Source: a virus
Length of the DNA stretch: 53,572 bases
IMG/VR virus record: IMGVR_UViG_3300045957_000057
Span: 1-53,572 of that record
Strand: one strand, 5' to 3'
A program made the position numbers and the translations under genes. The notes under the pieces were generated by a model that saw only the letters and a list, made by a program, of their open reading frames with translations, was not told the DNA's origin and ran no database searches. Shown here piece by piece: positions 1-53,572 of the stretch; within the stretch, counting starts at the first letter, position 1, and each line of letters opens with the position of its first letter.

Positions 1-2
1 TC

Positions 3-419
3 GCTGAGCCTCGCAGGACACGGGCAGACGCTTGGGCTCAGCTCATGGCAGCTATCAAGGGTGACGTTCCGGTGCTACTCAAGGACAGCAACCCTCCCGC
101 AGGCGCACTCCTGGAGATCGTTGAGTCACGCTGGGAGGTCCCTCGATGGCTGAACCGATCACCCCCGAACAGCTCCACCAGTTCCACTTCCAAGCATCCA
201 GAGCCGCCGCCCGGATTCGTCACCGAGACGCTGACCGAGATCGCCCCGCTCGACATGGACCGCGGAACCGCTCTGCAGTGCGCAGTGCAGCTGCACTGCG
301 AAGGTCTCGGAGACATCGAACTCGGCGCAGTGCTCGACACCGCCGCGGCGCTGCATGCGTGGCTCGTCGCCGACAAGGTCGACGTCGGCGACTTCGACCG
401 CCCCGCCGGCGGGGCATGA
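3..419 (+). CDS. 3' part of a head-module protein spanning the circular join
   Basis: Codons from position 3 continue in frame from the gene that starts at 53404; joined, the product is about 183 residues. It lies between the MuF-like gene and the maturation protease, so a role in head assembly is inferred from position only. I do not recognise a family. The C-terminal half reads well (for example LTEIAPLDMDRGTALQCAVQ and a helical DTAAALHAWLVADKV). The middle part (residues encoded about 150-210) is Ser/Pro-rich and looks out of frame. In the +1 frame an ATG at 146 opens a natural-looking start, MAEPITPEQLHQFHFQASRA, so an indel or a frameshift near 200 is possible. The downstream protease starts 8 bases after the stop. 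Confidence 0.6.
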   Translation, partial: AEPRRTRADAWAQLMAAIKGDVPVLLKDSNPPAGALLEIVESRWEVPRWLNRSPPNSSTSSTSKHPEPPPGFVTETLTEIAPLDMDRGTALQCAVQLHCEGLGDIELGAVLDTAAALHAWLVADKVDVGDFDRPAGGA

Positions 420-427
420 TCTGACGC

Positions 428-1810
428 ATGGACGCAGCCGCAGTGCTCGACATCGTGCCCGGTGCTCGACTCGCCGACGGGCTCGTCGTGCCGGAAGATC
501 TCGACGCACCGTTTCCGACACCGCACGGCTTCACACCGCCCGTCGAGTGGCTGCTCGAACCGCATCACGATGTCATTCCCGGCGCGACTGGGCTGATCAC
601 GGCGGACGGCCGCTTCTGCGCCTACTCGCACGAGTGGGACCGCTGTCACGTGTCGTTCACCGGCGCCGGCGAGTGCTGGACACCGCCGAGATCAGCGACC
701 GGCAACCGGATGTTCCATCAGAGCCGCACGACAGCGATGGCGGCCGACGGCACGATCGTCGAGATCCCGACCGGCGTCGTGCCGTTCGGCGGCGGTCACG
801 CCCCGCTCGACGCGACGGTCGCCGAAGCGTCGCAGTGGTACGACCGGCCGGACGTCACGAAGGTCATTGCACGAGCGGTCGAAGTCGACGACGGCTGCGT
901 GATGTGCGGCTTCATCGTTCCCGGCACGACGCACCGAGAGGTGGCGCTCATGCGAGCGTCGGCGCTCTCCGGCGACTGGCGATGGGTGCCGCAGATTCAT
1001 GATCTCGACTTCCTCGGTCCGTGCTTCGTCGCTCGGCCGGGGCTGCCGCTGTCGCTTGAGCACGCAGCGATCGAGCAGGCGCTCTGGCAGATCGAGCGCA
1101 CGACCGAGGTCAGCCGCACCGCCTCCGGCCAGATCTCCGCTGTTGTCGGAGGCATCGTCAGCTGGGCGCCGCGGCCGGCCGTGACCGATCATGTGCCGGC
1201 AGCCGTGATCGCCGCAGCAGTCGAACAGACCGGAGACGAACCGATGCCCGCTTGCAAGTGCCAGCAGACCGATACCGAGACGACGCCGGCGACGGTCGCC
1301 GCTCCGGTTCTGCCATCACACCGGAACCGGACGGCCGCGGCCGGCACATCGCTCTCGTTCCGCGAACTTGAGGAGTCCGTGCAAGAGGCGCTGATCGCAG
1401 CGTTCGGCACCGGCCCCGACCCGTGGGTGTGGGTCAAGGACTTCGACGACACGTGGGCCGTGATCGAGCTTGAGCGCTCCGACCCGATCCTTGGCACCGG
1501 CACCGGCACGTACCAAGTGGCGATCACGATCAACGCCGACGGCACCGTGCTCGTCGACCGCATGTCGGCGACCGAAGTCGAGACGGTCTTTCAGCCGGTC
1601 GGCGGCGGCACTCCGGAGAGCATCGAGGCGCTGCCGATGGTCACCGCTCACGCTTCGGACGCAGCGGCGATCGCCGAGATCCGGGCCGAGCTTGAGAGAG
1701 CGCTTCAGACCGTCGAGGCGCAGTCGGCCGACATCGCCCGGCTGACCGCTCAGTCGCTCGAACCGGCCGAGATCGTCGAGCAACTGCCTGAGGCGCCGGA
1801 ACCGGTCTAG
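428..1810 (+). CDS. Capsid maturation protease
   Basis: 460 residues. The N-terminal 220 residues follow the pattern of actinobacteriophage capsid maturation proteases. They show PVEWLLEP, a Gly/Asp-rich ITADGRFCAYSHEWDRCH block, ECWTPPRSATG, a MFHQSRTTAMAADG segment, GGGHAPLD and later LMRASALSGDWRWV. These landmark blocks are known from that family; the catalytic residues were not assigned. The C-terminal part has a SFRELEESVQEAL helix and a VWVKDFDDTWAVI strand block also typical of these proteins, then a coiled-coil tail (AEIRAELERALQTVEAQ). It would process head proteins inside the prohead. The gene sits between the MuF-like/unknown genes and the major capsid gene, the usual position. 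A CATGAT box lies 7 bases before the ATG. Confidence 0.8.
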   Translation: MDAAAVLDIVPGARLADGLVVPEDLDAPFPTPHGFTPPVEWLLEPHHDVIPGATGLITADGRFCAYSHEWDRCHVSFTGAGECWTPPRSATGNRMFHQSRTTAMAADGTIVEIPTGVVPFGGGHAPLDATVAEASQWYDRPDVTKVIARAVEVDDGCVMCGFIVPGTTHREVALMRASALSGDWRWVPQIHDLDFLGPCFVARPGLPLSLEHAAIEQALWQIERTTEVSRTASGQISAVVGGIVSWAPRPAVTDHVPAAVIAAAVEQTGDEPMPACKCQQTDTETTPATVAAPVLPSHRNRTAAAGTSLSFRELEESVQEALIAAFGTGPDPWVWVKDFDDTWAVIELERSDPILGTGTGTYQVAITINADGTVLVDRMSATEVETVFQPVGGGTPESIEALPMVTAHASDAAAIAEIRAELERALQTVEAQSADIARLTAQSLEPAEIVEQLPEAPEPV

Positions 1811-1885
1811 ACTGAGCATCGGCCTACGGGGCCGCGACACGGACGGTCGCAGCAGCGGCGGTCGGCGCATCAGCCGGCCCGCTCG

Positions 1886-1896
1886 GAGTGGTTTCC
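1886..1896 (-). promoter_or_regulatory. Reverse-oriented copy of the GGAAACCACTC motif
   Basis: GAGTGGTTTCC on the plus strand is the exact reverse complement of the 11-mer found at five class I promoters elsewhere (22858, 26885, 34331, 43327, 45179). Here it sits alone in the intergenic leader region of the major capsid gene, upstream of a class II box. Its meaning is unknown; a shared regulator site is one reading. Confidence 0.4.
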
Positions 1897-1913
1897 TCGC
1901 TGCTGTCGACCGT

Positions 1914-1927
1914 CCGTGGTGCATACT
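1914..1927 (+). promoter_or_regulatory. Class II promoter-like box upstream of major capsid gene
   Basis: CCGTGGTGCATACT matches the repeated class II motif CCGCRGYGCATCAT. With a -10 at CATACT (1922-1927), transcription would start near 1934 and give a leader of about 120 bases before the major capsid ATG. Most other class II boxes lie 6-7 bases from a start codon, so the capsid gene is one of two that keep a leader with a ribosome binding site. Confidence 0.5.
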
Positions 1928-1944
1928 CCGCACCGGAACCTCTA

Positions 1945-1963
1945 CAGCTCACCGGGTGAGCTG
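1945..1963 (+). other. Hairpin in the major capsid mRNA leader
   Basis: CAGCTCAC, loop CGG, GTGAGCTG: a perfect 8-bp stem with a 3-base loop about 10-30 bases into the predicted capsid transcript. It may stabilise the 5' end of an abundant mRNA or act in control; no T-run follows, so a terminator is less likely. Confidence 0.5.
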
Positions 1964-2055
1964 CACGGAGAGCACCGGGTGCGCTTCGAGTGGGGAACCG
2001 ACTGCCGACCGGGTCGGCGACCGCAACCGAACCGAAGTGCAGGAGGCACACCATC

Positions 2056-3978
2056 ATGCGGATGTTCAAGATCGGCGATCAGTGGTACAAGCTGGACGGC
2101 GCCCAGCTGGTCAAGATCGATGCTCCGGAGACCGAGCCGGCCGAGGGCGAGTTCTTCGACGCCTCGACTCTCGTGACCGAGTTCGACGGCATCGGCGAGC
2201 TGACCGCCGTCGCCGACCGAGCGAACGAGCTGATCGGCGAGTACAACCGTCTGCGGACCGAGGCCGCGACCGACCCCTCGAAGCTGACCGAGGCGAAGAC
2301 GGCGTACGATGCGTCGCTCGTCGCTCGGGTGCTGCACGGCGAGCGCAAGACCGCTCTCGACGGGCTGCCCGAGGCCGGTGCCCTGCCGAACGAGCCAGCT
2401 CCGACCGAGACCGACGACAAGCCGACCGAGACCGACGACAAGCCGGACGAGACGCCGGACGAGACGCCGGACGGCACTGACGTGACCGTGCCCGACGATG
2501 CGTCGTCGCTCACGCAGTCGATGCAGCTCGTCACCGCTGCCGCCGCTGCTGCCGGTGTCGATCCGGCCGATGTCTTCGCTCGGCTCGTGCCCGGCGGCGG
2601 CGACAAGCCGGCTGGAGCTCCTGCTCGGACCGAGCCTCGACAGCAGGCGACGATCATCGCCGCTGCCGACATCGGCTTCGGTGGCGGGCACGACATGTCG
2701 CTCGACGATCTGGCGACCGCTCATCAGCGGTTCGCGAAGAGCCGCCGGCACAACACCGCCGCCGTCGCCCAGACGATCGCGACGATCGAGATGTACGGCG
2801 ACGCTCCGAGCATGGTCGCATCCGCTCAGGCCGTCGAAGCTGCTGCCGACCGGAAGATCGACGCCGCTTCGGCCGCCGAGTTCCACGCTCGTCGCGCCGG
2901 CAGCCGGGGCATGACCGCCGCCGCTCCGGACCGGTGCGGCCCCCCCGATGTCCGCCGCGAGATCAAGTACGCCGGAGACGACACGTCGCCGCTGCTCAAC
3001 CTGGTGGAGACCTACCCCAGTCCGCACTGCGAGCTGGAGTACTACAAGGACATCTCGCTCTCGGACGCGAGCCCCGGCGTCGGTCGCTGGACCGAGGCCG
3101 CCCGCTCGGCGTATCAGACGGCGCTCGACAACTGGCGCTCGACCCAGGACGCTGCGACGCTCGCTGCGCTCAAGGCGGCCGAGAAGCTATGCGTCATCGC
3201 CGACTGCCCCCCGACGGGCAACGTCACGATGCTGCCCATCTATGCGTGCATCGAGTACCCGACCGATCTCGAGGTCTGCTCGCCGCAGGCGATCCGGGCC
3301 TACATGCGGGCGCTCAACCGTGCGTGGATCCGGGAGCGGTCGTCGAACTTCCTCGCCGTGCTGGCGACGATGTCGGCTCGTGTCACCGTCGACGCTTCCG
3401 ACGGCTTCTTCGAGAACGCCGACACGACCCCGATCAGGCTCGGCGCCGGCGGTGTGCTCGACTACGTGATGTCGACGCTGATGGGCATGGGGGTCATGGA
3501 CGAGCGGGTCACCGAGGGCGACTACGTCGCCGTCGTGCCGTACGGTCTGCAGCGGTTGCTTGAGATGGAGGGCCGGCTCGCCGAGGGTGTGTCGGCGATC
3601 TCCGACACGCTCGGCGGTATCCGCACGATCACGTCGCTCGACGTGGCGACCGGTTCGTCGCTGCCGTGGACGAGCATGCCCGCCCAGGACGGCACCACGA
3701 CCGACTTCGTCGGCGCTCTGCTGCCGCCGTCGGCGTGGGACATCGCCGTCTTCGATCCGAGCGACTTCTTCGCCATCACCCGACCCGACATCGAGCTTGG
3801 TGCTCAGGTCACCCCGGAGACGATCCGAGGGAACATGGTGTTCGGCGGCTTCATGGAGTCGCACGAGGGCTACGGCAAAGACGGCGCTCACCCGAGCTGG
3901 ACGATCGCCGCATCTAATCTCGTCTACAACGGCGTGCGTCCGGACAAGGCTTCGGCCGCCGGGCTGCTCACCGTCTGA
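2056..3978 (+). CDS. Major capsid protein with acidic N-terminal extension
   Basis: 640 residues from ATG 2056, chosen because AGGAGG lies 10 bases upstream; an in-frame start at 1990 has no such site. The C-terminal half (from about residue 290) looks like an HK97-fold major capsid protein: IKYAGDDTSPLLNL, a long alpha region, VTEGDYVAVVPYGL, GGIRTITSLDVATG, SPSAWDIAVFDPSDF-like blocks and IRGNMVFGGFMESHEGYGK. It follows the maturation protease, as expected. The N-terminal part is acidic, predicted helical and Ala-rich, with a repetitive linker at residues 115-140. It may serve as a fused scaffolding (delta) domain removed by the protease; that is inference. A class II box, a leader hairpin and a downstream hairpin suggest strong separate expression. 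Confidence 0.8.
   Translation: MRMFKIGDQWYKLDGAQLVKIDAPETEPAEGEFFDASTLVTEFDGIGELTAVADRANELIGEYNRLRTEAATDPSKLTEAKTAYDASLVARVLHGERKTALDGLPEAGALPNEPAPTETDDKPTETDDKPDETPDETPDGTDVTVPDDASSLTQSMQLVTAAAAAAGVDPADVFARLVPGGGDKPAGAPARTEPRQQATIIAAADIGFGGGHDMSLDDLATAHQRFAKSRRHNTAAVAQTIATIEMYGDAPSMVASAQAVEAAADRKIDAASAAEFHARRAGSRGMTAAAPDRCGPPDVRREIKYAGDDTSPLLNLVETYPSPHCELEYYKDISLSDASPGVGRWTEAARSAYQTALDNWRSTQDAATLAALKAAEKLCVIADCPPTGNVTMLPIYACIEYPTDLEVCSPQAIRAYMRALNRAWIRERSSNFLAVLATMSARVTVDASDGFFENADTTPIRLGAGGVLDYVMSTLMGMGVMDERVTEGDYVAVVPYGLQRLLEMEGRLAEGVSAISDTLGGIRTITSLDVATGSSLPWTSMPAQDGTTTDFVGALLPPSAWDIAVFDPSDFFAITRPDIELGAQVTPETIRGNMVFGGFMESHEGYGKDGAHPSWTIAASNLVYNGVRPDKASAAGLLTV
2404..2475 (+). repeat. Short tandem repeats in the capsid N-terminal linker
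   Basis: Two 18-base units (encoding ETDDKP with one change in the next codon) are followed by two 12-base units (encoding DETP). They form an acidic Thr/Pro linker within the extension of the capsid protein. Such repeats can vary in copy number between related phages. Confidence 0.7.
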
Positions 3979-3995
3979 TCGGCGTAACGTTGATC

Positions 3996-4033
3996 GAGGT
4001 CGGCCGGCTCGCTTCCGCCGGTCGGCCGGCCTC
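3996..4033 (+). terminator. Hairpin terminator candidate after major capsid gene
   Basis: GAGGTCGGCC pairs with GGCCGGCCTC (10 bp, one G-U) across an 18-base loop, starting 18 bases after the capsid stop. There is no T-run after it. It would help insulate the capsid transcript from the next gene, which has its own promoter-like box. Confidence 0.5.
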
Positions 4034-4044
4034 GGTCGCTCCGC

Positions 4045-4058
4045 TCGCAGCGTAAGCT
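4045..4058 (+). promoter_or_regulatory. Class II-like promoter box
   Basis: TCGCAGCGTAAGCT resembles the class II motif with a TAAGCT -10-like hexamer exactly 6 bases before the ATG at 4065. That spacing predicts a leaderless or near-leaderless mRNA. Confidence 0.45.
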
Positions 4059-4064
4059 CTGCGC

Positions 4065-5078
4065 ATGTTCACTCCGGTTCGTTCCCCTCTGCTCGAAGAG
4101 CCGCCGTCGTGGTCGATTCTCGACGTGGCCCGACCGATCGGAGATCTCGACGGTCTCACGGACGCCGTCACGAGCTGGGGCTCCGGCGTCGGTCTGCACT
4201 ATCTGCCCGGCGGCGACGTCGGCCGGTGGCGGCACGACACGATGCTGACGAACGCAGCGTTCGACGATCCGGACATCGCCGGCATCGCCGATCCGGCCGA
4301 GTGGCCGACAGCGATCGACGTGCAAGAGGGCGGTCAGACCGTCTACTCGGCCCCGAACGGCGAGAAGCCGGTCTCGGCCGATCTCGCTCGGGTCAACTTC
4401 CGCACGTTCTCGGTGTTCACTCCGCTGCTGGAGCTCGAACTCGCTCAAGAGACCGGCGAGGCGGCCGATCTCGCTCGTGACCGGCTGCGTGCGAACATCG
4501 CCGGTCAGATCGCTGCCGAGTTCGCTGATTCGCTCTACACGAAGAATCCGGGGCTGTACCGGGCGGCGACCGATCAGTCGTCGGCGTCTCCGGTCGATCC
4601 GACGTACGGTCTGACGGTGCTCGCTGAGGCGTTCGGAGCGTCCGGCACCGCCGACGGCTCGGCGTACGGCGATGCGGTCGTCACAGCGCCGTGGCACGCT
4701 CTGCCAACGCTGGTCAAGCGCGGCTCGGCGCAGTGGTCGAACGGCCGGCTGCTCGACGTCTTCGGTCAGCCGCTCAATGTGACGCCGGGGCACGTGCTCA
4801 ACGGTCCGCTGACCGACCCGCTCGATCTCGACTCGTCGCAGCCACCGGCCGACGCCGCGGCGTGGATGTACATCTCGCCTCGCCCGTACGTCGGTGTCGG
4901 CTCGTTCCGGCCGCTGCCGACCGGCGACGAGCGGGCGCCGGGCCGGCCGGCTCCGTCCGGCACGCACGCCAAGGCGAACATCCAAGTCGGTCTCGCCGAG
5001 GCGCCGGCGATCGTCGTCTTCCGGCCGGTGCGTGTGCACGCCGTCGAGGTCACGCTGAACGAGCCTGTCGGCAGCTGA
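4065..5078 (+). CDS. Virion structural protein A (unassigned), has a paralogue in this genome
   Basis: 337 residues; product not recognised at family level. It follows the major capsid gene and has a class II box immediately upstream, so it is probably made late and part of the particle or its assembly. The sequence is mixed alpha/beta. Blocks such as AAEFADSLYTKNPGLYR, a central APWHALPTLVKRG, and a C-terminal GLAEAPAIVVFRPVRVHAVEV recur in a second, diverged copy at 41896. That second copy shows these blocks are conserved and functionally important. Possible roles include a second capsid-like or connector protein, but nothing in the sequence decides between them. Confidence 0.6.
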   Translation: MFTPVRSPLLEEPPSWSILDVARPIGDLDGLTDAVTSWGSGVGLHYLPGGDVGRWRHDTMLTNAAFDDPDIAGIADPAEWPTAIDVQEGGQTVYSAPNGEKPVSADLARVNFRTFSVFTPLLELELAQETGEAADLARDRLRANIAGQIAAEFADSLYTKNPGLYRAATDQSSASPVDPTYGLTVLAEAFGASGTADGSAYGDAVVTAPWHALPTLVKRGSAQWSNGRLLDVFGQPLNVTPGHVLNGPLTDPLDLDSSQPPADAAAWMYISPRPYVGVGSFRPLPTGDERAPGRPAPSGTHAKANIQVGLAEAPAIVVFRPVRVHAVEVTLNEPVGS

Positions 5079-5083
5079 GCCGT

Positions 5084-5097
5084 CCGCAGCGCATGAT
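5084..5097 (+). promoter_or_regulatory. Class II promoter-like box
   Basis: CCGCAGCGCATGAT, ending exactly 6 bases before the ATG at 5104. It fits the repeated late-gene motif; the -10-like part is CATGAT. Confidence 0.5.
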
Positions 5098-5103
5098 GCG
5101 GAC

Positions 5104-5571
5104 ATGACTCTCCCAGCTGCAGATCCAGTCGGCTTCGGTTCCGGCGGTGGAGGCGGTTCCGGCAACTCGACGGCGACGGTGCTGCTCATGCGGGATAGCG
5201 GCAACGACACGCTGTTTCTCCGGCGGTTGCCTCGCAATGAGAGCGGCACACCGGGCACAGCTGTCGACACGCAGCTGGACGGCACGAGCGTCTACACGGT
5301 GACCGGCACGCCAATACCGGTGACCGAGCTGCCACGCGGCCCCGAAGGTTCGGTGACGGTCACCGCGCTTGGCAACTCAGACAATCACACGACGACCGCA
5401 GGCCGTTCGTCGGTGACGTACTTCGTCGAGTCCGCCGGCGTCACGCTCGGTGGAGTCGCCGTGCCGGCGAACACGGCGCACACCGTCGAGATACCGGGTG
5501 GCACGATCCCGGCGCTGTCGTTCGCCACCGATGGCTCCGGCTCGGTGACGATCATCGAAGAGGGGATCTGA
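5104..5571 (+). CDS. Virion structural protein B (unassigned), Gly-rich N-terminus
   Basis: 155 residues. A flexible Gly/Ser N-terminus (GSGGGGGSGN) is followed by beta-rich sequence with LFLRRLPRNESGTPGTAVDT and a C-terminal half rich in Thr, Ser and Val that looks like a beta-sandwich. It comes 25 bases after protein A and has its own class II box. The start overlap at its 3' end (stop codon TGA shares its A with the next ATG at 5571) couples it to the next gene. A partial, diverged copy of its first 72 codons is found inverted at 42938-43155. Function unknown; a decoration or attachment protein is possible. Confidence 0.55.
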   Translation: MTLPAADPVGFGSGGGGGSGNSTATVLLMRDSGNDTLFLRRLPRNESGTPGTAVDTQLDGTSVYTVTGTPIPVTELPRGPEGSVTVTALGNSDNHTTTAGRSSVTYFVESAGVTLGGVAVPANTAHTVEIPGGTIPALSFATDGSGSVTIIEEGI

Positions 5572-6662
5572 TGGCCTTCGCTTTGATCGACGCATTTCAC
5601 TGGGAAGCCGGCGAAGATCACGCCGAGTGGACGAATCTCGATGCCACCTTGCCGACGACAGATGAGGTGACCAACGTCGGAGCCGACGACGGGACCTTCT
5701 GCAAGCATCTCGTTTTCGGCTCGTCACATGACTTTGAGGCCAGCTGGTTCGAGAAGTACGATCGGGCCACCGTCGGGACCGCTGTCCTATTCCAGGTCAC
5801 TCTCCGGATCGATGATCTGACCGATCTCGACAGCAATGTCTACATGGTGCACTGTCAGCGCGACACCGGCGGCGATGGCGGACTCGCAGGCATCAAGATC
5901 AACGCGAACGGGTCAATCGACGCAATGGTCTTCAGCAGTCAGAGCATTCAACAGGTCGCCGGATCGGGCACCGTGCTCGCATCTTCGGCTGCCGGCGTCG
6001 TCGGCAATGACGCCAAGACCGTTGTCACTTGCCGAGTCGTGTTCGACAACTCGGCCGGCGAGATACAGGTGAAGGTCGGGCAGGGCGAAGTGCTCACCGT
6101 GACCGGCGAGGACACGTATCGAGGACCCGGGAACCCCGGCACGGTCTGGGGCTTCGGTCTGTTTCTCTCGTCGGTCACGTTCGGCTCGGTCGATGCGCGG
6201 TTCTCACAGTGCACGATCGCCGAAGATGGCGATCTCGCCGACTTCGCCCCGAAGCACTATCAGGGGTATGCGAGCGACGGCGTCACGACCGACAACGATG
6301 GGACGATCTTCGGCGGTGAAGCCACGGCCGATGCTGCGCTCGGAGCGATCCCAGCCGTCGACACTGACGGGATCACGCTCGACAATGTGAACGACGCCCA
6401 GGGGTTGACGTTCCCGACCCCGACCGAGACCGGGATCGACACCGTGCAGCTGTGGGGTGCCGTCGGCGACGACGCTGCCGGCTCCGAAGTGCTGCGAGTC
6501 GATCTCGCCGACGGCACCGCTACCGAGACAGGCTCGGCGATACCGCTGTCGGCGGACTTCGGCGCAGTGGCACTGACCGAGCTACTCACGTCACCGCCCG
6601 GCGCTGCGTCGTGGGACGCCGCGAAGGCAGATCTCGAAGGCACGCTGGTCAGAACAGCATGA
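5571..6662 (+). CDS. Predicted beta-sandwich virion protein (LamG/concanavalin-like)
   Basis: 363 residues. The first 220 residues alternate short strands in the style of concanavalin/LamG folds: a HWEAGEDHAEWTNLDATLPT opening, AVLFQVTLRIDDL, CRVVFDNSAGEIQVKVGQGE and VTFGSVDARFSQCTIAEDGD. The second part (GITLDNVNDAQGLTFPTP to the end) is another beta-rich domain. Such domains bind surfaces or decorate particles, so a head-fibre or accessory virion role is likely. It is coupled to the neighbouring genes by TGATG and ATGA overlaps. The assignment rests on pattern only, not on a recognised family. Confidence 0.5.
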   Translation: MAFALIDAFHWEAGEDHAEWTNLDATLPTTDEVTNVGADDGTFCKHLVFGSSHDFEASWFEKYDRATVGTAVLFQVTLRIDDLTDLDSNVYMVHCQRDTGGDGGLAGIKINANGSIDAMVFSSQSIQQVAGSGTVLASSAAGVVGNDAKTVVTCRVVFDNSAGEIQVKVGQGEVLTVTGEDTYRGPGNPGTVWGFGLFLSSVTFGSVDARFSQCTIAEDGDLADFAPKHYQGYASDGVTTDNDGTIFGGEATADAALGAIPAVDTDGITLDNVNDAQGLTFPTPTETGIDTVQLWGAVGDDAAGSEVLRVDLADGTATETGSAIPLSADFGAVALTELLTSPPGAASWDAAKADLEGTLVRTA

Positions 6663-6898
6663 CGACCGAGGCGCGCAACGTCGTTCTCGTCGTCGGTAGC
6701 TCGCCGGCGTTCGCGCCCGAGGCGCGCAACGTCGTTCTCGTCGTCGGTAGCTCGCCGGCGTTCGCGCCCGAGGCGCGCAACGTCGTTCTCGTCGTCGGGT
6801 CCGACGACCCGGACTTCGTCACCCCTGCCGGCTCCGGCTGGGTGAGCAGCAGCCGCCGGCGCCGCGCTCAGATTCTCGCTCAGATTCTCGGCGCATGA
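6659..6898 (+). CDS. Small protein with perfect 17-residue repeats
   Basis: 79 residues, starting in an ATGA overlap with the previous stop. Two identical units of EARNVVLVVGSSPAFAP plus a partial third make up most of the protein; the end is basic (SSRRRRAQILAQILGA). Each unit looks like a beta strand plus turn, so it may form a small repetitive beta structure. No family recognised. Its place in the virion gene run suggests a small virion or assembly protein. Confidence 0.55.
   Translation: MTTEARNVVLVVGSSPAFAPEARNVVLVVGSSPAFAPEARNVVLVVGSDDPDFVTPAGSGWVSSSRRRRAQILAQILGA
6668..6802 (+). repeat. 51-bp tandem repeat, 2.6 copies
   Basis: Units at 6668-6718 and 6719-6769 are identical at all 51 bases; a third copy at 6770 runs identical for about 30 bases and then diverges. 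Perfect identity at the DNA level, including third codon positions, indicates a recent duplication. Confidence 0.9.
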
Positions 6899-6927
6899 TC
6901 CCGAGCTAGCTCTAGGCTCGGCGGGCG

Positions 6928-7212
6928 ATGCAGCCCGCGCCGAACAGCTGCTCGACCTGCACGAATCTCGTCGACGGCCGATGTCACGGGATGCCGCCGC
7001 GGCCCGGCAATCTCGCAGGGCACGCCGTCTTCCCGATCATCGTCAGAGCCGAAACGACTGTGTGCCGAGCGTGGACCGACCGACCCTTCGGACAGCCCGA
7101 CAGCGAGCTACCGGACCCGCACGAGCGATCTGTGCTGCCGTACGTAGCGCTCTCGCTCATGGCTCTCGCCGTGCTCTTCGCTCTGCTGCTGCTCGCCGGG
7201 AACCTTGCTTAG
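6928..7212 (+). CDS. Small Cys-rich protein with C-terminal membrane segment
   Basis: 94 residues. The N-terminus has CSTCTNLVDGRCHG and a later Cys (VCRAW), suggesting a small zinc-binding fold. Residues about 70-91 (VLPYVALSLMALAVLFALLLLAGNLA region) are a clear single transmembrane helix. It would sit in the membrane with its zinc domain on one side. A TAGGCT box lies 9 bases upstream. It ends the virion gene block before a long non-coding stretch. Function unknown; a lysis or superinfection role cannot be told from sequence. Confidence 0.55.
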   Translation: MQPAPNSCSTCTNLVDGRCHGMPPRPGNLAGHAVFPIIVRAETTVCRAWTDRPFGQPDSELPDPHERSVLPYVALSLMALAVLFALLLLAGNLA

Positions 7213-7241
7213 ATCGCCGGTGGTAACCAGAGAACCCCCCC

Positions 7242-7284
7242 CAGAAGTACCTAAACGGCCGAAACCGGGCTTCAAGTACTTCTG
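7242..7284. repeat. 9-bp inverted repeat, widely spaced
   Basis: CAGAAGTAC (7242-7250) and GTACTTCTG (7276-7284) are perfect inverses separated by 25 bases. The sequence is more AT-rich than its surroundings. It could be a protein-binding dyad or a stem; no T-run follows. Confidence 0.5.
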
Positions 7285-7339
7285 AGGGCTTGCTCGATCG
7301 TTCCTTGCTTGAGTCGCGCGGCGTGAAACCGTCGAACCG

Positions 7340-7360
7340 CGGGCCGACAGACTCGGCCCG
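7340..7360 (+). terminator. Hairpin, terminator candidate
   Basis: CGGGCCGA, loop CAGAC, TCGGCCCG: perfect 8-bp GC stem about 130 bases after the stop at 7212, flanked by further partial pairing (CCG...CGG). It would end the transcript of the 4-7.2 kb block. No T-run, as often in GC-rich actinobacterial systems. Confidence 0.45.
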
Positions 7361-7590
7361 TCACCGCGGGAGGGGGCACCGCCGCTGACGACACTGCGAA
7401 GATGCGGAGCGCTTGTGCGGTACCTCTGAAGGGGCGCTCGCCGGCAGTCGGCTCGATCGCTGCATACCCGGGCGTCGGGGACGATTCTCACGTCTCGCGC
7501 CGTGTCTCGTCCGGCGAGCCGACAAGCTAGTCGTCGATCAGACGTTCGACTAGGCTGTGAGCTGTTCAGTTCTTCGCTGTTCCGAACCCT

Positions 7591-7630
7591 ACCGGCCCGA
7601 CTGCTGCTCGTCGAGCACCAGCGGGCCGGT
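7591..7630 (+). terminator. Hairpin with nested inner stem
   Basis: ACCGGCCCG (7591-7599) pairs with CGGGCCGGT (7622-7630); inside it TGCTC and GAGCA form a second small stem. It is followed by CTGGTTTCC and then a class II box. It could terminate upstream transcription just before the next promoter. Confidence 0.5.
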
Positions 7631-7641
7631 CTGGTTTCCGG

Positions 7642-7655
7642 CCGCGGCCCATCAT
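7642..7655 (+). promoter_or_regulatory. Class II promoter-like box
   Basis: CCGCGGCCCATCAT, with CATCAT ending 6 bases before ATG 7662. One mismatch from the commonest form of the motif. Confidence 0.5.
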
Positions 7656-7661
7656 CGTCCG

Positions 7662-8102
7662 ATGCTGAAATCTGAGTCCGAACGCATCGCTCTCGTCCGC
7701 ACGATCGCTCCGCTCTTCTGGGCATTCGTCGTCACACGAGTCTCCGACTGGGGCGTCGATCTGCCGCAGCGCATCGCCGACATCATCGGTCTCGACGTCG
7801 GCGTGACGAACTCCGGCATGACGATCGTCGTCGGCATCGCGCTCTGGCTCACCGCCCGCATGTGGCCGAGCGTCTTCGAGCGGCTGCTGATGTGGATCCC
7901 CGTTGACGGCTACGCATACCGCCGCAACGACGATCTCGTCATCGACACCGGCCGACTGCCCGGCGCTGCTCCGGTCGTTGCATCGCTCGAACCGCTCGCC
8001 GGCACCGACCGGTTCGCCCAGGCATTTATCGCCCGCCGCCCGTCGCCGACGCAGCTCCGAGCCGCCGCTGCGCAGCTGCTCGACGCCGCCGAGCGCCGCT
8101 GA
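7662..8102 (+). CDS. Predicted membrane-associated protein, unknown
   Basis: 146 residues. Start chosen at ATG 7662 because a class II box sits 6 bases upstream. Hydrophobic stretches occur at about residues 10-25 (VRTIAPLFWAFVVTRVSDW) and 50-80 (GMTIVVGIALWLTARMW then VFERLLMWIPV). The remainder is Ala/Arg-rich and probably helical at the C-terminus (LRAAAAAQLLDAAE-like). No family recognised. It stands alone between a terminator-like hairpin and the tail tube candidate, so it may be expressed late with the virion genes. Confidence 0.55.
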   Translation: MLKSESERIALVRTIAPLFWAFVVTRVSDWGVDLPQRIADIIGLDVGVTNSGMTIVVGIALWLTARMWPSVFERLLMWIPVDGYAYRRNDDLVIDTGRLPGAAPVVASLEPLAGTDRFAQAFIARRPSPTQLRAAAAQLLDAAERR

Positions 8103-8107
8103 TCCGC

Positions 8108-8121
8108 CCGCGGCGCATCAT
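8108..8121 (+). promoter_or_regulatory. Class II promoter-like box upstream of tail tube gene
   Basis: CCGCGGCGCATCAT, identical to the copy before the tape measure gene. Transcription would start near 8128, leaving a leader of about 28 bases with AGGAG (8143-8147) before ATG 8156. With the capsid gene this is one of two class II boxes followed by a leader and a ribosome binding site. Confidence 0.55.
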
Positions 8122-8155
8122 CTGATCGTCAACCGACTGCACAGGAGACATACCG

Positions 8156-9160
8156 ATGCCCACGACCCTGCAGTACTCGGCGCACGACCTCTGTGCGTCG
8201 ATTGCTCTGCCCCTCAACTGCGACGGAACGATCGCCGACGAGGTCGACACGTTCACGCTGAACGGTGCTCTCGCCGGCACCGAGACGGAGATCCCGATCA
8301 ACGAAGCCGTCGATCTGCAGAACACCCCGACGTACGGCGAGCTGACGCTCGACGCCGGCGGACCGAACGAGCAGGTGCTCGGCTACGGATCGATCACCGA
8401 CCCGACGACCGCCGGCTCGGCGATCTTCAATCTGATCACCGGCGACGCGGTGGTCGGAGCCGTCGACGACGGTGACGCCGTCACGATCGCCCGGTCGACG
8501 CCGATCGTGCACTGCGGTCTCACGCAGGTGCGGCTCATCCCACAGACGACCGACGAAGTCATCGACGAAGATCCGTCCGGTCAGGCGAACCAGAACGTCG
8601 CCCGCCGCCGGATCCCGCCGCAGCGCAACGGCTACATCGTCGAGGCCGACATCACCTCGAGGGAGAACCCGATCCTCTGGGCGGCGCTCAACCAGTACGC
8701 CCCGATCATCGACCCCGACGAAGAGAACGCCGTCATCGGCTTCGAGGAGATCGTCTCGACGGCGCAGACGTGCCCGACATGCGGCAGCGGCGCCGGCACG
8801 TGCCACGAGATGGCACTGATCCTCATCTACAACGCCTGGTGCGGCGAAGAGCGCAACACCGAGTTCCCGTACGTCGCCAACGTGCTGCGGTCGCTGCAGT
8901 TCGAGCCCGAGACCGAGAACATCGTTCGAGGCCGCGGATTCAACGCCGGCCGAGTGCTGCGTGCGACGCTCCGCACGAACTCGGCGTTCATCGACCCGTG
9001 GGGCATCGACCCGCGCGGCGCCGGCCAGACCGCCCGCTGGCAGGAAGTCGGCATCAAGCAGTCCCGGATCGACGCCAACGCCGATCTGTCTTCGCTGCTG
9101 ACCAACGGCTGCGGTTGCGGTGCGTGCCCGAACCCGGTGCTCGCATGGCCGACCCCTTGA
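8156..9160 (+). CDS. Probable major tail (tube) protein
   Basis: 334 residues with a good ribosome binding site (AGGAG, 8 bases from ATG). Beta-rich N-terminus (FTLNGALAGTETEIPINEAV) and a later core: GYIVEADITSRENPILWAAL, EMALILIYNAWCGEERN, YVANVLRSLQFEPETENIV, GRVLRATLRTNSAFIDPW. This pattern (invariant tube domain, then a region where the protein matches bulk, RN and FPYV blocks) resembles actinophage tail tube proteins, but position is unusual because it precedes the neck genes. Two Cys clusters (CPTCGSGAGTC and CGCGACP) are unusual for a tube protein. Strong terminator downstream and SD-bearing leader support high expression. Alternative: another abundant virion protein. Confidence 0.55.
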   Translation: MPTTLQYSAHDLCASIALPLNCDGTIADEVDTFTLNGALAGTETEIPINEAVDLQNTPTYGELTLDAGGPNEQVLGYGSITDPTTAGSAIFNLITGDAVVGAVDDGDAVTIARSTPIVHCGLTQVRLIPQTTDEVIDEDPSGQANQNVARRRIPPQRNGYIVEADITSRENPILWAALNQYAPIIDPDEENAVIGFEEIVSTAQTCPTCGSGAGTCHEMALILIYNAWCGEERNTEFPYVANVLRSLQFEPETENIVRGRGFNAGRVLRATLRTNSAFIDPWGIDPRGAGQTARWQEVGIKQSRIDANADLSSLLTNGCGCGACPNPVLAWPTP

Positions 9161-9193
9161 CCCTGACGGTCCGCTGCTCGGCTGACGGGGCAT

Positions 9194-9223
9194 ACCGGCC
9201 CGAGGCTTCGGTCTCGGGCCGGT
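9194..9223 (+). terminator. Strong hairpin terminator candidate
   Basis: ACCGGCCCGAG, loop GCTTCGGT, CTCGGGCCGGT: perfect 11-bp stem 34 bases after the stop at 9160. It is the cleanest hairpin in the structural region and separates the tail tube candidate from the neck genes. Confidence 0.65.
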
Positions 9224-9229
9224 GCGCGT

Positions 9230-9243
9230 CCGCAGCGCAGAAT
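9230..9243 (+). promoter_or_regulatory. Class II promoter-like box
   Basis: CCGCAGCGCAGAAT. The -10-like CAGAAT ends 7 bases before ATG 9251; this spacing argues for 9251 rather than the ATG at 9242, which overlaps the box. Confidence 0.5.
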
Positions 9244-9250
9244 GTCGAGC

Positions 9251-10336
9251 ATGCTCCGGCTGACCGCTCCGATCGACCGCCCGTACCGGATCGCCGTCGA
9301 CGCCGCGGTCGACGATGGGTCGCTCGCTGTGCAGATCACGGCGCCGGACACGACGACGAGCAGCCCAGCGCTGACCGTCGCCGGCGCCCGGCACGTCGCC
9401 TCGATCACTCCGGATCAGCTCGGCACACACACGATCGAGATCACAGCATCCGACGACCCGACGATCGTCGGCGAGAGCTTCGAGCTGATCGTCTCACAGC
9501 TCGGCGAAGCCGATCTCGTCTTCGATCACACGACGACCGAGACGCCCTGCGGTGAGCAGCTGCTTCGCTGGCCATGCCCGCATCTGGGAGCGCTCGACTG
9601 CATCGACGAATACTCGCCAGAGTCCGTGCGCCGGTGGATGAGCATCGCCGCCGGCAAGATGTACCGAGACGCCGCCGCCCGGTTTCCCGGCTGCCACATG
9701 TACTTGCGGCTCCGACCGAAGATCTCCGGAGCGTGTCTCGTGCCGACACCGGGCGGTCATCACGGCTTCGATCTGTTCGAGACCGTCCGCTATCCGGTGC
9801 TGGAGCTCCTCGAGGTCGAGACCGAGGGCACGGCCTCCGATCCGGCCGACTGGACGATCGAGCAGCAGCGGTGGCTCGTGCCGGCCGACGGCGTCAGCTG
9901 GCCGGTCCAAGACTGGGACGGCGATCTCGCTGGGCCGCGCACGTGGTCCGTGCTCGTCCGTGCCGGCCGCCGGCCGCCGCCGCTCGTCGTCAGAGCCCGA
10001 GACATGTGGGCGCTCGCGATGATCATCCGCACCGAGCCGACGACAAGCGGCTCGATGGCTTGCCGGATGCCGGACGGCACGACGCAGCTCAGCGAGAACG
10101 GCCGGACGATGCGACTCGACCCGGACATCGCTGGCGCTGCGCTGCACGCCGAGCTGGTTCGAGAGTGGGGAGCGAAGCCGTGGGATCTGTCCGGCATTCA
10201 CGACCCGGCCGAGCCGACCGCCCGCGGGTCACGCACCGCCCGAGTCGTGCCCGGCGATCAGACGCCGACATCGCACCGGCTGTTTCTCGGCTCCGGCTGT
10301 GATCTGACCGCCGAACTCGCAGCGCTCGCACCCTGA
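9251..10336 (+). CDS. Probable head-tail connector / neck protein
   Basis: 361 residues from ATG 9251. The N-terminal 100 residues are beta-rich (a small Ig-like domain, VQITAPDTTTSSPALTVAGA). The middle contains DEYSPESVRRWMSIAAGKMYRDAAARFPG, a helical segment like those of head-tail adaptor proteins, and then RYPVLELLEVETEG, ADGVSWPVQDWDGDLAGPRTW and WALAMIIRTEPTTSG blocks. It precedes a gp10-like protein, consistent with a neck role. The stop overlaps the next start (TGATG). The adaptor assignment rests on order and helical pattern only. Confidence 0.5.
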   Translation: MLRLTAPIDRPYRIAVDAAVDDGSLAVQITAPDTTTSSPALTVAGARHVASITPDQLGTHTIEITASDDPTIVGESFELIVSQLGEADLVFDHTTTETPCGEQLLRWPCPHLGALDCIDEYSPESVRRWMSIAAGKMYRDAAARFPGCHMYLRLRPKISGACLVPTPGGHHGFDLFETVRYPVLELLEVETEGTASDPADWTIEQQRWLVPADGVSWPVQDWDGDLAGPRTWSVLVRAGRRPPPLVVRARDMWALAMIIRTEPTTSGSMACRMPDGTTQLSENGRTMRLDPDIAGAALHAELVREWGAKPWDLSGIHDPAEPTARGSRTARVVPGDQTPTSHRLFLGSGCDLTAELAALAP

Positions 10337-10785
10337 TGGCCAGCGTGCAGGCTCAGCTGCTCGCCGAGTTCGACGCCGACCTGCTCGCCGGCGCCGCGGC
10401 CGTCGCGGATGACTACGTGCAGCGAGTCCGGTCGTCGTCGGCCACGCCGAGAGACACCGGCAAGCTGGCCGACGGCATCATCGCCGACCCGCCTCGAGGC
10501 TCGACTGGGCGAGTCACGGTCACCGTCCGCTCGACCCGCCGGTCAGACGCCGGCGCTGACATCGGCACGATCCTCGATCAGTCGACCGGCCGGCTCGTCA
10601 CGGCCGAGTCGAAGGGACATCGAGCGTTCGGCCCGATCCGGCCGCCCGTGCCCGTCGCCGGCGGCTCGACTGCGTGGCTGCCGCACTTCCGAGTGACGAC
10701 CGCTCACGTCGGATGGTGGGAAGCAGCGAACCCGGAGGCGACGCTCCGTACGGCGTCACAGCAGCTTGCTAGGTTCGATCTGTGA
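10336..10785 (+). CDS. HK97 gp10-like neck / tail completion protein
   Basis: 149 residues. Features of the gp10-like family: helical N-terminus (LLAEFDADLLAGAAAVADDYVQRVR), a DTGKLADGI block, strand VTVTVRSTRRSDAGADIG, a TILDQSTGR loop, a long FGPIRPPVPV segment and a helical C-terminus after VGWWEAANPEATL. These proteins close the head-tail joint or the tail end. It lies in the neck cluster, and its ATG overlaps the previous stop (TGATG). Confidence 0.6.
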   Translation: MASVQAQLLAEFDADLLAGAAAVADDYVQRVRSSSATPRDTGKLADGIIADPPRGSTGRVTVTVRSTRRSDAGADIGTILDQSTGRLVTAESKGHRAFGPIRPPVPVAGGSTAWLPHFRVTTAHVGWWEAANPEATLRTASQQLARFDL

Positions 10786-11072
10786 CTACTCCGCATGTAC
10801 ACGAGCCGAACGTCATGATCGCATCCCTGCCGCCGCTGTGGCCGGACAGCTGGCCGGCGCCGGCCGAGTGCGTCTCGATGCTGCCGCACACCGGTGATCA
10901 TCCGACGGTTGTGCTCGCCGACATCATGGCCGCCGGCGAGCTGTTCGCCGCCGCCGGCTACGATCCGGACGTGCTGCTCTTCGCTCAAGCCGCCGTGGTC
11001 GCCGGCCGACAGTTCCGGTCGACGGCCGAGATCCTGATCGAGATCTCGAACGCCGCGGGCGGGCCGGGCTGA
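10782..11072 (+). CDS. Small neck-cluster protein, unknown
   Basis: 96 residues, GTG start in a GTGA overlap; a TAGGTT box also lies 6 bases before the GTG. Mostly helical in the second half (LADIMAAGELFAAAGYDPDV, AAVVAGRQFRSTAEILIEIS). No recognised family. Position between a gp10-like and a tail-terminator-like gene suggests a small tail joining or accessory protein. Confidence 0.5.
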   Translation: MTTPHVHEPNVMIASLPPLWPDSWPAPAECVSMLPHTGDHPTVVLADIMAAGELFAAAGYDPDVLLFAQAAVVAGRQFRSTAEILIEISNAAGGPG

Positions 11073-11626
11073 TGCCGGTCACACGCCGTCAGGCGCTCTG
11101 CTGCTTGCTCGACTCGGTCGAGGCCGTTCGAGCAGCTGATCCGGTGCTCGGCGTCGAAGAGCACGAGTACCGGCACCGCTACCCGTCGACCGAGCTGACA
11201 TGGCCGTACTGCCAGCACGACGCCGTCGTCGGCCGAGCGATCGAGCCGACGACCGTGCCGCCGGCGTATCTGCAGCTGCCGGAGTCGAACGATCCGCAGA
11301 CGACCGGACGCGTCTGGTTCGACCGCTTCGAGATCGACGTCGTGCGTTGCGGCCCGCCGGCTCCGACCGGCGACGGCTGTCTCGGTGATCTGTACGGCGA
11401 CTGCAGCTCGCCGCCGTCGCACGGCACGCTCGCCGGTCATCACGAGCTGCTAGAGATCGAACTCGAGGCTCTGCGTGCGCAGCTGCTCGACCGGTGGTGC
11501 TCGTGTCTCGTCGATCTCGGTGCCGGCTACGCACGGCATGCGCCTCGGTGGATCGAGACGCTGGCCAGAGTGACCGGTGGGCGGTTCACCGCGAACCGCA
11601 TCATCGTCGGCACGCGCCTCGGCTGA
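11072..11626 (+). CDS. Possible tail terminator / minor tail joining protein
   Basis: 184 residues. Helical N-terminus (RRQALCCLLDSVEAVRAA), then a strand-rich part including RVWFDRFEIDVVRCGPPAP, then a helical C-terminus (LLEIELEALRAQLLDRWCSCLVDLGAGYARHAP). The central strand block resembles tail terminator proteins, which is the gene expected here. Cys-rich for a virion protein (seven Cys). The final strand TANRIIVGTRLG would close the sheet. Assignment rests mainly on position. Confidence 0.45.
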   Translation: MPVTRRQALCCLLDSVEAVRAADPVLGVEEHEYRHRYPSTELTWPYCQHDAVVGRAIEPTTVPPAYLQLPESNDPQTTGRVWFDRFEIDVVRCGPPAPTGDGCLGDLYGDCSSPPSHGTLAGHHELLEIELEALRAQLLDRWCSCLVDLGAGYARHAPRWIETLARVTGGRFTANRIIVGTRLG

Positions 11627-11642
11627 GCTACGCTCGGCCGTC

Positions 11643-12284
11643 ATGAGCAGCCACATCTCAGACGAGCCCGAACTCGGCGGTCAGCACGCGCCGGCACACC
11701 GATCGGCCGGAGCACCGACCGGCCCACCGAGGAACGGGGCGACCGACCCGCCGCCGCCGGTCGATCCGAAGCTACTCGACGACTACGAGCAGTTTCAGGC
11801 GTGGAAGGCGATGCGTGCCGAGGCCGCAGCGGCGAACGACGGGCTGTCTGACGACGGCGACTCGGCGCTCGATCCGTTCTCGTTCAAGCTCCGCATCCGC
11901 GACGGCGAGACGGTGCACGAGTTCACGACTGTCGACGTCACCGACGAGAACGTGCTCGCACATCTGCAGGTGCTCGTCACGTTCGCCGAGTCCGACACCG
12001 ATCGGGCCGCGGCCGTCTTCGAGGCCGTGCTCGGCTCGATCGAGTACGTGCGGCTGCAGAAGATGATCAAGCCGATGCTGCGCCGCATCGAAGCGGCACA
12101 CGCCGCAGACCCCGACAACTGCCCGTCAGTGCTTGAGACGTGGCAGAACATGATCTCGACCGTCGCGAAGCCGATCCAGGAGCTTGCGTCTGACCCAAAA
12201 CGGCTCGACTCGCTGCGTGGGCGCTCCAGCACTGGACGCTCGTCGAAGACCGGCTCGCCGCCCGCGGCACTTCCGTCGAGCTAG
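11643..12284 (+). CDS. Tail assembly chaperone (shorter, unshifted product)
   Basis: 213 residues. Disordered Pro-rich N-terminus, then a compact helical domain (FSFKLRIRDGETVHEFTTVDVTDENV, LVTFAESDTDRAAAVFEAVLGS, YVRLQKMIKPMLRRIEAAHA). Typical first chaperone placed before the tape measure gene. A -1 slippery heptamer C CCA AAA is in frame at 12194-12200, and the -1 frame continues as a longer product to 12601. These chaperones bind the tape measure protein during tail assembly. Confidence 0.75.
   Translation: MSSHISDEPELGGQHAPAHRSAGAPTGPPRNGATDPPPPVDPKLLDDYEQFQAWKAMRAEAAAANDGLSDDGDSALDPFSFKLRIRDGETVHEFTTVDVTDENVLAHLQVLVTFAESDTDRAAAVFEAVLGSIEYVRLQKMIKPMLRRIEAAHAADPDNCPSVLETWQNMISTVAKPIQELASDPKRLDSLRGRSSTGRSSKTGSPPAALPSS
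12194..12200 (+). promoter_or_regulatory. Programmed -1 frameshift site CCCAAAA
   Basis: In frame 0 the codons are GAC CCA AAA CGG; the heptamer C-CCA-AAA fits the X-XXY-YYZ rule. After a -1 slip the reading enters the frame that ends at 12601, giving a fused chaperone. The downstream frame-2 sequence (WALQHWTLVEDRLAARGTSV) reads as good protein from just after the slip, confirming the join. Confidence 0.85.
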
Positions 12285-12601
12285 TCAACGTCCGCCGGTT
12301 CTACGTGCACGTGCTGGAGCTGTTCATCGAGCATCACACGCTGCCCGTCGACCTGGCCCGACAGACGATCGAAGAGCAGCGGCGCAGAATCCTGTTCGAG
12401 CTTGAGTCTCCGCTGCCGTCAGCGTCGCCAGAATCGCCCACACGGGCCGCCGGGCCGGTCTCGGAGGCAGACAGGCTACGGCAGCGTCTCGCAGCGCTAC
12501 AGAAGCAGATGTCGGTCGAGCGCTCCGGCGAACGCCGGCTCGCGATCCGAGACCAGACGATCGACCTCGCCCGCCGCATCCGAGATCTCGAAGCCGACTA
12601 A
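12200..12601 (+). CDS. Tail assembly chaperone, -1 frameshift extension
   Basis: C-terminal part (about 133 residues) of the long chaperone made by the slip at 12194-12200. Continuous good sequence runs from TARLAAWALQHWTLVED through RRFYVHVLELFIEHHTLPVD to a charged helical tail (EADRLRQRLAALQKQMSVER and RLAIRDQTIDLARRIRDLEA). No convincing independent start or ribosome site; the GTG at 12305 lies inside the domain. The pair short/long chaperone is conserved across long-tailed phages. Confidence 0.8.
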   Translation, partial: TARLAAWALQHWTLVEDRLAARGTSVELVNVRRFYVHVLELFIEHHTLPVDLARQTIEEQRRRILFELESPLPSASPESPTRAAGPVSEADRLRQRLAALQKQMSVERSGERRLAIRDQTIDLARRIRDLEAD

Positions 12602-12608
12602 CCTACGG

Positions 12609-12622
12609 CCGCGGCGCATCAT
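12609..12622 (+). promoter_or_regulatory. Class II promoter-like box
   Basis: CCGCGGCGCATCAT, identical to the copy at 8108; CATCAT ends 6 bases before the GTG start of the tape measure gene. Confidence 0.5.
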
Positions 12623-12628
12623 ACACCG

Positions 12629-15600
12629 GTGACCGTCGAGCGAGTAGTCGAGATCGACTTTCGGGCCCAGCGAGCCCGCTCCGAGCTGTCGAGCTTCGGT
12701 GCCGAAGTCGACTCGCTGATCCGGAAGCTGTCAGACGTCTCGCTTGTGCTCACCGTCGACGACGGACAGCTGCGAGGCATCAGCAGCGCTATCGACTCGA
12801 TCGACACCGTCGTCGAGATCGATCTCTCGGTCAACGACAGCGAAGTCGACGATGCCTTCGACTCGGTCGCAGCGCTCGACGGGCTCACACCGTCAGTCGA
12901 TCTCGAAGTGAACACCGGCGACGTCTCGGCCGCCGTCGACGAGCTGAACCGGCTCGACGCCGACGTCGGCGGCACCGTCACGATCGACGACTCGGACATC
13001 ACGAGAGCGATCACCGGCGTCGGAGAGCTGACGTCAGCGCTCGGCAATCTCGACGGCACCGTGACGATCGACCTTGGAGACATCGACGAGGCGACCGCAG
13101 CACTCAACGATCTCGACGGCTTCACCGCCCGAGCGTCGGTGGAGCTCGACGACAGCGAGATCGACACAGCACTCGACCGTCTCGAGGATCTGAACTCGGC
13201 GGTTTCGTCGACGATCACGCTCAACGACTCGGAACTCGACGCAGCGATCCGCAAGGCGAACGACTTTCCCGACCCGATCGACACCGAGATCTCGGTCGAC
13301 GACTCGGCGCTGTCGAACGCCGCCGGACTCGTCGCCGGCGGCACGCTCGCCGGCGGTGTCGCAGCCGGATTCTCGCAGGCGCTCGATCTCGGAGCGACGA
13401 CGGATCTCGTGACAGCGCAGCTCGGACTCACGACCGAGGCCGCCGCTCAAGCCGGCGACGTCGCCGCCAACGTCTACGCCGGAGCGTGGGGCGAGTCCGT
13501 CGGACAAGTCGGCGAGGCGCTGACCGCTGTCGGCCAGAACATCACCGATCTGAACACCGTCGGCGAGGCCGAGCTGCAAGGGCTGACGACTCGGTCGCTC
13601 GATCTCGCCAAGGCGCTCGACGAGGACGTCGGCGGCGTCACTCGATCCGTCGGTCAGCTGATCCGCACCGGACTCGCCGAAGACGCAAACGAAGCGTTCG
13701 ACATTCTCGCCACCGGACTGCAGACCGGAGCGAACCGCGGGCAAGATCTGCTCGACACATTCAACGAGTACGGCACCTCGTTTCAGGGTCTCGGTCTCGA
13801 CGCCAACGACGCTCTGACGATCTTGAACAACGGGCTCGACGCCGGCGTCGATAACACCGATCGCATAGCGGACGGGCTCCGCGAGTTCCGCATCCGGGTA
13901 CAAGACGGCACGACCGCCGGCATCGAGGGCTTCGACAAGCTCGGCATCTCGGCCGGCGAGCTTGAGTCGGCAATCGGCGCCGGCGGACCGGCGGCCCGAG
14001 CAGCGTTTCAGCAAGTCGTGCAAGGGCTGCAGTCGATCGAAGATCCGGTCGAGCGCGACCGGATCGCATTCCAGCTCTTCGGCACCCAGCTGGAGGACTT
14101 CGGCGTCAACGCCGGCGATGTCTTCGACACGACGGCGAACGCGATCGGCGATGTGTCCGGCGCGGCCGAGCAGCTGGGCAACGATCTGAACGACAACGCG
14201 GCCACTCGGATCGAGGAATTCAAGCGGACGGCGTTGCTCGGGCTGACCGAGTTCGTCGGCAACGCCGTGATCCCGGCCGTCGAGGGGCTGATCGAAGTCT
14301 TCGGCCCTGGGCTCCGGTCAGCGTTCGAGACCGTGCGCCCCTTCATCGAGACCTTCATCCAGAGCTTCGAGACACTGCGAGCCGGATTTCAGACCGGCGA
14401 GTTCTTCGGCGGCGGCGGCATCTTCGACGTGATGAACGCCATCGGCGTCGCAGCTCGCGAAGTCGTCGATCAGATCGAGCAGCTGATCCCGACCATCGTC
14501 GAGCTGGCCGGGGCGTTCGTCGCCGGCGTGCTGCCCGGTCTACTCGAAGTCGTCGGCACGATCGCAGCGACCGTCGTACCGGCGCTGCTCGACGTCGGTG
14601 CCGTCATCGTCGACGACGTGCTGCCGGTTGTGCTCGATCTCGCCGGCACGTTCGTCTCGGACGTGCTGCCGGTGCTCGCACAGTTCGCCGGATTCATCAT
14701 CGAGAACGTCGTGCCGGTCGTCGCTGAGATCGTCGGTGCCGTCGCTCGCTTCCTCGGAGTGCTCAACGAAGCGAAGATCCTGCTGCCGATCATCGTCGGC
14801 GCGCTCGCCGTGGTTCTCGGCCCATTCACACTGCTCGGCGGCGCCGTCGTCGCTCTCGTCACTGGGTTGATCCTGCTGTACAACCGCTTCGAGCTGGTCC
14901 GCACAATCGTCGGCATCGTCGGCGACGTGCTCGGCTTCCTGTTCGGTCTGCTCGGCGACATCATCGTCGGCATCATCGACTTCGGCTCGGCGATCGTGGG
15001 CTTCCTGATCGACCCGCTGTCAGCGCTCGGCGGTGTGCTCGATGTCGTCGGCGCGGCGTTCGGGCTGCTCGCCGATGTCGTGACCGCCGTCTTCGGCGTG
15101 ATCGTCGACGTCGTCGGCGCCGGCATCGGCTTCGTCGTCGATCTGTTCACCGGAGCCGGCGACTCGATCGGCGGCGCATGGTCCGCACTGTGGGACGGGC
15201 TGCTCGCCGTCGTCTCGACCGTCTTCGGTCTCGTCGGCGATGTCATCTCGGCAGGCATCGACTTCATCGTCGGACTGTTCGGCGGTGTCGCCGGCGCCGT
15301 CGGCGATGCGTGGTCCGCCGTGTGGGATCTCGTCACCGACGTCGCTCAGACCGGCCTCGACAACCTTGGCTCGATCGTCGAACTCGGACTCAACATCCTG
15401 ACGACGATCTTCGACACCGTGCTCGGTCTGCTCGGCGCCGCATGGTCGCTCTACTGGGACACGATTACCGCCGTCGTCGGCGCAGCGCTCGACGCCGTCG
15501 GCGCCGTCGTGGAACTCGGCCTCGAGATCGTGACGACGATCTTCGAGACGTGGTTCGCCGTCGTCTCGGCCGTCTGGGGCTTCTTCTGGGATGCGCTCTC

Positions 15601-17347
15601 GGCCGTCGTCGGTGTCGCTCTCGACGTCGTCGGCGCTGCGCTCGATCTCGGTCTCGCCGTGCTGACGGGCATCGTCGAGAGCGTGCTCGACGGTCTCGCC
15701 GTCGTCTGGGATCTGTTCTGGACCGGACTCTCGGCGATCGTCGAGCTGTACATCGGAATCGTCTCGACCGTCGTGCAGACCGGACTCGATGCGGTGTCGG
15801 CAATCTTCGACACCGTCGTCGGCATCGTCACCGCAGCGTGGGATCTGTTCTGGTCCGGACTCGTCACCGTCGTCGAGACGTACATCGCTCTCGTCACCGC
15901 AGCGATCGACGTCGGACTCGCCGTGATCTCGACGATCTTCGAGACGATCACCGGAGCTGTGCAAGCGGTCTGGGACTTCTTCTGGCAGCAGCTCGTGCAG
16001 ACCGTCGACTTCTATGTCGGTCTCGTTTCGGCAGCGATCGATCTCGGTCTCGCTGTGCTGACCGCTGTCTTCGAGACGGCCGCGGCCGTCATCACCGGCG
16101 TGTGGGATCTGCTGTGGGGCGGCATCCAGGCCGTCGCCGAGACCGTCATCGCTGCCGTGACGCTCGTCGTGCAGGGCTGGGCGATCATCCTCTCGGCAGC
16201 GTTCGAGGTGATCTCGGCCGTCGCCGGCGCCGTCTGGGACACGTTCTGGGCGACCGTGCAAGCCGTCGTCGACACCGTCATCGCTGTCGTCGTCGGTCTC
16301 GTCGACACCGGACTGAACAACGTGCGCACGATCTTCGAGACCGTGACCGGCATCGTGCAGACCGTCGTCTCGACAGCGTTCACAGCGATCCAGACGACGA
16401 TCTCGACCGTCATGTCGATCGTGAGCGGCATCGTCAGCTCGGTGCTCGGCACGATCCAGTCGACGTTCTCGTCGGTGCTGTCGGCGATCTCCGGTCTCGT
16501 GTCGACGATCTTCGGCACGATCCGGTCGAACATCTCGACGGCGATGTCGGCGATCTCGGCCATCGTCAGCTCGGTGCTCGGCATCATCCGGTCGACGTTC
16601 TCCGCCGTCTTCACCGCGATCCGCACCGTCGTCTCGACAGCCATGTCGAGCATCCGCACCGTGATCTCGGCCGGCATGGCAGTCGTGCGGAGCGTGATCA
16701 CGACCGCAGTCACGACGATCCAGCGAGTCTGGTCGACCGCATGGGGCGTCATCGAGCGAGTCGTCAACACCGCCCGCAGCGGCATCGACGCAGCCATGTC
16801 CGGCATCCGCCGAGCGATCGAAGCGCTGCTCGGCCCGATTCAGACCGTCGTCGACGGCTTCCGCCGGATCACGAACAACATCCCGAACTTCGGCTCGATC
16901 ACCTCCGGTCTCGGCGGCATCGATATCCCGTTCTTCGGCGCCGGCGGCGTCGTCGACGGTGCGACACTGCTCGTTGCCGGCGAGCGCGGCCGAGAGGCGA
17001 TCGTGCCGGACTATGCGAGCTTGACCGACATCAAGCGCATCCTCGGCCGCACGTCGATCCTCGACCGGCTCGCCGCCGACTTCTCGGCTCAGCAGCGAGC
17101 AGCGTTCTCGGCGTTCACTCAGCGCACCGAAGACGATCAGTCGCTCGGCGACCCCGGCGGCCGGTTCGGTGGAGCTCCACCGCCGCCGACGTTCGTCGAC
17201 AACTCGCAGCATCACTACGATCTCAAGATCGTCGACGGCTCCGGCACCGCAGCGTCGAAGCAGCGCACAGCGTCGGCCGTGCTCGGCGAGATCAAGCGCA
17301 AGCGACCGCCGCGCCGTCCGGCCGGCAGCTGGAGGGCCGCCCGGTGA
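12629..17347 (+). CDS. Tape measure protein
   Basis: 1572 residues, the largest gene; it sets tail length and becomes part of the tail tube and the injection channel. GTG start, 6 bases after a class II box. Residues 1-220 hold repeated acidic units of the type VELDDSEIDTALDRLEDLNS. Residues about 225-480 carry the tape-measure core (GLTTEAAAQAGDVAANVYAG, LDLAKALDEDVGGVTRSVGQ). Then hydrophobic segments follow. From about residue 850 to 1215 comes a repeat array with nine W-x3-W motifs (for example WDLFWTGL), then Ser/Ile/Val-rich repeats to about residue 1370. The Gly-rich GGVVDGATLLVAGERGREAIVPDYAS near the end is a common tape-measure tail signature. The stop overlaps the next start (GTGA). 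Confidence 0.9.
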   Translation: MTVERVVEIDFRAQRARSELSSFGAEVDSLIRKLSDVSLVLTVDDGQLRGISSAIDSIDTVVEIDLSVNDSEVDDAFDSVAALDGLTPSVDLEVNTGDVSAAVDELNRLDADVGGTVTIDDSDITRAITGVGELTSALGNLDGTVTIDLGDIDEATAALNDLDGFTARASVELDDSEIDTALDRLEDLNSAVSSTITLNDSELDAAIRKANDFPDPIDTEISVDDSALSNAAGLVAGGTLAGGVAAGFSQALDLGATTDLVTAQLGLTTEAAAQAGDVAANVYAGAWGESVGQVGEALTAVGQNITDLNTVGEAELQGLTTRSLDLAKALDEDVGGVTRSVGQLIRTGLAEDANEAFDILATGLQTGANRGQDLLDTFNEYGTSFQGLGLDANDALTILNNGLDAGVDNTDRIADGLREFRIRVQDGTTAGIEGFDKLGISAGELESAIGAGGPAARAAFQQVVQGLQSIEDPVERDRIAFQLFGTQLEDFGVNAGDVFDTTANAIGDVSGAAEQLGNDLNDNAATRIEEFKRTALLGLTEFVGNAVIPAVEGLIEVFGPGLRSAFETVRPFIETFIQSFETLRAGFQTGEFFGGGGIFDVMNAIGVAAREVVDQIEQLIPTIVELAGAFVAGVLPGLLEVVGTIAATVVPALLDVGAVIVDDVLPVVLDLAGTFVSDVLPVLAQFAGFIIENVVPVVAEIVGAVARFLGVLNEAKILLPIIVGALAVVLGPFTLLGGAVVALVTGLILLYNRFELVRTIVGIVGDVLGFLFGLLGDIIVGIIDFGSAIVGFLIDPLSALGGVLDVVGAAFGLLADVVTAVFGVIVDVVGAGIGFVVDLFTGAGDSIGGAWSALWDGLLAVVSTVFGLVGDVISAGIDFIVGLFGGVAGAVGDAWSAVWDLVTDVAQTGLDNLGSIVELGLNILTTIFDTVLGLLGAAWSLYWDTITAVVGAALDAVGAVVELGLEIVTTIFETWFAVVSAVWGFFWDALSAVVGVALDVVGAALDLGLAVLTGIVESVLDGLAVVWDLFWTGLSAIVELYIGIVSTVVQTGLDAVSAIFDTVVGIVTAAWDLFWSGLVTVVETYIALVTAAIDVGLAVISTIFETITGAVQAVWDFFWQQLVQTVDFYVGLVSAAIDLGLAVLTAVFETAAAVITGVWDLLWGGIQAVAETVIAAVTLVVQGWAIILSAAFEVISAVAGAVWDTFWATVQAVVDTVIAVVVGLVDTGLNNVRTIFETVTGIVQTVVSTAFTAIQTTISTVMSIVSGIVSSVLGTIQSTFSSVLSAISGLVSTIFGTIRSNISTAMSAISAIVSSVLGIIRSTFSAVFTAIRTVVSTAMSSIRTVISAGMAVVRSVITTAVTTIQRVWSTAWGVIERVVNTARSGIDAAMSGIRRAIEALLGPIQTVVDGFRRITNNIPNFGSITSGLGGIDIPFFGAGGVVDGATLLVAGERGREAIVPDYASLTDIKRILGRTSILDRLAADFSAQQRAAFSAFTQRTEDDQSLGDPGGRFGGAPPPPTFVDNSQHHYDLKIVDGSGTAASKQRTASAVLGEIKRKRPPRRPAGSWRAAR
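15179..16305 (+). repeat. W-x3-W protein repeat array within the tape measure gene
   Basis: Nine units of roughly 42-45 residues each carry a W-x3-W motif (WSALW, WSAVW, WSLYW, WGFFW, WDLFW twice, WDFFW, WDLLW, WDTFW), followed by Val/Ile-rich helix. The DNA is degenerate between units, so this is an old protein-level repeat, not a fresh tandem duplication. Confidence 0.75.
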
Positions 17348-18828
17348 GGCATCTGCTCGGTTACCTGCATCTCGAGGATCTGACCGGCCAGTGCGTCGAG
17401 CTGATCAACGGCGCACGGACCGCAGCACTCATCGACCGGGCACGGCAGAACCCGACCGGCGCCGACGGCTGCCGAGTGCACGAGCACTGGGACGAGCGAC
17501 CGCTCTCCGGTGAGCGTGTCTGGTTCGGCAATGACATCTGGGCTTTCAACTCCGGCCAGTACGGCGCCGACTCGGCGCTGTGGGACGACCCGCTCGGCGA
17601 GCAAGATCTCAACCCGTGGGAAGACACCGACAACCCAGCGACGGCCGAGGTCGCCGGCTTCCTGCCGGACGCTCCCGGCCCCGGCCTCGGTCTCGTGCTC
17701 GAAGCGCCGACCGAAGCACGAGTCATGGAGTCGAGCCGAGTCGAGCCGCTAGAGCTGGTCGTCACCGGCACCGTCGTCGCCGGCACGAGCCGCGGCGAGT
17801 CGGCGTACCTGCAGTGGCTCAACCGAGTGCTGACCGACCCCTACACGTTCCGCACCGGTTGGAAGGCGACCGTCTTCACTCACTGCCCGGACGAGACGGT
17901 CTGGGATCCGATCACCGATCCGTTCGATCTGCCGCCGGACCCGAACGGCGCTCCGACGTACCCGCCGACGTGGGACGACCCGGCGCCGGACGTCCTCGAG
18001 GAGTGGGCCGGCGCGACACCGTGGCCGCTCGACTCGGCGATCTGGCAGCTGTTCGACGTGCGCTTCGTGTCGATCGACCCGCTCAACGATCAACCGCTGT
18101 TCCCGCACGCCGTCGGCCGCCGCTACGCCATCCGGTTCGCCGTCGGCCGGCACAACGTGTACGACCGGCCTCGGACGCTCGCGACGCTCGGCGGAACCGG
18201 CGAGTGGGTCACCGGCGAGTCGTACTCGAACCCCCTTGAAGTCGGCGATCCGGTCGAGACCGTCGATCAGTTCGATCTCGGGCCGCCCGGTGTCGCTGTG
18301 CCGCTCCGGCCCGGCCGGCAGTCCGGACTCATCGCCGGCCCCGGCCGGTGGTCGCTGCCCGAGTCGTGCATGCGAGAGGCTGCGCTCACACCACCGCGAG
18401 CGGTCACGCTCCGAGATCAGATGATCGTCGAGATCCACAACCCGTCAGCGGTCAGCTGGGTCTACAACGCACGAGTGCGGTTCTGGAAGGCGTATGTCGG
18501 CTTCGCACCGCCGAACACCGCTGTCGGCGACCAGTTCTATCGAGATCTCGAACCGGCGGCCGAGCTGCGGATCATCAAGATCGGCCCCGGCGAAACGCTG
18601 GAGTACGACGGCCGCACGAAGCGAGTCACGCTCAAGCGGCCCGGCATCATCGAAGACGTCGTGCCCGGCCGGATCGTCGGCCGATCCGGCAGTCGTGTCG
18701 AACCACCGCCGCTTGAGTGCAACAACCGCTACTGGGTCGGGGTCGAGCTGTCGACCGACTCGGGCTCGTACGGTGATCTCGATCTCGAAGTGACCGTACG
18801 AGGAGCGATGGAGATGATCCCGACATGA
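17344..18828 (+). CDS. Minor tail protein, probable distal tail (Dit-like) protein
   Basis: 494 residues. GTG start chosen in the GTGA overlap with the tape measure stop; the open frame extends far upstream, but that part is a shadow of the tape measure gene. Residue blocks: VIRHLLGYLHLEDL-like N-terminus, then beta-rich sequence with ELVVTGTVVAGTSRGESAYLQ, WLNRVLTDPYTFRTGWKATV, YAIRFAVGRHNVYDRP and RIIKIGPGETLEYDGRTKRV. Strand-rich, located directly after the tape measure: the position of the distal tail hub protein. It hands over with an ATGA overlap to the next tail gene. Confidence 0.65.
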   Translation: MRHLLGYLHLEDLTGQCVELINGARTAALIDRARQNPTGADGCRVHEHWDERPLSGERVWFGNDIWAFNSGQYGADSALWDDPLGEQDLNPWEDTDNPATAEVAGFLPDAPGPGLGLVLEAPTEARVMESSRVEPLELVVTGTVVAGTSRGESAYLQWLNRVLTDPYTFRTGWKATVFTHCPDETVWDPITDPFDLPPDPNGAPTYPPTWDDPAPDVLEEWAGATPWPLDSAIWQLFDVRFVSIDPLNDQPLFPHAVGRRYAIRFAVGRHNVYDRPRTLATLGGTGEWVTGESYSNPLEVGDPVETVDQFDLGPPGVAVPLRPGRQSGLIAGPGRWSLPESCMREAALTPPRAVTLRDQMIVEIHNPSAVSWVYNARVRFWKAYVGFAPPNTAVGDQFYRDLEPAAELRIIKIGPGETLEYDGRTKRVTLKRPGIIEDVVPGRIVGRSGSRVEPPPLECNNRYWVGVELSTDSGSYGDLDLEVTVRGAMEMIPT

Positions 18829-21275
18829 GCACGGCGGCCGGTCTGGTCTGCATGCTGCCGATCGGCTCGGGCGACTGGACGGCCTATCTCGCTGATCGGC
18901 TCACCGGCGCCGAGCTGCCGCTTGAGCGCACGACGTGGCGGGGCTCGGCCGGCCGTGCATACCGGCGGCCGTCCGAAGCGTCGATCGTGCTCGATCCGGA
19001 GTACGCCGCCCGGTTCGGGCGCCGTCCGCTGCTCTGGTCGAACGAGCTGCGGTATCGCCGCGACGACGGGCTGATGTGGACCGGCCCGATTGTCTCGGTC
19101 GACGACGATCCCGACGACGGCGTCGTGTGGGAAGCACGAGACCGGATGGAGCTGGTCGTGCAGCGCCGCTGGTTCTGGCGCACCGGCGCATACTCCGGCG
19201 ACACCGCCCGGCTGATGTCGATCGCTCTCGACGCCGGCGACTACTCCGACCCGACGCTGCTCGTCCGAGACGAACGCTCGACCGGGGTCATCGTCGACAT
19301 GCCGGTCGTCGCCGGCGACAAGATCGGCGACGCGCTCGAAGCGATCGGCGTGCCGTGGACCGTCGTCGGCGACGTCGTGCGATACGGCGACATCCTCGTC
19401 GAGTCCGGCTTCACCCTCGAGGCCGACGGCTTCGGCGACAACCGGCCCCCGCTCCGAGCCGACGGATACGAGCGGCTGTCGCACGTCTGCGCCGTCACCG
19501 AGAACAACGGCCGAGTCTTCTTCCCGTCGGCCGACCCCGAAGACCGAGACCCCGGCTCGCCGTTGCTCGTCGACACGATCGACGTCGGCGACGTCTCGGT
19601 CGGCGCCGCACGACAGCTCGCCCGGCAAGCGTGGCTGCGACGCCGCGGCGAGCTTGCGGTCGTCTCCGACGCCGACTCGCCGCTGCCGTTCGACTTCCCA
19701 CTGCAAGCCGACACGCTCGTGCCCGGCGCTGTGCTCACCTCGTCGTCAGCCGGCCGGCAGCTGACCGCCGAACGCATCCCGGTCTATCTCGACTCGGTGA
19801 ACTTCGAGATCGCCGACGGTGTCGAGAACGCATCGACCGGCGAGCTGGTTCACGCGACCGAGATCGACGTGACCGACCGCACCACGCAGCGTCTCGGACC
19901 GGCCTCGAACGCCGGCACGTTCTTCCCGACGACCGAGACCTACCCGCTCGACCAGCTCGACGGACACGACTGGAACGAGCTTGATCTCGACCCTGTCGGC
20001 GACTTCGATCCGGGCGACCCCGGCGGCCCGCTGCCGAAACTCGACCCGATCCGGTGGGACCCTCAACCGCCGATACCGCCGTTCGGCCCAGACGGCGCAC
20101 CGACGGCAGCCGACGAGCCGGAGGCCGACGACGGGTGCGCTTGCTTCAAAGCGCCGATCTGGCTGTGCACGACGCTCCGGGGCGGCGACACGACATGGAC
20201 CTCGCTCGACGGTGACACTCGGACGCTGTCACCGCGGCATGCCAGACAGACGGCCGACGGCGGTCTGATCACGCACGCCAACCAAGGCCAGCCACAGATG
20301 CAGTTCTATGACCCGAACAACCAGGGCGATCTGACATCCGGTGTGCTCCGATACGACATCGAGGTGACCTGCCACTGGGACTACCCGGCCGACGATGGCG
20401 TGCATTCGTACTGCTACTTCCGGTTCGGTGACTGGAACTTCGCTGCGATGATCTTGCATCCAGGCTGGTTCAACAATCCGCCGTCGGCGGTTCCTCCGGA
20501 GCCGGAGTTTCACGCTCTGCACAGCGCCTACAACCCGGGCAGCTTCGCCGACGCGACGCTTGACTCTGACCCGTCGACGGTGCCCGGTCTGACCGGCTTC
20601 ACCCGCGGCCGCATGGTCGCCGAGTACGACATCGACACCGGCGACGCCGAACTCTGGCTCGGGCTACCCGGCGGTGCGCTCGTCTCGCAAGGCGCGAAGA
20701 ACATTCTCGGAGCGGGCACCGCCGACGCCGGCGGCGGCTTCGAGTTCAATTGGGATTACACCGGCAAGTACAACCTGCCGGCCAACTACACGCACGTCGT
20801 GCTGCACTCGGCGATCGTGCAGCTCGACGGCGTCGACCTGATGCGAGCCGACGCCGCGGCGATGAACTCGATCGTGCCGCCGCACCGACCCGGCGTCGAG
20901 CTGCTTGATCAGGTGTACGGCTTCGGCCCCGGCGGATATCAGCTGTTCGGTGGCTCGTTCGATTCGTGGTTCACGTTCTCGCCGAACGGCTCACCGTTGC
21001 TGATCTCGGTCGACGGCACCGGCGACGACGATCCGAACTACACCGGCAACGAGCCGATCTGGGTCGACGGCGACCCGCTGATCGAGCCGGCAATCGCCGC
21101 GGCCAACCGGCTCGATCCGGCGCACATCGAGATCTACAACGCTCAGCCGAGCGAGTGGCTGCCAGCAAACGGCGACGCTCATCTCGTGTACGCCATCGCT
21201 GATCTCGCTGGCTTCGATAACGTCCGCGACGGCTGGCCGTCCGGCTTCTGGCCGTTCGGGCCCCGCATCCACTGA
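18825..21275 (+). CDS. Minor tail protein, baseplate hub-like
   Basis: 816 residues. The N-terminal 350 residues have the strand pattern of tail hub proteins (TAYLADRLTGAELPLERTTW, ASIVLDPEYAARFG, GLMWTGPIVSVDDDPDDGVVW, ARDRMELVVQRRWFW). The second half (from about residue 430) is a separate beta-rich module: IWLCTTLRGGDTTWTSLDGD, YDIEVTCHWDYPADDGVHSY, FRFGDWNFAAMIL, AEYDIDTGDAELWLG and others, consistent with a carbohydrate-binding or jelly-roll domain at the tail tip. Coupled by ATGA to the Dit-like gene. Likely part of host recognition. Confidence 0.6.
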   Translation: MSTAAGLVCMLPIGSGDWTAYLADRLTGAELPLERTTWRGSAGRAYRRPSEASIVLDPEYAARFGRRPLLWSNELRYRRDDGLMWTGPIVSVDDDPDDGVVWEARDRMELVVQRRWFWRTGAYSGDTARLMSIALDAGDYSDPTLLVRDERSTGVIVDMPVVAGDKIGDALEAIGVPWTVVGDVVRYGDILVESGFTLEADGFGDNRPPLRADGYERLSHVCAVTENNGRVFFPSADPEDRDPGSPLLVDTIDVGDVSVGAARQLARQAWLRRRGELAVVSDADSPLPFDFPLQADTLVPGAVLTSSSAGRQLTAERIPVYLDSVNFEIADGVENASTGELVHATEIDVTDRTTQRLGPASNAGTFFPTTETYPLDQLDGHDWNELDLDPVGDFDPGDPGGPLPKLDPIRWDPQPPIPPFGPDGAPTAADEPEADDGCACFKAPIWLCTTLRGGDTTWTSLDGDTRTLSPRHARQTADGGLITHANQGQPQMQFYDPNNQGDLTSGVLRYDIEVTCHWDYPADDGVHSYCYFRFGDWNFAAMILHPGWFNNPPSAVPPEPEFHALHSAYNPGSFADATLDSDPSTVPGLTGFTRGRMVAEYDIDTGDAELWLGLPGGALVSQGAKNILGAGTADAGGGFEFNWDYTGKYNLPANYTHVVLHSAIVQLDGVDLMRADAAAMNSIVPPHRPGVELLDQVYGFGPGGYQLFGGSFDSWFTFSPNGSPLLISVDGTGDDDPNYTGNEPIWVDGDPLIEPAIAAANRLDPAHIEIYNAQPSEWLPANGDAHLVYAIADLAGFDNVRDGWPSGFWPFGPRIH

Positions 21276-21280
21276 TCCGG

Positions 21281-21294
21281 CCGCGGTGCATCAT
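21281..21294 (+). promoter_or_regulatory. Class II promoter-like box
   Basis: CCGCGGTGCATCAT with CATCAT ending 6 bases before ATG 21301. Confidence 0.5.
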
Positions 21295-21300
21295 CCGAAC

Positions 21301-22029
21301 ATGGCATCGATCGAGCCGAATGACAGCATCGACGTCGCCGACGGAGCGAACCCCGACGCTGTCGCCCCATCGGTCCGTATCTGGCGGATCTCACCGATCC
21401 GGCTGCGATCCGGCACGGTGCCGCCGGACTTCACCGACAACGGCAACGACATCTACCTGCTCGGCGACGACGACGACGACACGGTCGAGCCGTCGGTGCT
21501 ATCCGGCCTCGGTAACAGCTTGCGCAACGGTCTCAAGCGGACCTACACCGACGAGGGCTCGCCGTCGCTGTGGGCCGAACCGGCGCCGCAGTCGTATGAC
21601 TCGGCGGGCAGCTCGGTCGGCACGGTCGGCAACCCGACCGGCCCCCCGGGGGCCGCCGACACGACGATCGATCTCGGTGTCGCAGCGACTCATTCGATCG
21701 TGAACAACGGCGACTTCCCGCTCGTCGTGCGGCCGGTCATCTCGATCGTCGGCGCCCGCTACGAGTCGCCGCTGGCGACGCTCCGGGCGAACCTGACGAT
21801 CACCGCTGACGCCGTCGTGACGAACGTCAGCCGGGACCTGTTCTTCGGCTACGGCGGCTCGAACACGATCGCGCTGCCGGCGGTCAACGTGGCGACCGGC
21901 GGCTCGTACCAGCTCGACGCCGAGCTGCAGCTGATCTACCGACAGGCCGTCGCCGAGGCGTTCGAGTTCGCTGTCGCCGGCGCTCAAGTCGTCTTCCAAA
22001 TCATCGAGTACACGAGCGCCGGGAGCTGA
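21301..22029 (+). CDS. Minor tail / virion protein, unknown
   Basis: 242 residues; start at 21301 (class II box 6 bases upstream) rather than 21286. Beta-rich with acidic N-terminal third (EPNDSIDVADGANPDAVAPS, DDDDDTVEPSVLSGLG) and a C-terminal part of alternating strands (VVRPVISIVGARYESPL, LRANLTITADAVVTNVSRDL). Resembles small tail-tip or fibre-attachment proteins in composition only. It precedes the fibre gene. Confidence 0.5.
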   Translation: MASIEPNDSIDVADGANPDAVAPSVRIWRISPIRLRSGTVPPDFTDNGNDIYLLGDDDDDTVEPSVLSGLGNSLRNGLKRTYTDEGSPSLWAEPAPQSYDSAGSSVGTVGNPTGPPGAADTTIDLGVAATHSIVNNGDFPLVVRPVISIVGARYESPLATLRANLTITADAVVTNVSRDLFFGYGGSNTIALPAVNVATGGSYQLDAELQLIYRQAVAEAFEFAVAGAQVVFQIIEYTSAGS

Positions 22030-22033
22030 CCGC

Positions 22034-22831
22034 ATGGTCTCGACCCTGACCGACAACCGCTGCCGAGCGTGCGGCGGCTCGACCGCAGCCGACATCTCGA
22101 CACACGAAGCGACACCGGACCCGCATCCCGGCTACCTCCTCGAGGTCGACGCCGCGGCGACGTATGCGACGGCCGCCGCAATCGCGACAGCGGTGTCGGA
22201 TCACGAAGCGCTCGCGAACCCGCACCCGGTGTACCTCACGCAAGCAGAAGGCGATGCGGCGTACGAACCGCTCGGCGGTGGCGGCGCCTCGGTCGCAGCG
22301 CACGTCGCTGACGCCGGCGATCCGCACGCCGCGGCCGGCTACACGAAGACGACCTTCGTCGAAGACCGAACCGGTTGGGGCTACTACCAGAACGACACCG
22401 AGACGTCAGGCGCTCCGCTCGTGCTCGTCGCAGCGACACCGGCCGATCTGCCGAACCCGGCCGACACGACGAACGAGAACGAGCTTCCGTCGGACCGGAC
22501 CGACTTCTACGAGACGACGGGGGACACGGTCACGTTCGGCTCGGTCGACGAGCTGGTCGAGATCGAGGTGCAGCTCACCGTCGAAGCCGTCGCCGCTACC
22601 GACTGGCTCGACATCTGGCTCGAAGAGTCCGGCGGCACCGAGCACGGCCGCACGACGTTCGCATTGCCGAAAGGCACGACACCGCAGACGCTCGTGCATC
22701 GGTTCGCTGTCGCTGCGTCGGCGTTGCTCGTCGCCAACGGCGGCACGGTCCGAGTCGAGTCGAACGACGCCGTCTCGGTGTACGACATCCGCTACCTGAT
22801 CAGCAGATCGCACTTCACTCGCACGACGTAG
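22034..22831 (+). CDS. Tail fibre-like protein with DPHPxYL repeats
   Basis: 265 residues. The N-terminal half has repeated DPHPGYL, NPHPVYLTQAEGDAAYEPL and GDPHAAAGYT elements, a pattern seen in many phage tail fibre and needle-like proteins. The C-terminal half is a beta-rich domain (VTFGSVDELVEIEVQLTVEA, DWLDIWLEESGGTEHG, HRFAVAASALLVANGGTVRV) likely to form the receptor-binding or trimer end. CRACGG at residues 9-13 is a lone Cys pair. The last of the virion genes; the following gene is under a class I promoter. Confidence 0.6.
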   Translation: MVSTLTDNRCRACGGSTAADISTHEATPDPHPGYLLEVDAAATYATAAAIATAVSDHEALANPHPVYLTQAEGDAAYEPLGGGGASVAAHVADAGDPHAAAGYTKTTFVEDRTGWGYYQNDTETSGAPLVLVAATPADLPNPADTTNENELPSDRTDFYETTGDTVTFGSVDELVEIEVQLTVEAVAATDWLDIWLEESGGTEHGRTTFALPKGTTPQTLVHRFAVAASALLVANGGTVRVESNDAVSVYDIRYLISRSHFTRTT

Positions 22832-22855
22832 AACTCCAGTGCTAGAGTGGCGGTC
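22829..22855 (+). promoter_or_regulatory. Class I promoter with TAGAAC-N4-GTGCTA dyad
   Basis: Dyad at 22829-22844; its right arm overlaps the -10 box TAGAGT (22843-22848), preceded by TGC as an extended -10. Seven bases later comes ATG 22856, so the transcript is expected to start on the start codon. GGAAACCACTC follows at 22858-22868. Marks the switch from virion genes to the DNA metabolism region. Confidence 0.65.
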
Positions 22856-23122
22856 ATGGAAACCACTCAGCAGCAGAACACACGAGTCGACCGGTTCACC
22901 GAGGTGAAGACGGCAAAGCTCCGTCTGGCGGTCGGCGAGCACAGCGGCGGCGGCACGTTCACCGTCGCCGATCTCAGCAGCGACGCCGGCGGCGTCTGGG
23001 TCACGATCGTCGACGGCGAGTCCGACGGCATCCGCCGCTTCTATCCGATGCACCGGATCCACTCGATCGACGTCGAGTCGTCTCACTTCGACGACGTCGA
23101 TCACGACGAGATCCCGTTCTAG
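22856..23122 (+). CDS. Small protein, unknown (first gene of the metabolism region)
   Basis: 88 residues, leaderless-type start. Begins METT because the motif GGAAACCACTC overlaps its first codons. Contains a compact beta-rich core (TAKLRLAVGEHSGGGTFTVA, GGVWVTIVDGESDGIRRFYP) and an acidic tail (FDDVDHDEIPF), which can mimic DNA or bind proteins. No family recognised. Next gene is 150 bases away. Confidence 0.55.
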   Translation: METTQQQNTRVDRFTEVKTAKLRLAVGEHSGGGTFTVADLSSDAGGVWVTIVDGESDGIRRFYPMHRIHSIDVESSHFDDVDHDEIPF

Positions 23123-23275
23123 TTCGCCCCCCCGACCGGACGGACCGGCCGTCGAGTCCGCTTGATCTCCCGTCTCCGCTCACCGGATAGAGCAGCCATC
23201 CGAAGCAGAGATTCCCGATCGAGCGGCCGACGGCCGGTCTCGTTCTGACTCTACGCAGATCGGAGACCACGCACC

Positions 23276-24805
23276 ATGGAACCGACCAACGAACAGTCGG
23301 CGATCATCGACGCCGCCGGCGACGGGCGGCATCTGCTCGTCGAAGCGCTCGCCGGCACCGGCAAGACGACGACGATGGAGGAGCTCGTCCGCCGCAATCC
23401 GGGCGGCCCGTCGCTGTACATCGCCTTCAACCGCTCGATCGTCGACGAAGCGACAGAGCAGATGCCGCCCGTCGTCCGCTGCGCGACCGTGCACGAGCTG
23501 GCGTATCGAGCGATCGGCTCGCCGTGGACGAAGCGAACTCGCATGCCCCGGATGAAGTCGACCGAGATCGCACGCCGGCTCGGCCTCGAGGCGATGTGGC
23601 TCAACGGACCGTGGGGCAGCAAGCGAGTCTCGGCCGGATTCCTCGGCGGGCTCATCGTGTCGTCGCTCAAGCGGTTCGCCCGCACCGGCGATCTCGTGCC
23701 GGGCCCGCAGCACGTGCCGCTACCTCGGGCAGCGCAGCTCGATCCGGGCATCCGGCTACTCGGCCGCGAGATCCGATCGCTGATCGCACCGAAGCTCGCT
23801 CAAGCGTGGGCGCTGACGACCGCCGTCGACGGCGAGCTGCCGATCGACGGAAACGTGATCATCAAGATGTGGCAGCTCTCGAACCCGGTGCTGCCGTACG
23901 ACCGGATCATCGTCGACGAGGCGCAGGACATGAATGACGCCGCTCGTGCGGTGATCGAAGCGCAGATCGACCGGTCGCAGCTGATCATCGTCGGCGACAC
24001 GTGGCAGCAGATCAATGCATGGAACGGCGCCGTCAATGCGCTGTCGAAGTTCTCGAAGCTGATCGACCGGCCGCCGCTGTACCTGACGAACTCGTGGCGG
24101 TTCGGACCGGAGATCGCCGAGCGAGCGAACCTCGTGCTCGACACGCTCGGCGCTCCGACCCGGCTCGTCGGCCGCGGCGCACCGGGCGAAGTCCGGCACC
24201 TCGACTCGCCGGATGTGCGACTCAGCCGGACGAACGCCGAAGCGGTCAGAGTCGCGCTCGAAGCGCTGGCCGACGGCCGGCGGCCGCACATCGTCGGCGG
24301 CGCTACCGACGTCGTGAACTTCGCCGAGAACGTCATCGAGCTCCAGCGCGGCGGCACGGTCACGCATCCGGAGCTGGTGTGCTTCGACTCATGGGCCGAC
24401 GTGCTCGCATACGTCGCGACCGACGAACTCGGCGCCGAGCTGAGCGGCTTGGTGAACCTGATCCTCAAGTTCGGCGCTCAGACGATCGTCGACACGATGG
24501 GCAAGCAGCCGGACGAAGACGACGCCGACATCGTGCTGTCGACGACGCACAAGATCAAGGGTCGGCAGTGGCCGACCGTTCAAATCGCAGGCGACTTCAC
24601 CGTGCTGCCCGGAGTTCTCGACGACGTCGAAGAGCTGCGGCTGCTGTACGTCGCAGCGACTCGACCGCGGACGACGCTCGACGTCTGCGAGCCGATGTTC
24701 TACCCGGATCGAGCACCCGAATTGGAGGACAACAATGGAAGCTCAGACGACGGAGACGCTGACCGAGCGGCCGGAGCTGATCGACCCGACCGAGTGGAAG
24801 CGTGA
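23276..24805 (+). CDS. UvrD/PcrA-like superfamily 1 helicase
   Basis: 509 residues. Q-motif region NEQSAIIDAAGDGRHLLVEA, Walker A EALAGTGKTTT (around residue 24), motif II RIIVDEAQDMNDAAR with DEAQD (around 213), motif III VGDTWQQINAWNGAVN, motif V VVLSTTHKIKGRQW and motif VI LLYVAATRPRTTLD. These show an ATP-driven DNA translocase of the UvrD family; it is shorter than full UvrD (about 700 residues), so subdomains are reduced, as in phage-encoded homologues. It likely serves replication or recombination. The last 24 codons overlap the next gene and are Asp/Ala-rich, perhaps not essential. RBS-like GGAGA lies before the ATG. Confidence 0.85.
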   Translation: MEPTNEQSAIIDAAGDGRHLLVEALAGTGKTTTMEELVRRNPGGPSLYIAFNRSIVDEATEQMPPVVRCATVHELAYRAIGSPWTKRTRMPRMKSTEIARRLGLEAMWLNGPWGSKRVSAGFLGGLIVSSLKRFARTGDLVPGPQHVPLPRAAQLDPGIRLLGREIRSLIAPKLAQAWALTTAVDGELPIDGNVIIKMWQLSNPVLPYDRIIVDEAQDMNDAARAVIEAQIDRSQLIIVGDTWQQINAWNGAVNALSKFSKLIDRPPLYLTNSWRFGPEIAERANLVLDTLGAPTRLVGRGAPGEVRHLDSPDVRLSRTNAEAVRVALEALADGRRPHIVGGATDVVNFAENVIELQRGGTVTHPELVCFDSWADVLAYVATDELGAELSGLVNLILKFGAQTIVDTMGKQPDEDDADIVLSTTHKIKGRQWPTVQIAGDFTVLPGVLDDVEELRLLYVAATRPRTTLDVCEPMFYPDRAPELEDNNGSSDDGDADRAAGADRPDRVEA

Positions 24806-25211
24806 GCTGCTTGCGAGCGGCCGAGCGATCATCTGCCGGCAGGTGCGAGTCGACTGGCCGGAGACGGTGCAGACGTGCTTGCCGCACGACATGCTCGTCG
24901 CGTACTGGTGGTCGAGAGTGATCGGCTGCTGTCCGGCGGTCGCCGTGTCGTATCTGCACCACGTGGCGGTCACGGCCGGCTCGGTCGACGTCGATCGGCT
25001 GTCGGCGCTGCTCACTCCGATCGATGGCGGCTCGGTGCTCGAACCGGGCTCGATCGTCGACGAGTGGAACGTCATCGACAACATCGTCGCCGCCGCTCGG
25101 TATCGGCTCGTGCTGTGCACCGAGCACGAGCTGCTGCTGCCGACGCTCGTGCCGCAGCCGGGCTCGGTGAGCTTCGAGCACATCGAGGCGCTGTTGCGAG
25201 GTGACGACTGA
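24735..25211 (+). CDS. Unknown protein overlapping helicase end
   Basis: 158 residues; GGAGG 7-11 bases upstream of ATG marks the start inside the helicase gene, giving a 71-base overlap, unusual in this genome. Contains WKRELLASGRAIICRQVRVDWP, MLVAYWWSRVIGCCPAVAVSYLHH and a mixed alpha/beta end. No family recognised. Coupled by TGATG to the next gene. Confidence 0.55.
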   Translation: MEAQTTETLTERPELIDPTEWKRELLASGRAIICRQVRVDWPETVQTCLPHDMLVAYWWSRVIGCCPAVAVSYLHHVAVTAGSVDVDRLSALLTPIDGGSVLEPGSIVDEWNVIDNIVAAARYRLVLCTEHELLLPTLVPQPGSVSFEHIEALLRGDD

Positions 25212-25513
25212 TGGGCACCGACTGCTCTGGATTCACTGGCACGATCACCGTGACCGGCTCGACCGGCCCGGATGATCCGCACTGCGAGACGTGCGGACGG
25301 CGGCACTCGGAACACGAGCGAGCTGACCGGTTGAGCGAGCTGCAGACGGCGCTTGAACGACTGCACTCCGAGCGGCGACTCGACTGCGTCGTCGCCGGCA
25401 AGACAACGAACGACGGCCGGCCGGCGTCGGTCTGCACCGAGATCATCACCCGACACCAGCAGATGTGCGCCGGCTGCGCCGCTCGACGACTGCTCGGAGG
25501 TGGCGGCTCATGA
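25211..25513 (+). CDS. Small Cys-rich protein, unknown
   Basis: 100 residues with two Cys pairs: CETCGRRHSEHE in the first half and CAGCAARRLL at the end, plus lone Cys. A short helix between them (RADRLSELQTALERLHSERRL). Likely zinc-binding. Coupled to neighbours by TGATG and ATGA overlaps. Confidence 0.5.
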   Translation: MGTDCSGFTGTITVTGSTGPDDPHCETCGRRHSEHERADRLSELQTALERLHSERRLDCVVAGKTTNDGRPASVCTEIITRHQQMCAGCAARRLLGGGGS

Positions 25514-26100
25514 CCGAGCTGATCAGCGACACGATGAGACTCGTGCTCGAAGCCGAGACCGTCGCCCTGCCGGCACAGACCGGCCCGTACGTCGAGTACA
25601 AGTGCGGCTGCAGCGAGTACATCGGCGACATCGACGCTCACCACTGGAACCGATGCGCTCCGCACGACCGGCATCTCGTCACTCGCTCCGGCGACTCGGA
25701 GATCTGCCGGCGCTGCGAGGTCGTGCATCACTACGTCGACAGCCGGATCGAAGCGGTCACCGGCACCGGCGGTCTCGTCTTCGTCTGGTGGCAAGACGAC
25801 CACGGCTCGAAGTGGATCGGCCGAGCGCTCGGAGCGTCGACCGACGTCTCGAAGTTGCTCGTCGACTCGGCGCACTGCACTGACGAACCGGCGGCCGAGC
25901 CGGAGCCGGAGCCCCGGCAGCGGCGGACGTTCTTCGTCGTCTGGTGCTCGATCTGTGATCCGAAGCCCGACGACCGGCACCCGTCGACGGTGTTCGGCGC
26001 CGAAGACGAGCGCGAAGAGTGGATCGAGCAGCACACCGCCGGACACACCGGCTTCGGTGATGGCGAACCGACGTACACGAGGAAGGAAGCGAAGCGATGA
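25510..26100 (+). CDS. Cys/His-rich protein, unknown
   Basis: 196 residues from ATG 25510 (ATGA overlap). Has YKCGCSEYIGDIDAHHWNRC and EICRRCEVVHHYVD, a possible zinc finger pair, a beta-rich middle (GGLVFVWWQDDHGSKWIGRA) and a second block with FFVVWCSICDPKPDDRHPST. C-terminal region is charged. Function unknown; sits in the operon before the Gam-like gene. Confidence 0.5.
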   Translation: MTELISDTMRLVLEAETVALPAQTGPYVEYKCGCSEYIGDIDAHHWNRCAPHDRHLVTRSGDSEICRRCEVVHHYVDSRIEAVTGTGGLVFVWWQDDHGSKWIGRALGASTDVSKLLVDSAHCTDEPAAEPEPEPRQRRTFFVVWCSICDPKPDDRHPSTVFGAEDEREEWIEQHTAGHTGFGDGEPTYTRKEAKR

Positions 26101-26855
26101 GCGACGACGACATGTTGACCGACCCGTGGGGGATCGCAGACGAGATCGACGGACTCGTCGACGGCTACGACCCGTCGGCCGAAGAACCGCCGACCGTCAC
26201 CGACGAACAGGCCGCCGACTGGGCCGGCCGACGGCTGCTCGCTCTTCGGTTCACAGCCGACGAGATGCGGCAAGTGCAAGCGCAGTACGCCGCCGAGATC
26301 GCCCGGCTCCGACAGCGCCTCGAGGAAGAGATCGCTCGGCTGAACGATCAGCGCGACGAGCACGTCGAGCAGCTGCAGTCGACGCTCGTCGCGCTGTCCG
26401 GCCAGCTGCAGCGCATGCACGCACAGCGGATCGCTCACAGTGAGCAGCTGCACCGCATCGCCGCATCTGCCGCAGCGGACGAGGGCCGGTCGGAGCCGAA
26501 GAAGCGGCTGCCGACGACGATCCGAGTGCCGCACGGCACGCTGCGGTCGCGACAAGCGTCCAGCAACGCTGTCGTGAGCTTCGATCCGGAGCACGAGACC
26601 GACATCGTGAAGTGGCTCGAAGCGAACGGCTACGGCGAAGGCGTGCGGGTCAAGCCGGCGGTCGCTGAGCAGCGGCTCGTCGACAAGCGCAAGCTCGGCG
26701 GGCTGGTGAAGCGTGACGACGACGGCAAGATCGTCGGTCTGACGAACGACGCCGGGGACGAGTGTCCGCACGTCACGGTCACCGACCGAGGCCGTGCGTA
26801 CTGGATCGAGCTGCCGGACGGCCGCAGCTCGAAAGACTGGATGCCCGAGCACTGA
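26097..26855 (+). CDS. Gam-like host-nuclease inhibitor / end protection protein
   Basis: 252 residues. A long coiled coil (about residues 55-125: QVQAQYAAEIARLRQRLEEE and similar) followed by TTIRVPHGTLRSRQASSNAV, then VKWLEANGYGEGVRVKPAVA. This order of coiled coil, PxGTLxxR strand and WLxxNG helix is the Mu Gam-like layout. Such proteins coat DNA ends and block RecBCD/AdnAB-type nucleases. It is next to a Bet/RecT gene, which fits a recombination module. Start overlaps the previous stop (ATGA). Confidence 0.65.
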   Translation: MSDDDMLTDPWGIADEIDGLVDGYDPSAEEPPTVTDEQAADWAGRRLLALRFTADEMRQVQAQYAAEIARLRQRLEEEIARLNDQRDEHVEQLQSTLVALSGQLQRMHAQRIAHSEQLHRIAASAAADEGRSEPKKRLPTTIRVPHGTLRSRQASSNAVVSFDPEHETDIVKWLEANGYGEGVRVKPAVAEQRLVDKRKLGGLVKRDDDGKIVGLTNDAGDECPHVTVTDRGRAYWIELPDGRSSKDWMPEH

Positions 26856-26882
26856 TAGAACGGAAGTACTAGCATGGCTGAC
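26856..26882 (+). promoter_or_regulatory. Class I promoter with TAGAAC-N4-GTACTA dyad
   Basis: Dyad 26856-26871; -10 box TAGCAT (26870-26875); 7 bases; ATG 26883. The Gam-like stop codon lies just before the dyad. GGAAACCACTC at 26885-26895, in the first codons. Drives the recombinase gene. Confidence 0.6.
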
Positions 26883-28142
26883 ATGGAAACCACTCACGAC
26901 GAACAGACGACGACCGACGACGATCCGGAGCTGGAGCTCCCGCCGGTCGAAGAGCAACCGACGACCGACGAGACACCGGCCGAGACCGGCCGAGAGACCG
27001 ACTCAGCGGTCGTGCAGTACACCGACCGAGACCGAGACGTCATCGCGTCCGTCGTCGGTCAAGGTGAGCTGAACGACGACGAGATCGACTTCGTGCTCGC
27101 TCAAGCGAAGCGGCTCGGTCTCGATGTGATGACCAAGCACATGCACGCCTGGAAGCAAGACGGGAAGCTGATCATGATGGTCGGCATCGACGGGCTGCGG
27201 CTCGTCGCTCGCCGCACCGGTCAGTTCCTCGGCCGAGACGATCCGGAGTGGCTGACCGCTGACGGCCGCTGGGTCGATGCGTTCATCACCGGCGCCGACG
27301 GCTACGGCCGGTTCCCGCTCGCAGCTCGTGTGCGAGTGCACCGCCGCGGCGATCTGCATCCGACGACCGGTCTCGCGCTGTGGGCCGAGTCGGCGAAGCT
27401 GTACGCCGACGGCAACCCGAAGGCGTCATGGAAGTCGATGCCGGCGCACATGCTCGCGAAGGTCGCCGAAGCGATGGCGCTGCGAGCTGCGTTCCCGGCC
27501 GAGCTGGCCGGCGTCTACACCGACGACGAGATCGCTCACGCTGACGATCTGCTCGCCGACCGGGGCGATCCGGCGAAGAATCCGGGCGCCGGCGACGAGA
27601 CGATCGCAGCGCTCGAAGCTCGACTCGCTGCGATGCAGCCGGAGACTCGCGCTCGGCTCGAAGGGTGGTGGTCGACGCAGTACGGCCCCGGTGTGCTCAA
27701 CGATCCGAACGTGCTGCCGCTCTCGCAAGGCGGTCTGCACCGGTTCACTGCCGCATCGGAGCACGTGACGTACGTCGAGCAGATGATCGGCCGAGCGGAG
27801 CAGCACGACGCCGACAAGGGCGGCGACAGCTCCGGACCAGAGCCGGAGACGCCGGCGCCGACCGGCACTTCGTCGGCCGGCAAGCCGACCGAACCGTCCG
27901 GCGAGCCGGCACCGTTTACCGATCTCGAGGCGACCGTGCTCGCAGCGCTGGAGATTGCGCCGGAGTCGAACCCCGACGAGATCGCCGCGGCCGGCGGCGT
28001 GCCGAAGGATGCGTCGCTCATGACGGCGATCGCTGCGCTGCTTGAGGGCGATCTGATCGAGCCGGTCGGCGACGGCCGAGGGCCAGCGAAGAAGTACCAA
28101 CGGAACGAACCATTGATCGCCGAGATCGAGGGAGATGCGTGA
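26883..28142 (+). CDS. Bet/RecT-family single-strand annealing protein
   Basis: 419 residues from ATG 26883; the in-frame ATG at 26874 lies in the promoter box. After an acidic N-terminal tail, residues 45-240 match Bet/RecT: LNDDEIDFVLAQAKRLGLDV, KHMHAWKQDGKLIMMVGIDG, LRLVARRTGQFLGRDDPEWL, ASWKSMPAHMLAKVAEAMAL and RAAFPAELAGVYTDDEIAHA. The protein anneals complementary single strands in phage recombination and replication. The C-terminal part after residue 300 is Pro/Ser-rich and ends in a helical pattern (EATVLAALEIAPESNPDEI) looking like a winged-helix tail. No exonuclease partner is recognised nearby; Gam-like lies upstream. Confidence 0.8.
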   Translation: METTHDEQTTTDDDPELELPPVEEQPTTDETPAETGRETDSAVVQYTDRDRDVIASVVGQGELNDDEIDFVLAQAKRLGLDVMTKHMHAWKQDGKLIMMVGIDGLRLVARRTGQFLGRDDPEWLTADGRWVDAFITGADGYGRFPLAARVRVHRRGDLHPTTGLALWAESAKLYADGNPKASWKSMPAHMLAKVAEAMALRAAFPAELAGVYTDDEIAHADDLLADRGDPAKNPGAGDETIAALEARLAAMQPETRARLEGWWSTQYGPGVLNDPNVLPLSQGGLHRFTAASEHVTYVEQMIGRAEQHDADKGGDSSGPEPETPAPTGTSSAGKPTEPSGEPAPFTDLEATVLAALEIAPESNPDEIAAAGGVPKDASLMTAIAALLEGDLIEPVGDGRGPAKKYQRNEPLIAEIEGDA

Positions 28143-28522
28143 TGACAGACGACAAGCCGACATGGGTCCGAGTGCTCGACGCAGCGGTCGAGATCGCCGC
28201 CGAAGAGGGCATCGATGTCGTGTCGCACCGATTGGTCGGCACTCGGGCCGGTCTCGCTCCGAGCAACGTCGCGTACTATCACCCGACGGCCGAACACCTG
28301 CGCCGAGCGGCCGCTCTACAGATCACATCACGTGGCATGCCGGAGTGGGGCCGAGTCGAGTTCGCCGTGCGCCGCTGTCTGCCGGACGGACATCCGGAGC
28401 GTATGCCGTGGCCGACGGATGAGCTGTCCGAGTGGTCACCGCCTGATGACGACGCCGTCGTCGCCGATGCCGTGCTGTGGCTGTACCGACACGGAACGGA
28501 GGCGACCGATGCCGACGAGTGA
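28139..28522 (+). CDS. TetR-like DNA-binding regulator
   Basis: 127 residues; starts GTG-ATG in a GTGA overlap. The N-terminal 50 residues follow the TetR helix-turn-helix layout: VLDAAVEIAAEEGIDVVSHR, then LVGTRAGLAPSNVAYYHPTA (Y-Y-H at the recognition helix end, as F/Y-Y-H in TetR). The C-terminal half is short compared with classic TetR proteins (about 190-220 residues), so ligand domain is reduced or absent. It could regulate phage or host promoters, for example the class I dyads; that link is a guess. Confidence 0.55.
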   Translation: MMTDDKPTWVRVLDAAVEIAAEEGIDVVSHRLVGTRAGLAPSNVAYYHPTAEHLRRAAALQITSRGMPEWGRVEFAVRRCLPDGHPERMPWPTDELSEWSPPDDDAVVADAVLWLYRHGTEATDADE

Positions 28523-28955
28523 CGTGCCGACGACCGGCGTGCACGAGTGGGGACACCGCCGAGTGCGGTCGCTCAGCCGGTCACACTACGGTGTGACGCA
28601 CATGCTCCGAGAGGCCCGGCGGCCGTGCTCGGTGATGATCGTCATGCTGCCGCCGGATCGGTCGCTTGTGGCGCTCGTGCCGCACGAGCAGCTGCGCAAC
28701 TCGGTCGTCTGCCGAGCCGGTCGGCCGAGGGTCCGGTACGGCGTCGACACCGTGCTTCGGCTCGGAGAGTCGCCGTTCACCGGTCTCGGCGGCGTCAATG
28801 TCGTCATCATCGGCGAACAGCGCTCGGCCGTCGACCGCCGCGGCCGCGACGTGATCGTGATCGACGACGCACGCTTCGTCATCCGACCGTCGAGTCTGCC
28901 CGCGCATGGCTGGGTCGAGGATCACGACATCGAGCTGCCGGTGGCCGACGGATGA
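28509..28955 (+). CDS. Unknown protein
   Basis: 148 residues from ATG 28509, overlapping the previous gene by 14 bases. Begins MPTSDVPTTGVHEWGH, then basic RRVRSLSRSHYGVTHMLREA, strands CSVMIVMLPPDRSLVALVP and NVVIIGEQRSAVDRRGRDVI. Alpha/beta, no recognised motif. Coupled by ATGA to the resolvase gene, so probably in the same operon. Confidence 0.5.
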   Translation: MPTSDVPTTGVHEWGHRRVRSLSRSHYGVTHMLREARRPCSVMIVMLPPDRSLVALVPHEQLRNSVVCRAGRPRVRYGVDTVLRLGESPFTGLGGVNVVIIGEQRSAVDRRGRDVIVIDDARFVIRPSSLPAHGWVEDHDIELPVADG

Positions 28956-29473
28956 GCGCTCGATACGACCGGCTGCCGATACCGCCGGACGAAGACCGAG
29001 CGATCTTCTACGTCGGCACCGGCGAGACGCCGCTCACGATGAACCAGCTCGTCGGCAAACACTGGTCCGCCTATAACCGGCACATCAACTCATGGAAAGA
29101 CGCAGTCGCCGGCGTGCTCGGCATGCACCGATCGCTGCGGTCTCGGCAGTACCGGACCTTCGAGCTGCACTTCTTCCCGCTCTACCCGACGAGTCACCGG
29201 GGCGAGCTGCCAGACACAGCAGCGCTGGCCCCGGTCACCAAGGGCATCGTCGACGGGCTCGTCGCCGCCGGCGTGCTCTTCGAGGACAACCCGCATCACA
29301 ACGACGTCGAGCATCACCACGCCGGCCGTCGACGAGACGACGTGCCCTGGCCGATCATCGAAGTGCACATCGGCCGTCGACAAGACGACGACGAGCACAT
29401 CATCTGCAGCTGCAGGACCGCATACGAATCGAAGAGAGCCGGCGCCGCCGCCGGACGGAAGGGACAGCGATGA
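28952..29473 (+). CDS. RusA-like Holliday junction resolvase
   Basis: 173 residues. RusA-type layout: PLTMNQLVGKHWSAYNRHIN (basic start with substrate-facing residues), a central strand FELHFFPLYPTSHRGELPDT, then VTKGIVDGLVAAGVLFEDNP followed by HHNDVEHHH. RusA has Asp residues in matching PDLDN and D..G.. blocks; here the first block reads LPDTAALAP, so one catalytic Asp may be shifted or lost. Resolves branched DNA before packaging. Starts in an ATGA overlap with the previous gene. Confidence 0.6.
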   Translation: MSARYDRLPIPPDEDRAIFYVGTGETPLTMNQLVGKHWSAYNRHINSWKDAVAGVLGMHRSLRSRQYRTFELHFFPLYPTSHRGELPDTAALAPVTKGIVDGLVAAGVLFEDNPHHNDVEHHHAGRRRDDVPWPIIEVHIGRRQDDDEHIICSCRTAYESKRAGAAAGRKGQR

Positions 29474-29481
29474 CAGACCAA
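29458..29481 (+). repeat. 24-base exact repeat at a gene start, copy 1
   Basis: GAAGGGACAGCGATGACAGA followed by CCAA; the same 24 bases occur at 34825-34848, also spanning an ATG (MTDQ). Shared ribosome-binding and start region of two unrelated genes. Confidence 0.8.
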
Positions 29482-30999
29482 GCCGAGTTGGAGCTCCAGC
29501 TCATCGAACCGAGAAAGATGAAGACGCTCAAGGCGGCCACGCACACCGAGCGAGAGCGGATCGCCGGACACATGTCGGCGTTCACCGTGCCGTTTGGGCA
29601 GCTCCGGCTCTCGACGAACGTCCGCCTGGAGGCCGACGCCGACGTGCTCGACCTCGCCGAGGACATCCGGACGAACGGGCTACTGCAGCCGATCGCTGTG
29701 CGACCGTACGGCGAAGACGCCGAGGGAGGCTCGGTCTTCGTCGTCGAAACTGGCGAGCGCCGGTACCACGCTCTGCGAGCGCTGCGATTCGAGTCGCACG
29801 ACCGAGTGCCAGTGCACGTGCTCGACCCGGTCGCCGGTGTCGACCGAGTCGTGCGACAGCACGCCGAGAACGCTCAGCGCAAGGATCTGACGCCGCTCGA
29901 CGAGGCCGAGACGCTGCGGCAGTTGACCGAGCTGCACGGACTCAAGATCCGAGATGCGGCGAAGCATCTCGGCATCGACCGCAACACAGCGTCTCGCCGG
30001 CTGCTGCTGCTCCGACTGCCGGACGAGGGGCGGCGCATGCTCGCCGCCGGCGAGTGGGAAGAGGTCGAGGGCGCGCAGCTCGTCGGTCGGCTCGTCCGCG
30101 ACAAGGCACCGGCCGAGCTTGTCGAGCAGCTGCTCGGAGCGACCCGGCATCGAGCACAGCGAGCGCTCGACAAGCACACCGTCGGCCGTGACCGAGACCG
30201 TGCGGTCGCTCAGCTGGAGACACGTGGCTTCGGCATCGTGACGAACCCGAAGAACGGGCCCGCTCCGGCCGGCCGCCGCACTCGCATCGGCCCGGAGATC
30301 GACCCGGAAAAGATCAAGCAGCTCGACCCCGACGACATCGACACCGTGCGAGATCCGGACGGCAAGCCGATCGTCTCCGTGCAGCTCTTCGACGGCGTGC
30401 ATCCGACGCTGATCATCAACCGGCTGGAGCTGACCGACACAGCGCCGAAGCTCGACGCTCCGTCGGCCGACAACGACGCACCGCTCGGCTACGCCATCAA
30501 GCAAGCCGGCCGAGAGGCCCAGATCGGTCGCCGTAGCGGTGAAGTCGTCGAGTGGATGCGCGGCCCCGGACCGGCCAGCACCGATGACGACGATCTGTGG
30601 GCCGCCGTCATGCAGACGCTTGTCAGCCGCTCGCACTTCATCGATCTGAAGTCGGTCGCCGACATCGCCGGCGTCGAGCCGGTGCTCGACGAGCACGGCA
30701 AGGTGCACTCGGAAGGCACCGCCCGCCGGTGGTACGACGAGTGCGACGGCACAGAGTGCCGGCGGATCTGTCTCGCGACCGTGCTGCTCATCGGCGCCAC
30801 GCACGTCGCGAGCCTCGAGGCCGGCGACATGCCCGGCCCGTCGCCGCTGCACGAGACGCTGTTCGCTCTCGTGCCGGATCTGTCGCCGGTCGCCGACGAG
30901 GCCGGCTTCCGTGCGCTGGCGATCGCCGCCGCGATCGCTCACGACGAGCAGCTGAGCAATGAGTCCAGCTCCGACGACAACGATGACGGCGACGAGTAG
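29470..30999 (+). CDS. ParB-like partition / DNA-binding protein
   Basis: 509 residues. N-terminal ParB-like domain: FGQLRLSTNVRLEADADVLD, LAEDIRTNGLLQPIAVRP, VETGERRYHALRAL (ParB/sulfiredoxin GERR box, residues 95-103), then RQHAENAQRKDLTPLDEAET. A helix-turn-helix follows at about 157-180 (GLKIRDAAKHLGIDRNTASR). The long C-terminal part (after about 270) is unusual for ParB and of unknown role. No ParA is visible. Two 14-bp palindromes lie 55-95 bases downstream, as in centromere-like sites. Start carries a strong GAAGGGAC upstream region. Confidence 0.75.
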   Translation: MTDQAELELQLIEPRKMKTLKAATHTERERIAGHMSAFTVPFGQLRLSTNVRLEADADVLDLAEDIRTNGLLQPIAVRPYGEDAEGGSVFVVETGERRYHALRALRFESHDRVPVHVLDPVAGVDRVVRQHAENAQRKDLTPLDEAETLRQLTELHGLKIRDAAKHLGIDRNTASRRLLLLRLPDEGRRMLAAGEWEEVEGAQLVGRLVRDKAPAELVEQLLGATRHRAQRALDKHTVGRDRDRAVAQLETRGFGIVTNPKNGPAPAGRRTRIGPEIDPEKIKQLDPDDIDTVRDPDGKPIVSVQLFDGVHPTLIINRLELTDTAPKLDAPSADNDAPLGYAIKQAGREAQIGRRSGEVVEWMRGPGPASTDDDDLWAAVMQTLVSRSHFIDLKSVADIAGVEPVLDEHGKVHSEGTARRWYDECDGTECRRICLATVLLIGATHVASLEAGDMPGPSPLHETLFALVPDLSPVADEAGFRALAIAAAIAHDEQLSNESSSDDNDDGDE

Positions 31000-31054
31000 T
31001 CTCGTCCGTACAGATGCTCTCGTCTCCGAGCGGCGGTGCGAGAGCCCTGTGCCA

Positions 31055-31068
31055 GTGCGCCGGCGCAC
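31055..31068. promoter_or_regulatory. Palindromic site 1 (possible parS or operator)
   Basis: GTGCGCCGGCGCAC, perfect 14-bp palindrome. An identical second copy lies 27 bp further (31082). Their spacing (about 2.5 helical turns) and position right after parB suggest a ParB-binding site or an operator. Confidence 0.55.
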
Positions 31069-31081
31069 GTCCCCGATGGAT

Positions 31082-31101
31082 GTGCGCCGGCGCACTACTG
31101 T
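31082..31101 (+). promoter_or_regulatory. Palindromic site 2 abutting a -10 box
   Basis: GTGCGCCGGCGCAC (31082-31095), identical to the copy at 31055, followed directly by TACTGT (31096-31101), a -10-like box 6 bases before the GTG at 31108. Protein bound here would block that promoter. Confidence 0.55.
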
Positions 31102-31107
31102 CTCCGA

Positions 31108-31308
31108 GTGCTCACGAGCGTATGCGCCCGAATCGGTTGCGACGAGCCCACAGATCGGGCATCACGGATCGTGGTGCGCTCCGACACCGGCAGTGACGGC
31201 ATCGAGCTGCTGCTGCCGGTCACGCTGTGCGACGGCTGCTCGATCTCGCTGGGGCTCGTCGAGCTACGTGCGTTCGTCCGCCGGCCCGGCGATCACCACG
31301 CCGAGTGA
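31108..31308 (+). CDS. Small Cys-containing protein, unknown
   Basis: 66 residues with a GTG start 6 bases after TACTGT, leaderless in style. Has CARIGCDEPTDRASR and CDGCSISLGLVELRAFVRRP, so possibly a zinc ribbon of Cys pairs split by a strand block (IVVRSDTGSDGIELLLPVTL). Under the putative ParB-type operator. No family recognised. Confidence 0.5.
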   Translation: MLTSVCARIGCDEPTDRASRIVVRSDTGSDGIELLLPVTLCDGCSISLGLVELRAFVRRPGDHHAE

Positions 31309-31329
31309 CATCCGAGAATCGGTCGCCGG

Positions 31330-32085
31330 ATGAGCGGCCCCGTCGAACCGACGACGCTCGCCGAAGCGCATGCCGAGATCGACCGGCTACGCCGAGCGCT
31401 CCGGATGAACGGCGACGACCCGGATGTAGTCGTCATCACGTACGGCCGAGACAACGCCGCCGTCGAGCTGGTCACGGATCTGCTCGGCATCGTGCCGCCG
31501 GCCGAGTGGCGAACGCTTGCGCTCCGAGCGCTCGACCGAGATCTGCTCGGCGACGAAGAGTGGTGGGCCGCGCTGCAGCGCCGTCGCCGACGCATCGCCG
31601 GCCGACCGATCCGGCCCGGTGATCTGCCGTCGCTGTCGACGAGAGTCACCGTCGCTCATCAGCTGCTCATCGCCGACATCGCCTATCGGCACCGGCCGGA
31701 CAGCGAAGAGCCGGCAGACGCCGTCCGAACGGTCTCGGGCCGGATACGGCGTTACGAGTACACAGATGCCCGCCGGATCGCATACCGGCGATCTGAGGGC
31801 CGCTGCGAGGCCGACGGGCTGCATCACCGAGACTGCCCCGGCACGGTCGACAGTGCACGCTCGCCGGACACGTTCAGGACTCATCACATCTACCCGAGAG
31901 AGCGGGCGAAGCGTGACGGCATGCTCGACGATCCGCTGCTCGATCATCCGGGCAACCTGCTCGTCGTTTGGAACGGTCACACCGGGCTCGGCGCCGGAGG
32001 CTGTCATCGCCGCATCCACACCGAGCGGGCGCTCGCTCACGAGCTGGGGTATCTGCATCGAGATCTCGCTCACGTAGTACCGTGA
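31330..32085 (+). CDS. HNH endonuclease-like protein
   Basis: 251 residues. N-terminal helical region (LAEAHAEIDRLRRALRMNGD) and a middle part of unknown fold. The C-terminal third has an HNH-type arrangement: DARRIAYRRSEGRCEADGLH, THHIYPRERAKRDG (first His), DHPGNLLVVWNGHTG (Asn), CHRRIHTERALA (last His), with Cys pairs for zinc. It may nick or cut DNA; in phages such enzymes sit near packaging genes or act as mobile elements, but here it lies in the regulatory region. Confidence 0.6.
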   Translation: MSGPVEPTTLAEAHAEIDRLRRALRMNGDDPDVVVITYGRDNAAVELVTDLLGIVPPAEWRTLALRALDRDLLGDEEWWAALQRRRRRIAGRPIRPGDLPSLSTRVTVAHQLLIADIAYRHRPDSEEPADAVRTVSGRIRRYEYTDARRIAYRRSEGRCEADGLHHRDCPGTVDSARSPDTFRTHHIYPRERAKRDGMLDDPLLDHPGNLLVVWNGHTGLGAGGCHRRIHTERALAHELGYLHRDLAHVVP

Positions 32086-32125
32086 TCGACCGCAGTCATC
32101 CGAGACACAATCACTGGAGAACACC

Positions 32126-32407
32126 ATGCGACAGAAGATCAACGTCACCGGCTCTACCGTGATCGACGCCGGGCTCGAACTCGAGGACGATGCCGTGCTC
32201 GTCGTCGTCGGCCAGTGCTCACGAGACGGCGCTGTGCTGCAGCAGTCGGCCGGCCGAGTCGAAGTGCGCGGCATCAAGATGAACGACGCGATCCTCTTGA
32301 CCGGCGCCGAGGCGGCCGAGTGGCGGCAGCGGATCGCCGACGAGAACAACGACGCTGACGAGCATGTGATCAACGGCAACGGCGGTGACGAGCCCGCCGA
32401 CGGCTGA
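32126..32407 (+). CDS. Small acidic protein, unknown
   Basis: 93 residues, SD-like GGAG 8 bases upstream. Strand-rich start (INVTGSTVIDAGLELEDDAV, VVVGQCSRDGAVLQQSAGRV) and a highly acidic C-terminus. Overlaps the WhiB-like gene start by 23 bases. No family recognised. Confidence 0.5.
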   Translation: MRQKINVTGSTVIDAGLELEDDAVLVVVGQCSRDGAVLQQSAGRVEVRGIKMNDAILLTGAEAAEWRQRIADENNDADEHVINGNGGDEPADG

Positions 32408-32891
32408 TGCACCGCCGCCCCCGCCGTGGCCCGGATCACGATGCACGAGCGACACGGTCGACCCCCGGATCTGGTTCTCGGACGAACCGGCCGACGTCGC
32501 CGAAGCTCGCTCGATCTGCGTGCTCTGCCCGGTCGTCGGCGTCTGCCGACAGTTCGGCCGCCGGCAAGCCGCCGGCGTGTGGGGCGGACTCACTCGCGAG
32601 CAGCGAGATCTCGCCGGTCTGACTCTCGGCGAGGCCGAGTTCTGCACCGTCTGCGGCGATCTTCTACCGGACGGTCACAGCTCAAGCATCTGCAGCGCCG
32701 CTTGCTACAGGCGCAAGTCGATCTCGACTCGGAAGCAAGCCCGAGTCGAGATCTCCGCGTCACGAGCGTGCGAGCGGTGCGAGTGCGCGATCTGGCCGCA
32801 GTCACGATCGTGTCTCGTCTGCGGTCACATCGTCGGCGCGGCGCTCCCGAATCGCCCATGGCCCCCGCCGACTAGGCTCGTTTCCGTATGA
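32385..32891 (+). CDS. WhiB-family protein with added Cys-rich C-terminus
   Basis: 168 residues. WhiB hallmarks: C20, then IWFSDEPADVAEARSICVLC with C45 and C48, C54 (the C-xx-C-x5-C iron-sulfur arrangement) and the GVWGG turn (residues 64-68). WhiB proteins occur in actinobacteria and their phages, where they bind RNA polymerase sigma region 4 and change transcription. After residue 85 extra Cys pairs (CTVCGDLLPD, CSAACYRRK, CERCECAIW, CLVCGH) form a zinc-ribbon-like tail, longer than usual phage WhiB proteins (about 80-110 residues). Start at GTG 32385 overlaps the previous gene. Confidence 0.8.
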   Translation: MTSPPTADAPPPPPWPGSRCTSDTVDPRIWFSDEPADVAEARSICVLCPVVGVCRQFGRRQAAGVWGGLTREQRDLAGLTLGEAEFCTVCGDLLPDGHSSSICSAACYRRKSISTRKQARVEISASRACERCECAIWPQSRSCLVCGHIVGAALPNRPWPPPTRLVSV

Positions 32892-33220
32892 CGATCATCA
32901 CACTTGCCGAGTTCGCACAGCTGACCGCCGCCGGCATCGCTCTCGGCTGGCTGCTCACTGACGAGAATGCTCTGCTCTTCGCCCCGGCTGAGTGGGCACG
33001 GAAGCGGCTCGCACGCCGGCACAGCACCGTCAGCCGCTACATCGGCAAGCTGCTGTCGTGCGCCGTATGCATCGGCTTCTGGCCGCAGCTCGCTCTCGCC
33101 CGCTACTTCGCGCCGGACGGAGACACGGTGGAGCTCCTGACCGTCGCAGCCGGCGCTCTCGTCGTGCACGTCGCATGGCAGCTCGTCGCCGGCGCTCTGA
33201 TCGCAGCACGATTGAGGTAA
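32888..33220 (+). CDS. DUF1360-like membrane protein
   Basis: 110 residues. N-terminal helix (FAQLTAAGIALGWLL), basic stretch (AEWARKRLARRHSTVSRY), then LLSCAVCIGFWPQLALARYF, the Cys-x2-Cys-plus-GFW signature seen in DUF1360-type small membrane proteins, and a second hydrophobic segment to the end (VAAGALVVHVAWQLVAGALI). Two to three membrane segments. Role in phage unknown. Confidence 0.6.
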   Translation: MTIITLAEFAQLTAAGIALGWLLTDENALLFAPAEWARKRLARRHSTVSRYIGKLLSCAVCIGFWPQLALARYFAPDGDTVELLTVAAGALVVHVAWQLVAGALIAARLR

Positions 33221-33224
33221 CCCC

Positions 33225-34025
33225 ATGCCCGCTGTCCCGAACCAACCCGACCCGAACTTCGCCGGCGTCCGAAAGGCGACCGACCGGCTCAACAACGTGG
33301 AGACTCCGATGCTCGCCGCTGACATCCGCACCGAAGGACACGAGCAGATCGTGCTCGGCTGTGCCAGCTGCTCGGCGTACTCGCAGCAGCGAGTGACAGT
33401 GCCGAACTCCGTCGTGATGGACGCTCTCGCCGCTCCGTACGAGGACGAGAACGGCACACCGCTCGACGGCGAAGCGCTCGCCGAGCGCATGTTTCGAGAC
33501 GAGCGGATCACGGCGAAGACAAGCGCCGACCCGGTGCCGCATCCGCCGTCGTCTGACTGGCAGCCCCGGCATCTGATGCAGCGAGCGGTCGACATGACGA
33601 ACGCCGGGCTGATCCCGTTCTCGCCGTTCGGCTCGTTCGTCGTGCAAGACGGCATGCGTGACCGGCCGATCTTCGCCGAGTGGCAGAACCGGTATCTCGA
33701 CGAGCTGCCGTCGACGTCGACGCTGACGGTCGTCGAGACCGCTCCACCCGAGCTGCCGGCTGCCGAGCCGGTCAACGTCGCCGACATGCGACCGAGCGAT
33801 CTCGCTGCCGACCTCGAGGCCGGATGGGAAGCCGAGCACGCCGCGGCCGAGCCCGTCGACGAGCCGCCGGCCGACCCGTACCCGGCCGACGGCAACGCAC
33901 GAGCGATCAACCGGTGGGTGGGCGACGACCGCAACCGAGCCGCCGAAGCGCATCAGCGAGAGCTTGAGCGAGACCGGCCCCGCTCGACCGTCGTCAAGCA
34001 CACCGAGCAGCTGCTCGCACAGTGA
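33225..34025 (+). CDS. Unknown protein
   Basis: 266 residues; start context TTGAGGTAACCCC suggests an SD. Mixed sequence: a CASCSAYSQQRVTVPNSVVM block, EALAERMFRDERITAKTSAD, WQPRHLMQRAVDMTNAGLIP, then a Pro/Glu-rich C-terminal linker (AEPVDEPPADPYPADG) and a helical end (RAAEAHQRELERDRPRST). Possibly a small regulatory or DNA-associated protein. No family recognised. Confidence 0.45.
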   Translation: MPAVPNQPDPNFAGVRKATDRLNNVETPMLAADIRTEGHEQIVLGCASCSAYSQQRVTVPNSVVMDALAAPYEDENGTPLDGEALAERMFRDERITAKTSADPVPHPPSSDWQPRHLMQRAVDMTNAGLIPFSPFGSFVVQDGMRDRPIFAEWQNRYLDELPSTSTLTVVETAPPELPAAEPVNVADMRPSDLAADLEAGWEAEHAAAEPVDEPPADPYPADGNARAINRWVGDDRNRAAEAHQRELERDRPRSTVVKHTEQLLAQ

Positions 34026-34300
34026 GCCGGTCATCTGCTCGGAAGCTGCGCCGGCGGCAGGCCGCTCAGCTCGAACGGTCCGGCGCTGATCTGACGAAGC
34101 TGCTGCCGGCACCGCCACAGCCGTCGTGGTGCCACTGGTGGAACCGTGACAAGTCGAAGTGGTACCGGCACGATCCGCGCATCGAGCAGCTGACTCGGCT
34201 GCTGATGACGTCCGCCGATCATCCGGATGTCGTCGCGATCTCGGCCGAGATCGAGCGAGTCGCCGGCGAGCGGCTTGTCAATCTAGAACCGGAGCACTAG
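34022..34300 (+). CDS. Unknown basic protein
   Basis: 92 residues, GTG start in a GTGA overlap. Basic N-terminus (SRSSARKLRRRQAAQLERSG), Trp-rich middle (SWCHWWNRDKSKWYRHD), helical end (LTRLLMTSADHPDVVAISAE). Could bind nucleic acid. Its stop (TAG) sits inside the class I dyad at 34284. Confidence 0.45.
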   Translation: MSRSSARKLRRRQAAQLERSGADLTKLLPAPPQPSWCHWWNRDKSKWYRHDPRIEQLTRLLMTSADHPDVVAISAEIERVAGERLVNLEPEH

Positions 34301-34341
34301 TCTTGACGTTCTAAACCACTCCGAGCGAAGGGAAACCACTC
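34275..34341 (+). promoter_or_regulatory. Class I promoter, extended version with two AAACCACTC copies
   Basis: TTGTCA (34275-34280), 17-base spacer holding TAGAAC, then -10 TAGTCT (34298-34303): the best -35/-10 pair among the class I promoters. The dyad right arm reads GCACTA (one mismatch). The transcript is predicted to start near 34310 and carries AAACCACTC at 34313 and GGAAACCACTC at 34331, then ATG 34345. Here the motif lies in a leader, not in the coding region. Confidence 0.65.
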
Positions 34342-34344
34342 CGC

Positions 34345-34461
34345 ATGATCTCCGACACCTCGACGAAGAACGACGCTCACACCGCCGCCGGCGTCGAGCT
34401 GCATCAGACTTTCGACGCGATGCTCGAACAGCTCGAAGCGACATACGATGCCGACGCTTGA
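34345..34461 (+). CDS. Very small acidic protein, unknown
   Basis: 38 residues (starts MISDTSTKNDAHTAAGVELH). It is the first gene after the class I promoter leader and its end overlaps the next start. Short helical C-terminus (FDAMLEQLEATYDAD). Too small for a family call; placement under a class I promoter and good codon use support that it is real. Confidence 0.5.
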   Translation: MISDTSTKNDAHTAAGVELHQTFDAMLEQLEATYDADA

Positions 34462-34840
34462 CGGCAGCAGCCGCAGCTACACGTGCCGCTGCGGACACGA
34501 CGACGAACAGCACACCGACGGCGTCTGCACCGTCACCGACTGCTACTGCGGCCGAGACCCACTCGCCGGCCGGCCTCGAGAACGCTGCCGGTGGTGCTCA
34601 ACCGGCGCCGACATCGTCTGGTGCCGCACGCTGGCGAACTCGAAGCCGATACCGATCGAGCCGGACCCGAACCCGGCCGGCAACGTCGAGATCGTCGCCG
34701 CCGAGCGCGGCGTGCCGATCGTGCAGACGCACAAGGGGCCGCCGGGCATGTTCGACGAGTGGACTCCGTATATGCCGCATCACGCGACGTGCGATCAGAA
34801 GCTCGGATCACCGAGAAAGCAACCGAAGGGACAGCGATGA
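34448..34840 (+). CDS. Cys-rich protein, possible zinc ribbon
   Basis: 130 residues; its ATG overlaps the end of the small gene by 14 bases. N-terminal Cys cluster (YTCRCGHDDEQHTDGVCTVT, DCYCGRD, RCRWCSTGADIVWC) and then a conserved-looking block CRTLANSKPIPIEPDPNPAG that occurs in many actinophage small proteins. C-terminal region includes a His/Cys triplet (MPHHATCDQ). Function unknown. Confidence 0.5.
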   Translation: MPTLDGSSRSYTCRCGHDDEQHTDGVCTVTDCYCGRDPLAGRPRERCRWCSTGADIVWCRTLANSKPIPIEPDPNPAGNVEIVAAERGVPIVQTHKGPPGMFDEWTPYMPHHATCDQKLGSPRKQPKGQR

Positions 34841-34848
34841 CAGACCAA
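34825..34848 (+). repeat. 24-base exact repeat at a gene start, copy 2
   Basis: Identical to 29458-29481 (GAAGGGACAGCGATGACAGA plus CCAA); spans the ATG of the coiled-coil protein. Confidence 0.8.
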
Positions 34849-35766
34849 ACCGACCACCCACCGATGCCGCCGGGAGCGATCGAGACAACGGAGTTCCCGC
34901 CGCCGAAGCCGCTGCCGGCACCGGAGCCGGATCTCGACCCCGCTGCCGGTCTCGAAGGCGTCGAAGCCGTCGAAGCAGAGCGGGACACGATCGAGGCCGA
35001 GCGCGACACGCTCGCCGAAGAGGTCAAGCGGCTGATCGCCGAGAACGAGATGCTGCGCACCGAGGTCGACCGTCGAGCGGAGCGGGCGGCCGAGCTGTCG
35101 CAGCTGCTCTCGTCGGAGCAGACCGACGCCGAAGCGCAAGAGGGTCGAGCGGTGCAGGCCGAGCACCGCGAGCGGCAGGCCGACCGGACGATCGAGCGGC
35201 TACGGACCGAAGCCGCCGAGTGGCAAGCGCTCTCGACGCTCGTCTGCCGGATCGCCGTCGACGCCGACGGCGTGCTGCGAGTGCCGGGCACCGTCACCGA
35301 AGCCGGACACGAGGGCGACGACGACGAGGACCGGCAGCAGATCCGGGCGCTCGTCCGGAACAACCGCACGACGCTCTGGCGTGAGGTCCGGTACGGACAG
35401 ACCGGCGAGATCGCCGAAGCGATCGACGCGATCATGCGACTCCGACACCGACACCGACACGACGACACTGACGAGCCGGTCGTCGACGCCGAGATCCGCC
35501 CCTGGTGGGACGGAGAGGTCAACATCGACAACCGATTCAACGTCGAGACCGTCGCATGGGAGCCGGGCCGCGGGTGGTGCGTCCGTATCGGAGCCGTAGC
35601 GGACTTGACCAGCCCGCTCTGGTCGCTGCCGACGCTCGAAGCGCTGCAGCTCTCAGCGTGGATCGCTCTCCGAGCCATCGAGCAGGACGCAGCGATGACG
35701 CTCGACGATGCAGCGGTGATGCTCGCTCTCGTATGGGAGCACGACGCTGAAACGGTCGACGGATGA
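34837..35766 (+). CDS. Coiled-coil protein, unknown
   Basis: 309 residues. After a Pro-rich N-terminus, residues 50-145 form a long coiled coil (AVEAERDTIEAERDTLAEEV, RLIAENEMLRTEVDRRAERA, EHRERQADRTIERLRTEAAE). The C-terminal domain has WWDGEVNIDNRFNVETVAWE, GRGWCVRIGAVADLTSPLWS and LEALQLSAWIALRAIEQDAA. It could be a structural or anti-host protein. Shares its start region with parB. Confidence 0.5.
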   Translation: MTDQTDHPPMPPGAIETTEFPPPKPLPAPEPDLDPAAGLEGVEAVEAERDTIEAERDTLAEEVKRLIAENEMLRTEVDRRAERAAELSQLLSSEQTDAEAQEGRAVQAEHRERQADRTIERLRTEAAEWQALSTLVCRIAVDADGVLRVPGTVTEAGHEGDDDEDRQQIRALVRNNRTTLWREVRYGQTGEIAEAIDAIMRLRHRHRHDDTDEPVVDAEIRPWWDGEVNIDNRFNVETVAWEPGRGWCVRIGAVADLTSPLWSLPTLEALQLSAWIALRAIEQDAAMTLDDAAVMLALVWEHDAETVDG

Positions 35767-36470
35767 ACATCACCGGCGGCGAGTTCTTCGCATCACGCGA
35801 GCTGCGCTGGCTCACAAGCGCACGAGCCGGCAACGTCAGTTCGCTTATCACCGCAGACCAGCTCGACAAGATGCCCGAACCGCAGCGGCAGCTTATGACC
35901 GGCATCACGATCATCGACATCGCCGACAACCGCTGGCTCGTCTGCACCGACACACACCGGCTGCACGCCTTCCGCACGAGGCGGATCAACGGCGGCGGCC
36001 GGCCCGAACCAGGCCACTACCAGCCGTCGGACCGCCGCAACCGGTACGACCGCACCGAGCAGCTGTTCATACCGGAGCAGCTGACTCGCCTCGTCCGGCA
36101 AGCGCTCGAACCGCACACCGTCCGCCGGTTGGAGCTCCAGCTCTCCGGCGTCCGGTCACGGCTCCGGCCCTACGCTCACGCCGACGTCACGATCGTCGCT
36201 CACGCCGACGCCAACGGTCTCGACGTGCACGATCGACGCACCGGCGACCGCATCGAGTCAATCACATGCGCGCCACTGCTCGACCGCCGCCGAGAGATCA
36301 AGACAGCGGCGATCAACCTGACCGTGCTCTGGCCGGCGCTCGTGAACAATCGCATCAAGCAGCTGTCGGCGGCCGGCGACATGCAGCCGTTCATCAGCTC
36401 GACGTCGGAGCACATCGCTGTGATCATGCCGACACACGCACCGACCGCAGCAGCAGAGGCCGCCGCATGA
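35763..36470 (+). CDS. Sliding-clamp-like protein (tentative)
   Basis: 235 residues in an ATGA overlap. IIDIADNRWLVCTDTHRLHA resembles the beta clamp segment where ATDGHRL is conserved, and the C-terminus contains NLTVLWPALVNNRIKQLSAA and EHIAVIMPTHAP, similar to the last domain (VLMPM end) of DnaN-type clamps. Middle strand block GVRSRLRPYAHADVTIVAHA also fits. It is shorter than a full three-domain clamp (about 370 residues), so it may be a reduced two-domain clamp. If right, it would help the phage steer host polymerase; not confirmed. Confidence 0.4.
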   Translation: MNITGGEFFASRELRWLTSARAGNVSSLITADQLDKMPEPQRQLMTGITIIDIADNRWLVCTDTHRLHAFRTRRINGGGRPEPGHYQPSDRRNRYDRTEQLFIPEQLTRLVRQALEPHTVRRLELQLSGVRSRLRPYAHADVTIVAHADANGLDVHDRRTGDRIESITCAPLLDRRREIKTAAINLTVLWPALVNNRIKQLSAAGDMQPFISSTSEHIAVIMPTHAPTAAAEAAA

Positions 36471-36826
36471 GCACCGATGACACACCCGACAGCTCGATCG
36501 TCCGCTTCATCACACTCGGCCCCGACTCCGACGGCCGCTGGCACGTCTACGGCCAACCCCGCCCCGACGACGTCGACAATCCGCTCGCCGTCCGCAAGCA
36601 GTACAAGATCGGCACCGTCGCACCGGAGCACCCCGACGACATGCCCGCACACGTCGAGCAGCTGACACGACAGCACATCCGGCACGACTACTCGCTCGCC
36701 ACCGACGGCGGATGGCGACACTCGATGTCGAAGAGCGGCATGGCCGTCGACGACCTCATCGGAGCGTTCGACCGACAATCCGACTGGAGCATCCGACACA
36801 CAGCCGAGGAGGTGAACGACACATGA
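36467..36826 (+). CDS. Unknown protein
   Basis: 119 residues from ATG 36467 (ATGA overlap). Short strands near the start (SSIVRFITLGPDSDGRWHVY), an NPLAVRKQYKIGTVAPEHP loop and a helical part (VEQLTRQHIRHDYSLATDGG, SMSKSGMAVDDLIGAFDRQS). No recognised family; it is between the clamp-like gene and a tiny membrane protein. Confidence 0.5.
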   Translation: MSTDDTPDSSIVRFITLGPDSDGRWHVYGQPRPDDVDNPLAVRKQYKIGTVAPEHPDDMPAHVEQLTRQHIRHDYSLATDGGWRHSMSKSGMAVDDLIGAFDRQSDWSIRHTAEEVNDT

Positions 36827-36975
36827 TCACGCAACGACCCGACCGCGCAGCGATCCGACAACAGCTTGGCCTCGAGGGCAACCTCGACGAGATCCGACGC
36901 CGCCGGTATCTACTGCTGCACGGCACGTGCGCCGCCGTCACCGCAGCCGCAGCGCTCATCAGCATCATCATCTGA
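36823..36975 (+). CDS. Small single-TM protein
   Basis: 50 residues. Basic helical N-terminus (RDAAIRQQLGLE-type, with LDEIRRRRYLLLHGT) and a hydrophobic tail GTCAAVTAAAALISIII that should span the membrane. Coupled to the previous gene by ATGA; a terminator-like hairpin follows 36 bases later. Confidence 0.5.
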   Translation: MITQRPDRAAIRQQLGLEGNLDEIRRRRYLLLHGTCAAVTAAAALISIII

Positions 36976-37011
36976 CCGAAGCTCACGAGCTACAGTCACC
37001 GACCGACACTG

Positions 37012-37052
37012 CCCCGGCATCCGAGACGCCGCCATCTCGGACATGTCCGGGG
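37012..37052 (+). terminator. Two-part hairpin, terminator candidate
   Basis: CCGAGA/TCTCGG (37021-37026, 37035-37040) forms an inner 6-bp stem and CCCCGG/CCGGGG (37012-37017, 37047-37052) an outer one. It is in the gap between the small TM gene and the next gene, which has its own CATCAT box. Confidence 0.5.
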
Positions 37053-37063
37053 CGGTGCCGCGC

Positions 37064-37084
37064 CCCCGTGGCATCATGACCAGC
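37064..37084 (+). promoter_or_regulatory. Class II-like box upstream of Cys-rich protein
   Basis: CCCCGTGGCATCAT with CATCAT (37072-37077) 7 bases before ATG 37085. Similar to the class II motif but less exact upstream (GTGGCATCAT). Confidence 0.4.
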
Positions 37085-37462
37085 ATGAGCAGCATGAGCA
37101 GCAGCATCGTCACCCGACTCCGCAGACGCTTCGGTCGACGCAGACGTACAGCGACCACCGTCACACCGATCGCTCTCCGACCCGTCCCACTCGACGCCGA
37201 CGGCAGCCGACAGCGGCACCCATCAGGCCAGCCGAGACTCTTCGAGCCGGACCCGTACGCCGTCAACGACCACCCGATGATGCCGTGCACCGCACGCCGA
37301 GACGACCTCGCCGGCGCCGAGCTGACCGTCGAGTTCTGCGATCCGCAGCGCGACACGCGCCCCAGAGCCGACATGAGCGTCTGCACATGCGACGTCTACC
37401 CTCCGCCGATCTGCGGCCGTCGCGGCTGTCACTTCCGTCGCGGCTGTCACGTCTGCGGATGA
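37085..37462 (+). CDS. Basic, Cys-rich protein, unknown
   Basis: 125 residues; of three in-frame ATGs (37076, 37085, 37094) I use 37085 because of its promoter spacing. N-terminus is Ser/Arg-rich (SSMSSSIVTRLRRRFGRRRR), then a linker, then a C-terminal cluster CTCDVYPPPICGRRGCHFRR with another Cys at the end, likely zinc-binding. Possibly nucleic acid-binding. Coupled to the ParB-like gene (overlap 4 bases). Confidence 0.5.
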   Translation: MSSMSSSIVTRLRRRFGRRRRTATTVTPIALRPVPLDADGSRQRHPSGQPRLFEPDPYAVNDHPMMPCTARRDDLAGAELTVEFCDPQRDTRPRADMSVCTCDVYPPPICGRRGCHFRRGCHVCG

Positions 37463-37986
37463 AGCAGCCGATCACGCCGGAAGAGCTGCACCGCTCACAC
37501 CGCTGGTTCAAGCTCGACGAACTCCGGCAGCTGCCCGGCAACCCGAACACCGGCGACGAGCAGTCGCTCACCGACTCGATCGACCAGTTCGGATGGTTCG
37601 ACGGCATCGTCGTCGCTGACGGCATCGTGCTCGCCGGCAACCACCGGCTGCAGCGAGCGCTCGACCGAGGCGAGGCCGGTCTGCCGGGATACGACTTGAC
37701 CGGCTTCGACGTGTCCGACGCCGAGCGCATGTCGATGGCGATCACGCACAACCGCACGACTCGGGCCGGTGTCGACGATCCGGAGCTGCTGCGAGCCGCC
37801 CTCGAGACCGTCGCCGTCGACGACCGGCAGCTCGCCGTCGTCGCTGTCGGCCCGGAGCTGGCAGACGACATGCTCGGCCCGGCCGTGGTCCCCGACTTCG
37901 CTCCGCTGCCGCCGGAGTCGCAGCCGAGACTCGACCGCCGCGAGCCGGTCGTCTGCCCGTCGTGCTCGCACTCGTTCCTGCCGTGA
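37459..37986 (+). CDS. ParB-like nuclease-domain protein beside mom-like gene
   Basis: 175 residues. ParB/sulfiredoxin-like domain: WFKLDELRQLPGNPNTGDEQ, LTDSIDQFGWFDGIVVADGI, VLAGNHRLQRALDRG (the GNHR box), then YDLTGFDVSDAERMSMAITH. It lacks a ParB helix-turn-helix. C-terminus has a CPSCSHSF zinc knuckle. Such ParB-like proteins are commonly paired with Mom-type DNA modification genes; the two genes overlap by GTGA here, supporting joint action. Confidence 0.65.
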   Translation: MKQPITPEELHRSHRWFKLDELRQLPGNPNTGDEQSLTDSIDQFGWFDGIVVADGIVLAGNHRLQRALDRGEAGLPGYDLTGFDVSDAERMSMAITHNRTTRAGVDDPELLRAALETVAVDDRQLAVVAVGPELADDMLGPAVVPDFAPLPPESQPRLDRREPVVCPSCSHSFLP

Positions 37987-38750
37987 CAGTCGTCGTCGCT
38001 CCGGTCGAGCACGACGCAGCGACGTTCGCCTGCCGGCACTGGCACTACAGCCGATGTGTGCCGGCCGGCAAGCTCATCAAGTACGGCGCCTGGGAGTCCG
38101 ACCGGTTCGTCGGTGTCGTGCTCTACGGCCGCGGCTCGAACAAGAACCTCGCGAAGTCGTTCGGCGTCGAGACGACCGAGATCTGCGAACTCGTCCGGAT
38201 CGCTCTCGACGAGCACGAGACACCGGTGACGCAGATCGTCGCCGAGACGCTGCGGCAGCTCCGGCAGTCGAACGGCGGGCTGCGTGTCTGCGTCAGCTAC
38301 GCCGACCCGGAGCAGCAGCACGTCGGTCGGATCTATCAAGCCGGCAACTGGACGTACCTCGGTCGGACCGAACCGGCTCAGGAGTACGTCGTCAACGGCG
38401 AGCGGATGCACGGCCGGTCACTGCGAGCGCTCCGCAACGCCTCACCGACCGACACTGCCGAGCACCGGAACGTCGTCAAGTGGGCGCAAGCAAACCTCGA
38501 TCCTGATGCTCGGATGGAGTTCGGCTCGTCGAAGCACCGGTACGCGATGCCGCTCGACAAGCCGATGCGGCGGGCGCTGCGCCGGCGAGCGCTGCCGTAT
38601 CCGGCGACGGTCGACGGCGGCGAACTCGTGCGGTCGGTTGCGCTAGAGTCCTCGGTCACAAGCGGTCGAGGGATCGACGGTGATCCGCCCGGCGTCCAGC
38701 GGGGAGGGGTGAGTTCAACTCTCGCCGACCGCTCGGAGAGCAGCCGATGA
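37983..38750 (+). CDS. Mom-like DNA modification protein
   Basis: 255 residues from a GTG in the GTGA overlap. Residues 1-210 match the Mom-like acetyltransferase-fold family: RHWHYSRCVPAGKLIKYGAW, VLYGRGSNKNLAKSFGVETT, ICELVRIALDEHETPVTQIV, LRVCVSYADPEQQHVGRIYQ and SSKHRYAMPLDKPMRRALRR. Phage Mu Mom alters adenine and protects DNA from restriction. The last 38 residues are encoded by the tRNA-like region and may not be part of the family domain. Confidence 0.75.
   Translation: MTVVVAPVEHDAATFACRHWHYSRCVPAGKLIKYGAWESDRFVGVVLYGRGSNKNLAKSFGVETTEICELVRIALDEHETPVTQIVAETLRQLRQSNGGLRVCVSYADPEQQHVGRIYQAGNWTYLGRTEPAQEYVVNGERMHGRSLRALRNASPTDTAEHRNVVKWAQANLDPDARMEFGSSKHRYAMPLDKPMRRALRRRALPYPATVDGGELVRSVALESSVTSGRGIDGDPPGVQRGGVSSTLADRSESSR
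38644..38649 (+). promoter_or_regulatory. Possible promoter upstream of tRNA-like element
   Basis: TAGAGT, preceded by GCGC; the same hexamer is the -10 of class I promoters at 22843 and 45164. It lies 12 bases before the tRNA-like fold. No clear -35 and no dyad. Confidence 0.35.
38662..38733 (+). tRNA. tRNA-like element with unusual anticodon arm
   Basis: Seven-base acceptor stem GCGGTCG/CGACCGC is perfect. D-arm GGAT/ATCC with 8-base loop; T-arm GTGAG/CTCGC with a canonical TTCAACT loop. Total length 72 with discriminator T. The anticodon arm is odd: CCCGG/CGGGG has one G-G mismatch, position 33 is G instead of U, and the loop is CGTCCAG. By standard numbering the anticodon would be TCC (Gly); if the loop is shifted so T is position 33, it is CCA (Trp). 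No CCA is encoded. It overlaps the 3' end of the mom-like gene on the same strand. Confidence 0.5.
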
Positions 38751-39358
38751 CAGAGCAGCCGACGCTACGGACAGAGCAGCAGCGCGCCGGATGGGCTCAC
38801 GCAAGCGAGAACCCTGATCAGGCGACCGTGACCGGTATCGCCGCCGCGGCCGGCGTCAGCACCGGCACCGCTGCGAAATGGCTTCGGCAGTGGCGTGAAC
38901 AGCTCGGCGATGATCTCTTCCGATCCGAAGCGGCGACCGCTCGTGCTGAGCAGACGTTGGCGGCTCGTGAGGCGGTCGAGCTGATGTGGGACGATCTTCA
39001 CCTCACCGAGGCCCGCAACGCCGGTGTGACGGCTGGACGCATCCGGACGAAGATGCTGGAGCTTCTGCCGTCGGTGGCGACGGTTCGAGTCGATCGGGGT
39101 GCCGACGGTCAGTCGGAGCCGGTGCTCGTGCCGGGGCCGCCGGCTCGTGAGATCGAGCAGCTGTCTCGTGCGTACGTGCGTCTGCTTGAGGCGGCCGAGC
39201 TGATGTCGGGCCGGCCGACTCGGCACACTCGCCGGTCGGTGCCGTCTGATCAGTGGCAGCCGGCGGTGCCGGCTGATGCGATGTCGGACGAGGAGAAGCG
39301 TGCGAAGGTGCTCGACATCCGCGAGCGGCTGCTCGAACGACGGGCGGCGGGCGGATGA
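38747..39358 (+). CDS. Probable terminase small subunit
   Basis: 203 residues in an ATGA overlap. N-terminal helix-turn-helix (QATVTGIAAAAGVSTGTAAK, WLRQWREQLGDDLFRSEAAT) as in DNA-recognising small subunits; then helical oligomer region (TARAEQTLAAREAVELMWDD). It lies one short block before the large subunit, as expected. It would recognise the packaging site and load the large subunit. Confidence 0.6.
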   Translation: MTEQPTLRTEQQRAGWAHASENPDQATVTGIAAAAGVSTGTAAKWLRQWREQLGDDLFRSEAATARAEQTLAAREAVELMWDDLHLTEARNAGVTAGRIRTKMLELLPSVATVRVDRGADGQSEPVLVPGPPAREIEQLSRAYVRLLEAAELMSGRPTRHTRRSVPSDQWQPAVPADAMSDEEKRAKVLDIRERLLERRAAGG

Positions 39359-39594
39359 CCGGGCACTCGTGCGATGTGTCGATCGGCTGGGTGATCGGGC
39401 CAGTCGGTGACGGTCGGCCGTCGGTGATCGACTACCGAGTGACGTGCCGGAGCTGCGGCATCGTCGACAAGGCCGGTCTGCACCGGCTCGCTGTCGGTCG
39501 GGCCGAAGCGCACGAGGCCGAGCACGACGCTCCGGCCGGCGGCCGGTGCGAGCCGGGCTTCGATCTCGACGAGCCGGAGAGGGCGGCCGGCTGA
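39355..39594 (+). CDS. Small zinc-ribbon-like protein
   Basis: 79 residues. IDYRVTCRSCGIVDKAGLHR with a C-x2-C pair plus His and Cys elsewhere suggest zinc binding. The start overlaps the previous stop (ATGA), and its own stop overlaps the next ATG (TGATG). Confidence 0.55.
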   Translation: MTGHSCDVSIGWVIGPVGDGRPSVIDYRVTCRSCGIVDKAGLHRLAVGRAEAHEAEHDAPAGGRCEPGFDLDEPERAAG

Positions 39595-39668
39595 TGACGA
39601 TCGTCGCCGTGCTCGTGCTCGTTCTGATCGTGTGTCACTCGCTCATCACGATCGGCGAGCTGAGCTGA
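39594..39668 (+). CDS. Tiny single-TM protein
   Basis: 24 residues: MTIVAVLVLVLIVCHSLITI then GELS. Almost entirely one hydrophobic helix. Coupled on both sides by TGATG overlaps, which supports expression. Role unknown. Confidence 0.45.
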   Translation: MTIVAVLVLVLIVCHSLITIGELS

Positions 39669-39994
39669 TGCCCTGCGGCCAGATGCACGAGCGGCACTGG
39701 TTCACTCGCCGGGGGCTGATGGACACCATGATCAGCGTGCTGCTCGAGGACGGCGGCGGACTCAGCTCGACCGAGCTGCGACAGCTGACCGAACCGCTCG
39801 GCGTGCCGTACGACCGCTTCGACGTCGTGCTGCGGTACCTCGTCCGTGCCGGCGACGTGATCCGTGTCGAACAACCAGACTGGCATCACGTCGTCGAGGT
39901 CCGCGACGATGAGCAGAGCTGGCCAGCCGAGTCGCATCTGTACTTCGCTGACCCGATGGCCGAGACGAGCTGGGCCGCGACCGCAGCGGCATGA
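39668..39994 (+). CDS. Winged-helix-like small protein
   Basis: 108 residues. GLMDTMISVLLEDGGGLSST, ELRQLTEPLGVPYDRFDVVL and RYLVRAGDVIRVEQPDWHHV follow a winged-helix pattern (helix, helix-turn-helix, wing). It directly precedes the large terminase and overlaps it by 4 bases. It may help packaging or regulate; family not certain. Confidence 0.5.
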   Translation: MPCGQMHERHWFTRRGLMDTMISVLLEDGGGLSSTELRQLTEPLGVPYDRFDVVLRYLVRAGDVIRVEQPDWHHVVEVRDDEQSWPAESHLYFADPMAETSWAATAAA

Positions 39995-41565
39995 CCGACA
40001 CGCTCGACCCGCTCGTCGACGAGCAGCTGCTCGATCTGCTGACCGACGACTTCGTCGCACAGCTCGAAGGCGACGAACTCGACGCTCTGCTCGAAGTGAT
40101 GCTCGACACGGTCACCGTGCCCGGACGCCGCGGCCTACAACCGCATCAGCTCCCACCGGCGGACTTCCAAGCCGGAGAGCAGTTCGCTTGGATGTTCCAG
40201 GCCGGCCGCGGCTCCGGCAAGACGATGTCGATGAGCGAAGAGCTGTACGATCACGTCATGCACGGCCCGCCGTGCGACCCGTTCGAGCCCGGCGGTCACC
40301 GGATGGCGATCGTCGCTCCGACGCTCGGCGACGTCGCGTCGTCGTGCTTTCTCGGCCCGTCCGGTCTCCGGCGGATCGATCCCCGGTTCAAGATGGTCTC
40401 TCGGAAGGGCGGCACGTTCGTCATCTTCCCGAACGGCGCCGAAGCGAAGTGCACCGGCGGCAAGACCGAAGACGACACCGAGCGGCTGCGAGCGGCCGGC
40501 AACCTGTGCCGAGCGTGGGTCGAAGAAGCGGCGGCGATCAAGCGGCTCGCTCTCGTGTGGCGTCAGCTGCAGTTCGCCGTGCGGATGGGGCCGCGGCCGC
40601 AAGTGCAGATGTCGTCGACACCGAAGCGGACGACGGCGTTCAAGCGGGTCGTCGACTCGCACCGGGTGACCGTCACTCGTGCCCGGACGGCCGACAACGT
40701 GTATCTGCCCGAGTCGGAGCGCAAGCGGCTGTACGAAGACCACCAGGGCACTCGGCTCGCAGCTCAAGAACTCGAAGGCGAACTCGTCGAAGAGACACCG
40801 GGCGCGCTGTGGACCGGCGACGTCGTCGACGAGCGCCGGATTCTGACGTCGAAGTTGCGGCTGGAGCTCCCGCCGGCGGACGAGACACGAGAGCAGTGGT
40901 TGCGGCGTGCGCTCGGTCTGACGACGGTCTTCGTCGGCGTCGACCCGGCGACGTCCGGCGCCGGCGACCGCACCGGCATCGTCGTCGTCGGCGGCGACAA
41001 CCCGGCGAAGCGGCCATCACGACAGCGTGATGTGTTCTTCCTCGAAGACCGCACCGCGCTGATGGTTCCGTCGACCGTCGATCTCGGCGAAGCGCTCGGC
41101 GACGACAAGCTCGACCCGAACATCGAGGGCTGGGGCGACGTGCTCGGCGAGGTCGCGATCCGGTGGGCGGCCGACGGCGTCGTCGTCGAACGGAACCGGC
41201 TCGGCCGCACCGCTCGCGCCGTGATCCGAGCAGCCGGATTCACCGGTCGGATCATCGAGATCGACGCCAAGGGCTCGAAGGCGAACCGTGCCGACGCTCT
41301 CCGGCAGACGTGGCGGCGGCGCTGCTGGATCGTCGACAAGCTCCGGCATCTCGAGGCCGAAATGACGACATGGGTGCCGGCCGAAGGCGACGATCCGGAG
41401 TTCGACGACGAGGCCGACGATCTGCACGAGTTCACCGGTTCGCCGGACGCTCTGGACGGGGCCGGTCATCCGGCTCGTCTGCTGCTCGGTCTCGAAGAGC
41501 CGATCGTGCCGGACTCCGGCCCGCTGTCGGATGCGATGCTCGCCGGCTGGCAGTCGGTCGCATGA
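39991..41565 (+). CDS. Terminase large subunit
   Basis: 524 residues. ATPase: FAWMFQAGRGSGKTMSMSEE with Walker A G72-T78; ATPase coupling region near LCRAWVEEAAAIKRLALVWR (Walker B-like acidic EE). Nuclease: TVFVGVDPATSGAGDRTGIV with D318 as first acidic residue, later IRWAADGVVVERNRLGRTAR. It translocates DNA into the prohead and cuts it. ATGA start overlap with the preceding gene; the stop overlaps the next start (ATGATG). Confidence 0.9.
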   Translation: MTDTLDPLVDEQLLDLLTDDFVAQLEGDELDALLEVMLDTVTVPGRRGLQPHQLPPADFQAGEQFAWMFQAGRGSGKTMSMSEELYDHVMHGPPCDPFEPGGHRMAIVAPTLGDVASSCFLGPSGLRRIDPRFKMVSRKGGTFVIFPNGAEAKCTGGKTEDDTERLRAAGNLCRAWVEEAAAIKRLALVWRQLQFAVRMGPRPQVQMSSTPKRTTAFKRVVDSHRVTVTRARTADNVYLPESERKRLYEDHQGTRLAAQELEGELVEETPGALWTGDVVDERRILTSKLRLELPPADETREQWLRRALGLTTVFVGVDPATSGAGDRTGIVVVGGDNPAKRPSRQRDVFFLEDRTALMVPSTVDLGEALGDDKLDPNIEGWGDVLGEVAIRWAADGVVVERNRLGRTARAVIRAAGFTGRIIEIDAKGSKANRADALRQTWRRRCWIVDKLRHLEAEMTTWVPAEGDDPEFDDEADDLHEFTGSPDALDGAGHPARLLLGLEEPIVPDSGPLSDAMLAGWQSVA

Positions 41566-41688
41566 TGTCCGAGTCGCAGCTGCTCCGGCTTCGGCTGCAT
41601 CTCCGGACGCTGATCGTTCTGTCGGTCGGCTACAGCGCTGCGATGTTCGTCGGTGTGCGTGCTGACCGGCTGCTCGTCGGCAACCGGA
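41562..41688 (+). pseudogene. 5' part of a small membrane protein gene, split by the foreign segment
   Basis: Starts ATGATG at the terminase stop: MMSESQLLRLRLHLRTLIVL, then SVGYSAAMFVGVRADRLLVG. One membrane helix. After about codon 42 the sequence enters the terminator hairpin and the composition changes; the open frame then runs on to 42143 with unnatural Pro/Arg-rich sequence. A likely 3' remainder in the same frame lies at 43206-43286, so the gene looks interrupted. Confidence 0.55.
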
Positions 41689-41722
41689 AGGGCCCTTCCA
41701 CTTCGGCGGGTGGAGGGGCCCT
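41689..41722 (+). terminator. Hairpin terminator at left edge of foreign segment
   Basis: AGGGCCCTTCCAC pairs with GTGGAGGGGCCCT (13 bp with one G-U) around a short loop TTCGGCGG. No T-run. It lies just at the point where the host-like small membrane gene stops being host-like. Confidence 0.6.
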
Positions 41723-41733
41723 CCCGCGTCCCC

Positions 41734-41742
41734 TGCTACACT
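41734..41742 (+). promoter_or_regulatory. Extended -10 promoter candidate in foreign segment
   Basis: TGCTACACT fits TGN-TANNNT. It follows the terminator by 11 bases and precedes gene A' by about 150 bases. The leader contains the 14-bp palindrome GTGGTGGCCACCAC at 41816-41829. Confidence 0.4.
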
Positions 41743-41815
41743 TGGCCTCGTCTTATCCAGCCCAGGTGGGTCCCGGACGCCGCTGGCTCCGGAGGGCGGT
41801 CCCTGGTGTTGATCC

Positions 41816-41829
41816 GTGGTGGCCACCAC
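41816..41829. repeat. 14-bp palindrome
   Basis: GTGGTGGCCACCAC is a perfect palindrome in the leader of gene A'; a second partial dyad CCACCGACGGTGG follows about 45 bases later. Possible operator or leader structure. Confidence 0.45.
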
Positions 41830-41895
41830 GTAAGCCGCCACGAGGAGCCAGGGGCCAAGCCCACCCCACCGACGGTGGTGGTGCACACTGGCCCC

Positions 41896-43173
41896 ATGAC
41901 TCAACCCACCGGCCTCATCTCCGACGAGCGGCCCGCCTGGTCCATCATCGATGCGGCCCGGGACATCACCGACCTCCCCCTGGTCACCGGCTTCGACTAC
42001 TGGCGCGGCGGCCTCGACGTCTGGTGGCGGGCCGCGCAGATCAACCGCATCCCGATCCGGTCCCTGTTCACGGCGTTCCCCGACGCGTCGATCGCCAATG
42101 TCGCCGACCCCGCGGTCTGGCCCGAAGCCAACGTGGTCATTGAGACCGGGCCCGGGGCCGGCAACCAGCTCGCCACGTTCCCCGACGGGGTGAAGCTGTC
42201 GGCGTCGCCGACCGAGATCACCCGCTTTCGGCCGTTCCGGGTCTACGCCCCGTCGGTCGAGCTTGAGCTCATGCAGGGCACCGGCCCGGGGGTCGGTCAG
42301 GACGACGCCCACGACCAGGCCGTCGCCATCGTCAATGCCCACATCACCGCCGGCGTGGTGGCCGAGTTCGCCGACTCTCTGACGACGAAAAATCCGGGCC
42401 TGTACCGCACAGCGGTCGACCAGTCCGGGCCAGCTGCGGTCGACATGGCGGTCGCCATCGCCACCCTCTACGAGGCCCACGGCCGCCTCCCCGCCGGGAC
42501 CGGCCCCGACAACGATCTCAGCCTCACCGGCGGATCCGGAGACGCCCGCCTGACCGTCCCGTATCACGCCATCCCCGGCCTCGTCGAGCGCAACCTGGCC
42601 CGCTGGCAGGGCGGCCGGCTGATCGACTGCTACGGCAACCCGGTCATCACCGGCCCCGGGTACGTGGGCCGCGGGCCCCTCACGGTCAACGACCCGGACG
42701 TCGCCGTCGACCTTGAGTCCAGCGTCGCCCCGGCCGAGGGCGAAGGGTGGTTCTACATCAGCCACGCCCCCTACGTCGCCGTCGGACCGTTCATGCCGGC
42801 GGTGGAGGGCGAGATCGGGCGGAATGCCCCGCGGGGCGCCCACGCGAAGGCCAACGAGGCCGTGGGCCTGGCCGAGGCCCCGGCCATCGTGGTCTTCCGT
42901 CCCGAGCGGGTGTTCGCCGTCAACACCGTCATCGACGATCGGGGTCGCCCCGGCGGCGGCGGCCGGGGCCAGCACGGTCACGCCATCAAGCTCGGTATCG
43001 ACCGCGGTCTGCGGGGTCCCGGTGTCGGATCGTGGAAGCCGCCGGAGGAACAGGCGGCCGTCGGTGTCGCGCATGACGACAACGGAGGCAGTCGGATTGC
43101 CGCTTCCGCCTCCGCCACCGCCGGCGGTCAGGGGAGTTGGAGCTGGGAGAGTCATGTCACAGAACCTCGTTGA
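41896..43173 (+). CDS. Diverged second copy of virion protein A, chimeric 3' end
   Basis: Open from ATG 41896 for 425 codons. Residues 1-346 are a clear homologue of the gene at 4065: AWSIIDAARDITDL at the start, VVAEFADSLTTKNPGLYRTA (the 4065 copy has AAEFADSLYTKNPGLYRAA) and GLAEAPAIVVFRPERVFAVN near the end. The match is moderate, so this is a distinct, diverged version, not a recent copy. Codon use is richer in CCC/GCC/GGC than the neighbours. After residue 346 (the 33-bp repeat at 42901-42933) the frame runs into antisense of gene B' and is not native. Confidence 0.65.
   Translation: MTQPTGLISDERPAWSIIDAARDITDLPLVTGFDYWRGGLDVWWRAAQINRIPIRSLFTAFPDASIANVADPAVWPEANVVIETGPGAGNQLATFPDGVKLSASPTEITRFRPFRVYAPSVELELMQGTGPGVGQDDAHDQAVAIVNAHITAGVVAEFADSLTTKNPGLYRTAVDQSGPAAVDMAVAIATLYEAHGRLPAGTGPDNDLSLTGGSGDARLTVPYHAIPGLVERNLARWQGGRLIDCYGNPVITGPGYVGRGPLTVNDPDVAVDLESSVAPAEGEGWFYISHAPYVAVGPFMPAVEGEIGRNAPRGAHAKANEAVGLAEAPAIVVFRPERVFAVNTVIDDRGRPGGGGRGQHGHAIKLGIDRGLRGPGVGSWKPPEEQAAVGVAHDDNGGSRIAASASATAGGQGSWSWESHVTEPR
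42901..42933. repeat. 33-bp inverted repeat, left arm
   Basis: The last 33 bases that belong to native gene A' sequence (encoding PERVFAVNTVI). The exact reverse complement occurs at 43172-43204. The 238 bases between arms are inverted relative to native gene order. Confidence 0.9.
42938..43155 (-). pseudogene. Inverted, truncated copy of virion protein B (B')
   Basis: On the minus strand, ATG at 43155 opens MTLPAPTPLTAGGGGGGSGN, matching the 5104 gene (MTLPAADPVGFGSGGGGGSG), then LFLRRLPRSDTGTPQTAVDT. Homology lasts about 72 codons, then the 33-bp repeat takes over. On the same strand just upstream sits the end of a second A' copy (FAVNTVINEVL and stop), so native order A'-B' is preserved on the minus strand. 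Confidence 0.7.
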
Positions 43174-43204
43174 TGACGGTGTTGACGGCGAACACCCGCT
43201 CGGG
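43172..43204. repeat. 33-bp inverted repeat, right arm
   Basis: Perfect reverse complement of 42901-42933. Its outer neighbour bases (43205 on) do not continue gene A' homology; the foreign segment ends here. Confidence 0.9.
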
Positions 43205-43205
43205 C

Positions 43206-43286
43206 GTCGTGATCGGCTGCTGCGTGTGGGCCGCGGCCGTTGCCGGTGTCGTGCTGATGTGGTGTCGGGCGGTCATACAACCGTAG
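43206..43286 (+). pseudogene. 3' part of the split small membrane protein gene
   Basis: In the same reading frame as the 41562 fragment: VVIGCCVWAAAVAGVVLMWC then RAVIQP and stop, one clear membrane helix with native codon use. No start is visible next to it. With the 41562 fragment it would form a two-helix protein once the segment between is removed. Confidence 0.5.
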
Positions 43287-43339
43287 AACCGGCGTGCTAC
43301 TCTTGTGCTCACGTAACCACAAGAGAGGAAACCACTCAC
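43284..43339 (+). promoter_or_regulatory. Class I promoter with a leader hairpin
   Basis: Dyad TAGAAC-N4-GTGCTA at 43284-43299; -10 TACTCT (43298-43303) with TGC before it. Predicted transcript start about 43311, then a leader carrying GGAAACCACTC (43327-43337) and ATG 43340. An inverted repeat CTCTTGTG/CACAAGAG (43300-43307, 43318-43325) spans the start point and could be an operator. Confidence 0.65.
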
Positions 43340-44380
43340 ATGGCACACGAGCTTGAACTCACTGGCGACGGCGTCGCGTCGTTCGCTTACTCGAAGAATT
43401 ACGGCGATCCGTGGCACCGGCTCGGCACTCCGCTCGACGGTCTGTCGGACGTCGACACGATCCTGCAGCTGAGCCGAGCTGACTACGAGGTGCACAAGGC
43501 GACGCTGCTCACGCCGGACCCGGCACCGAGTCGGCGAGACGGCATCGGCCGGCCGATGCTCGACACCGGCAGCTCGTACACGTGGCGCACTCGACCGATC
43601 TGGATCGGCGACGACGGTCAGCCTCGAGGCGGCGACCGGCACGTGCTCGGCATCGTCGGCAACGACTACCCGGTTGTGCAGAACCGGCAGCTGACCGAGC
43701 TGGCCCTGCGACTCGTCGGAGCGCTGCCGGGCGACCGCACGATCGACTGCGCCGGCGTGCTCGACGACGGCCGCCGGTTCTTCTTGACGATCCCGCTCGA
43801 CGACATCGTGCTCGACCCGTCCGGCGTCGCCGACGTGCACGGCCGCAACCTCGTCGTCTCGACCGGTCACGACGGGCACTGGGCGATCAACTTCGTGCAC
43901 GGCATCGTGCGAGCGGTCTGCGCGAACACCGTGCAGGCGGCGAACGACTCGGCGCACTGGCTCGTCACGATCCCGCACCGGGGCAAGTTCGATCCGGATC
44001 GGATCTCGCTGCAGCGTGCGCTCGGTCTCGCCGAGCGCGGCGGCTCGGTGTTCGAGGAGACCGCGGTCAAGCTGCTCGGCATGCCGGCGTCGTTCGACGT
44101 TGTCGTGTCGACGCATGACCGGATCTGGGGCGCTGCTCGTGCGAAGTCGATCCGTGTGAACCGGCTCAACACGCTGGAGACGCTGTGGACGTCAGACACC
44201 AACGTCGGCGCTGTCGGAGCGAACCGGTGGGCGGCGCTGATGACGTTCTCGGAGTACTTCGAGCATCGGCAGCAGTTCGCCGGCTCGAAGCGGCCGGGAG
44301 CTCGACCGCTGCGGGCGACCGGTGTCGGCGGCATGCACACTCGGATCACGCAGGCCCGCAAGATCCTGGAGACGATCTGA
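43340..44380 (+). CDS. DUF932 / phage-plasmid-like protein
   Basis: 346 residues from ATG 43340. The N-terminal YSKNYGDPWHRLGTPLDGLS (W-H-x-L-G-T box), a middle KNRQLTELALRLVGAL-type helix block, FLTIPLDDIVLDPSGVADVH, NFVHGIVRAVCANTVQAAND and FDVVVSTHDRIWGAARAKSI follow the DUF932 (TIGR03299-type) family found in phages and plasmids. Function unproven; associated with replication or recombination modules. First gene behind a class I promoter, likely early. Confidence 0.75.
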   Translation: MAHELELTGDGVASFAYSKNYGDPWHRLGTPLDGLSDVDTILQLSRADYEVHKATLLTPDPAPSRRDGIGRPMLDTGSSYTWRTRPIWIGDDGQPRGGDRHVLGIVGNDYPVVQNRQLTELALRLVGALPGDRTIDCAGVLDDGRRFFLTIPLDDIVLDPSGVADVHGRNLVVSTGHDGHWAINFVHGIVRAVCANTVQAANDSAHWLVTIPHRGKFDPDRISLQRALGLAERGGSVFEETAVKLLGMPASFDVVVSTHDRIWGAARAKSIRVNRLNTLETLWTSDTNVGAVGANRWAALMTFSEYFEHRQQFAGSKRPGARPLRATGVGGMHTRITQARKILETI

Positions 44381-44607
44381 TGGCAGATCTGATCCCAGGG
44401 AGCACGACGCTGCAGCTCAACGAAGACACCGAGCTGATGATCAACACCGATACGGACGGCGGCCGGATCGCTCTCCGTGTCTACGAGTCCGGCGAGTGGG
44501 TCACGGTCGAGACGTCTCCGCTGTCGGCGATGGCGCTGACGTCGGCGTCGAACTATCTGCGGTCGGCTGCTCGGCAGCTGACCGGCTCGGAGGCGTCCGA
44601 TGGCTGA
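44380..44607 (+). CDS. Small protein, unknown
   Basis: 75 residues, coupled by TGATG to DUF932. Beta-rich (TTLQLNEDTELMINTDTDGG, RIALRVYESGEWVTVETSPL) with a helical end (TSASNYLRSAARQLTGSEAS). No family recognised. Confidence 0.5.
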   Translation: MADLIPGSTTLQLNEDTELMINTDTDGGRIALRVYESGEWVTVETSPLSAMALTSASNYLRSAARQLTGSEASDG

Positions 44608-44872
44608 TCTCGCAACGGTCTTCACGATCCAGACGGCCGAGCTGCCGCCGGACATCATGTCGCCGCGCTTCGTGTGGCGTGTCGTCGTCGAGCGTGTCGT
44701 CGTCGCTCGATCGAACGTGGCCGAGCGCAGCAAGAACGATGCTGTAGCGGCGGCCGAGTCGGCGATCGTCGAGCTGACGGAGACGCCGGCGACGACGATC
44801 GGAGGCCATCACTGGTCGACGGCCGGCACACGGACGCACGTCGTCGAGCAACCGGGGAGCGTGACCGCATGA
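44600..44872 (+). CDS. Small protein, unknown
   Basis: 90 residues; start overlaps the previous gene by 8 bases. FVWRVVVERVVVARSNVAER forms a strand-helix block followed by AESAIVELTETPATTIGGHH. No family recognised. Confidence 0.5.
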   Translation: MADLATVFTIQTAELPPDIMSPRFVWRVVVERVVVARSNVAERSKNDAVAAAESAIVELTETPATTIGGHHWSTAGTRTHVVEQPGSVTA

Positions 44873-45096
44873 GCACCGAGCTGTACGACGGCAGCGGCCG
44901 TCCGGTGATCGACAGCTACCGAGAGGGCGACGTCGTCGCCTTCGACGCCGGCGATCTCTATCCGAAGGGTCAGATGCACGAGCTGAAGATGCAACGGAAG
45001 CTCGGGCGGCGGCCGGCACTCAAGCCGTACATCGAGGCCGTCGGTCACTACGTCGAAGCGTCGAGCCGGTACGTCGAGATCTGCGAGGGCGGCTGA
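44869..45096 (+). CDS. Small protein, unknown
   Basis: 75 residues in an ATGA overlap. Short strands (GDVVAFDAGDLYPKGQMHEL), a basic helix (KMQRKLGRRPALKPYIEAVG) and an acidic end. No family recognised. Confidence 0.5.
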   Translation: MSTELYDGSGRPVIDSYREGDVVAFDAGDLYPKGQMHELKMQRKLGRRPALKPYIEAVGHYVEASSRYVEICEGG

Positions 45097-45152
45097 TGAC
45101 ACCGGAGCAGATCGCCGTCGAAGCCGCCGGGTCGACCGACGTGCAACCGTAG
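45096..45152 (+). CDS. Possible very short ORF ending in the class I dyad
   Basis: 18 codons (MTPEQIAVEAAGSTDVQP) in a TGATG overlap, stopping at TAG that forms part of the dyad TAGAAC. A similar QP-stop precedes the dyad at 43284. May be a relic or a leader peptide; low confidence. Confidence 0.25.
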   Translation: MTPEQIAVEAAGSTDVQP

Positions 45153-45176
45153 AACCGACGTACTAGAGTGGTGCTC
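45150..45176 (+). promoter_or_regulatory. Class I promoter with TAGAAC-N4-GTACTA dyad
   Basis: Dyad 45150-45165; -10 TAGAGT (45164-45169); 7 bases; ATG 45177. GGAAACCACTC at 45179-45189 within the first codons. The nearest copy in form to the one at 22829. Confidence 0.65.
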
Positions 45177-45347
45177 ATGGAAACCACTCACGACACAGCA
45201 CCGCTCTACATCAGCGAGCAGCGCGGCATCATCCGCTGCGGCCGTCACGGCGGCATGTACATGGAAACGGCCTACGCCGCCGACCAGGGCGCCGACGAGC
45301 TGACAGACTGCGATCCGGACGCTTCTGATCTGCGAGGCGTGTGCTGA
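45177..45347 (+). CDS. Small protein, unknown
   Basis: 56 residues, leaderless-type start; begins METTHDTAPLYISEQRGIIR. Has C-G-R-H and other Cys/His residues, possibly metal-binding. Coupled to the next gene by TGATG. Confidence 0.5.
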   Translation: METTHDTAPLYISEQRGIIRCGRHGGMYMETAYAADQGADELTDCDPDASDLRGVC

Positions 45348-45676
45348 TGCCGCAGCTGCTCGCAACGACGAACGGCGTCGTCACATGCGACGCTCACACT
45401 CCGGCCGATGACCGGCCGCGGCGCCGAGTCGACATCGGCCGCTGTCTGCCGTGCGAGGTCGACGCCGGCCGGATGACGCCGCCGATCGTCTCAGGCCTCG
45501 AGGCCGAAGAGCTTGCCGACGTGATGCGTCGGCTCCCGCAGATCGATCCAGCTCGGCCGTTCGCGAAGGTCGAGACGTCGACCGGCCGCGAGTGGTATGT
45601 GTGGCCGGGCTACGCCGCGACGGCGGCGGTCGGTCCGGTGATCGAGTTCGCCGATCTCGATCTCGAGGGACAGTGA
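45347..45676 (+). CDS. Small Cys-containing protein, unknown
   Basis: 109 residues in a TGATG overlap. GVVTCDAHTPADDRPRRRVD and RCLPCEVDAGRMTPPIVSGL suggest a Cys-pair fold, then ELADVMRRLPQIDPARPFAK and a strand end. No family recognised. Confidence 0.5.
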   Translation: MPQLLATTNGVVTCDAHTPADDRPRRRVDIGRCLPCEVDAGRMTPPIVSGLEAEELADVMRRLPQIDPARPFAKVETSTGREWYVWPGYAATAAVGPVIEFADLDLEGQ

Positions 45677-45954
45677 TGATCGAGATCGGTTTGCTCGACG
45701 TGCGGTCGCTGCTCGTCTTCCTCGTGACGCTGCTCGTGCTCGGCACGAGTGTCGCCGTCGCTGCCCATGTCGGCCCGAGCGTCAACGTCACCCGGATCGC
45801 TCTCGGCGTCGGATGTTGGAACGTCCGACGGCGCGTCGCTCGTCGAACCAGATCCGGACCCCGACCTGTGAGGACGGCTACCGGACTCGCGAAGGAGGAC
45901 CCGAAGCTGCGTAGGCTGGGACTGCTCCGCTCGACAGATCGGGCGGCGTCATGA
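45676..45954 (+). CDS. Single-TM protein, unknown
   Basis: 92 residues. IGLLDVRSLLVFLVTLLVLG plus TSVAVAAHVG is a membrane helix, then a basic tail (RRRVARRTRSGPRPVRTATG). TGATG coupled to the previous gene. Sits in a run of membrane proteins leading to the amidase, so possible lysis helper. Confidence 0.5.
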   Translation: MIEIGLLDVRSLLVFLVTLLVLGTSVAVAAHVGPSVNVTRIALGVGCWNVRRRVARRTRSGPRPVRTATGLAKEDPKLRRLGLLRSTDRAAS

Positions 45955-46196
45955 GACCGGCCGATCTGCAGCTGTTCGGCCCGACGGAGGTCGCAGCGAT
46001 GTACGAGCGCCGAGTGCAAGCACGAGAGGCCGTCGAGCGCGAGCGGAGCCGCCGACGGTTTCAGCTCGTCATCGCCGGCATCGTCAGCTGGCTGTTCGGC
46101 GTCTTCGTGATCGGCTTCCCGTGGGGAATGCTGCTCATACCGCTGACGCTCGCCGTCGCGTGGGGCACGATGAAGTGCGTGGAGCGGTTCGGGTGA
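45951..46196 (+). CDS. Two-TM membrane protein
   Basis: 81 residues. Basic N-terminal half (AMYERRVQAREAVERERSRR), then FQLVIAGIVSWLFGVFVIGF and WGMLLIPLTLAVAWGTMKC, two adjacent membrane helices. Overlaps the previous gene (ATGA). A holin or antiholin is possible. Confidence 0.5.
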   Translation: MRPADLQLFGPTEVAAMYERRVQAREAVERERSRRRFQLVIAGIVSWLFGVFVIGFPWGMLLIPLTLAVAWGTMKCVERFG

Positions 46197-46501
46197 GCTT
46201 CGTCACCGGCATTGTCGTAGGGATCGCCGGTGTGTTCGGAGCGAGCGCGGCAGTCGTCGCCGGTCTCATCGTCGCAGCGATGCGCGTTGACCGGCGGCGA
46301 GCGGGGGCGCAGCTGCTCGACGACGGGCTGCCGCCGGGCGTCATGATCGCCGACGGTGACGGTCGGAGCCGCACCGTCGAGTGGTGGTGCATGATCTGTG
46401 GCACGTCGAGCGTGACCGGCCGGTCTACGATGCACGGACCGCGGTTCCACAAGTGCGGCGAGCTGCACTCGACTCCGAGCCGGAGCCGCGGCATCGACTG
46501 A
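46193..46501 (+). CDS. Membrane protein with C-terminal Cys domain
   Basis: 102 residues, GTG start in a GTGA overlap. N-terminal membrane helix (VTGIVVGIAGVFGASAAVVA plus GLIVAAMRV), then a domain with WWCMICGTSSVTGRSTMHGP and a later Cys. Directly precedes and overlaps the amidase gene by one base. Confidence 0.5.
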   Translation: MSFVTGIVVGIAGVFGASAAVVAGLIVAAMRVDRRRAGAQLLDDGLPPGVMIADGDGRSRTVEWWCMICGTSSVTGRSTMHGPRFHKCGELHSTPSRSRGID

Positions 46502-47373
46502 TGCCGATCACGTACGACGACAAGCGGATCTACCTCGATGACAACCCGCCGGCGCGGTCTCAGTTCCGTGTCGGCCGTCGTGATCCGGTGCGGTCTGTCA
46601 TCGTCGTGCACACCGCCGAGTCGGGCACCGATCTGACCGGTCCGGATCTCAAGGCCGAGAGCGTCGCCGGCTTCATCGTCCGCCGATCGACGCCGGGCTC
46701 GTACCACTTGCTCGGCGACGCCGACTCGATCATCCGGCTGATCCGGTTCGAGAACGAGGCGTTCCACGACCGCACCGGCTCGAACCGGTGGGCGATCGGC
46801 ATCTCGCTCGCGATGAACGCCGGCGACTGGCCGACGTTGCCGGAGCACCGGCGGCAGCAGTTCGTCGCGACGGCGGCCGAGATGGCCGTGATCGCCGGGA
46901 GCTGGCTCGCAGACCGCGGTGTCGGCTGGCCCGAGCCGGTGCTGCTGACGAAGCAGCAGTCGGATCGGTCGGACGCGTCCGGCTTCATCTCGCACGGTCG
47001 TCGAGATCCGGGCCGCCGGTCTGACCCCGGTGTAGCGTTCCCGTGGCTCGACTTCTTCGAGCAGTATCGACGTCGAGCTCCTGCCGGCGTCTTCACCCCG
47101 GACAGCGGAAGCGAGATCATCGTGCCAGAGCAGCGCATGACGTGGGAAGAGGTGCAGCAAGCACTCAACGACGCCGGCTTCGACGCCGGTACCGTCGACG
47201 GTGATCCGTGGACGAAGACGAGAGCGGCGTTCCGTGAGGCGCTGACCGCTGCTCAGGACCCGAAGCTGCCGGATGGGCTCGATCTCGAGGCTCTGATCCG
47301 GAAGGCGGCGAAGTACGACCGGATCTTCGAGGGGGTCAAGGGCATCCGTGAGTCGTTGGGGCTCGGCATCTGA
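46501..47373 (+). CDS. Endolysin: N-acetylmuramoyl-L-alanine amidase type
   Basis: 290 residues. Amidase_2/PGRP pattern: VRSVIVVHTAESGTDLTGPD with H37, YHLLGDADSIIRLIRFENEA, NRWAIGISLAMNAGDWPTLP, ISHGRRDPGRRSDPGVAFPW with a second zinc His (H165) and Asp. It cleaves the amide bond in peptidoglycan to release phage. The C-terminal part (MTWEEVQQALNDAGFDAGTV onward) resembles a short peptidoglycan-binding repeat. Start overlaps the previous stop (TGATG). Confidence 0.85.
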   Translation: MPITYDDKRIYLDDNPPARSQFRVGRRDPVRSVIVVHTAESGTDLTGPDLKAESVAGFIVRRSTPGSYHLLGDADSIIRLIRFENEAFHDRTGSNRWAIGISLAMNAGDWPTLPEHRRQQFVATAAEMAVIAGSWLADRGVGWPEPVLLTKQQSDRSDASGFISHGRRDPGRRSDPGVAFPWLDFFEQYRRRAPAGVFTPDSGSEIIVPEQRMTWEEVQQALNDAGFDAGTVDGDPWTKTRAAFREALTAAQDPKLPDGLDLEALIRKAAKYDRIFEGVKGIRESLGLGI

Positions 47374-47519
47374 TGACCGGTCGGCGGCAACTCGAACCGG
47401 GCACACCGGCGCATCGGATCGGTGTCGTGCTGGCGCTCGGCATCGTGGTCTTCTTCGCTGTGGTGGTCATGTCGCTCGCAGCGTGGATCATCGTCGAGAT
47501 CTGGCGGGCGATTCTGTGA
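47373..47519 (+). CDS. Single-TM protein after endolysin, possible holin
   Basis: 48 residues: short basic/polar start (RRQLEPGTPAHRIG), then VVLALGIVVFFAVVVMSLAA WII as one long membrane helix. TGATG-coupled to the amidase. Small single-TM proteins next to endolysins are often holins or pinholins. Confidence 0.5.
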   Translation: MTGRRQLEPGTPAHRIGVVLALGIVVFFAVVVMSLAAWIIVEIWRAIL

Positions 47520-47713
47520 CGTCGCCGGCGGTGTGCGCCGGAGCGCACTGCTCGAACCGGCCGACGACAACCGTACGGCTCTCGCTCTACCGGGGCCGGG
47601 TCGCTCTCGAAGCGCTCGCTGTGCTCGGCAGGGTGCCGGTCTGCAGCCCGTGCTCGGTCGAGCTGGCCGCCGGCGAGTTCGTCGGTCTCGTCTCGACCGA
47701 TCTCGGGCAGTGA
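47516..47713 (+). CDS. Small Cys-rich protein
   Basis: 65 residues, GTG in a GTGA overlap. Cys pairs AVCAGAHCSNRPTTTVRLSL and VPVCSPCSVELAAGEFVGLV: probable zinc ribbon. Unknown role. Confidence 0.5.
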   Translation: MTSPAVCAGAHCSNRPTTTVRLSLYRGRVALEALAVLGRVPVCSPCSVELAAGEFVGLVSTDLGQ

Positions 47714-47741
47714 CGGCCGGCCGGCGTCTACCGTGTGACGG

Positions 47742-48086
47742 ATGGATGACGAGATCGATCGTGCAGCTGAGAGCATCGAGCAGCTGATCGAGCGGCACAT
47801 CTCTGCTGCAGTGACCGAAGCGTTGCGGCCGATCGAGGGATGGGTTCGGCAGCAGATCGCCCAAGCTCTGTCGGCTCACGCCGGCGAGCGACCGCATCTG
47901 ACCGACGACGACGTGCAGCGGATCGCTCTCGACATGCAGCTCGGGCCGGCACCGAACACGGGACAGCTGCCGGTGATACCGCCGGACGCGACGCAGACGA
48001 TCGTGATGCGTGACGATCCGACTGTGACTCGCCGGATGGTCCGCTCGACACCGCCAGCTGCGCCGGAGTGGCCAAAGCGGCGCTAG
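47742..48086 (+). CDS. Unknown protein with helical N-terminus
   Basis: 114 residues; TACCGT box 7 bases before ATG. N-terminus is a long helix (EIDRAAESIEQLIERHISAA, VTEALRPIEGWVRQQIAQAL), then acidic and Pro-rich. Its stop overlaps the stop of the convergent minus-strand membrane gene by 2 bases. Confidence 0.5.
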   Translation: MDDEIDRAAESIEQLIERHISAAVTEALRPIEGWVRQQIAQALSAHAGERPHLTDDDVQRIALDMQLGPAPNTGQLPVIPPDATQTIVMRDDPTVTRRMVRSTPPAAPEWPKRR

Positions 48087-48193
48087 CTCAGCAGTAGCAG
48101 CCACATGACGGTTGCGCCGGCGACCATGCCGACGGCGAGCGTCACGAGCGCGTACACGAGTGTGCGACCGATCGGCCGGTGTTCGAGTTTCAC
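48083..48193 (-). CDS. Minus-strand small membrane protein
   Basis: 36 residues from GTG 48193: MKLEHRPIGRTLVYALVTLA then VGMVAGATVMWLLLLS. One membrane helix with a basic N-terminus, like small holins. It follows the larger minus-strand gene by 3 bases, forming a two-gene minus operon. Confidence 0.55.
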   Translation of the reverse strand: MKLEHRPIGRTLVYALVTLAVGMVAGATVMWLLLLS

Positions 48194-48196
48194 TGC

Positions 48197-48526
48197 CTAG
48201 TTCGTGCGCTCGGCGCGGCTCAGGTGGTCGATCAGCCGGTCCTCACGCTCTCCGGCACGTTCAAGCAGCTCGGCCGCTCGTTCGAGCGCCACTCGAAGCC
48301 GCTCGGAAGCCTCCGCCGGGTCTCGGTGCACGAGTTTGCCGCCGACGACTTGTTTCACGACCCACACGAGAGCGCCGCTCGTGCCGGTGAGCGCCGCGGC
48401 GGGTATCAACTGCTGCACCGTGTCAGCACTTGCGGTCTGAGCGAGCTGCACGGCGTACGCCGAGATGCTTCCGAGCATCGTGCCGATCACTACGATTCCG
48501 AGCTTCACCGTCACCTCGACTTGCAT
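48197..48526 (-). CDS. Minus-strand holin-like membrane protein
   Basis: 109 residues from ATG 48526 (the frame is open to a GTG at 48598, but a class II box on the minus strand at 48567-48554 lies inside that longer version). Two membrane helices: VKLGIVVIGTMLGSISAYAV and LIPAAALTGTSGALVWVVKQ, then a charged helical tail (SERLRVALERAAELLERAGE). The layout (short N-terminus, two helices, charged C-terminal tail) is typical of holins and small phage membrane proteins. Located 0.7-1.2 kb after the amidase on the other strand. Confidence 0.6.
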   Translation of the reverse strand: MQVEVTVKLGIVVIGTMLGSISAYAVQLAQTASADTVQQLIPAAALTGTSGALVWVVKQVVGGKLVHRDPAEASERLRVALERAAELLERAGEREDRLIDHLSRAERTN

Positions 48527-48553
48527 CAGTCGGTCTACCCATCGGCCGACCAG

Positions 48554-48567
48554 ATGATGCGCTGCGG
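48554..48567 (-). promoter_or_regulatory. Class II promoter-like box on the minus strand
   Basis: Minus strand reads CCGCAGCGCATCAT. Transcription would start near 48547 and run through the two minus-strand membrane genes after a short leader. This shows the motif is used in both directions. Confidence 0.5.
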
Positions 48568-48590
48568 ACGGCTCGGCTACGCTGTTGACC

Positions 48591-49223
48591 ATGACCACTC
48601 CGATCGACGAACGTGCGGCCCGTGAGGCGCTTTGCCTACCTGCCGACGCGACGCTAGTTCAGAGCCACGTGCGCACTGCGTACCGGCGCCGCGCCCGAGA
48701 GACACATCCGGATGTCAACGACGGCGAGGATGCCGAGTTCAAGCTCGTGACGGCCGCGGCTGAGTACTTGCGGTCGGAGCTTGACCGAGAGGGCGGCGAG
48801 CTGCCACCGCTAGCGGCGAAGCCCCCGCCTCGAGGGCCGAACTTCTCCGGCGCTACGGCCGATGTCGCCGAGATGCTGCGCAAGGCTCGGACGCTGTTCG
48901 ACGATCAAGTCGATGTGTCGGAGTGGGCGCAAGCGAACGCCGAGCGGACGAGACGAGAGCACGCTGAGCGGTACGCCGGGAGGCATGGCCCATCGGCCAA
49001 CATCTGGGATCCGGTCAACGGCCACCGGCCGGCCGACGATCTCCGCACCGCTCGTCTGTCGGCGAACGACGAAGGTCACGTCGTCGTCGAGAACGTCCCG
49101 CCTGGCGCAAGGGTGGTGTTCAATGTCCGCACCGCCGGCGTGCGCATCGAGTCCGCCGACGGTAAGCCGCTGCCGATCAAGATCGACATCGCCGGGATGA
49201 TGAACGATCTGTTCCCCGGCTGA
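48591..49223 (+). CDS. J-domain (DnaJ-like) protein
   Basis: 210 residues from ATG 48591, 7 bases after TACGCT. J-domain at the N-terminus: EALCLPADATLVQSHVRTAY, RRRARETHPDVNDGEDAEFK with the H39-P40-D41 motif, then helix KLVTAAAEYLRSEL. No Gly/Phe or zinc region follows, so it is a J-only protein. The C-terminal half has its own helices and a strand block (HVVVENVPPGARVVFNVRTA). It may redirect host DnaK, for example for head assembly. Confidence 0.75.
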   Translation: MTTPIDERAAREALCLPADATLVQSHVRTAYRRRARETHPDVNDGEDAEFKLVTAAAEYLRSELDREGGELPPLAAKPPPRGPNFSGATADVAEMLRKARTLFDDQVDVSEWAQANAERTRREHAERYAGRHGPSANIWDPVNGHRPADDLRTARLSANDEGHVVVENVPPGARVVFNVRTAGVRIESADGKPLPIKIDIAGMMNDLFPG

Positions 49224-49244
49224 CCGCGTGCGAGAATGAGCAGC

Positions 49245-49529
49245 ATGATTCCTGACGAGCCACTAGTCGCTGGCGACGGCGGGCTGTTCTGGTGCTTCGG
49301 ACCGACCGAAGACGATCCGTCGCCGGAGCACCGTTGGCACGTCGAGTGCGACGGCCGGATCTTCCCTGATCCGGGCGGTGACTACTGCACGCGCTGCGGG
49401 GCGACCGGCGAGACACGCCGCGGCCCGAAACGGTGCAGCTCGTGCGCTCGGCCGATCAACCGCAACGACGATCACCGGTGCGGAGCGTGCGAGTCCGTCG
49501 ACGCCGAAGCTGCCGCGCTGCCGGTCTGA
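49245..49529 (+). CDS. Zinc-ribbon protein, unknown
   Basis: 94 residues from ATG 49245 (9 bases inside the ATG at 49236; GAGAAT box sits 7 bases upstream). Three Cys pairs: YCTRCGATGE, RCSSCARPIN and RCGACESVD. Function unknown; located between the J-domain gene and portal. Confidence 0.5.
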   Translation: MIPDEPLVAGDGGLFWCFGPTEDDPSPEHRWHVECDGRIFPDPGGDYCTRCGATGETRRGPKRCSSCARPINRNDDHRCGACESVDAEAAALPV

Positions 49530-49577
49530 TCTCGGAGCATGTAGCCATTCGGCCCGTCGGCGAAGCACAATCGAGCG

Positions 49578-49814
49578 ATGGCCGCGCAGCACTCTGATGA
49601 TCATCTCGGCCGGCTCGTGGTGCACTCGACGCCGGACATTGTCACCGAGATCGAGGGTGTGCGGTTCGATGAGGCCGAGCGAGCGATGCAGCAGCTCAGC
49701 CGGCACGAGTCGGCGACCGTCCGCACCGAGTACGGCACGGTCTACTTGATCGACGGGCTGCACTTCGCTGCCGGATGGTGGTCACCGGCCGGAACTCCAC
49801 GGGGTGAGTCGTGA
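49578..49814 (+). CDS. Small protein before portal, unknown
   Basis: 78 residues; CACAAT box 6 bases before ATG. HLGRLVVHSTPDIVTEIEGV, EAERAMQQLSRHESATVRTE, then a strand YGTVYLIDGLHFAAGWWSPA. Alpha/beta small protein. Overlaps portal by 4 bases (GTGA). Confidence 0.5.
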   Translation: MAAQHSDDHLGRLVVHSTPDIVTEIEGVRFDEAERAMQQLSRHESATVRTEYGTVYLIDGLHFAAGWWSPAGTPRGES

Positions 49815-51403
49815 CGATCAGACGCCGGCAGCAACCGATCTCGGCTGCAGTCGTCGCAGCACCGGGCGGTAACGGCCACACGCTCGGGCATGCTGTGACG
49901 GCCGCCGCCGGACCGGCGTACGAGTCGAACCGGACCGACGGGCTGCCCGACTTCGCTCTGACAGCGCAGCAAGTCGAGATCGATCGGTACGTCGACTGCG
50001 TCGGCTGGGCCGGCTTCTACGTACAGATCAAGGCGATGCTCGGAGCGATGTGCCCGTGGATTGTGGAGCAGCGGCAAGGCGTCGAGTGGGTGCGAGTCGA
50101 GGATCCGAGAGTGAACGCTCTCGCGTCGCTGATTCAGCCGCCGACTCGGTCGCAAGCCGGTCTGCGGTTCCGGTCACTGATGTTGCAGTCGTCGATCGCC
50201 GAGCATGCGTTCTGGCCGGCGCACACGAAGCGGCGCGGTCTCGTCTTCGACATCGCTCACCCTGGGCAGCTTCGGCGGTCTCCGGACTCGTCTGACCGGT
50301 TCGTCGTTCGCACTCGCTCAGATGCCCGGCTCGGCGGGCCCGGCTGGCATGAGTACGGGCTCGAACGGCTCCGGCGGCACTGGATCCCCAACCGGCGGTG
50401 GACCGACGAAGCCGATCCGGAGCTGTCGACCGTGCTGACCGAGCTGCGACTGTACGAGTCGACCGTGCTCGACCTGCTCCGAGCTTCGCAGTCACGCATG
50501 GTGATGAACGGTCTGCTCTACATCCCGACGATGCCGACCGGCTCGAACGCTGACGGTGGCATGTGGGCGACCGAGCAGTCGATCGACGCGTCGTCGCCGG
50601 CGGTGCCGTCGACACCGGCCGGCGGTGGTCTGATGAAGCTGATCGCCGACATGAGCGCGTTCGGTGCTCGGGCCTACCGGGATCATCTCGGCAACGACGT
50701 CGCCTCGGCGATGCCGTACCCGTTCCCGCACTTCGCCGAGCCGAAGATGCTCGACATGGGCCGACCGATCTCGGCCGAAGCTCTCGCAGCGCTCGCCGAG
50801 GTCGTCTTCGCAGCCGCTCGAGGCTTGCATATTCCGTCGCAGTTCCTCGTGTCCGGCGAGGCGTCAGCGAATCACTGGGGCGACGCTGAGCTTCGCCGTG
50901 CGCTGCACGAGCGGGCGGTGTTCCCGGAGCTGGAGCCGAACAACGAGTTCTGGACCGAGGTCGGTCTGCGGCCGATCATGGAGGTGACTCGGGCCGGTGG
51001 GCTCGTGCTCCGTGACGACGACCCGGCTGACTACCGGCTCGGGTGCGACACGTCGGTGCTCGACATCAAGTCGGACTCGCTGCAGGCGATCGCTCTCGCT
51101 CACTCGACCGGCGCTGCCGGTCGTTCGTGGCTGGCGGCGAAGCTCGGCATCCCTGAGTCGGAGATGCTGCGGCTGCCGCACGACGTGACCGAGTACGAGC
51201 AGTGGCTTTACTCGAAGTCGTCGTCGGCTCGTGCCGGTGGTGAGGCGGCGCGAGACGGGCTGACACCGGGGTCGATGCCGGGCCCGCAAGCCGGTGACGA
51301 GCCGGGCTCGGGTGTCGGTCCGGCTGTGCCGTCTGTCGACGCTCCGACCGAGCCGGAGGTGACCGCCGGTGCTCTGCGGTTGATCGCCGGCGGGGGCCGC
51401 TGA
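49811..51403 (+). CDS. Portal protein
   Basis: 530 residues, GTG start. Portal pattern: FYVQIKAMLGAMCPWIVEQR near the start, MLQSSIAEHAFWPAHTKRRG, LERLRRHWIPNRRWTDEADP, LLRASQSRMVMNGLLYIPTM, FGARAYRDHLGNDVASAMPY, ARGLHIPSQFLVSGEASANH and a long C-terminal helical region. It forms the ring at the head vertex through which DNA passes. Followed by the MuF-like gene with a TGATG overlap. Confidence 0.85.
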   Translation: MTIRRRQQPISAAVVAAPGGNGHTLGHAVTAAAGPAYESNRTDGLPDFALTAQQVEIDRYVDCVGWAGFYVQIKAMLGAMCPWIVEQRQGVEWVRVEDPRVNALASLIQPPTRSQAGLRFRSLMLQSSIAEHAFWPAHTKRRGLVFDIAHPGQLRRSPDSSDRFVVRTRSDARLGGPGWHEYGLERLRRHWIPNRRWTDEADPELSTVLTELRLYESTVLDLLRASQSRMVMNGLLYIPTMPTGSNADGGMWATEQSIDASSPAVPSTPAGGGLMKLIADMSAFGARAYRDHLGNDVASAMPYPFPHFAEPKMLDMGRPISAEALAALAEVVFAAARGLHIPSQFLVSGEASANHWGDAELRRALHERAVFPELEPNNEFWTEVGLRPIMEVTRAGGLVLRDDDPADYRLGCDTSVLDIKSDSLQAIALAHSTGAAGRSWLAAKLGIPESEMLRLPHDVTEYEQWLYSKSSSARAGGEAARDGLTPGSMPGPQAGDEPGSGVGPAVPSVDAPTEPEVTAGALRLIAGGGR

Positions 51404-53271
51404 TGCGCCCGCCGGCGGCTGCTCAGCAGATCGCCGAGCGTGCTCTTGGTCAGCTGTCCGGACCGGAGAGGGCCGCGGCTGATCTTCCGTGCCGGATTGC
51501 TGCCGGCACGGATCTGTCGTTCACCGAGATCGCCGCGATCCAGGGTGTGATGCTGCTCGACGACAGCTCGGCCGAGCAGCGTCTCGCTCGGCAGCTGCTC
51601 GGTGGTGAGCCGATGGCGCGGGCAGTCGCCGCGGCGGCGTCTGTAGAGCAGGCGGTCGGCCAGCCCGATCCGGGGCCGCACACCGGCGCGATGCTCGCCG
51701 GCGTCGTTCCCTCCGACGTTGCCGAGCAGCTGTCGGTGTCGGACGGGCTGCCGGTCGGCGATCTGCACGTGACGCTGTTCTTCTTCGGTGACGCCGCCGA
51801 TCTTGACGAGTCGACTCGGCAGAGCATTCGGTCGGTCGCTCAGCAGTTCTCGGCTCGGATGCCGATCTCGGTGATCGCCGGTCATGTTGGGCATCTCGGC
51901 GACGCTGAGCGAGACGGCGCTGTCGCTGTGGCGTACGAGCTGACCGCTCCGGCGCTGCACGAGCTGCATGCCGAGATGCAGCAGCAGCTCGATCAGCTCG
52001 GTGTCGAGTACTCCGACCGGTTCGCATTCCGGCCGCACTTGACGATCACGTATCTGACGCCGGACGAGGCCGAGTCGAGCTGGCCGGAAGGGCCGGTCGA
52101 CCAGCCGGTCGAGTTCGAGCTTGCCGGCGTCGCCGCCCGGTTCGGCGACGAAGACGGCGATACGGACCTGATCGAGCTGCAGGCGCCGCCCACATCGCCG
52201 GTGACGGCCGCCGGGGCCGCTGTCGGCTATCCGGTGCTCTCCGGCGCTCTGACCGAGCTGAACGGCTTCCTGGCGTCCGTCGACCGAGATCTCGGTGTCG
52301 AAGTCCGGACAGCGGTCGAGATCGGTTGGCGGTCGTCGCTCGACCGTGTCGGCCGGATGGCGACACGGCGAGCCGCCGCCGCCGCTCAGCGGCAGCTCAT
52401 GCAGATCGAGCCGGGGGCCGCGGCCGTGCACGCCGCCGCTGATCTGTCCGGTCTCGACGTCGACGCTCTGATCGGTCCGGCAGTCGACGACATCGCTCGA
52501 CACGTCGAGCGCAGGGCCGCGACCGTGCAGGCCGTCGTCGCCGGCCGGATCGGTGAGCTGTTCGGCGTCGACATCTCGAACGTGTGGCCGGAGCCGGCCG
52601 AGATCCGCACGCAGCTCGCCGATGCGATGACGGCGGAGCTTCAGCGCACGCTCGGCCGGCTCGGCGACCGCGATCGGATCGATCCGACAGCGACCGAGGC
52701 CGATCCGCTGCTCGCTCCGTATCAGCTGACTCGCAACGTGCTCGCGTTCGCCGGCGGCGCCGACATCGTCGACGGCGGCATCCGGCGAGACGGCATCGGC
52801 CGGCCGCTGACTGCACGGCTGACCGCCGGCGCCGACTCGGTGCCGCTCGGGCCGGGCACGATCGAGCTTGTGCGTGATGCGCTCGTCTCATGGTCCGATG
52901 CCGGCGTAACAGCCGCGGCACGACGCCGCGCCGGTGCCGCGATCTCGGACGAGCTGCGGGCGGAGTTATCCGAGGTCGCCTCGAGGATGGCCGGAGCGTC
53001 GGAGCAGCCCCCGCTTGAACAGGTGACCGTGCACACGTGGCGGCTGAACCTGAACGGCCGAGCGATCGAGAACCTGCCGAGGCACGAGAAACTTGCCGGC
53101 ACGACTGTCGCTTCGGTGTCGGATCTGCAGCAGCTCGCCGACGCCGCGGCCGATCCGAACGACTGGCCCGGTGTTTCGTACTCGCATCCGGGCGACCATC
53201 GGCACTGCCACTGCGGCTGGGACACGCACATCGAGCTGCGACCGGTGCAGCTCGCTCTTCCGGTGTCGTAA
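51403..53271 (+). CDS. MuF-like head protein fused to a 2H phosphoesterase domain
   Basis: 622 residues. Residues about 95-250 form a 2H phosphoesterase domain: VGDLHVTLFFFGDAADLDES with H122-x-T, then SDRFAFRPHLTITYLTPDEA with H212-x-T; two H-x-T motifs about 90 residues apart define the LigT/2H fold. The C-terminus ends with WPGVSYSHPGDHRHCHCGWD, the MuF-type PGDH-x-C-x-C signature of head morphogenesis proteins, and the middle is helical. Known 2H enzymes cleave 2'-5' or cyclic nucleotide bonds, or act on RNA ends. Being in a head protein, the domain could enter the cell with the DNA; this is inference. Confidence 0.75.
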   Translation: MRPPAAAQQIAERALGQLSGPERAAADLPCRIAAGTDLSFTEIAAIQGVMLLDDSSAEQRLARQLLGGEPMARAVAAAASVEQAVGQPDPGPHTGAMLAGVVPSDVAEQLSVSDGLPVGDLHVTLFFFGDAADLDESTRQSIRSVAQQFSARMPISVIAGHVGHLGDAERDGAVAVAYELTAPALHELHAEMQQQLDQLGVEYSDRFAFRPHLTITYLTPDEAESSWPEGPVDQPVEFELAGVAARFGDEDGDTDLIELQAPPTSPVTAAGAAVGYPVLSGALTELNGFLASVDRDLGVEVRTAVEIGWRSSLDRVGRMATRRAAAAAQRQLMQIEPGAAAVHAAADLSGLDVDALIGPAVDDIARHVERRAATVQAVVAGRIGELFGVDISNVWPEPAEIRTQLADAMTAELQRTLGRLGDRDRIDPTATEADPLLAPYQLTRNVLAFAGGADIVDGGIRRDGIGRPLTARLTAGADSVPLGPGTIELVRDALVSWSDAGVTAAARRRAGAAISDELRAELSEVASRMAGASEQPPLEQVTVHTWRLNLNGRAIENLPRHEKLAGTTVASVSDLQQLADAAADPNDWPGVSYSHPGDHRHCHCGWDTHIELRPVQLALPVS

Positions 53272-53273
53272 AG

Positions 53274-53301
53274 TTGCATGTTGCTGCAGTGTTGGTATCG
53301 T
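53274..53301 (+). promoter_or_regulatory. Promoter candidate after MuF-like gene
   Basis: TTGCAT, 16-base spacer, TATCGT. Lies directly after the MuF-like stop, 100 bases before the hairpin and the gene across the join. AT-richer than its surroundings. Confidence 0.5.
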
Positions 53302-53343
53302 CTCGGCTGCGAGGCGCTTGCCGCCGCCCAGCGTCCGCATCAC

Positions 53344-53385
53344 GAGCAGGGCCCCCATCTCGTCGCCCGGGTCGGGGCCCTGCTC
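53344..53385 (+). terminator. 12-bp perfect stem, terminator or attenuator
   Basis: GAGCAGGGCCCC pairs with GGGGCCCTGCTC, the longest perfect stem in the window, loop 18 bases, followed by TCGTTCTA. It sits between the promoter at 53274 and the ATG at 53404, so it may be an attenuator or separate a short RNA. Confidence 0.6.
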
Positions 53386-53403
53386 TCGTTCTATGATGAG
53401 CGC

Positions 53404-53572
53404 ATGACCGACGACGATCGTCTGCCGCCGACCGGCGCTAGGAGTGCGATGACGAAGCCTGGCGCTATTGAATGGTGGCACTGCCTCGACGTGTGGACGT
53501 CGCTCGGCGGCCACCCCGCCAAGTTCGATGAGTGGATCGCTGAGCCTCGCAGGACACGGGCAGACGCTTGGG
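53404..53572 (+). CDS. 5' part of the gene spanning the circular join
   Basis: Starts MTDDDRLPPTGARSAMTKPG and continues WWHCLDVWTSLGGHPAKFDE into the terminal repeat; after closing the circle it runs to 419 (about 183 residues). TATGAT box ends 6 bases before the ATG, and the hairpin lies about 20 bases upstream. Unknown head-module protein. Confidence 0.6.
   Translation, partial: MTDDDRLPPTGARSAMTKPGAIEWWHCLDVWTSLGGHPAKFDEWIAEPRRTRADAW
53537..53572. repeat. 36-base terminal direct repeat (copy of 1-36)
   Basis: TCGCTGAGCCTCGCAGGACA and the next 16 bases are identical to positions 1-36. The reading frame is continuous when the copies are merged. This most likely marks a circular assembly of a circularly permuted or circular molecule, not a packaged end repeat. 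Confidence 0.9.

Follow-up and report, generated by a model that had tools for sequence, protein, structure and literature searches.

A folded-back foreign segment in a phage genome record as a probable template-switch chimera with a related phage

Genes at the locus and their foreign composition

The window analysed here is the whole of the IMG/VR virus record IMGVR_UViG_3300045957_000057, a single stretch of 53,572 bases. The same 36 bases stand at both ends (1-36 and 53537-53572), and the contig closes to a circle of ~53,536 bp; 36 bp is not a length typical of the k-mer overlaps that current assemblers leave. A segment whose features are collected in Table 1 separates the terminase gene (39991-41565) from the DUF932 gene (43340-44380). 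The foreign character that the original prediction ascribed to it was borne out. The codon chi-square of A', a homologue of native protein A carried by the segment, is 124.7, whereas native blocks of 346 codons (n=231) average 42 and do not exceed 107. GGCCC/GGGCC occurs 26 times in the segment, as against a mean of 4.0 and a maximum of 11 in 490 native windows, which makes it 6.5 times denser. A two-model Markov scan, with the segment interior and the rest of the genome as training sets, gave a score of 149.5 and edges at most 5 bp from those based on the sequence itself; the next donor-like stretch genome-wide scores only 10.1, so that there is no second such stretch. The segment is real in the sequence, far beyond chance. 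Its right end stands at 43204 as originally placed, and the left edge is corrected from 41689 to 41687/41688.

Table 1. Positions of the features discussed, in window coordinates
Feature	Position	Strand	Basis or remark
Whole foreign segment	41688-43204	none	Composition (codons, k-mers); ML edges 41683 and 43199
Candidate left half of native small membrane-protein gene, 42 codons	41562-41687	+	Codon score; overlaps terminase stop
Foreign non-coding leader (208 nt), upstream of A'	41688-41895	+	Native coding scores strongly negative in all six frames
A', foreign counterpart of native protein A	41896-42933	+	44% identity over 346 aa, E=5e-75
Inverted-repeat arm 1	42901-42933	+	PERVFAVNTVI codons, A' 3' end
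Putative fold-back junction	42934-42938	none	One mismatch, then ACGA on both sides
B', first 74 codons of foreign B homologue, inverted, truncated	42934-43155	-	Similarity to native B
Second copy of A' 3' end (PERVFAVNTVINEVL*), including arm 2 (43172-43204)	43157-43204	-	
Candidate right half of native small membrane-protein gene (VVIGCCVWAAAVAGVVLMWCRAVIQP*)	43206-43286	+	In frame with left half
Native protein A	4065-5078	+	Downstream of probable major capsid gene
Native protein B	5104-5571	+	
Mu Gam-like protein	26097-26855		
RecT-family recombinase	26874-28142		E=1.7e-17

The DNA on either side of the segment may belong to one small gene. On the left, frame 0 is the sole plus-strand frame with a native-like codon score (13.7), and the N-terminal half of its product has one hydrophobic stretch. 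On the right, the frame chosen is the best plus-strand frame by codon score, yet that score is weak (0.9). Rejoined, the flanks give in frame an open reading frame of 68 codons with two hydrophobic or membrane spans and no evident loss of native sequence. These features are suggestive of a single native membrane-protein gene of 68 codons interrupted by the insert.

Within the segment, a hairpin stands at the very edge of the leader (about 41688-41725; -33.4 kcal/mol, z -3.0). It has no T tract, and a TACACT hexamer resembling a -10 element lies 3' of it. A consensus scan of the segment found neither a sigma-70 promoter nor a T-tailed terminator, and the segment's own terminator and promoter, as originally proposed, come down to this strong hairpin and the -10-like hexamer. 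The gene content proposed for the segment was, by contrast, confirmed: a diverged second copy of A begins at 41896, and the 74 reversed codons of B' are an inverted, truncated copy of B. A' keeps 346 of 350 codons, after which its frame reads on for 79 codons across antisense B'; the missing last four codons (NEVL, stop) are found on the reverse strand. A' had no match in Pfam or in PHROGs, and AlphaFold2 applied to A with two sequences gave a pLDDT of 30. In B', whose first 62 residues are 59% identical to native B (E=7e-17), there is no stop and no frameshift across the 74 codons.

The native genes lie ~16 kb from the insert on the circle; there B follows A, downstream of the probable major capsid gene, and this is also their order in the insert. 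A G+C-rich inverted stretch is found by eye 5' of native A too (about 3996-4035). Because the order behind the capsid gene is the same, the donor would be a related phage with that head-gene order and the insert one syntenic donor piece. Native B and B' have identical sequence over 18 nt at their starts (5101-5118 and 43141-43158; GACATGACTCTCCCAGCT), with several codons uncommon in native genes, although the two genes have otherwise diverged strongly; this 18-nt stretch is perhaps a conserved initiation element.

Elsewhere in the record, a promoter-like family, TAGAACnnnnGnnCTAnnnT, occurs in five plus-strand copies (22829-22868, 26856-26895, 34284-34341, 43284-43337 and 45150-45189) and in none of 100 shuffles. 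The exact 11-mer GGAAACCACTC comes after every copy, at a start codon or close to one, and in three of the five the leader itself contains an ATG (ATGGAAACCACTC); the family is likely to be a phage-specific promoter and translation leader. A Mom-family DNA-modification protein (37962-38750, E=5e-45) is encoded along with the Mu Gam-like and RecT-family proteins in a phage with no detected integrase. A native stretch of unusual composition contains a perfect 51-bp tandem repeat of 2.6 copies (6666-6798), which encodes 17-residue repeats, RNVVLVVGSSPAFAPEA. Adjoining the portal gene is a gene (51403-53271) for a 622-aa protein with a 2'-5' RNA ligase/LigT-like domain, which also matches a head maturation protease family in PHROGs.

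The inverted repeat and the fold-back junction

The two arms listed in Table 1 form the perfect 33-bp inverted repeat of the original prediction, which extends to 38 bp at 97% (42901-42938 and 43167-43204). No longer exact inverted repeat occurs in the 53.6-kb window. Second in length among those reported is a 24-mer inverted match at 13278/52278, which looks like a chance match inside coding sequence (GATCGACACCGAGATCTCGGTCGACG region). The codons of the arm specify the C-terminus of A', where PERVFAVNTVI aligns with PVRVHAVEVTL in native A. The repeat is nothing more than the 3' end of A' present twice, with both arms taken from one donor stretch. Native B has TGTPIPVTELPRG at the point where B' continues as DDGVDGEHPLG, which is antisense A'; the second arm is therefore probably not part of B'.

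At the point where the donor sequence turns back on itself, TCGT pairs with ACGA of A', and GAT pairs also beyond one mismatch. The pairing amounts to 7 of 8 positions over TCGTCGAT/ATCAACGA, its exact length being uncertain. The donor points joined here lie ~228 nt apart in inverted orientation. Turning the 238-bp centre (42934-43171) around restores the A'-B' order, as had been foreseen: A' regains its last four codons and B' falls in place. The flip does not make B' whole, however, since it still ends after 74 codons.

Origin of the segment

We consider it very probable that the segment is a fold-back template-switch chimera with a related phage, whatever the setting in which it was made; this part of the original prediction is upheld by composition, homology, topology and junction complementarity together. 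The edges, the homology to A and B and the topology support it, the arms are A' coding sequence rather than a separate site, B' is incomplete in either orientation and A' lacks its proper end. In terms of the minus strand, the growing chain would leave the phage's own template at 43205 and move to the related phage's DNA near the 3' end of A'. From there 271 nt of donor would be copied forward into B', whereupon the 3' end, ...GATCGTC, would fold back ~228 nt onto the A' 3' end, with TCGT pairing with ACGA. Some 1.25 kb would then be copied back through A' as far as the strong hairpin before it, and the strand would return to the original template beside its exit point. Such a return to the first template is proposed as the reason why the two flanks still fit in frame. 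The outcome would be a foreign insert in a membrane-protein gene, with a single inverted repeat marking the A' stretch copied twice. We infer both this order of events and an in vitro rather than a cellular setting.

We lean somewhat towards an origin of the chimera in vitro, by phi29-type amplification or by assembly of reads so produced. The fold-back form, three joins within 1.5 kb with nothing functionally complete among the products, and the coincidence of a break with the strong hairpin at the left edge all point that way. The lack of decay, with identical arms and a useless B' fragment still open, speaks for an artefact or for a very recent event. In 475 chimeras from MDA, 85% were inverted, the points joined were mostly <10 kb apart, and 2-21 nt of complementarity was present at >70% of junctions (Lasken and Stockwell 2007, PMC1855051). 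Here, too, an inverted join links points a few hundred nucleotides apart on one molecule (~228 nt, well below 10 kb), with a few complementary bases at the junction, and the geometry of the segment matches the main class of those chimeras; unlike them, it has three joins and two source genomes and stands in a consensus rather than in single reads. The last point weighs against an origin in vitro: in the consensus of such a contig, whose ends overlap by 36 bp, chimeric molecules that are rare would ordinarily be outvoted. A simple random chimera, moreover, would not re-enter at the same place unless the strand regained its first template. Collapse of the repeat in a de Bruijn graph was set aside as an explanation, as arms of 33 exact bp alone do not explain three joins.

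The same chimera might instead have been made in vivo, by a switch between phages during co-infection, replication or RecT-assisted annealing, and would then be a recent templated insertion; this we regard as possible but the less probable setting. In its favour, genes for a RecT-family annealing protein and a Mu Gam-like protein are present in the phage, the insert is in the consensus, and the return to native sequence is clean and in frame. On the other hand, no homology was found by which an exchange could have been directed here, the native counterparts of A' and B' lying ~16 kb away on the circle, and a useless B' fragment has persisted without decay. No donor-recipient homology is visible at the borders 41687 or 43205, the donor genome not having been found. 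Fold-back products fixed in phage populations have, to our knowledge, seldom been described. Rad52-like phage recombinases swap diverged DNA between phages, the median piece being 404-494 bp for temperate and defective phages (PMC3945230). Those mosaics resemble the present case in that a relative's fragment lies inside a phage encoding such a recombinase (here RecT), and differ from it in that the fragment here is at a non-homologous site, folded back and with B' truncated. Fold-back inversions or inverted duplications are also known in yeast and human genomes, and they (PMC7467729, PMC3907307) share with our segment short inverted arms around a non-repeated spacer; here the arms are only 33-38 bp and lie inside a foreign phage insert. 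A more specific version, in which a real and recent fold-back templated insertion from a co-infecting relative into the small membrane-protein gene gives a second expressed protein A, is unlikely.

The remaining probability is divided among a functional accessory gene, a switch, a cassette and explanations not foreseen here. Phage morons are extra genes with their own leader and a foreign composition, situated between operon genes. A' resembles them in being an extra gene of foreign composition that is open, lacks little of its length and has a leader and hairpin of its own, and one could picture it as a leader-driven alternative A to which the fold-back is incidental; DUF932, which keeps a promoter-like motif of its own (43284-43303), need not be silenced by such an insert. 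Yet a moron is complete and brings its own promoter and terminator, which cannot be said of A'. In place of its last four codons stand 79 codons of antisense B', it lacks a consensus promoter or terminator, and the segment disrupts a native gene and carries a truncated inverted fragment, which together make this reading very improbable. Less credible still is an invertible switch, in which a recombinase would flip 42934-43171 between the 33-bp arms. The perfect arms around a 238-bp centre and the restoration of A'-B' order by the flip recall the Gin/Min invertible phage switches, in which a short stretch lies between inverted repeats. Unlike those, the present locus has no recombinase, no dedicated site and no complete alternative product: the arms are conserved C-terminal codons of A' rather than crossover sites, one donor stretch explains both, and B' stops at 74 codons in either orientation. 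Profile matches to resolvase (PF00239) and tyrosine integrase (PF00589) are absent from the whole record, a result that concerns phage-encoded genes and leaves room for a host enzyme, while the controls were positive in 10 and 14 of 14 genomes, respectively. A mobile cassette or transposon-like insertion, to which the foreign composition and the discrete insertion point would be congenial, is the least likely of all. The segment contains only A' and part of B', with no recombinase or transposase gene; its ends (AAGGGCCC... and ...CCGCTCGGG) are unrelated, which leaves no terminal inverted repeats, and reading the flanks by eye gave no target-site duplication at the joins. As the repeat is the duplicated coding end of A', there is no resolvase or integrase, B' is truncated both ways and neither terminal repeats nor target duplication are present, the originally suggested switch or cassette is not supported.

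Donor search and meaning for the record

The donor was sought by scans of viral contigs and genome contigs and by tblastn in phages, and no relative of A, A', B or DUF932 was found in any of them. Queries against the viral contigs were A, A' or B, in the form of a protein, an alignment or a degenerate motif, and also TerL and DUF932; searches with a single protein find only close relatives, and records closely resembling the window may be absent from the collections. TerL matches phages at <60% identity, at about 25-37% among the matches listed, and no near TerL was found. From the insert it follows that another phage, in which the genes A and B have the same order, was present in the sample or the cell, one that left no trace in the collections searched.

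On present evidence, the segment is no new kind of genetic element; it is ordinary in kind and useful as a warning. Positions 41688-43204 should not be trusted without read data and should be masked or checked against reads. If the segment is an artefact, then unless the locus is masked the public record would be credited with a head-gene duplication and a mosaic phage. A real segment would be a clean example of template switching with fold-back between two phages.

Follow-up and report, generated by a model that had tools for sequence, protein, structure and literature searches.

What is a 2H phosphoesterase doing in a head protein of a phage? The question is raised by the window, by which we mean the whole stretch of 53,572 nucleotides analysed here (IMG/VR record IMGVR_UViG_3300045957_000057). 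It is the DNA of a soil-type bacteriophage that carries, directly after its portal gene, a gene for a fusion of a 2H phosphoesterase and a MuF-like protein. The initial annotation had placed this gene at positions 51403 to 53271, and the placement was exact: the frame lies on the plus strand and encodes 622 amino acids, recognized as a fusion from the open reading frame list, from Pfam and from the homology of its C-terminus. Positions 1-36 and 53537-53572 of the window are identical (36 bp), so that the record, though not marked so, most likely represents either a circular assembly of about 53.5 kb or a permuted genome.

With the ends joined, the genes run in the order portal, 2H protein, small ORF, capsid maturation protease, probable major head protein. 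The portal protein (530 amino acids; 49811-51403, plus strand) was recognized by a match to phrog_776 (E=1.4e-11), and the A of its TGA stop is shared with the ATG of the 2H gene (TGATG, 51401-51405), an overlap which suggests that translation of both genes may be coupled. Downstream, the small ORF starts at 53278 and runs on the plus strand to the end of the window (53572), and it stays open in frame through the 36-bp overlap of the ends as far as about position 419. The capsid maturation protease (428-1810, plus strand; phrog_859/18402/29860, and tblastn matches to annotated capsid maturation proteases) lies two genes after the 2H gene, and is followed by the probable major head protein (1990-3978, plus strand; phrog_777, a weak match with E=1.1e-3). 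The 2H gene sits between the portal and the protease and major capsid genes, as MuF genes do. Elsewhere in the genome, a J-domain protein (DnaJ, PF00226, E=1.9e-7; 48585-49223) is encoded a few genes upstream of the portal. The region between the terminase (39991-41565) and the portal also holds a DUF932 protein (PF06067, E=7.9e-30; 42713-44380) and an amidase-type endolysin (46381-47373), and at 26097-28142 the gene of a Mu Gam-like protein precedes that of a RecT-family recombinase.

The enzyme domain occupies the N-terminal part of the fusion. It was modelled over residues 83-260 (51649-52182, plus strand), and its core, residues 120-229, matches the Pfam family 2_5_RNA_ligase2 (PF13563) with E=5.8e-11, above the curated cut-off. 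The two H-x-T motifs of a LigT/2H domain that had been reported at H122 and H212 are at the right positions. The first, H122-V-T124 in the context LH122VT124L (51766-51774, plus strand), is invariant in the family but was selected by our search pattern. The second, H212-L-T214 in the context PH212LT214 (52036-52044, plus strand), lay outside that pattern, and its conservation is therefore an unbiased test: among 56 family proteins the histidine is kept in 55 and the threonine in all, as are L121, H122, T124 and L125. The conservation of the catalytic histidines in relatives, on which the initial annotation had staked its claim, was thus borne out. Two HxT motifs about 90 residues apart on a duplicated alpha+beta fold are what places a protein in the 2H superfamily, and both are found here; a chance occurrence of the two motifs was rejected on the PF13563 match, the family conservation and the AlphaFold model. 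The window copy departs from the family at G161, which is H, and at F165, which is L, in columns that are 95-97% conserved. Together with the long branch of this copy in the domain tree (see below), these changes may indicate a shift in its activity or specificity. Three PHROGs match the 2H part, namely phrog_18402 and two 'RNA ligase' families. As phrog_18402, labelled 'head maturation protease', is matched at profile positions 361-529 of 861, the PHROG database already contains 2H domains in head proteins.

An AlphaFold2 model of the domain, built from a 61-sequence alignment (pLDDT 88.9, pTM 0.84), leaves the predicted 2H fold certain, and the comparison with Acb1 and LigT called for by the initial annotation gave Z scores of 12 to 15 to known 2H enzymes. 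In VIA-align the highest values were obtained for the Deinococcus CPDase (Z 15.1), Thermus TT0787 (14.3) and the rotavirus VP3 2'-5' phosphodiesterase (14.1), with rmsd of 2.5-2.6, and lower ones for E. coli LigT (12.8), AKAP18 (12.2), Acb1 (12.0) and Usb1 (11.9). A profile search of the PDB ranked the proteins in a similar way, with PH0099 at E=3.5e-12 and CPDase at E=6e-12, against E=2.4e-3 and E=0.018 for the Acb1 proteins of phages BCSR5 and FBB1. By sequence and by modelled structure alike, the domain is closer to CPDase and LigT, RNA 2',3'-cyclic phosphodiesterases, than to Acb1. The comparison with T4 Acb1 that had been drawn earlier holds for the common 2H fold, but the nearer kinship is with CPDase/LigT (profile values of about 1e-12 versus 2e-3 to 2e-2). 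Filing the protein as an Acb1 homologue was rejected; its match to the Acb1 Pfam model stays below the cut-off (PF23474, E=0.014, 15.5 bits versus 27). The LigT_PEase match (E=0.0011) is likewise below its cut-off, and the ThpR/LigT equivalog model TIGR02258 scores 38.4 bits versus a cut-off of 65.7. Since all the substrate classes of these enzymes occur on the 2H fold, kinship of fold does not fix the substrate of the window enzyme.

The remainder of the protein (52189-53268, plus strand) is, from homology and modelling, a helical stalk and a small domain that ends in PGDHxxCxC. The HPGDHRHCHC motif at residues 595-604 (53185-53214, plus strand) is a typical end of a MuF-like domain. When viral contigs were searched with a DNA pattern for WxGx5PGDHxxCxC, 26 stretches came up. 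The proteins that contain them, many of them about 800 amino acids long, share a C-terminal domain, and those scanned are portals of phrog_776, the family of the window's own portal, with a fused MuF-like domain. Residues 263-622 are homologous to the C-terminal domain of such portal fusion proteins of about 820 amino acids (phmmer, best 3.3e-8). An HMM from which the selected motif had been cut away still recovered the window C-terminus at 2.6e-5, where the best value among 500 shuffles was 0.2, so that its membership in the C-terminal domain of the phrog_776 portal-MuF fusions rests on significant homology. The AlphaFold model of this region has a pLDDT of 69, and its best BFVD neighbours, with weak values (E>=4.5e-3), are with few exceptions minor capsid or head-morphogenesis proteins. 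Alignment to MuF with hhalign was weak but collinear (score 25.3 versus at most 21.3 in 60 controls), and the single-sequence version was not significant (P 0.022). The C-terminal model retrieved only helical bundles from the PDB, with no solved MuF fold among the matches, tblastn of the C-terminus in phages gave no match, and the Pfam MuF model (PF04233) found nothing in the window even at E<=10. Hence the earlier description of the C-terminus as MuF-like stands in part: it is well supported by the portal-fusion homology, the head-type neighbours and the gene position, while the PF04233 model itself is unmatched. Portal and MuF-like domain thus form one chain in related phages, and the window divides them between two genes with the 2H domain at the joint. 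Two of the scanned portal fusions, those of L102 (1340-4357, minus strand) and L106 (5325-8921, minus strand), are single chains of a phrog_776 portal, a MuF-like part and an ADP-ribosyltransferase (PF03496), so that enzymes are swapped on this chassis.

How general is the pairing of a 2H domain with a head protein? The whole protein, the 2H domain, the C-terminus and the portal were each used as a query against viral contigs and returned no relatives, so that the window phage is isolated in the collections. The family was reached only through an alignment seeded with phage relatives and a protein-motif DNA pattern; the seeded alignment search yielded 80 viral loci, and a scan of bacterial genomes added 29, mostly in actinobacteria. 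All 56 representative proteins match PF13563, and their other matches are mainly to portals (16 + 2), prohead/XkdF-type proteases (8 + 5 + 1), MuF (3) and capsid proteins. Partner classes, assigned from similarity clusters and from Pfam and PHROG labels, show 47 of 61 non-redundant members joined to a head protein: a portal in 17, a protease in 20, MuF in 7 (window included) and a capsid protein in 3, with no partner assigned in 9. As the search pattern came from mostly head-fused seeds, these counts describe the 2H subfamily rather than all phage 2H proteins.

In the 2H tree the window is the longest branch and groups with L006, L007 and L036 (support 99/95), which share its layout: the 2H domain leads, and a CxC domain of head type lies at the C-terminus. 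Terminase and portal genes precede the 2H-MuF gene in L006 and L007, and in L007 the protease, scaffold and major head genes come next. The tree thus agrees with protein architecture, which played no part in building it. At least eight changes of partner are seen across it; the partners differ, and the apparent compartment, the head, stays one. The head fusions and the near-invariant second HxT favour a working enzyme placed in the head. Some members deserve mention in their own right. In L020 (4843-8619), L021 (5686-8676) and L062 (5845-8583) a single polyprotein carries the 2H domain upstream of a major capsid protein, so that each head would contain hundreds of 2H copies unless they are cleaved off and lost. 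In L043 the second motif reads HLA and in L083 PR.T, with R for H, and these may be naturally inactive versions. L011 (4732-6495), L018, L022, L034 and L064, large 2H proteins from mostly large phages, make up a single tight clade; the N-terminus of L011 is an Arr-type rifampin ADP-ribosyltransferase domain (PF12120), a pairing that might serve RNA repair or form an NAD-linked module.

The reading that best explains the 2H fold, the HxT/HxT pair, the MuF-like homology, the position next to the portal and the recurrent head fusions of the subfamily is that of a minor head protein whose enzyme is delivered with the genome, and we put its probability at about 0.45. Inside the capsid, the MuF-like C-terminus would dock the protein at the portal, and the N-terminal 2H domain would be carried there as a working, metal-independent phosphoesterase. 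The protein would most likely leave the head together with the DNA and act early in the new host, where it may cut 2',3'-cyclic phosphates or 2'-5'/3'-5' linked (oligo)nucleotides, whether defence signals or leftover RNA ends. The benefit to the phage would be resistance to host defence. By our own estimate, 1 micromolar of a signal in a cell of about 1 femtolitre corresponds to some 600 molecules, which one enzyme with a few turnovers per second could clear in minutes. The relatives fused to portal or capsid proteins argue that ejection is only part of the explanation, unless the domain is cut loose by the protease. Also speaking against this reading, five of the 61 members pair the 2H domain with other large proteins of no known head assignment; the one looked at carries the Arr-type ADP-ribosyltransferase. 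A wider formulation, which we regard as tentative and rather doubtful, is that the subfamily serves phages as a general counter-defence enzyme carried in the virion, recruited repeatedly to portal, MuF, protease and capsid, delivered with the DNA, and directed at defence nucleotides other than those of Acb1 or active before phage gene expression.

The substrate may instead be RNA, the enzyme trimming or opening 2',3'-cyclic phosphate ends as LigT and CPDase do or serving as an RNase like Usb1, with immune nucleotides no target at all. The nearest solved relatives in sequence and fold act on such RNA ends, Usb1 matches too, and an RNase role was favoured, as one of two options, for 2H-MuF and 2H-portal fusions by Iyer et al. 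2017 (PMC5512222). However, the same fold carries Acb1 and viral 2'-5' phosphodiesterases, and the window genome contains neither a PF09414 RNA ligase nor RtcB nor tRNA genes. The absence of both ligases fits a remark in the 2017 paper, argues against a simple RNA-repair pair and weakens repair with an RNA ligase as a candidate. We hold an action confined to RNA to be unlikely, if a serious contender.

Alternatively, the enzyme would be made late with the head proteins and act in the producing cell, and the fusion would mainly secure late and abundant expression rather than delivery. Late expression would readily account for 2H domains joined to portal, protease and major capsid protein, which are hard to square with ejection, and abortive defences can act late too. 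What speaks against this account, which we also hold to be unlikely, is that the link goes beyond membership in an operon: physical fusion recurs through the many changes of partner, and hardly any intact member stands alone (median ORF length 730 amino acids). Least probable is a structural or binding passenger with no catalytic use, for which the fast evolution of the window copy, its two lost family-conserved residues and the broken second motif in two relatives could speak; against it, the window and nearly all relatives retain HxT/HxT, their overall identity being about 25%.

Packaged delivery and action on immune signals, as suggested by the initial annotation, are a reasonable idea that restates a published hypothesis. 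Iyer, Burroughs and Aravind have described 2H-MuF and 2H-portal fusions (PMC5512222, 2017; PMC9503650, 2022); packaging of such fusions and their use against host defence were proposed in the former, and the latter again regards their packaging and injection, as a counter to nucleotide signalling, as probable. No test of this proposal was found in the literature searched. The window contributes one divergent member to the described 2H-MuF fusions, and with it a clear sister lineage of the same layout. Should 2H enzymes carried in the head really be injected and active, phages could weaken immunity that relies on signals as soon as infection begins, and homologous fusions in the cultured phages Maih (Streptomyces griseus) and Edmundo (Arthrobacter) make the proposal easy to test.

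Compared with the polyvalent and head protein fusions of PMC5512222 and PMC9503650, the window protein shares the domain pairing, the late-gene context and the proposed role, but it lies outside Pfam MuF, its 2H domain is divergent and its MuF-like domain is of the portal-fused type. Among cultured phages, Maih gp11 (capsid maturation protease and MuF-like fusion) also joins MuF and 2H in one head protein after the portal gene; its 1192 amino acids hold MuF, then 2H, then a long part clustering with proteases, whereas in the window 2H is the leading domain and the protease has a gene of its own. Edmundo gp18 has a homologous 2H domain in the head module, yet fused to an XkdF-type protease, with MuF as a separate gene. 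In Microbacterium phages, where portal-MuF, MuF-protease and MuF-VIP2 fusions are known (PMC7302621), the MuF-like domain is similarly joined to the portal or carries an enzyme; in MuF-VIP2-type fusions that enzyme is an ADP-ribosyltransferase, C-terminal in proteins of the L102/L106 type, while the 2H domain of the window is N-terminal. Microbacterium phage Gina has the plain version of the locus, with portal, MuF-like minor capsid protein and protease in the same order. Among solved enzymes, LigT/ThpR/CPDase (5h7e, 1iuh, 5ldm) share the fold and HxT/HxT and are the best profile and structure match, but they are free-standing cellular enzymes, and the window lacks the conserved F of the GxGxF motif. 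The Acb1 proteins of T4 and FBB1 have the same fold and motifs and are more distant in sequence, shorter and free-standing; in FBB1 Acb1, aromatic base-stacking residues and a C-terminal lid (Y12, W74, F107, W147, E141) have been described (PMC9117128).
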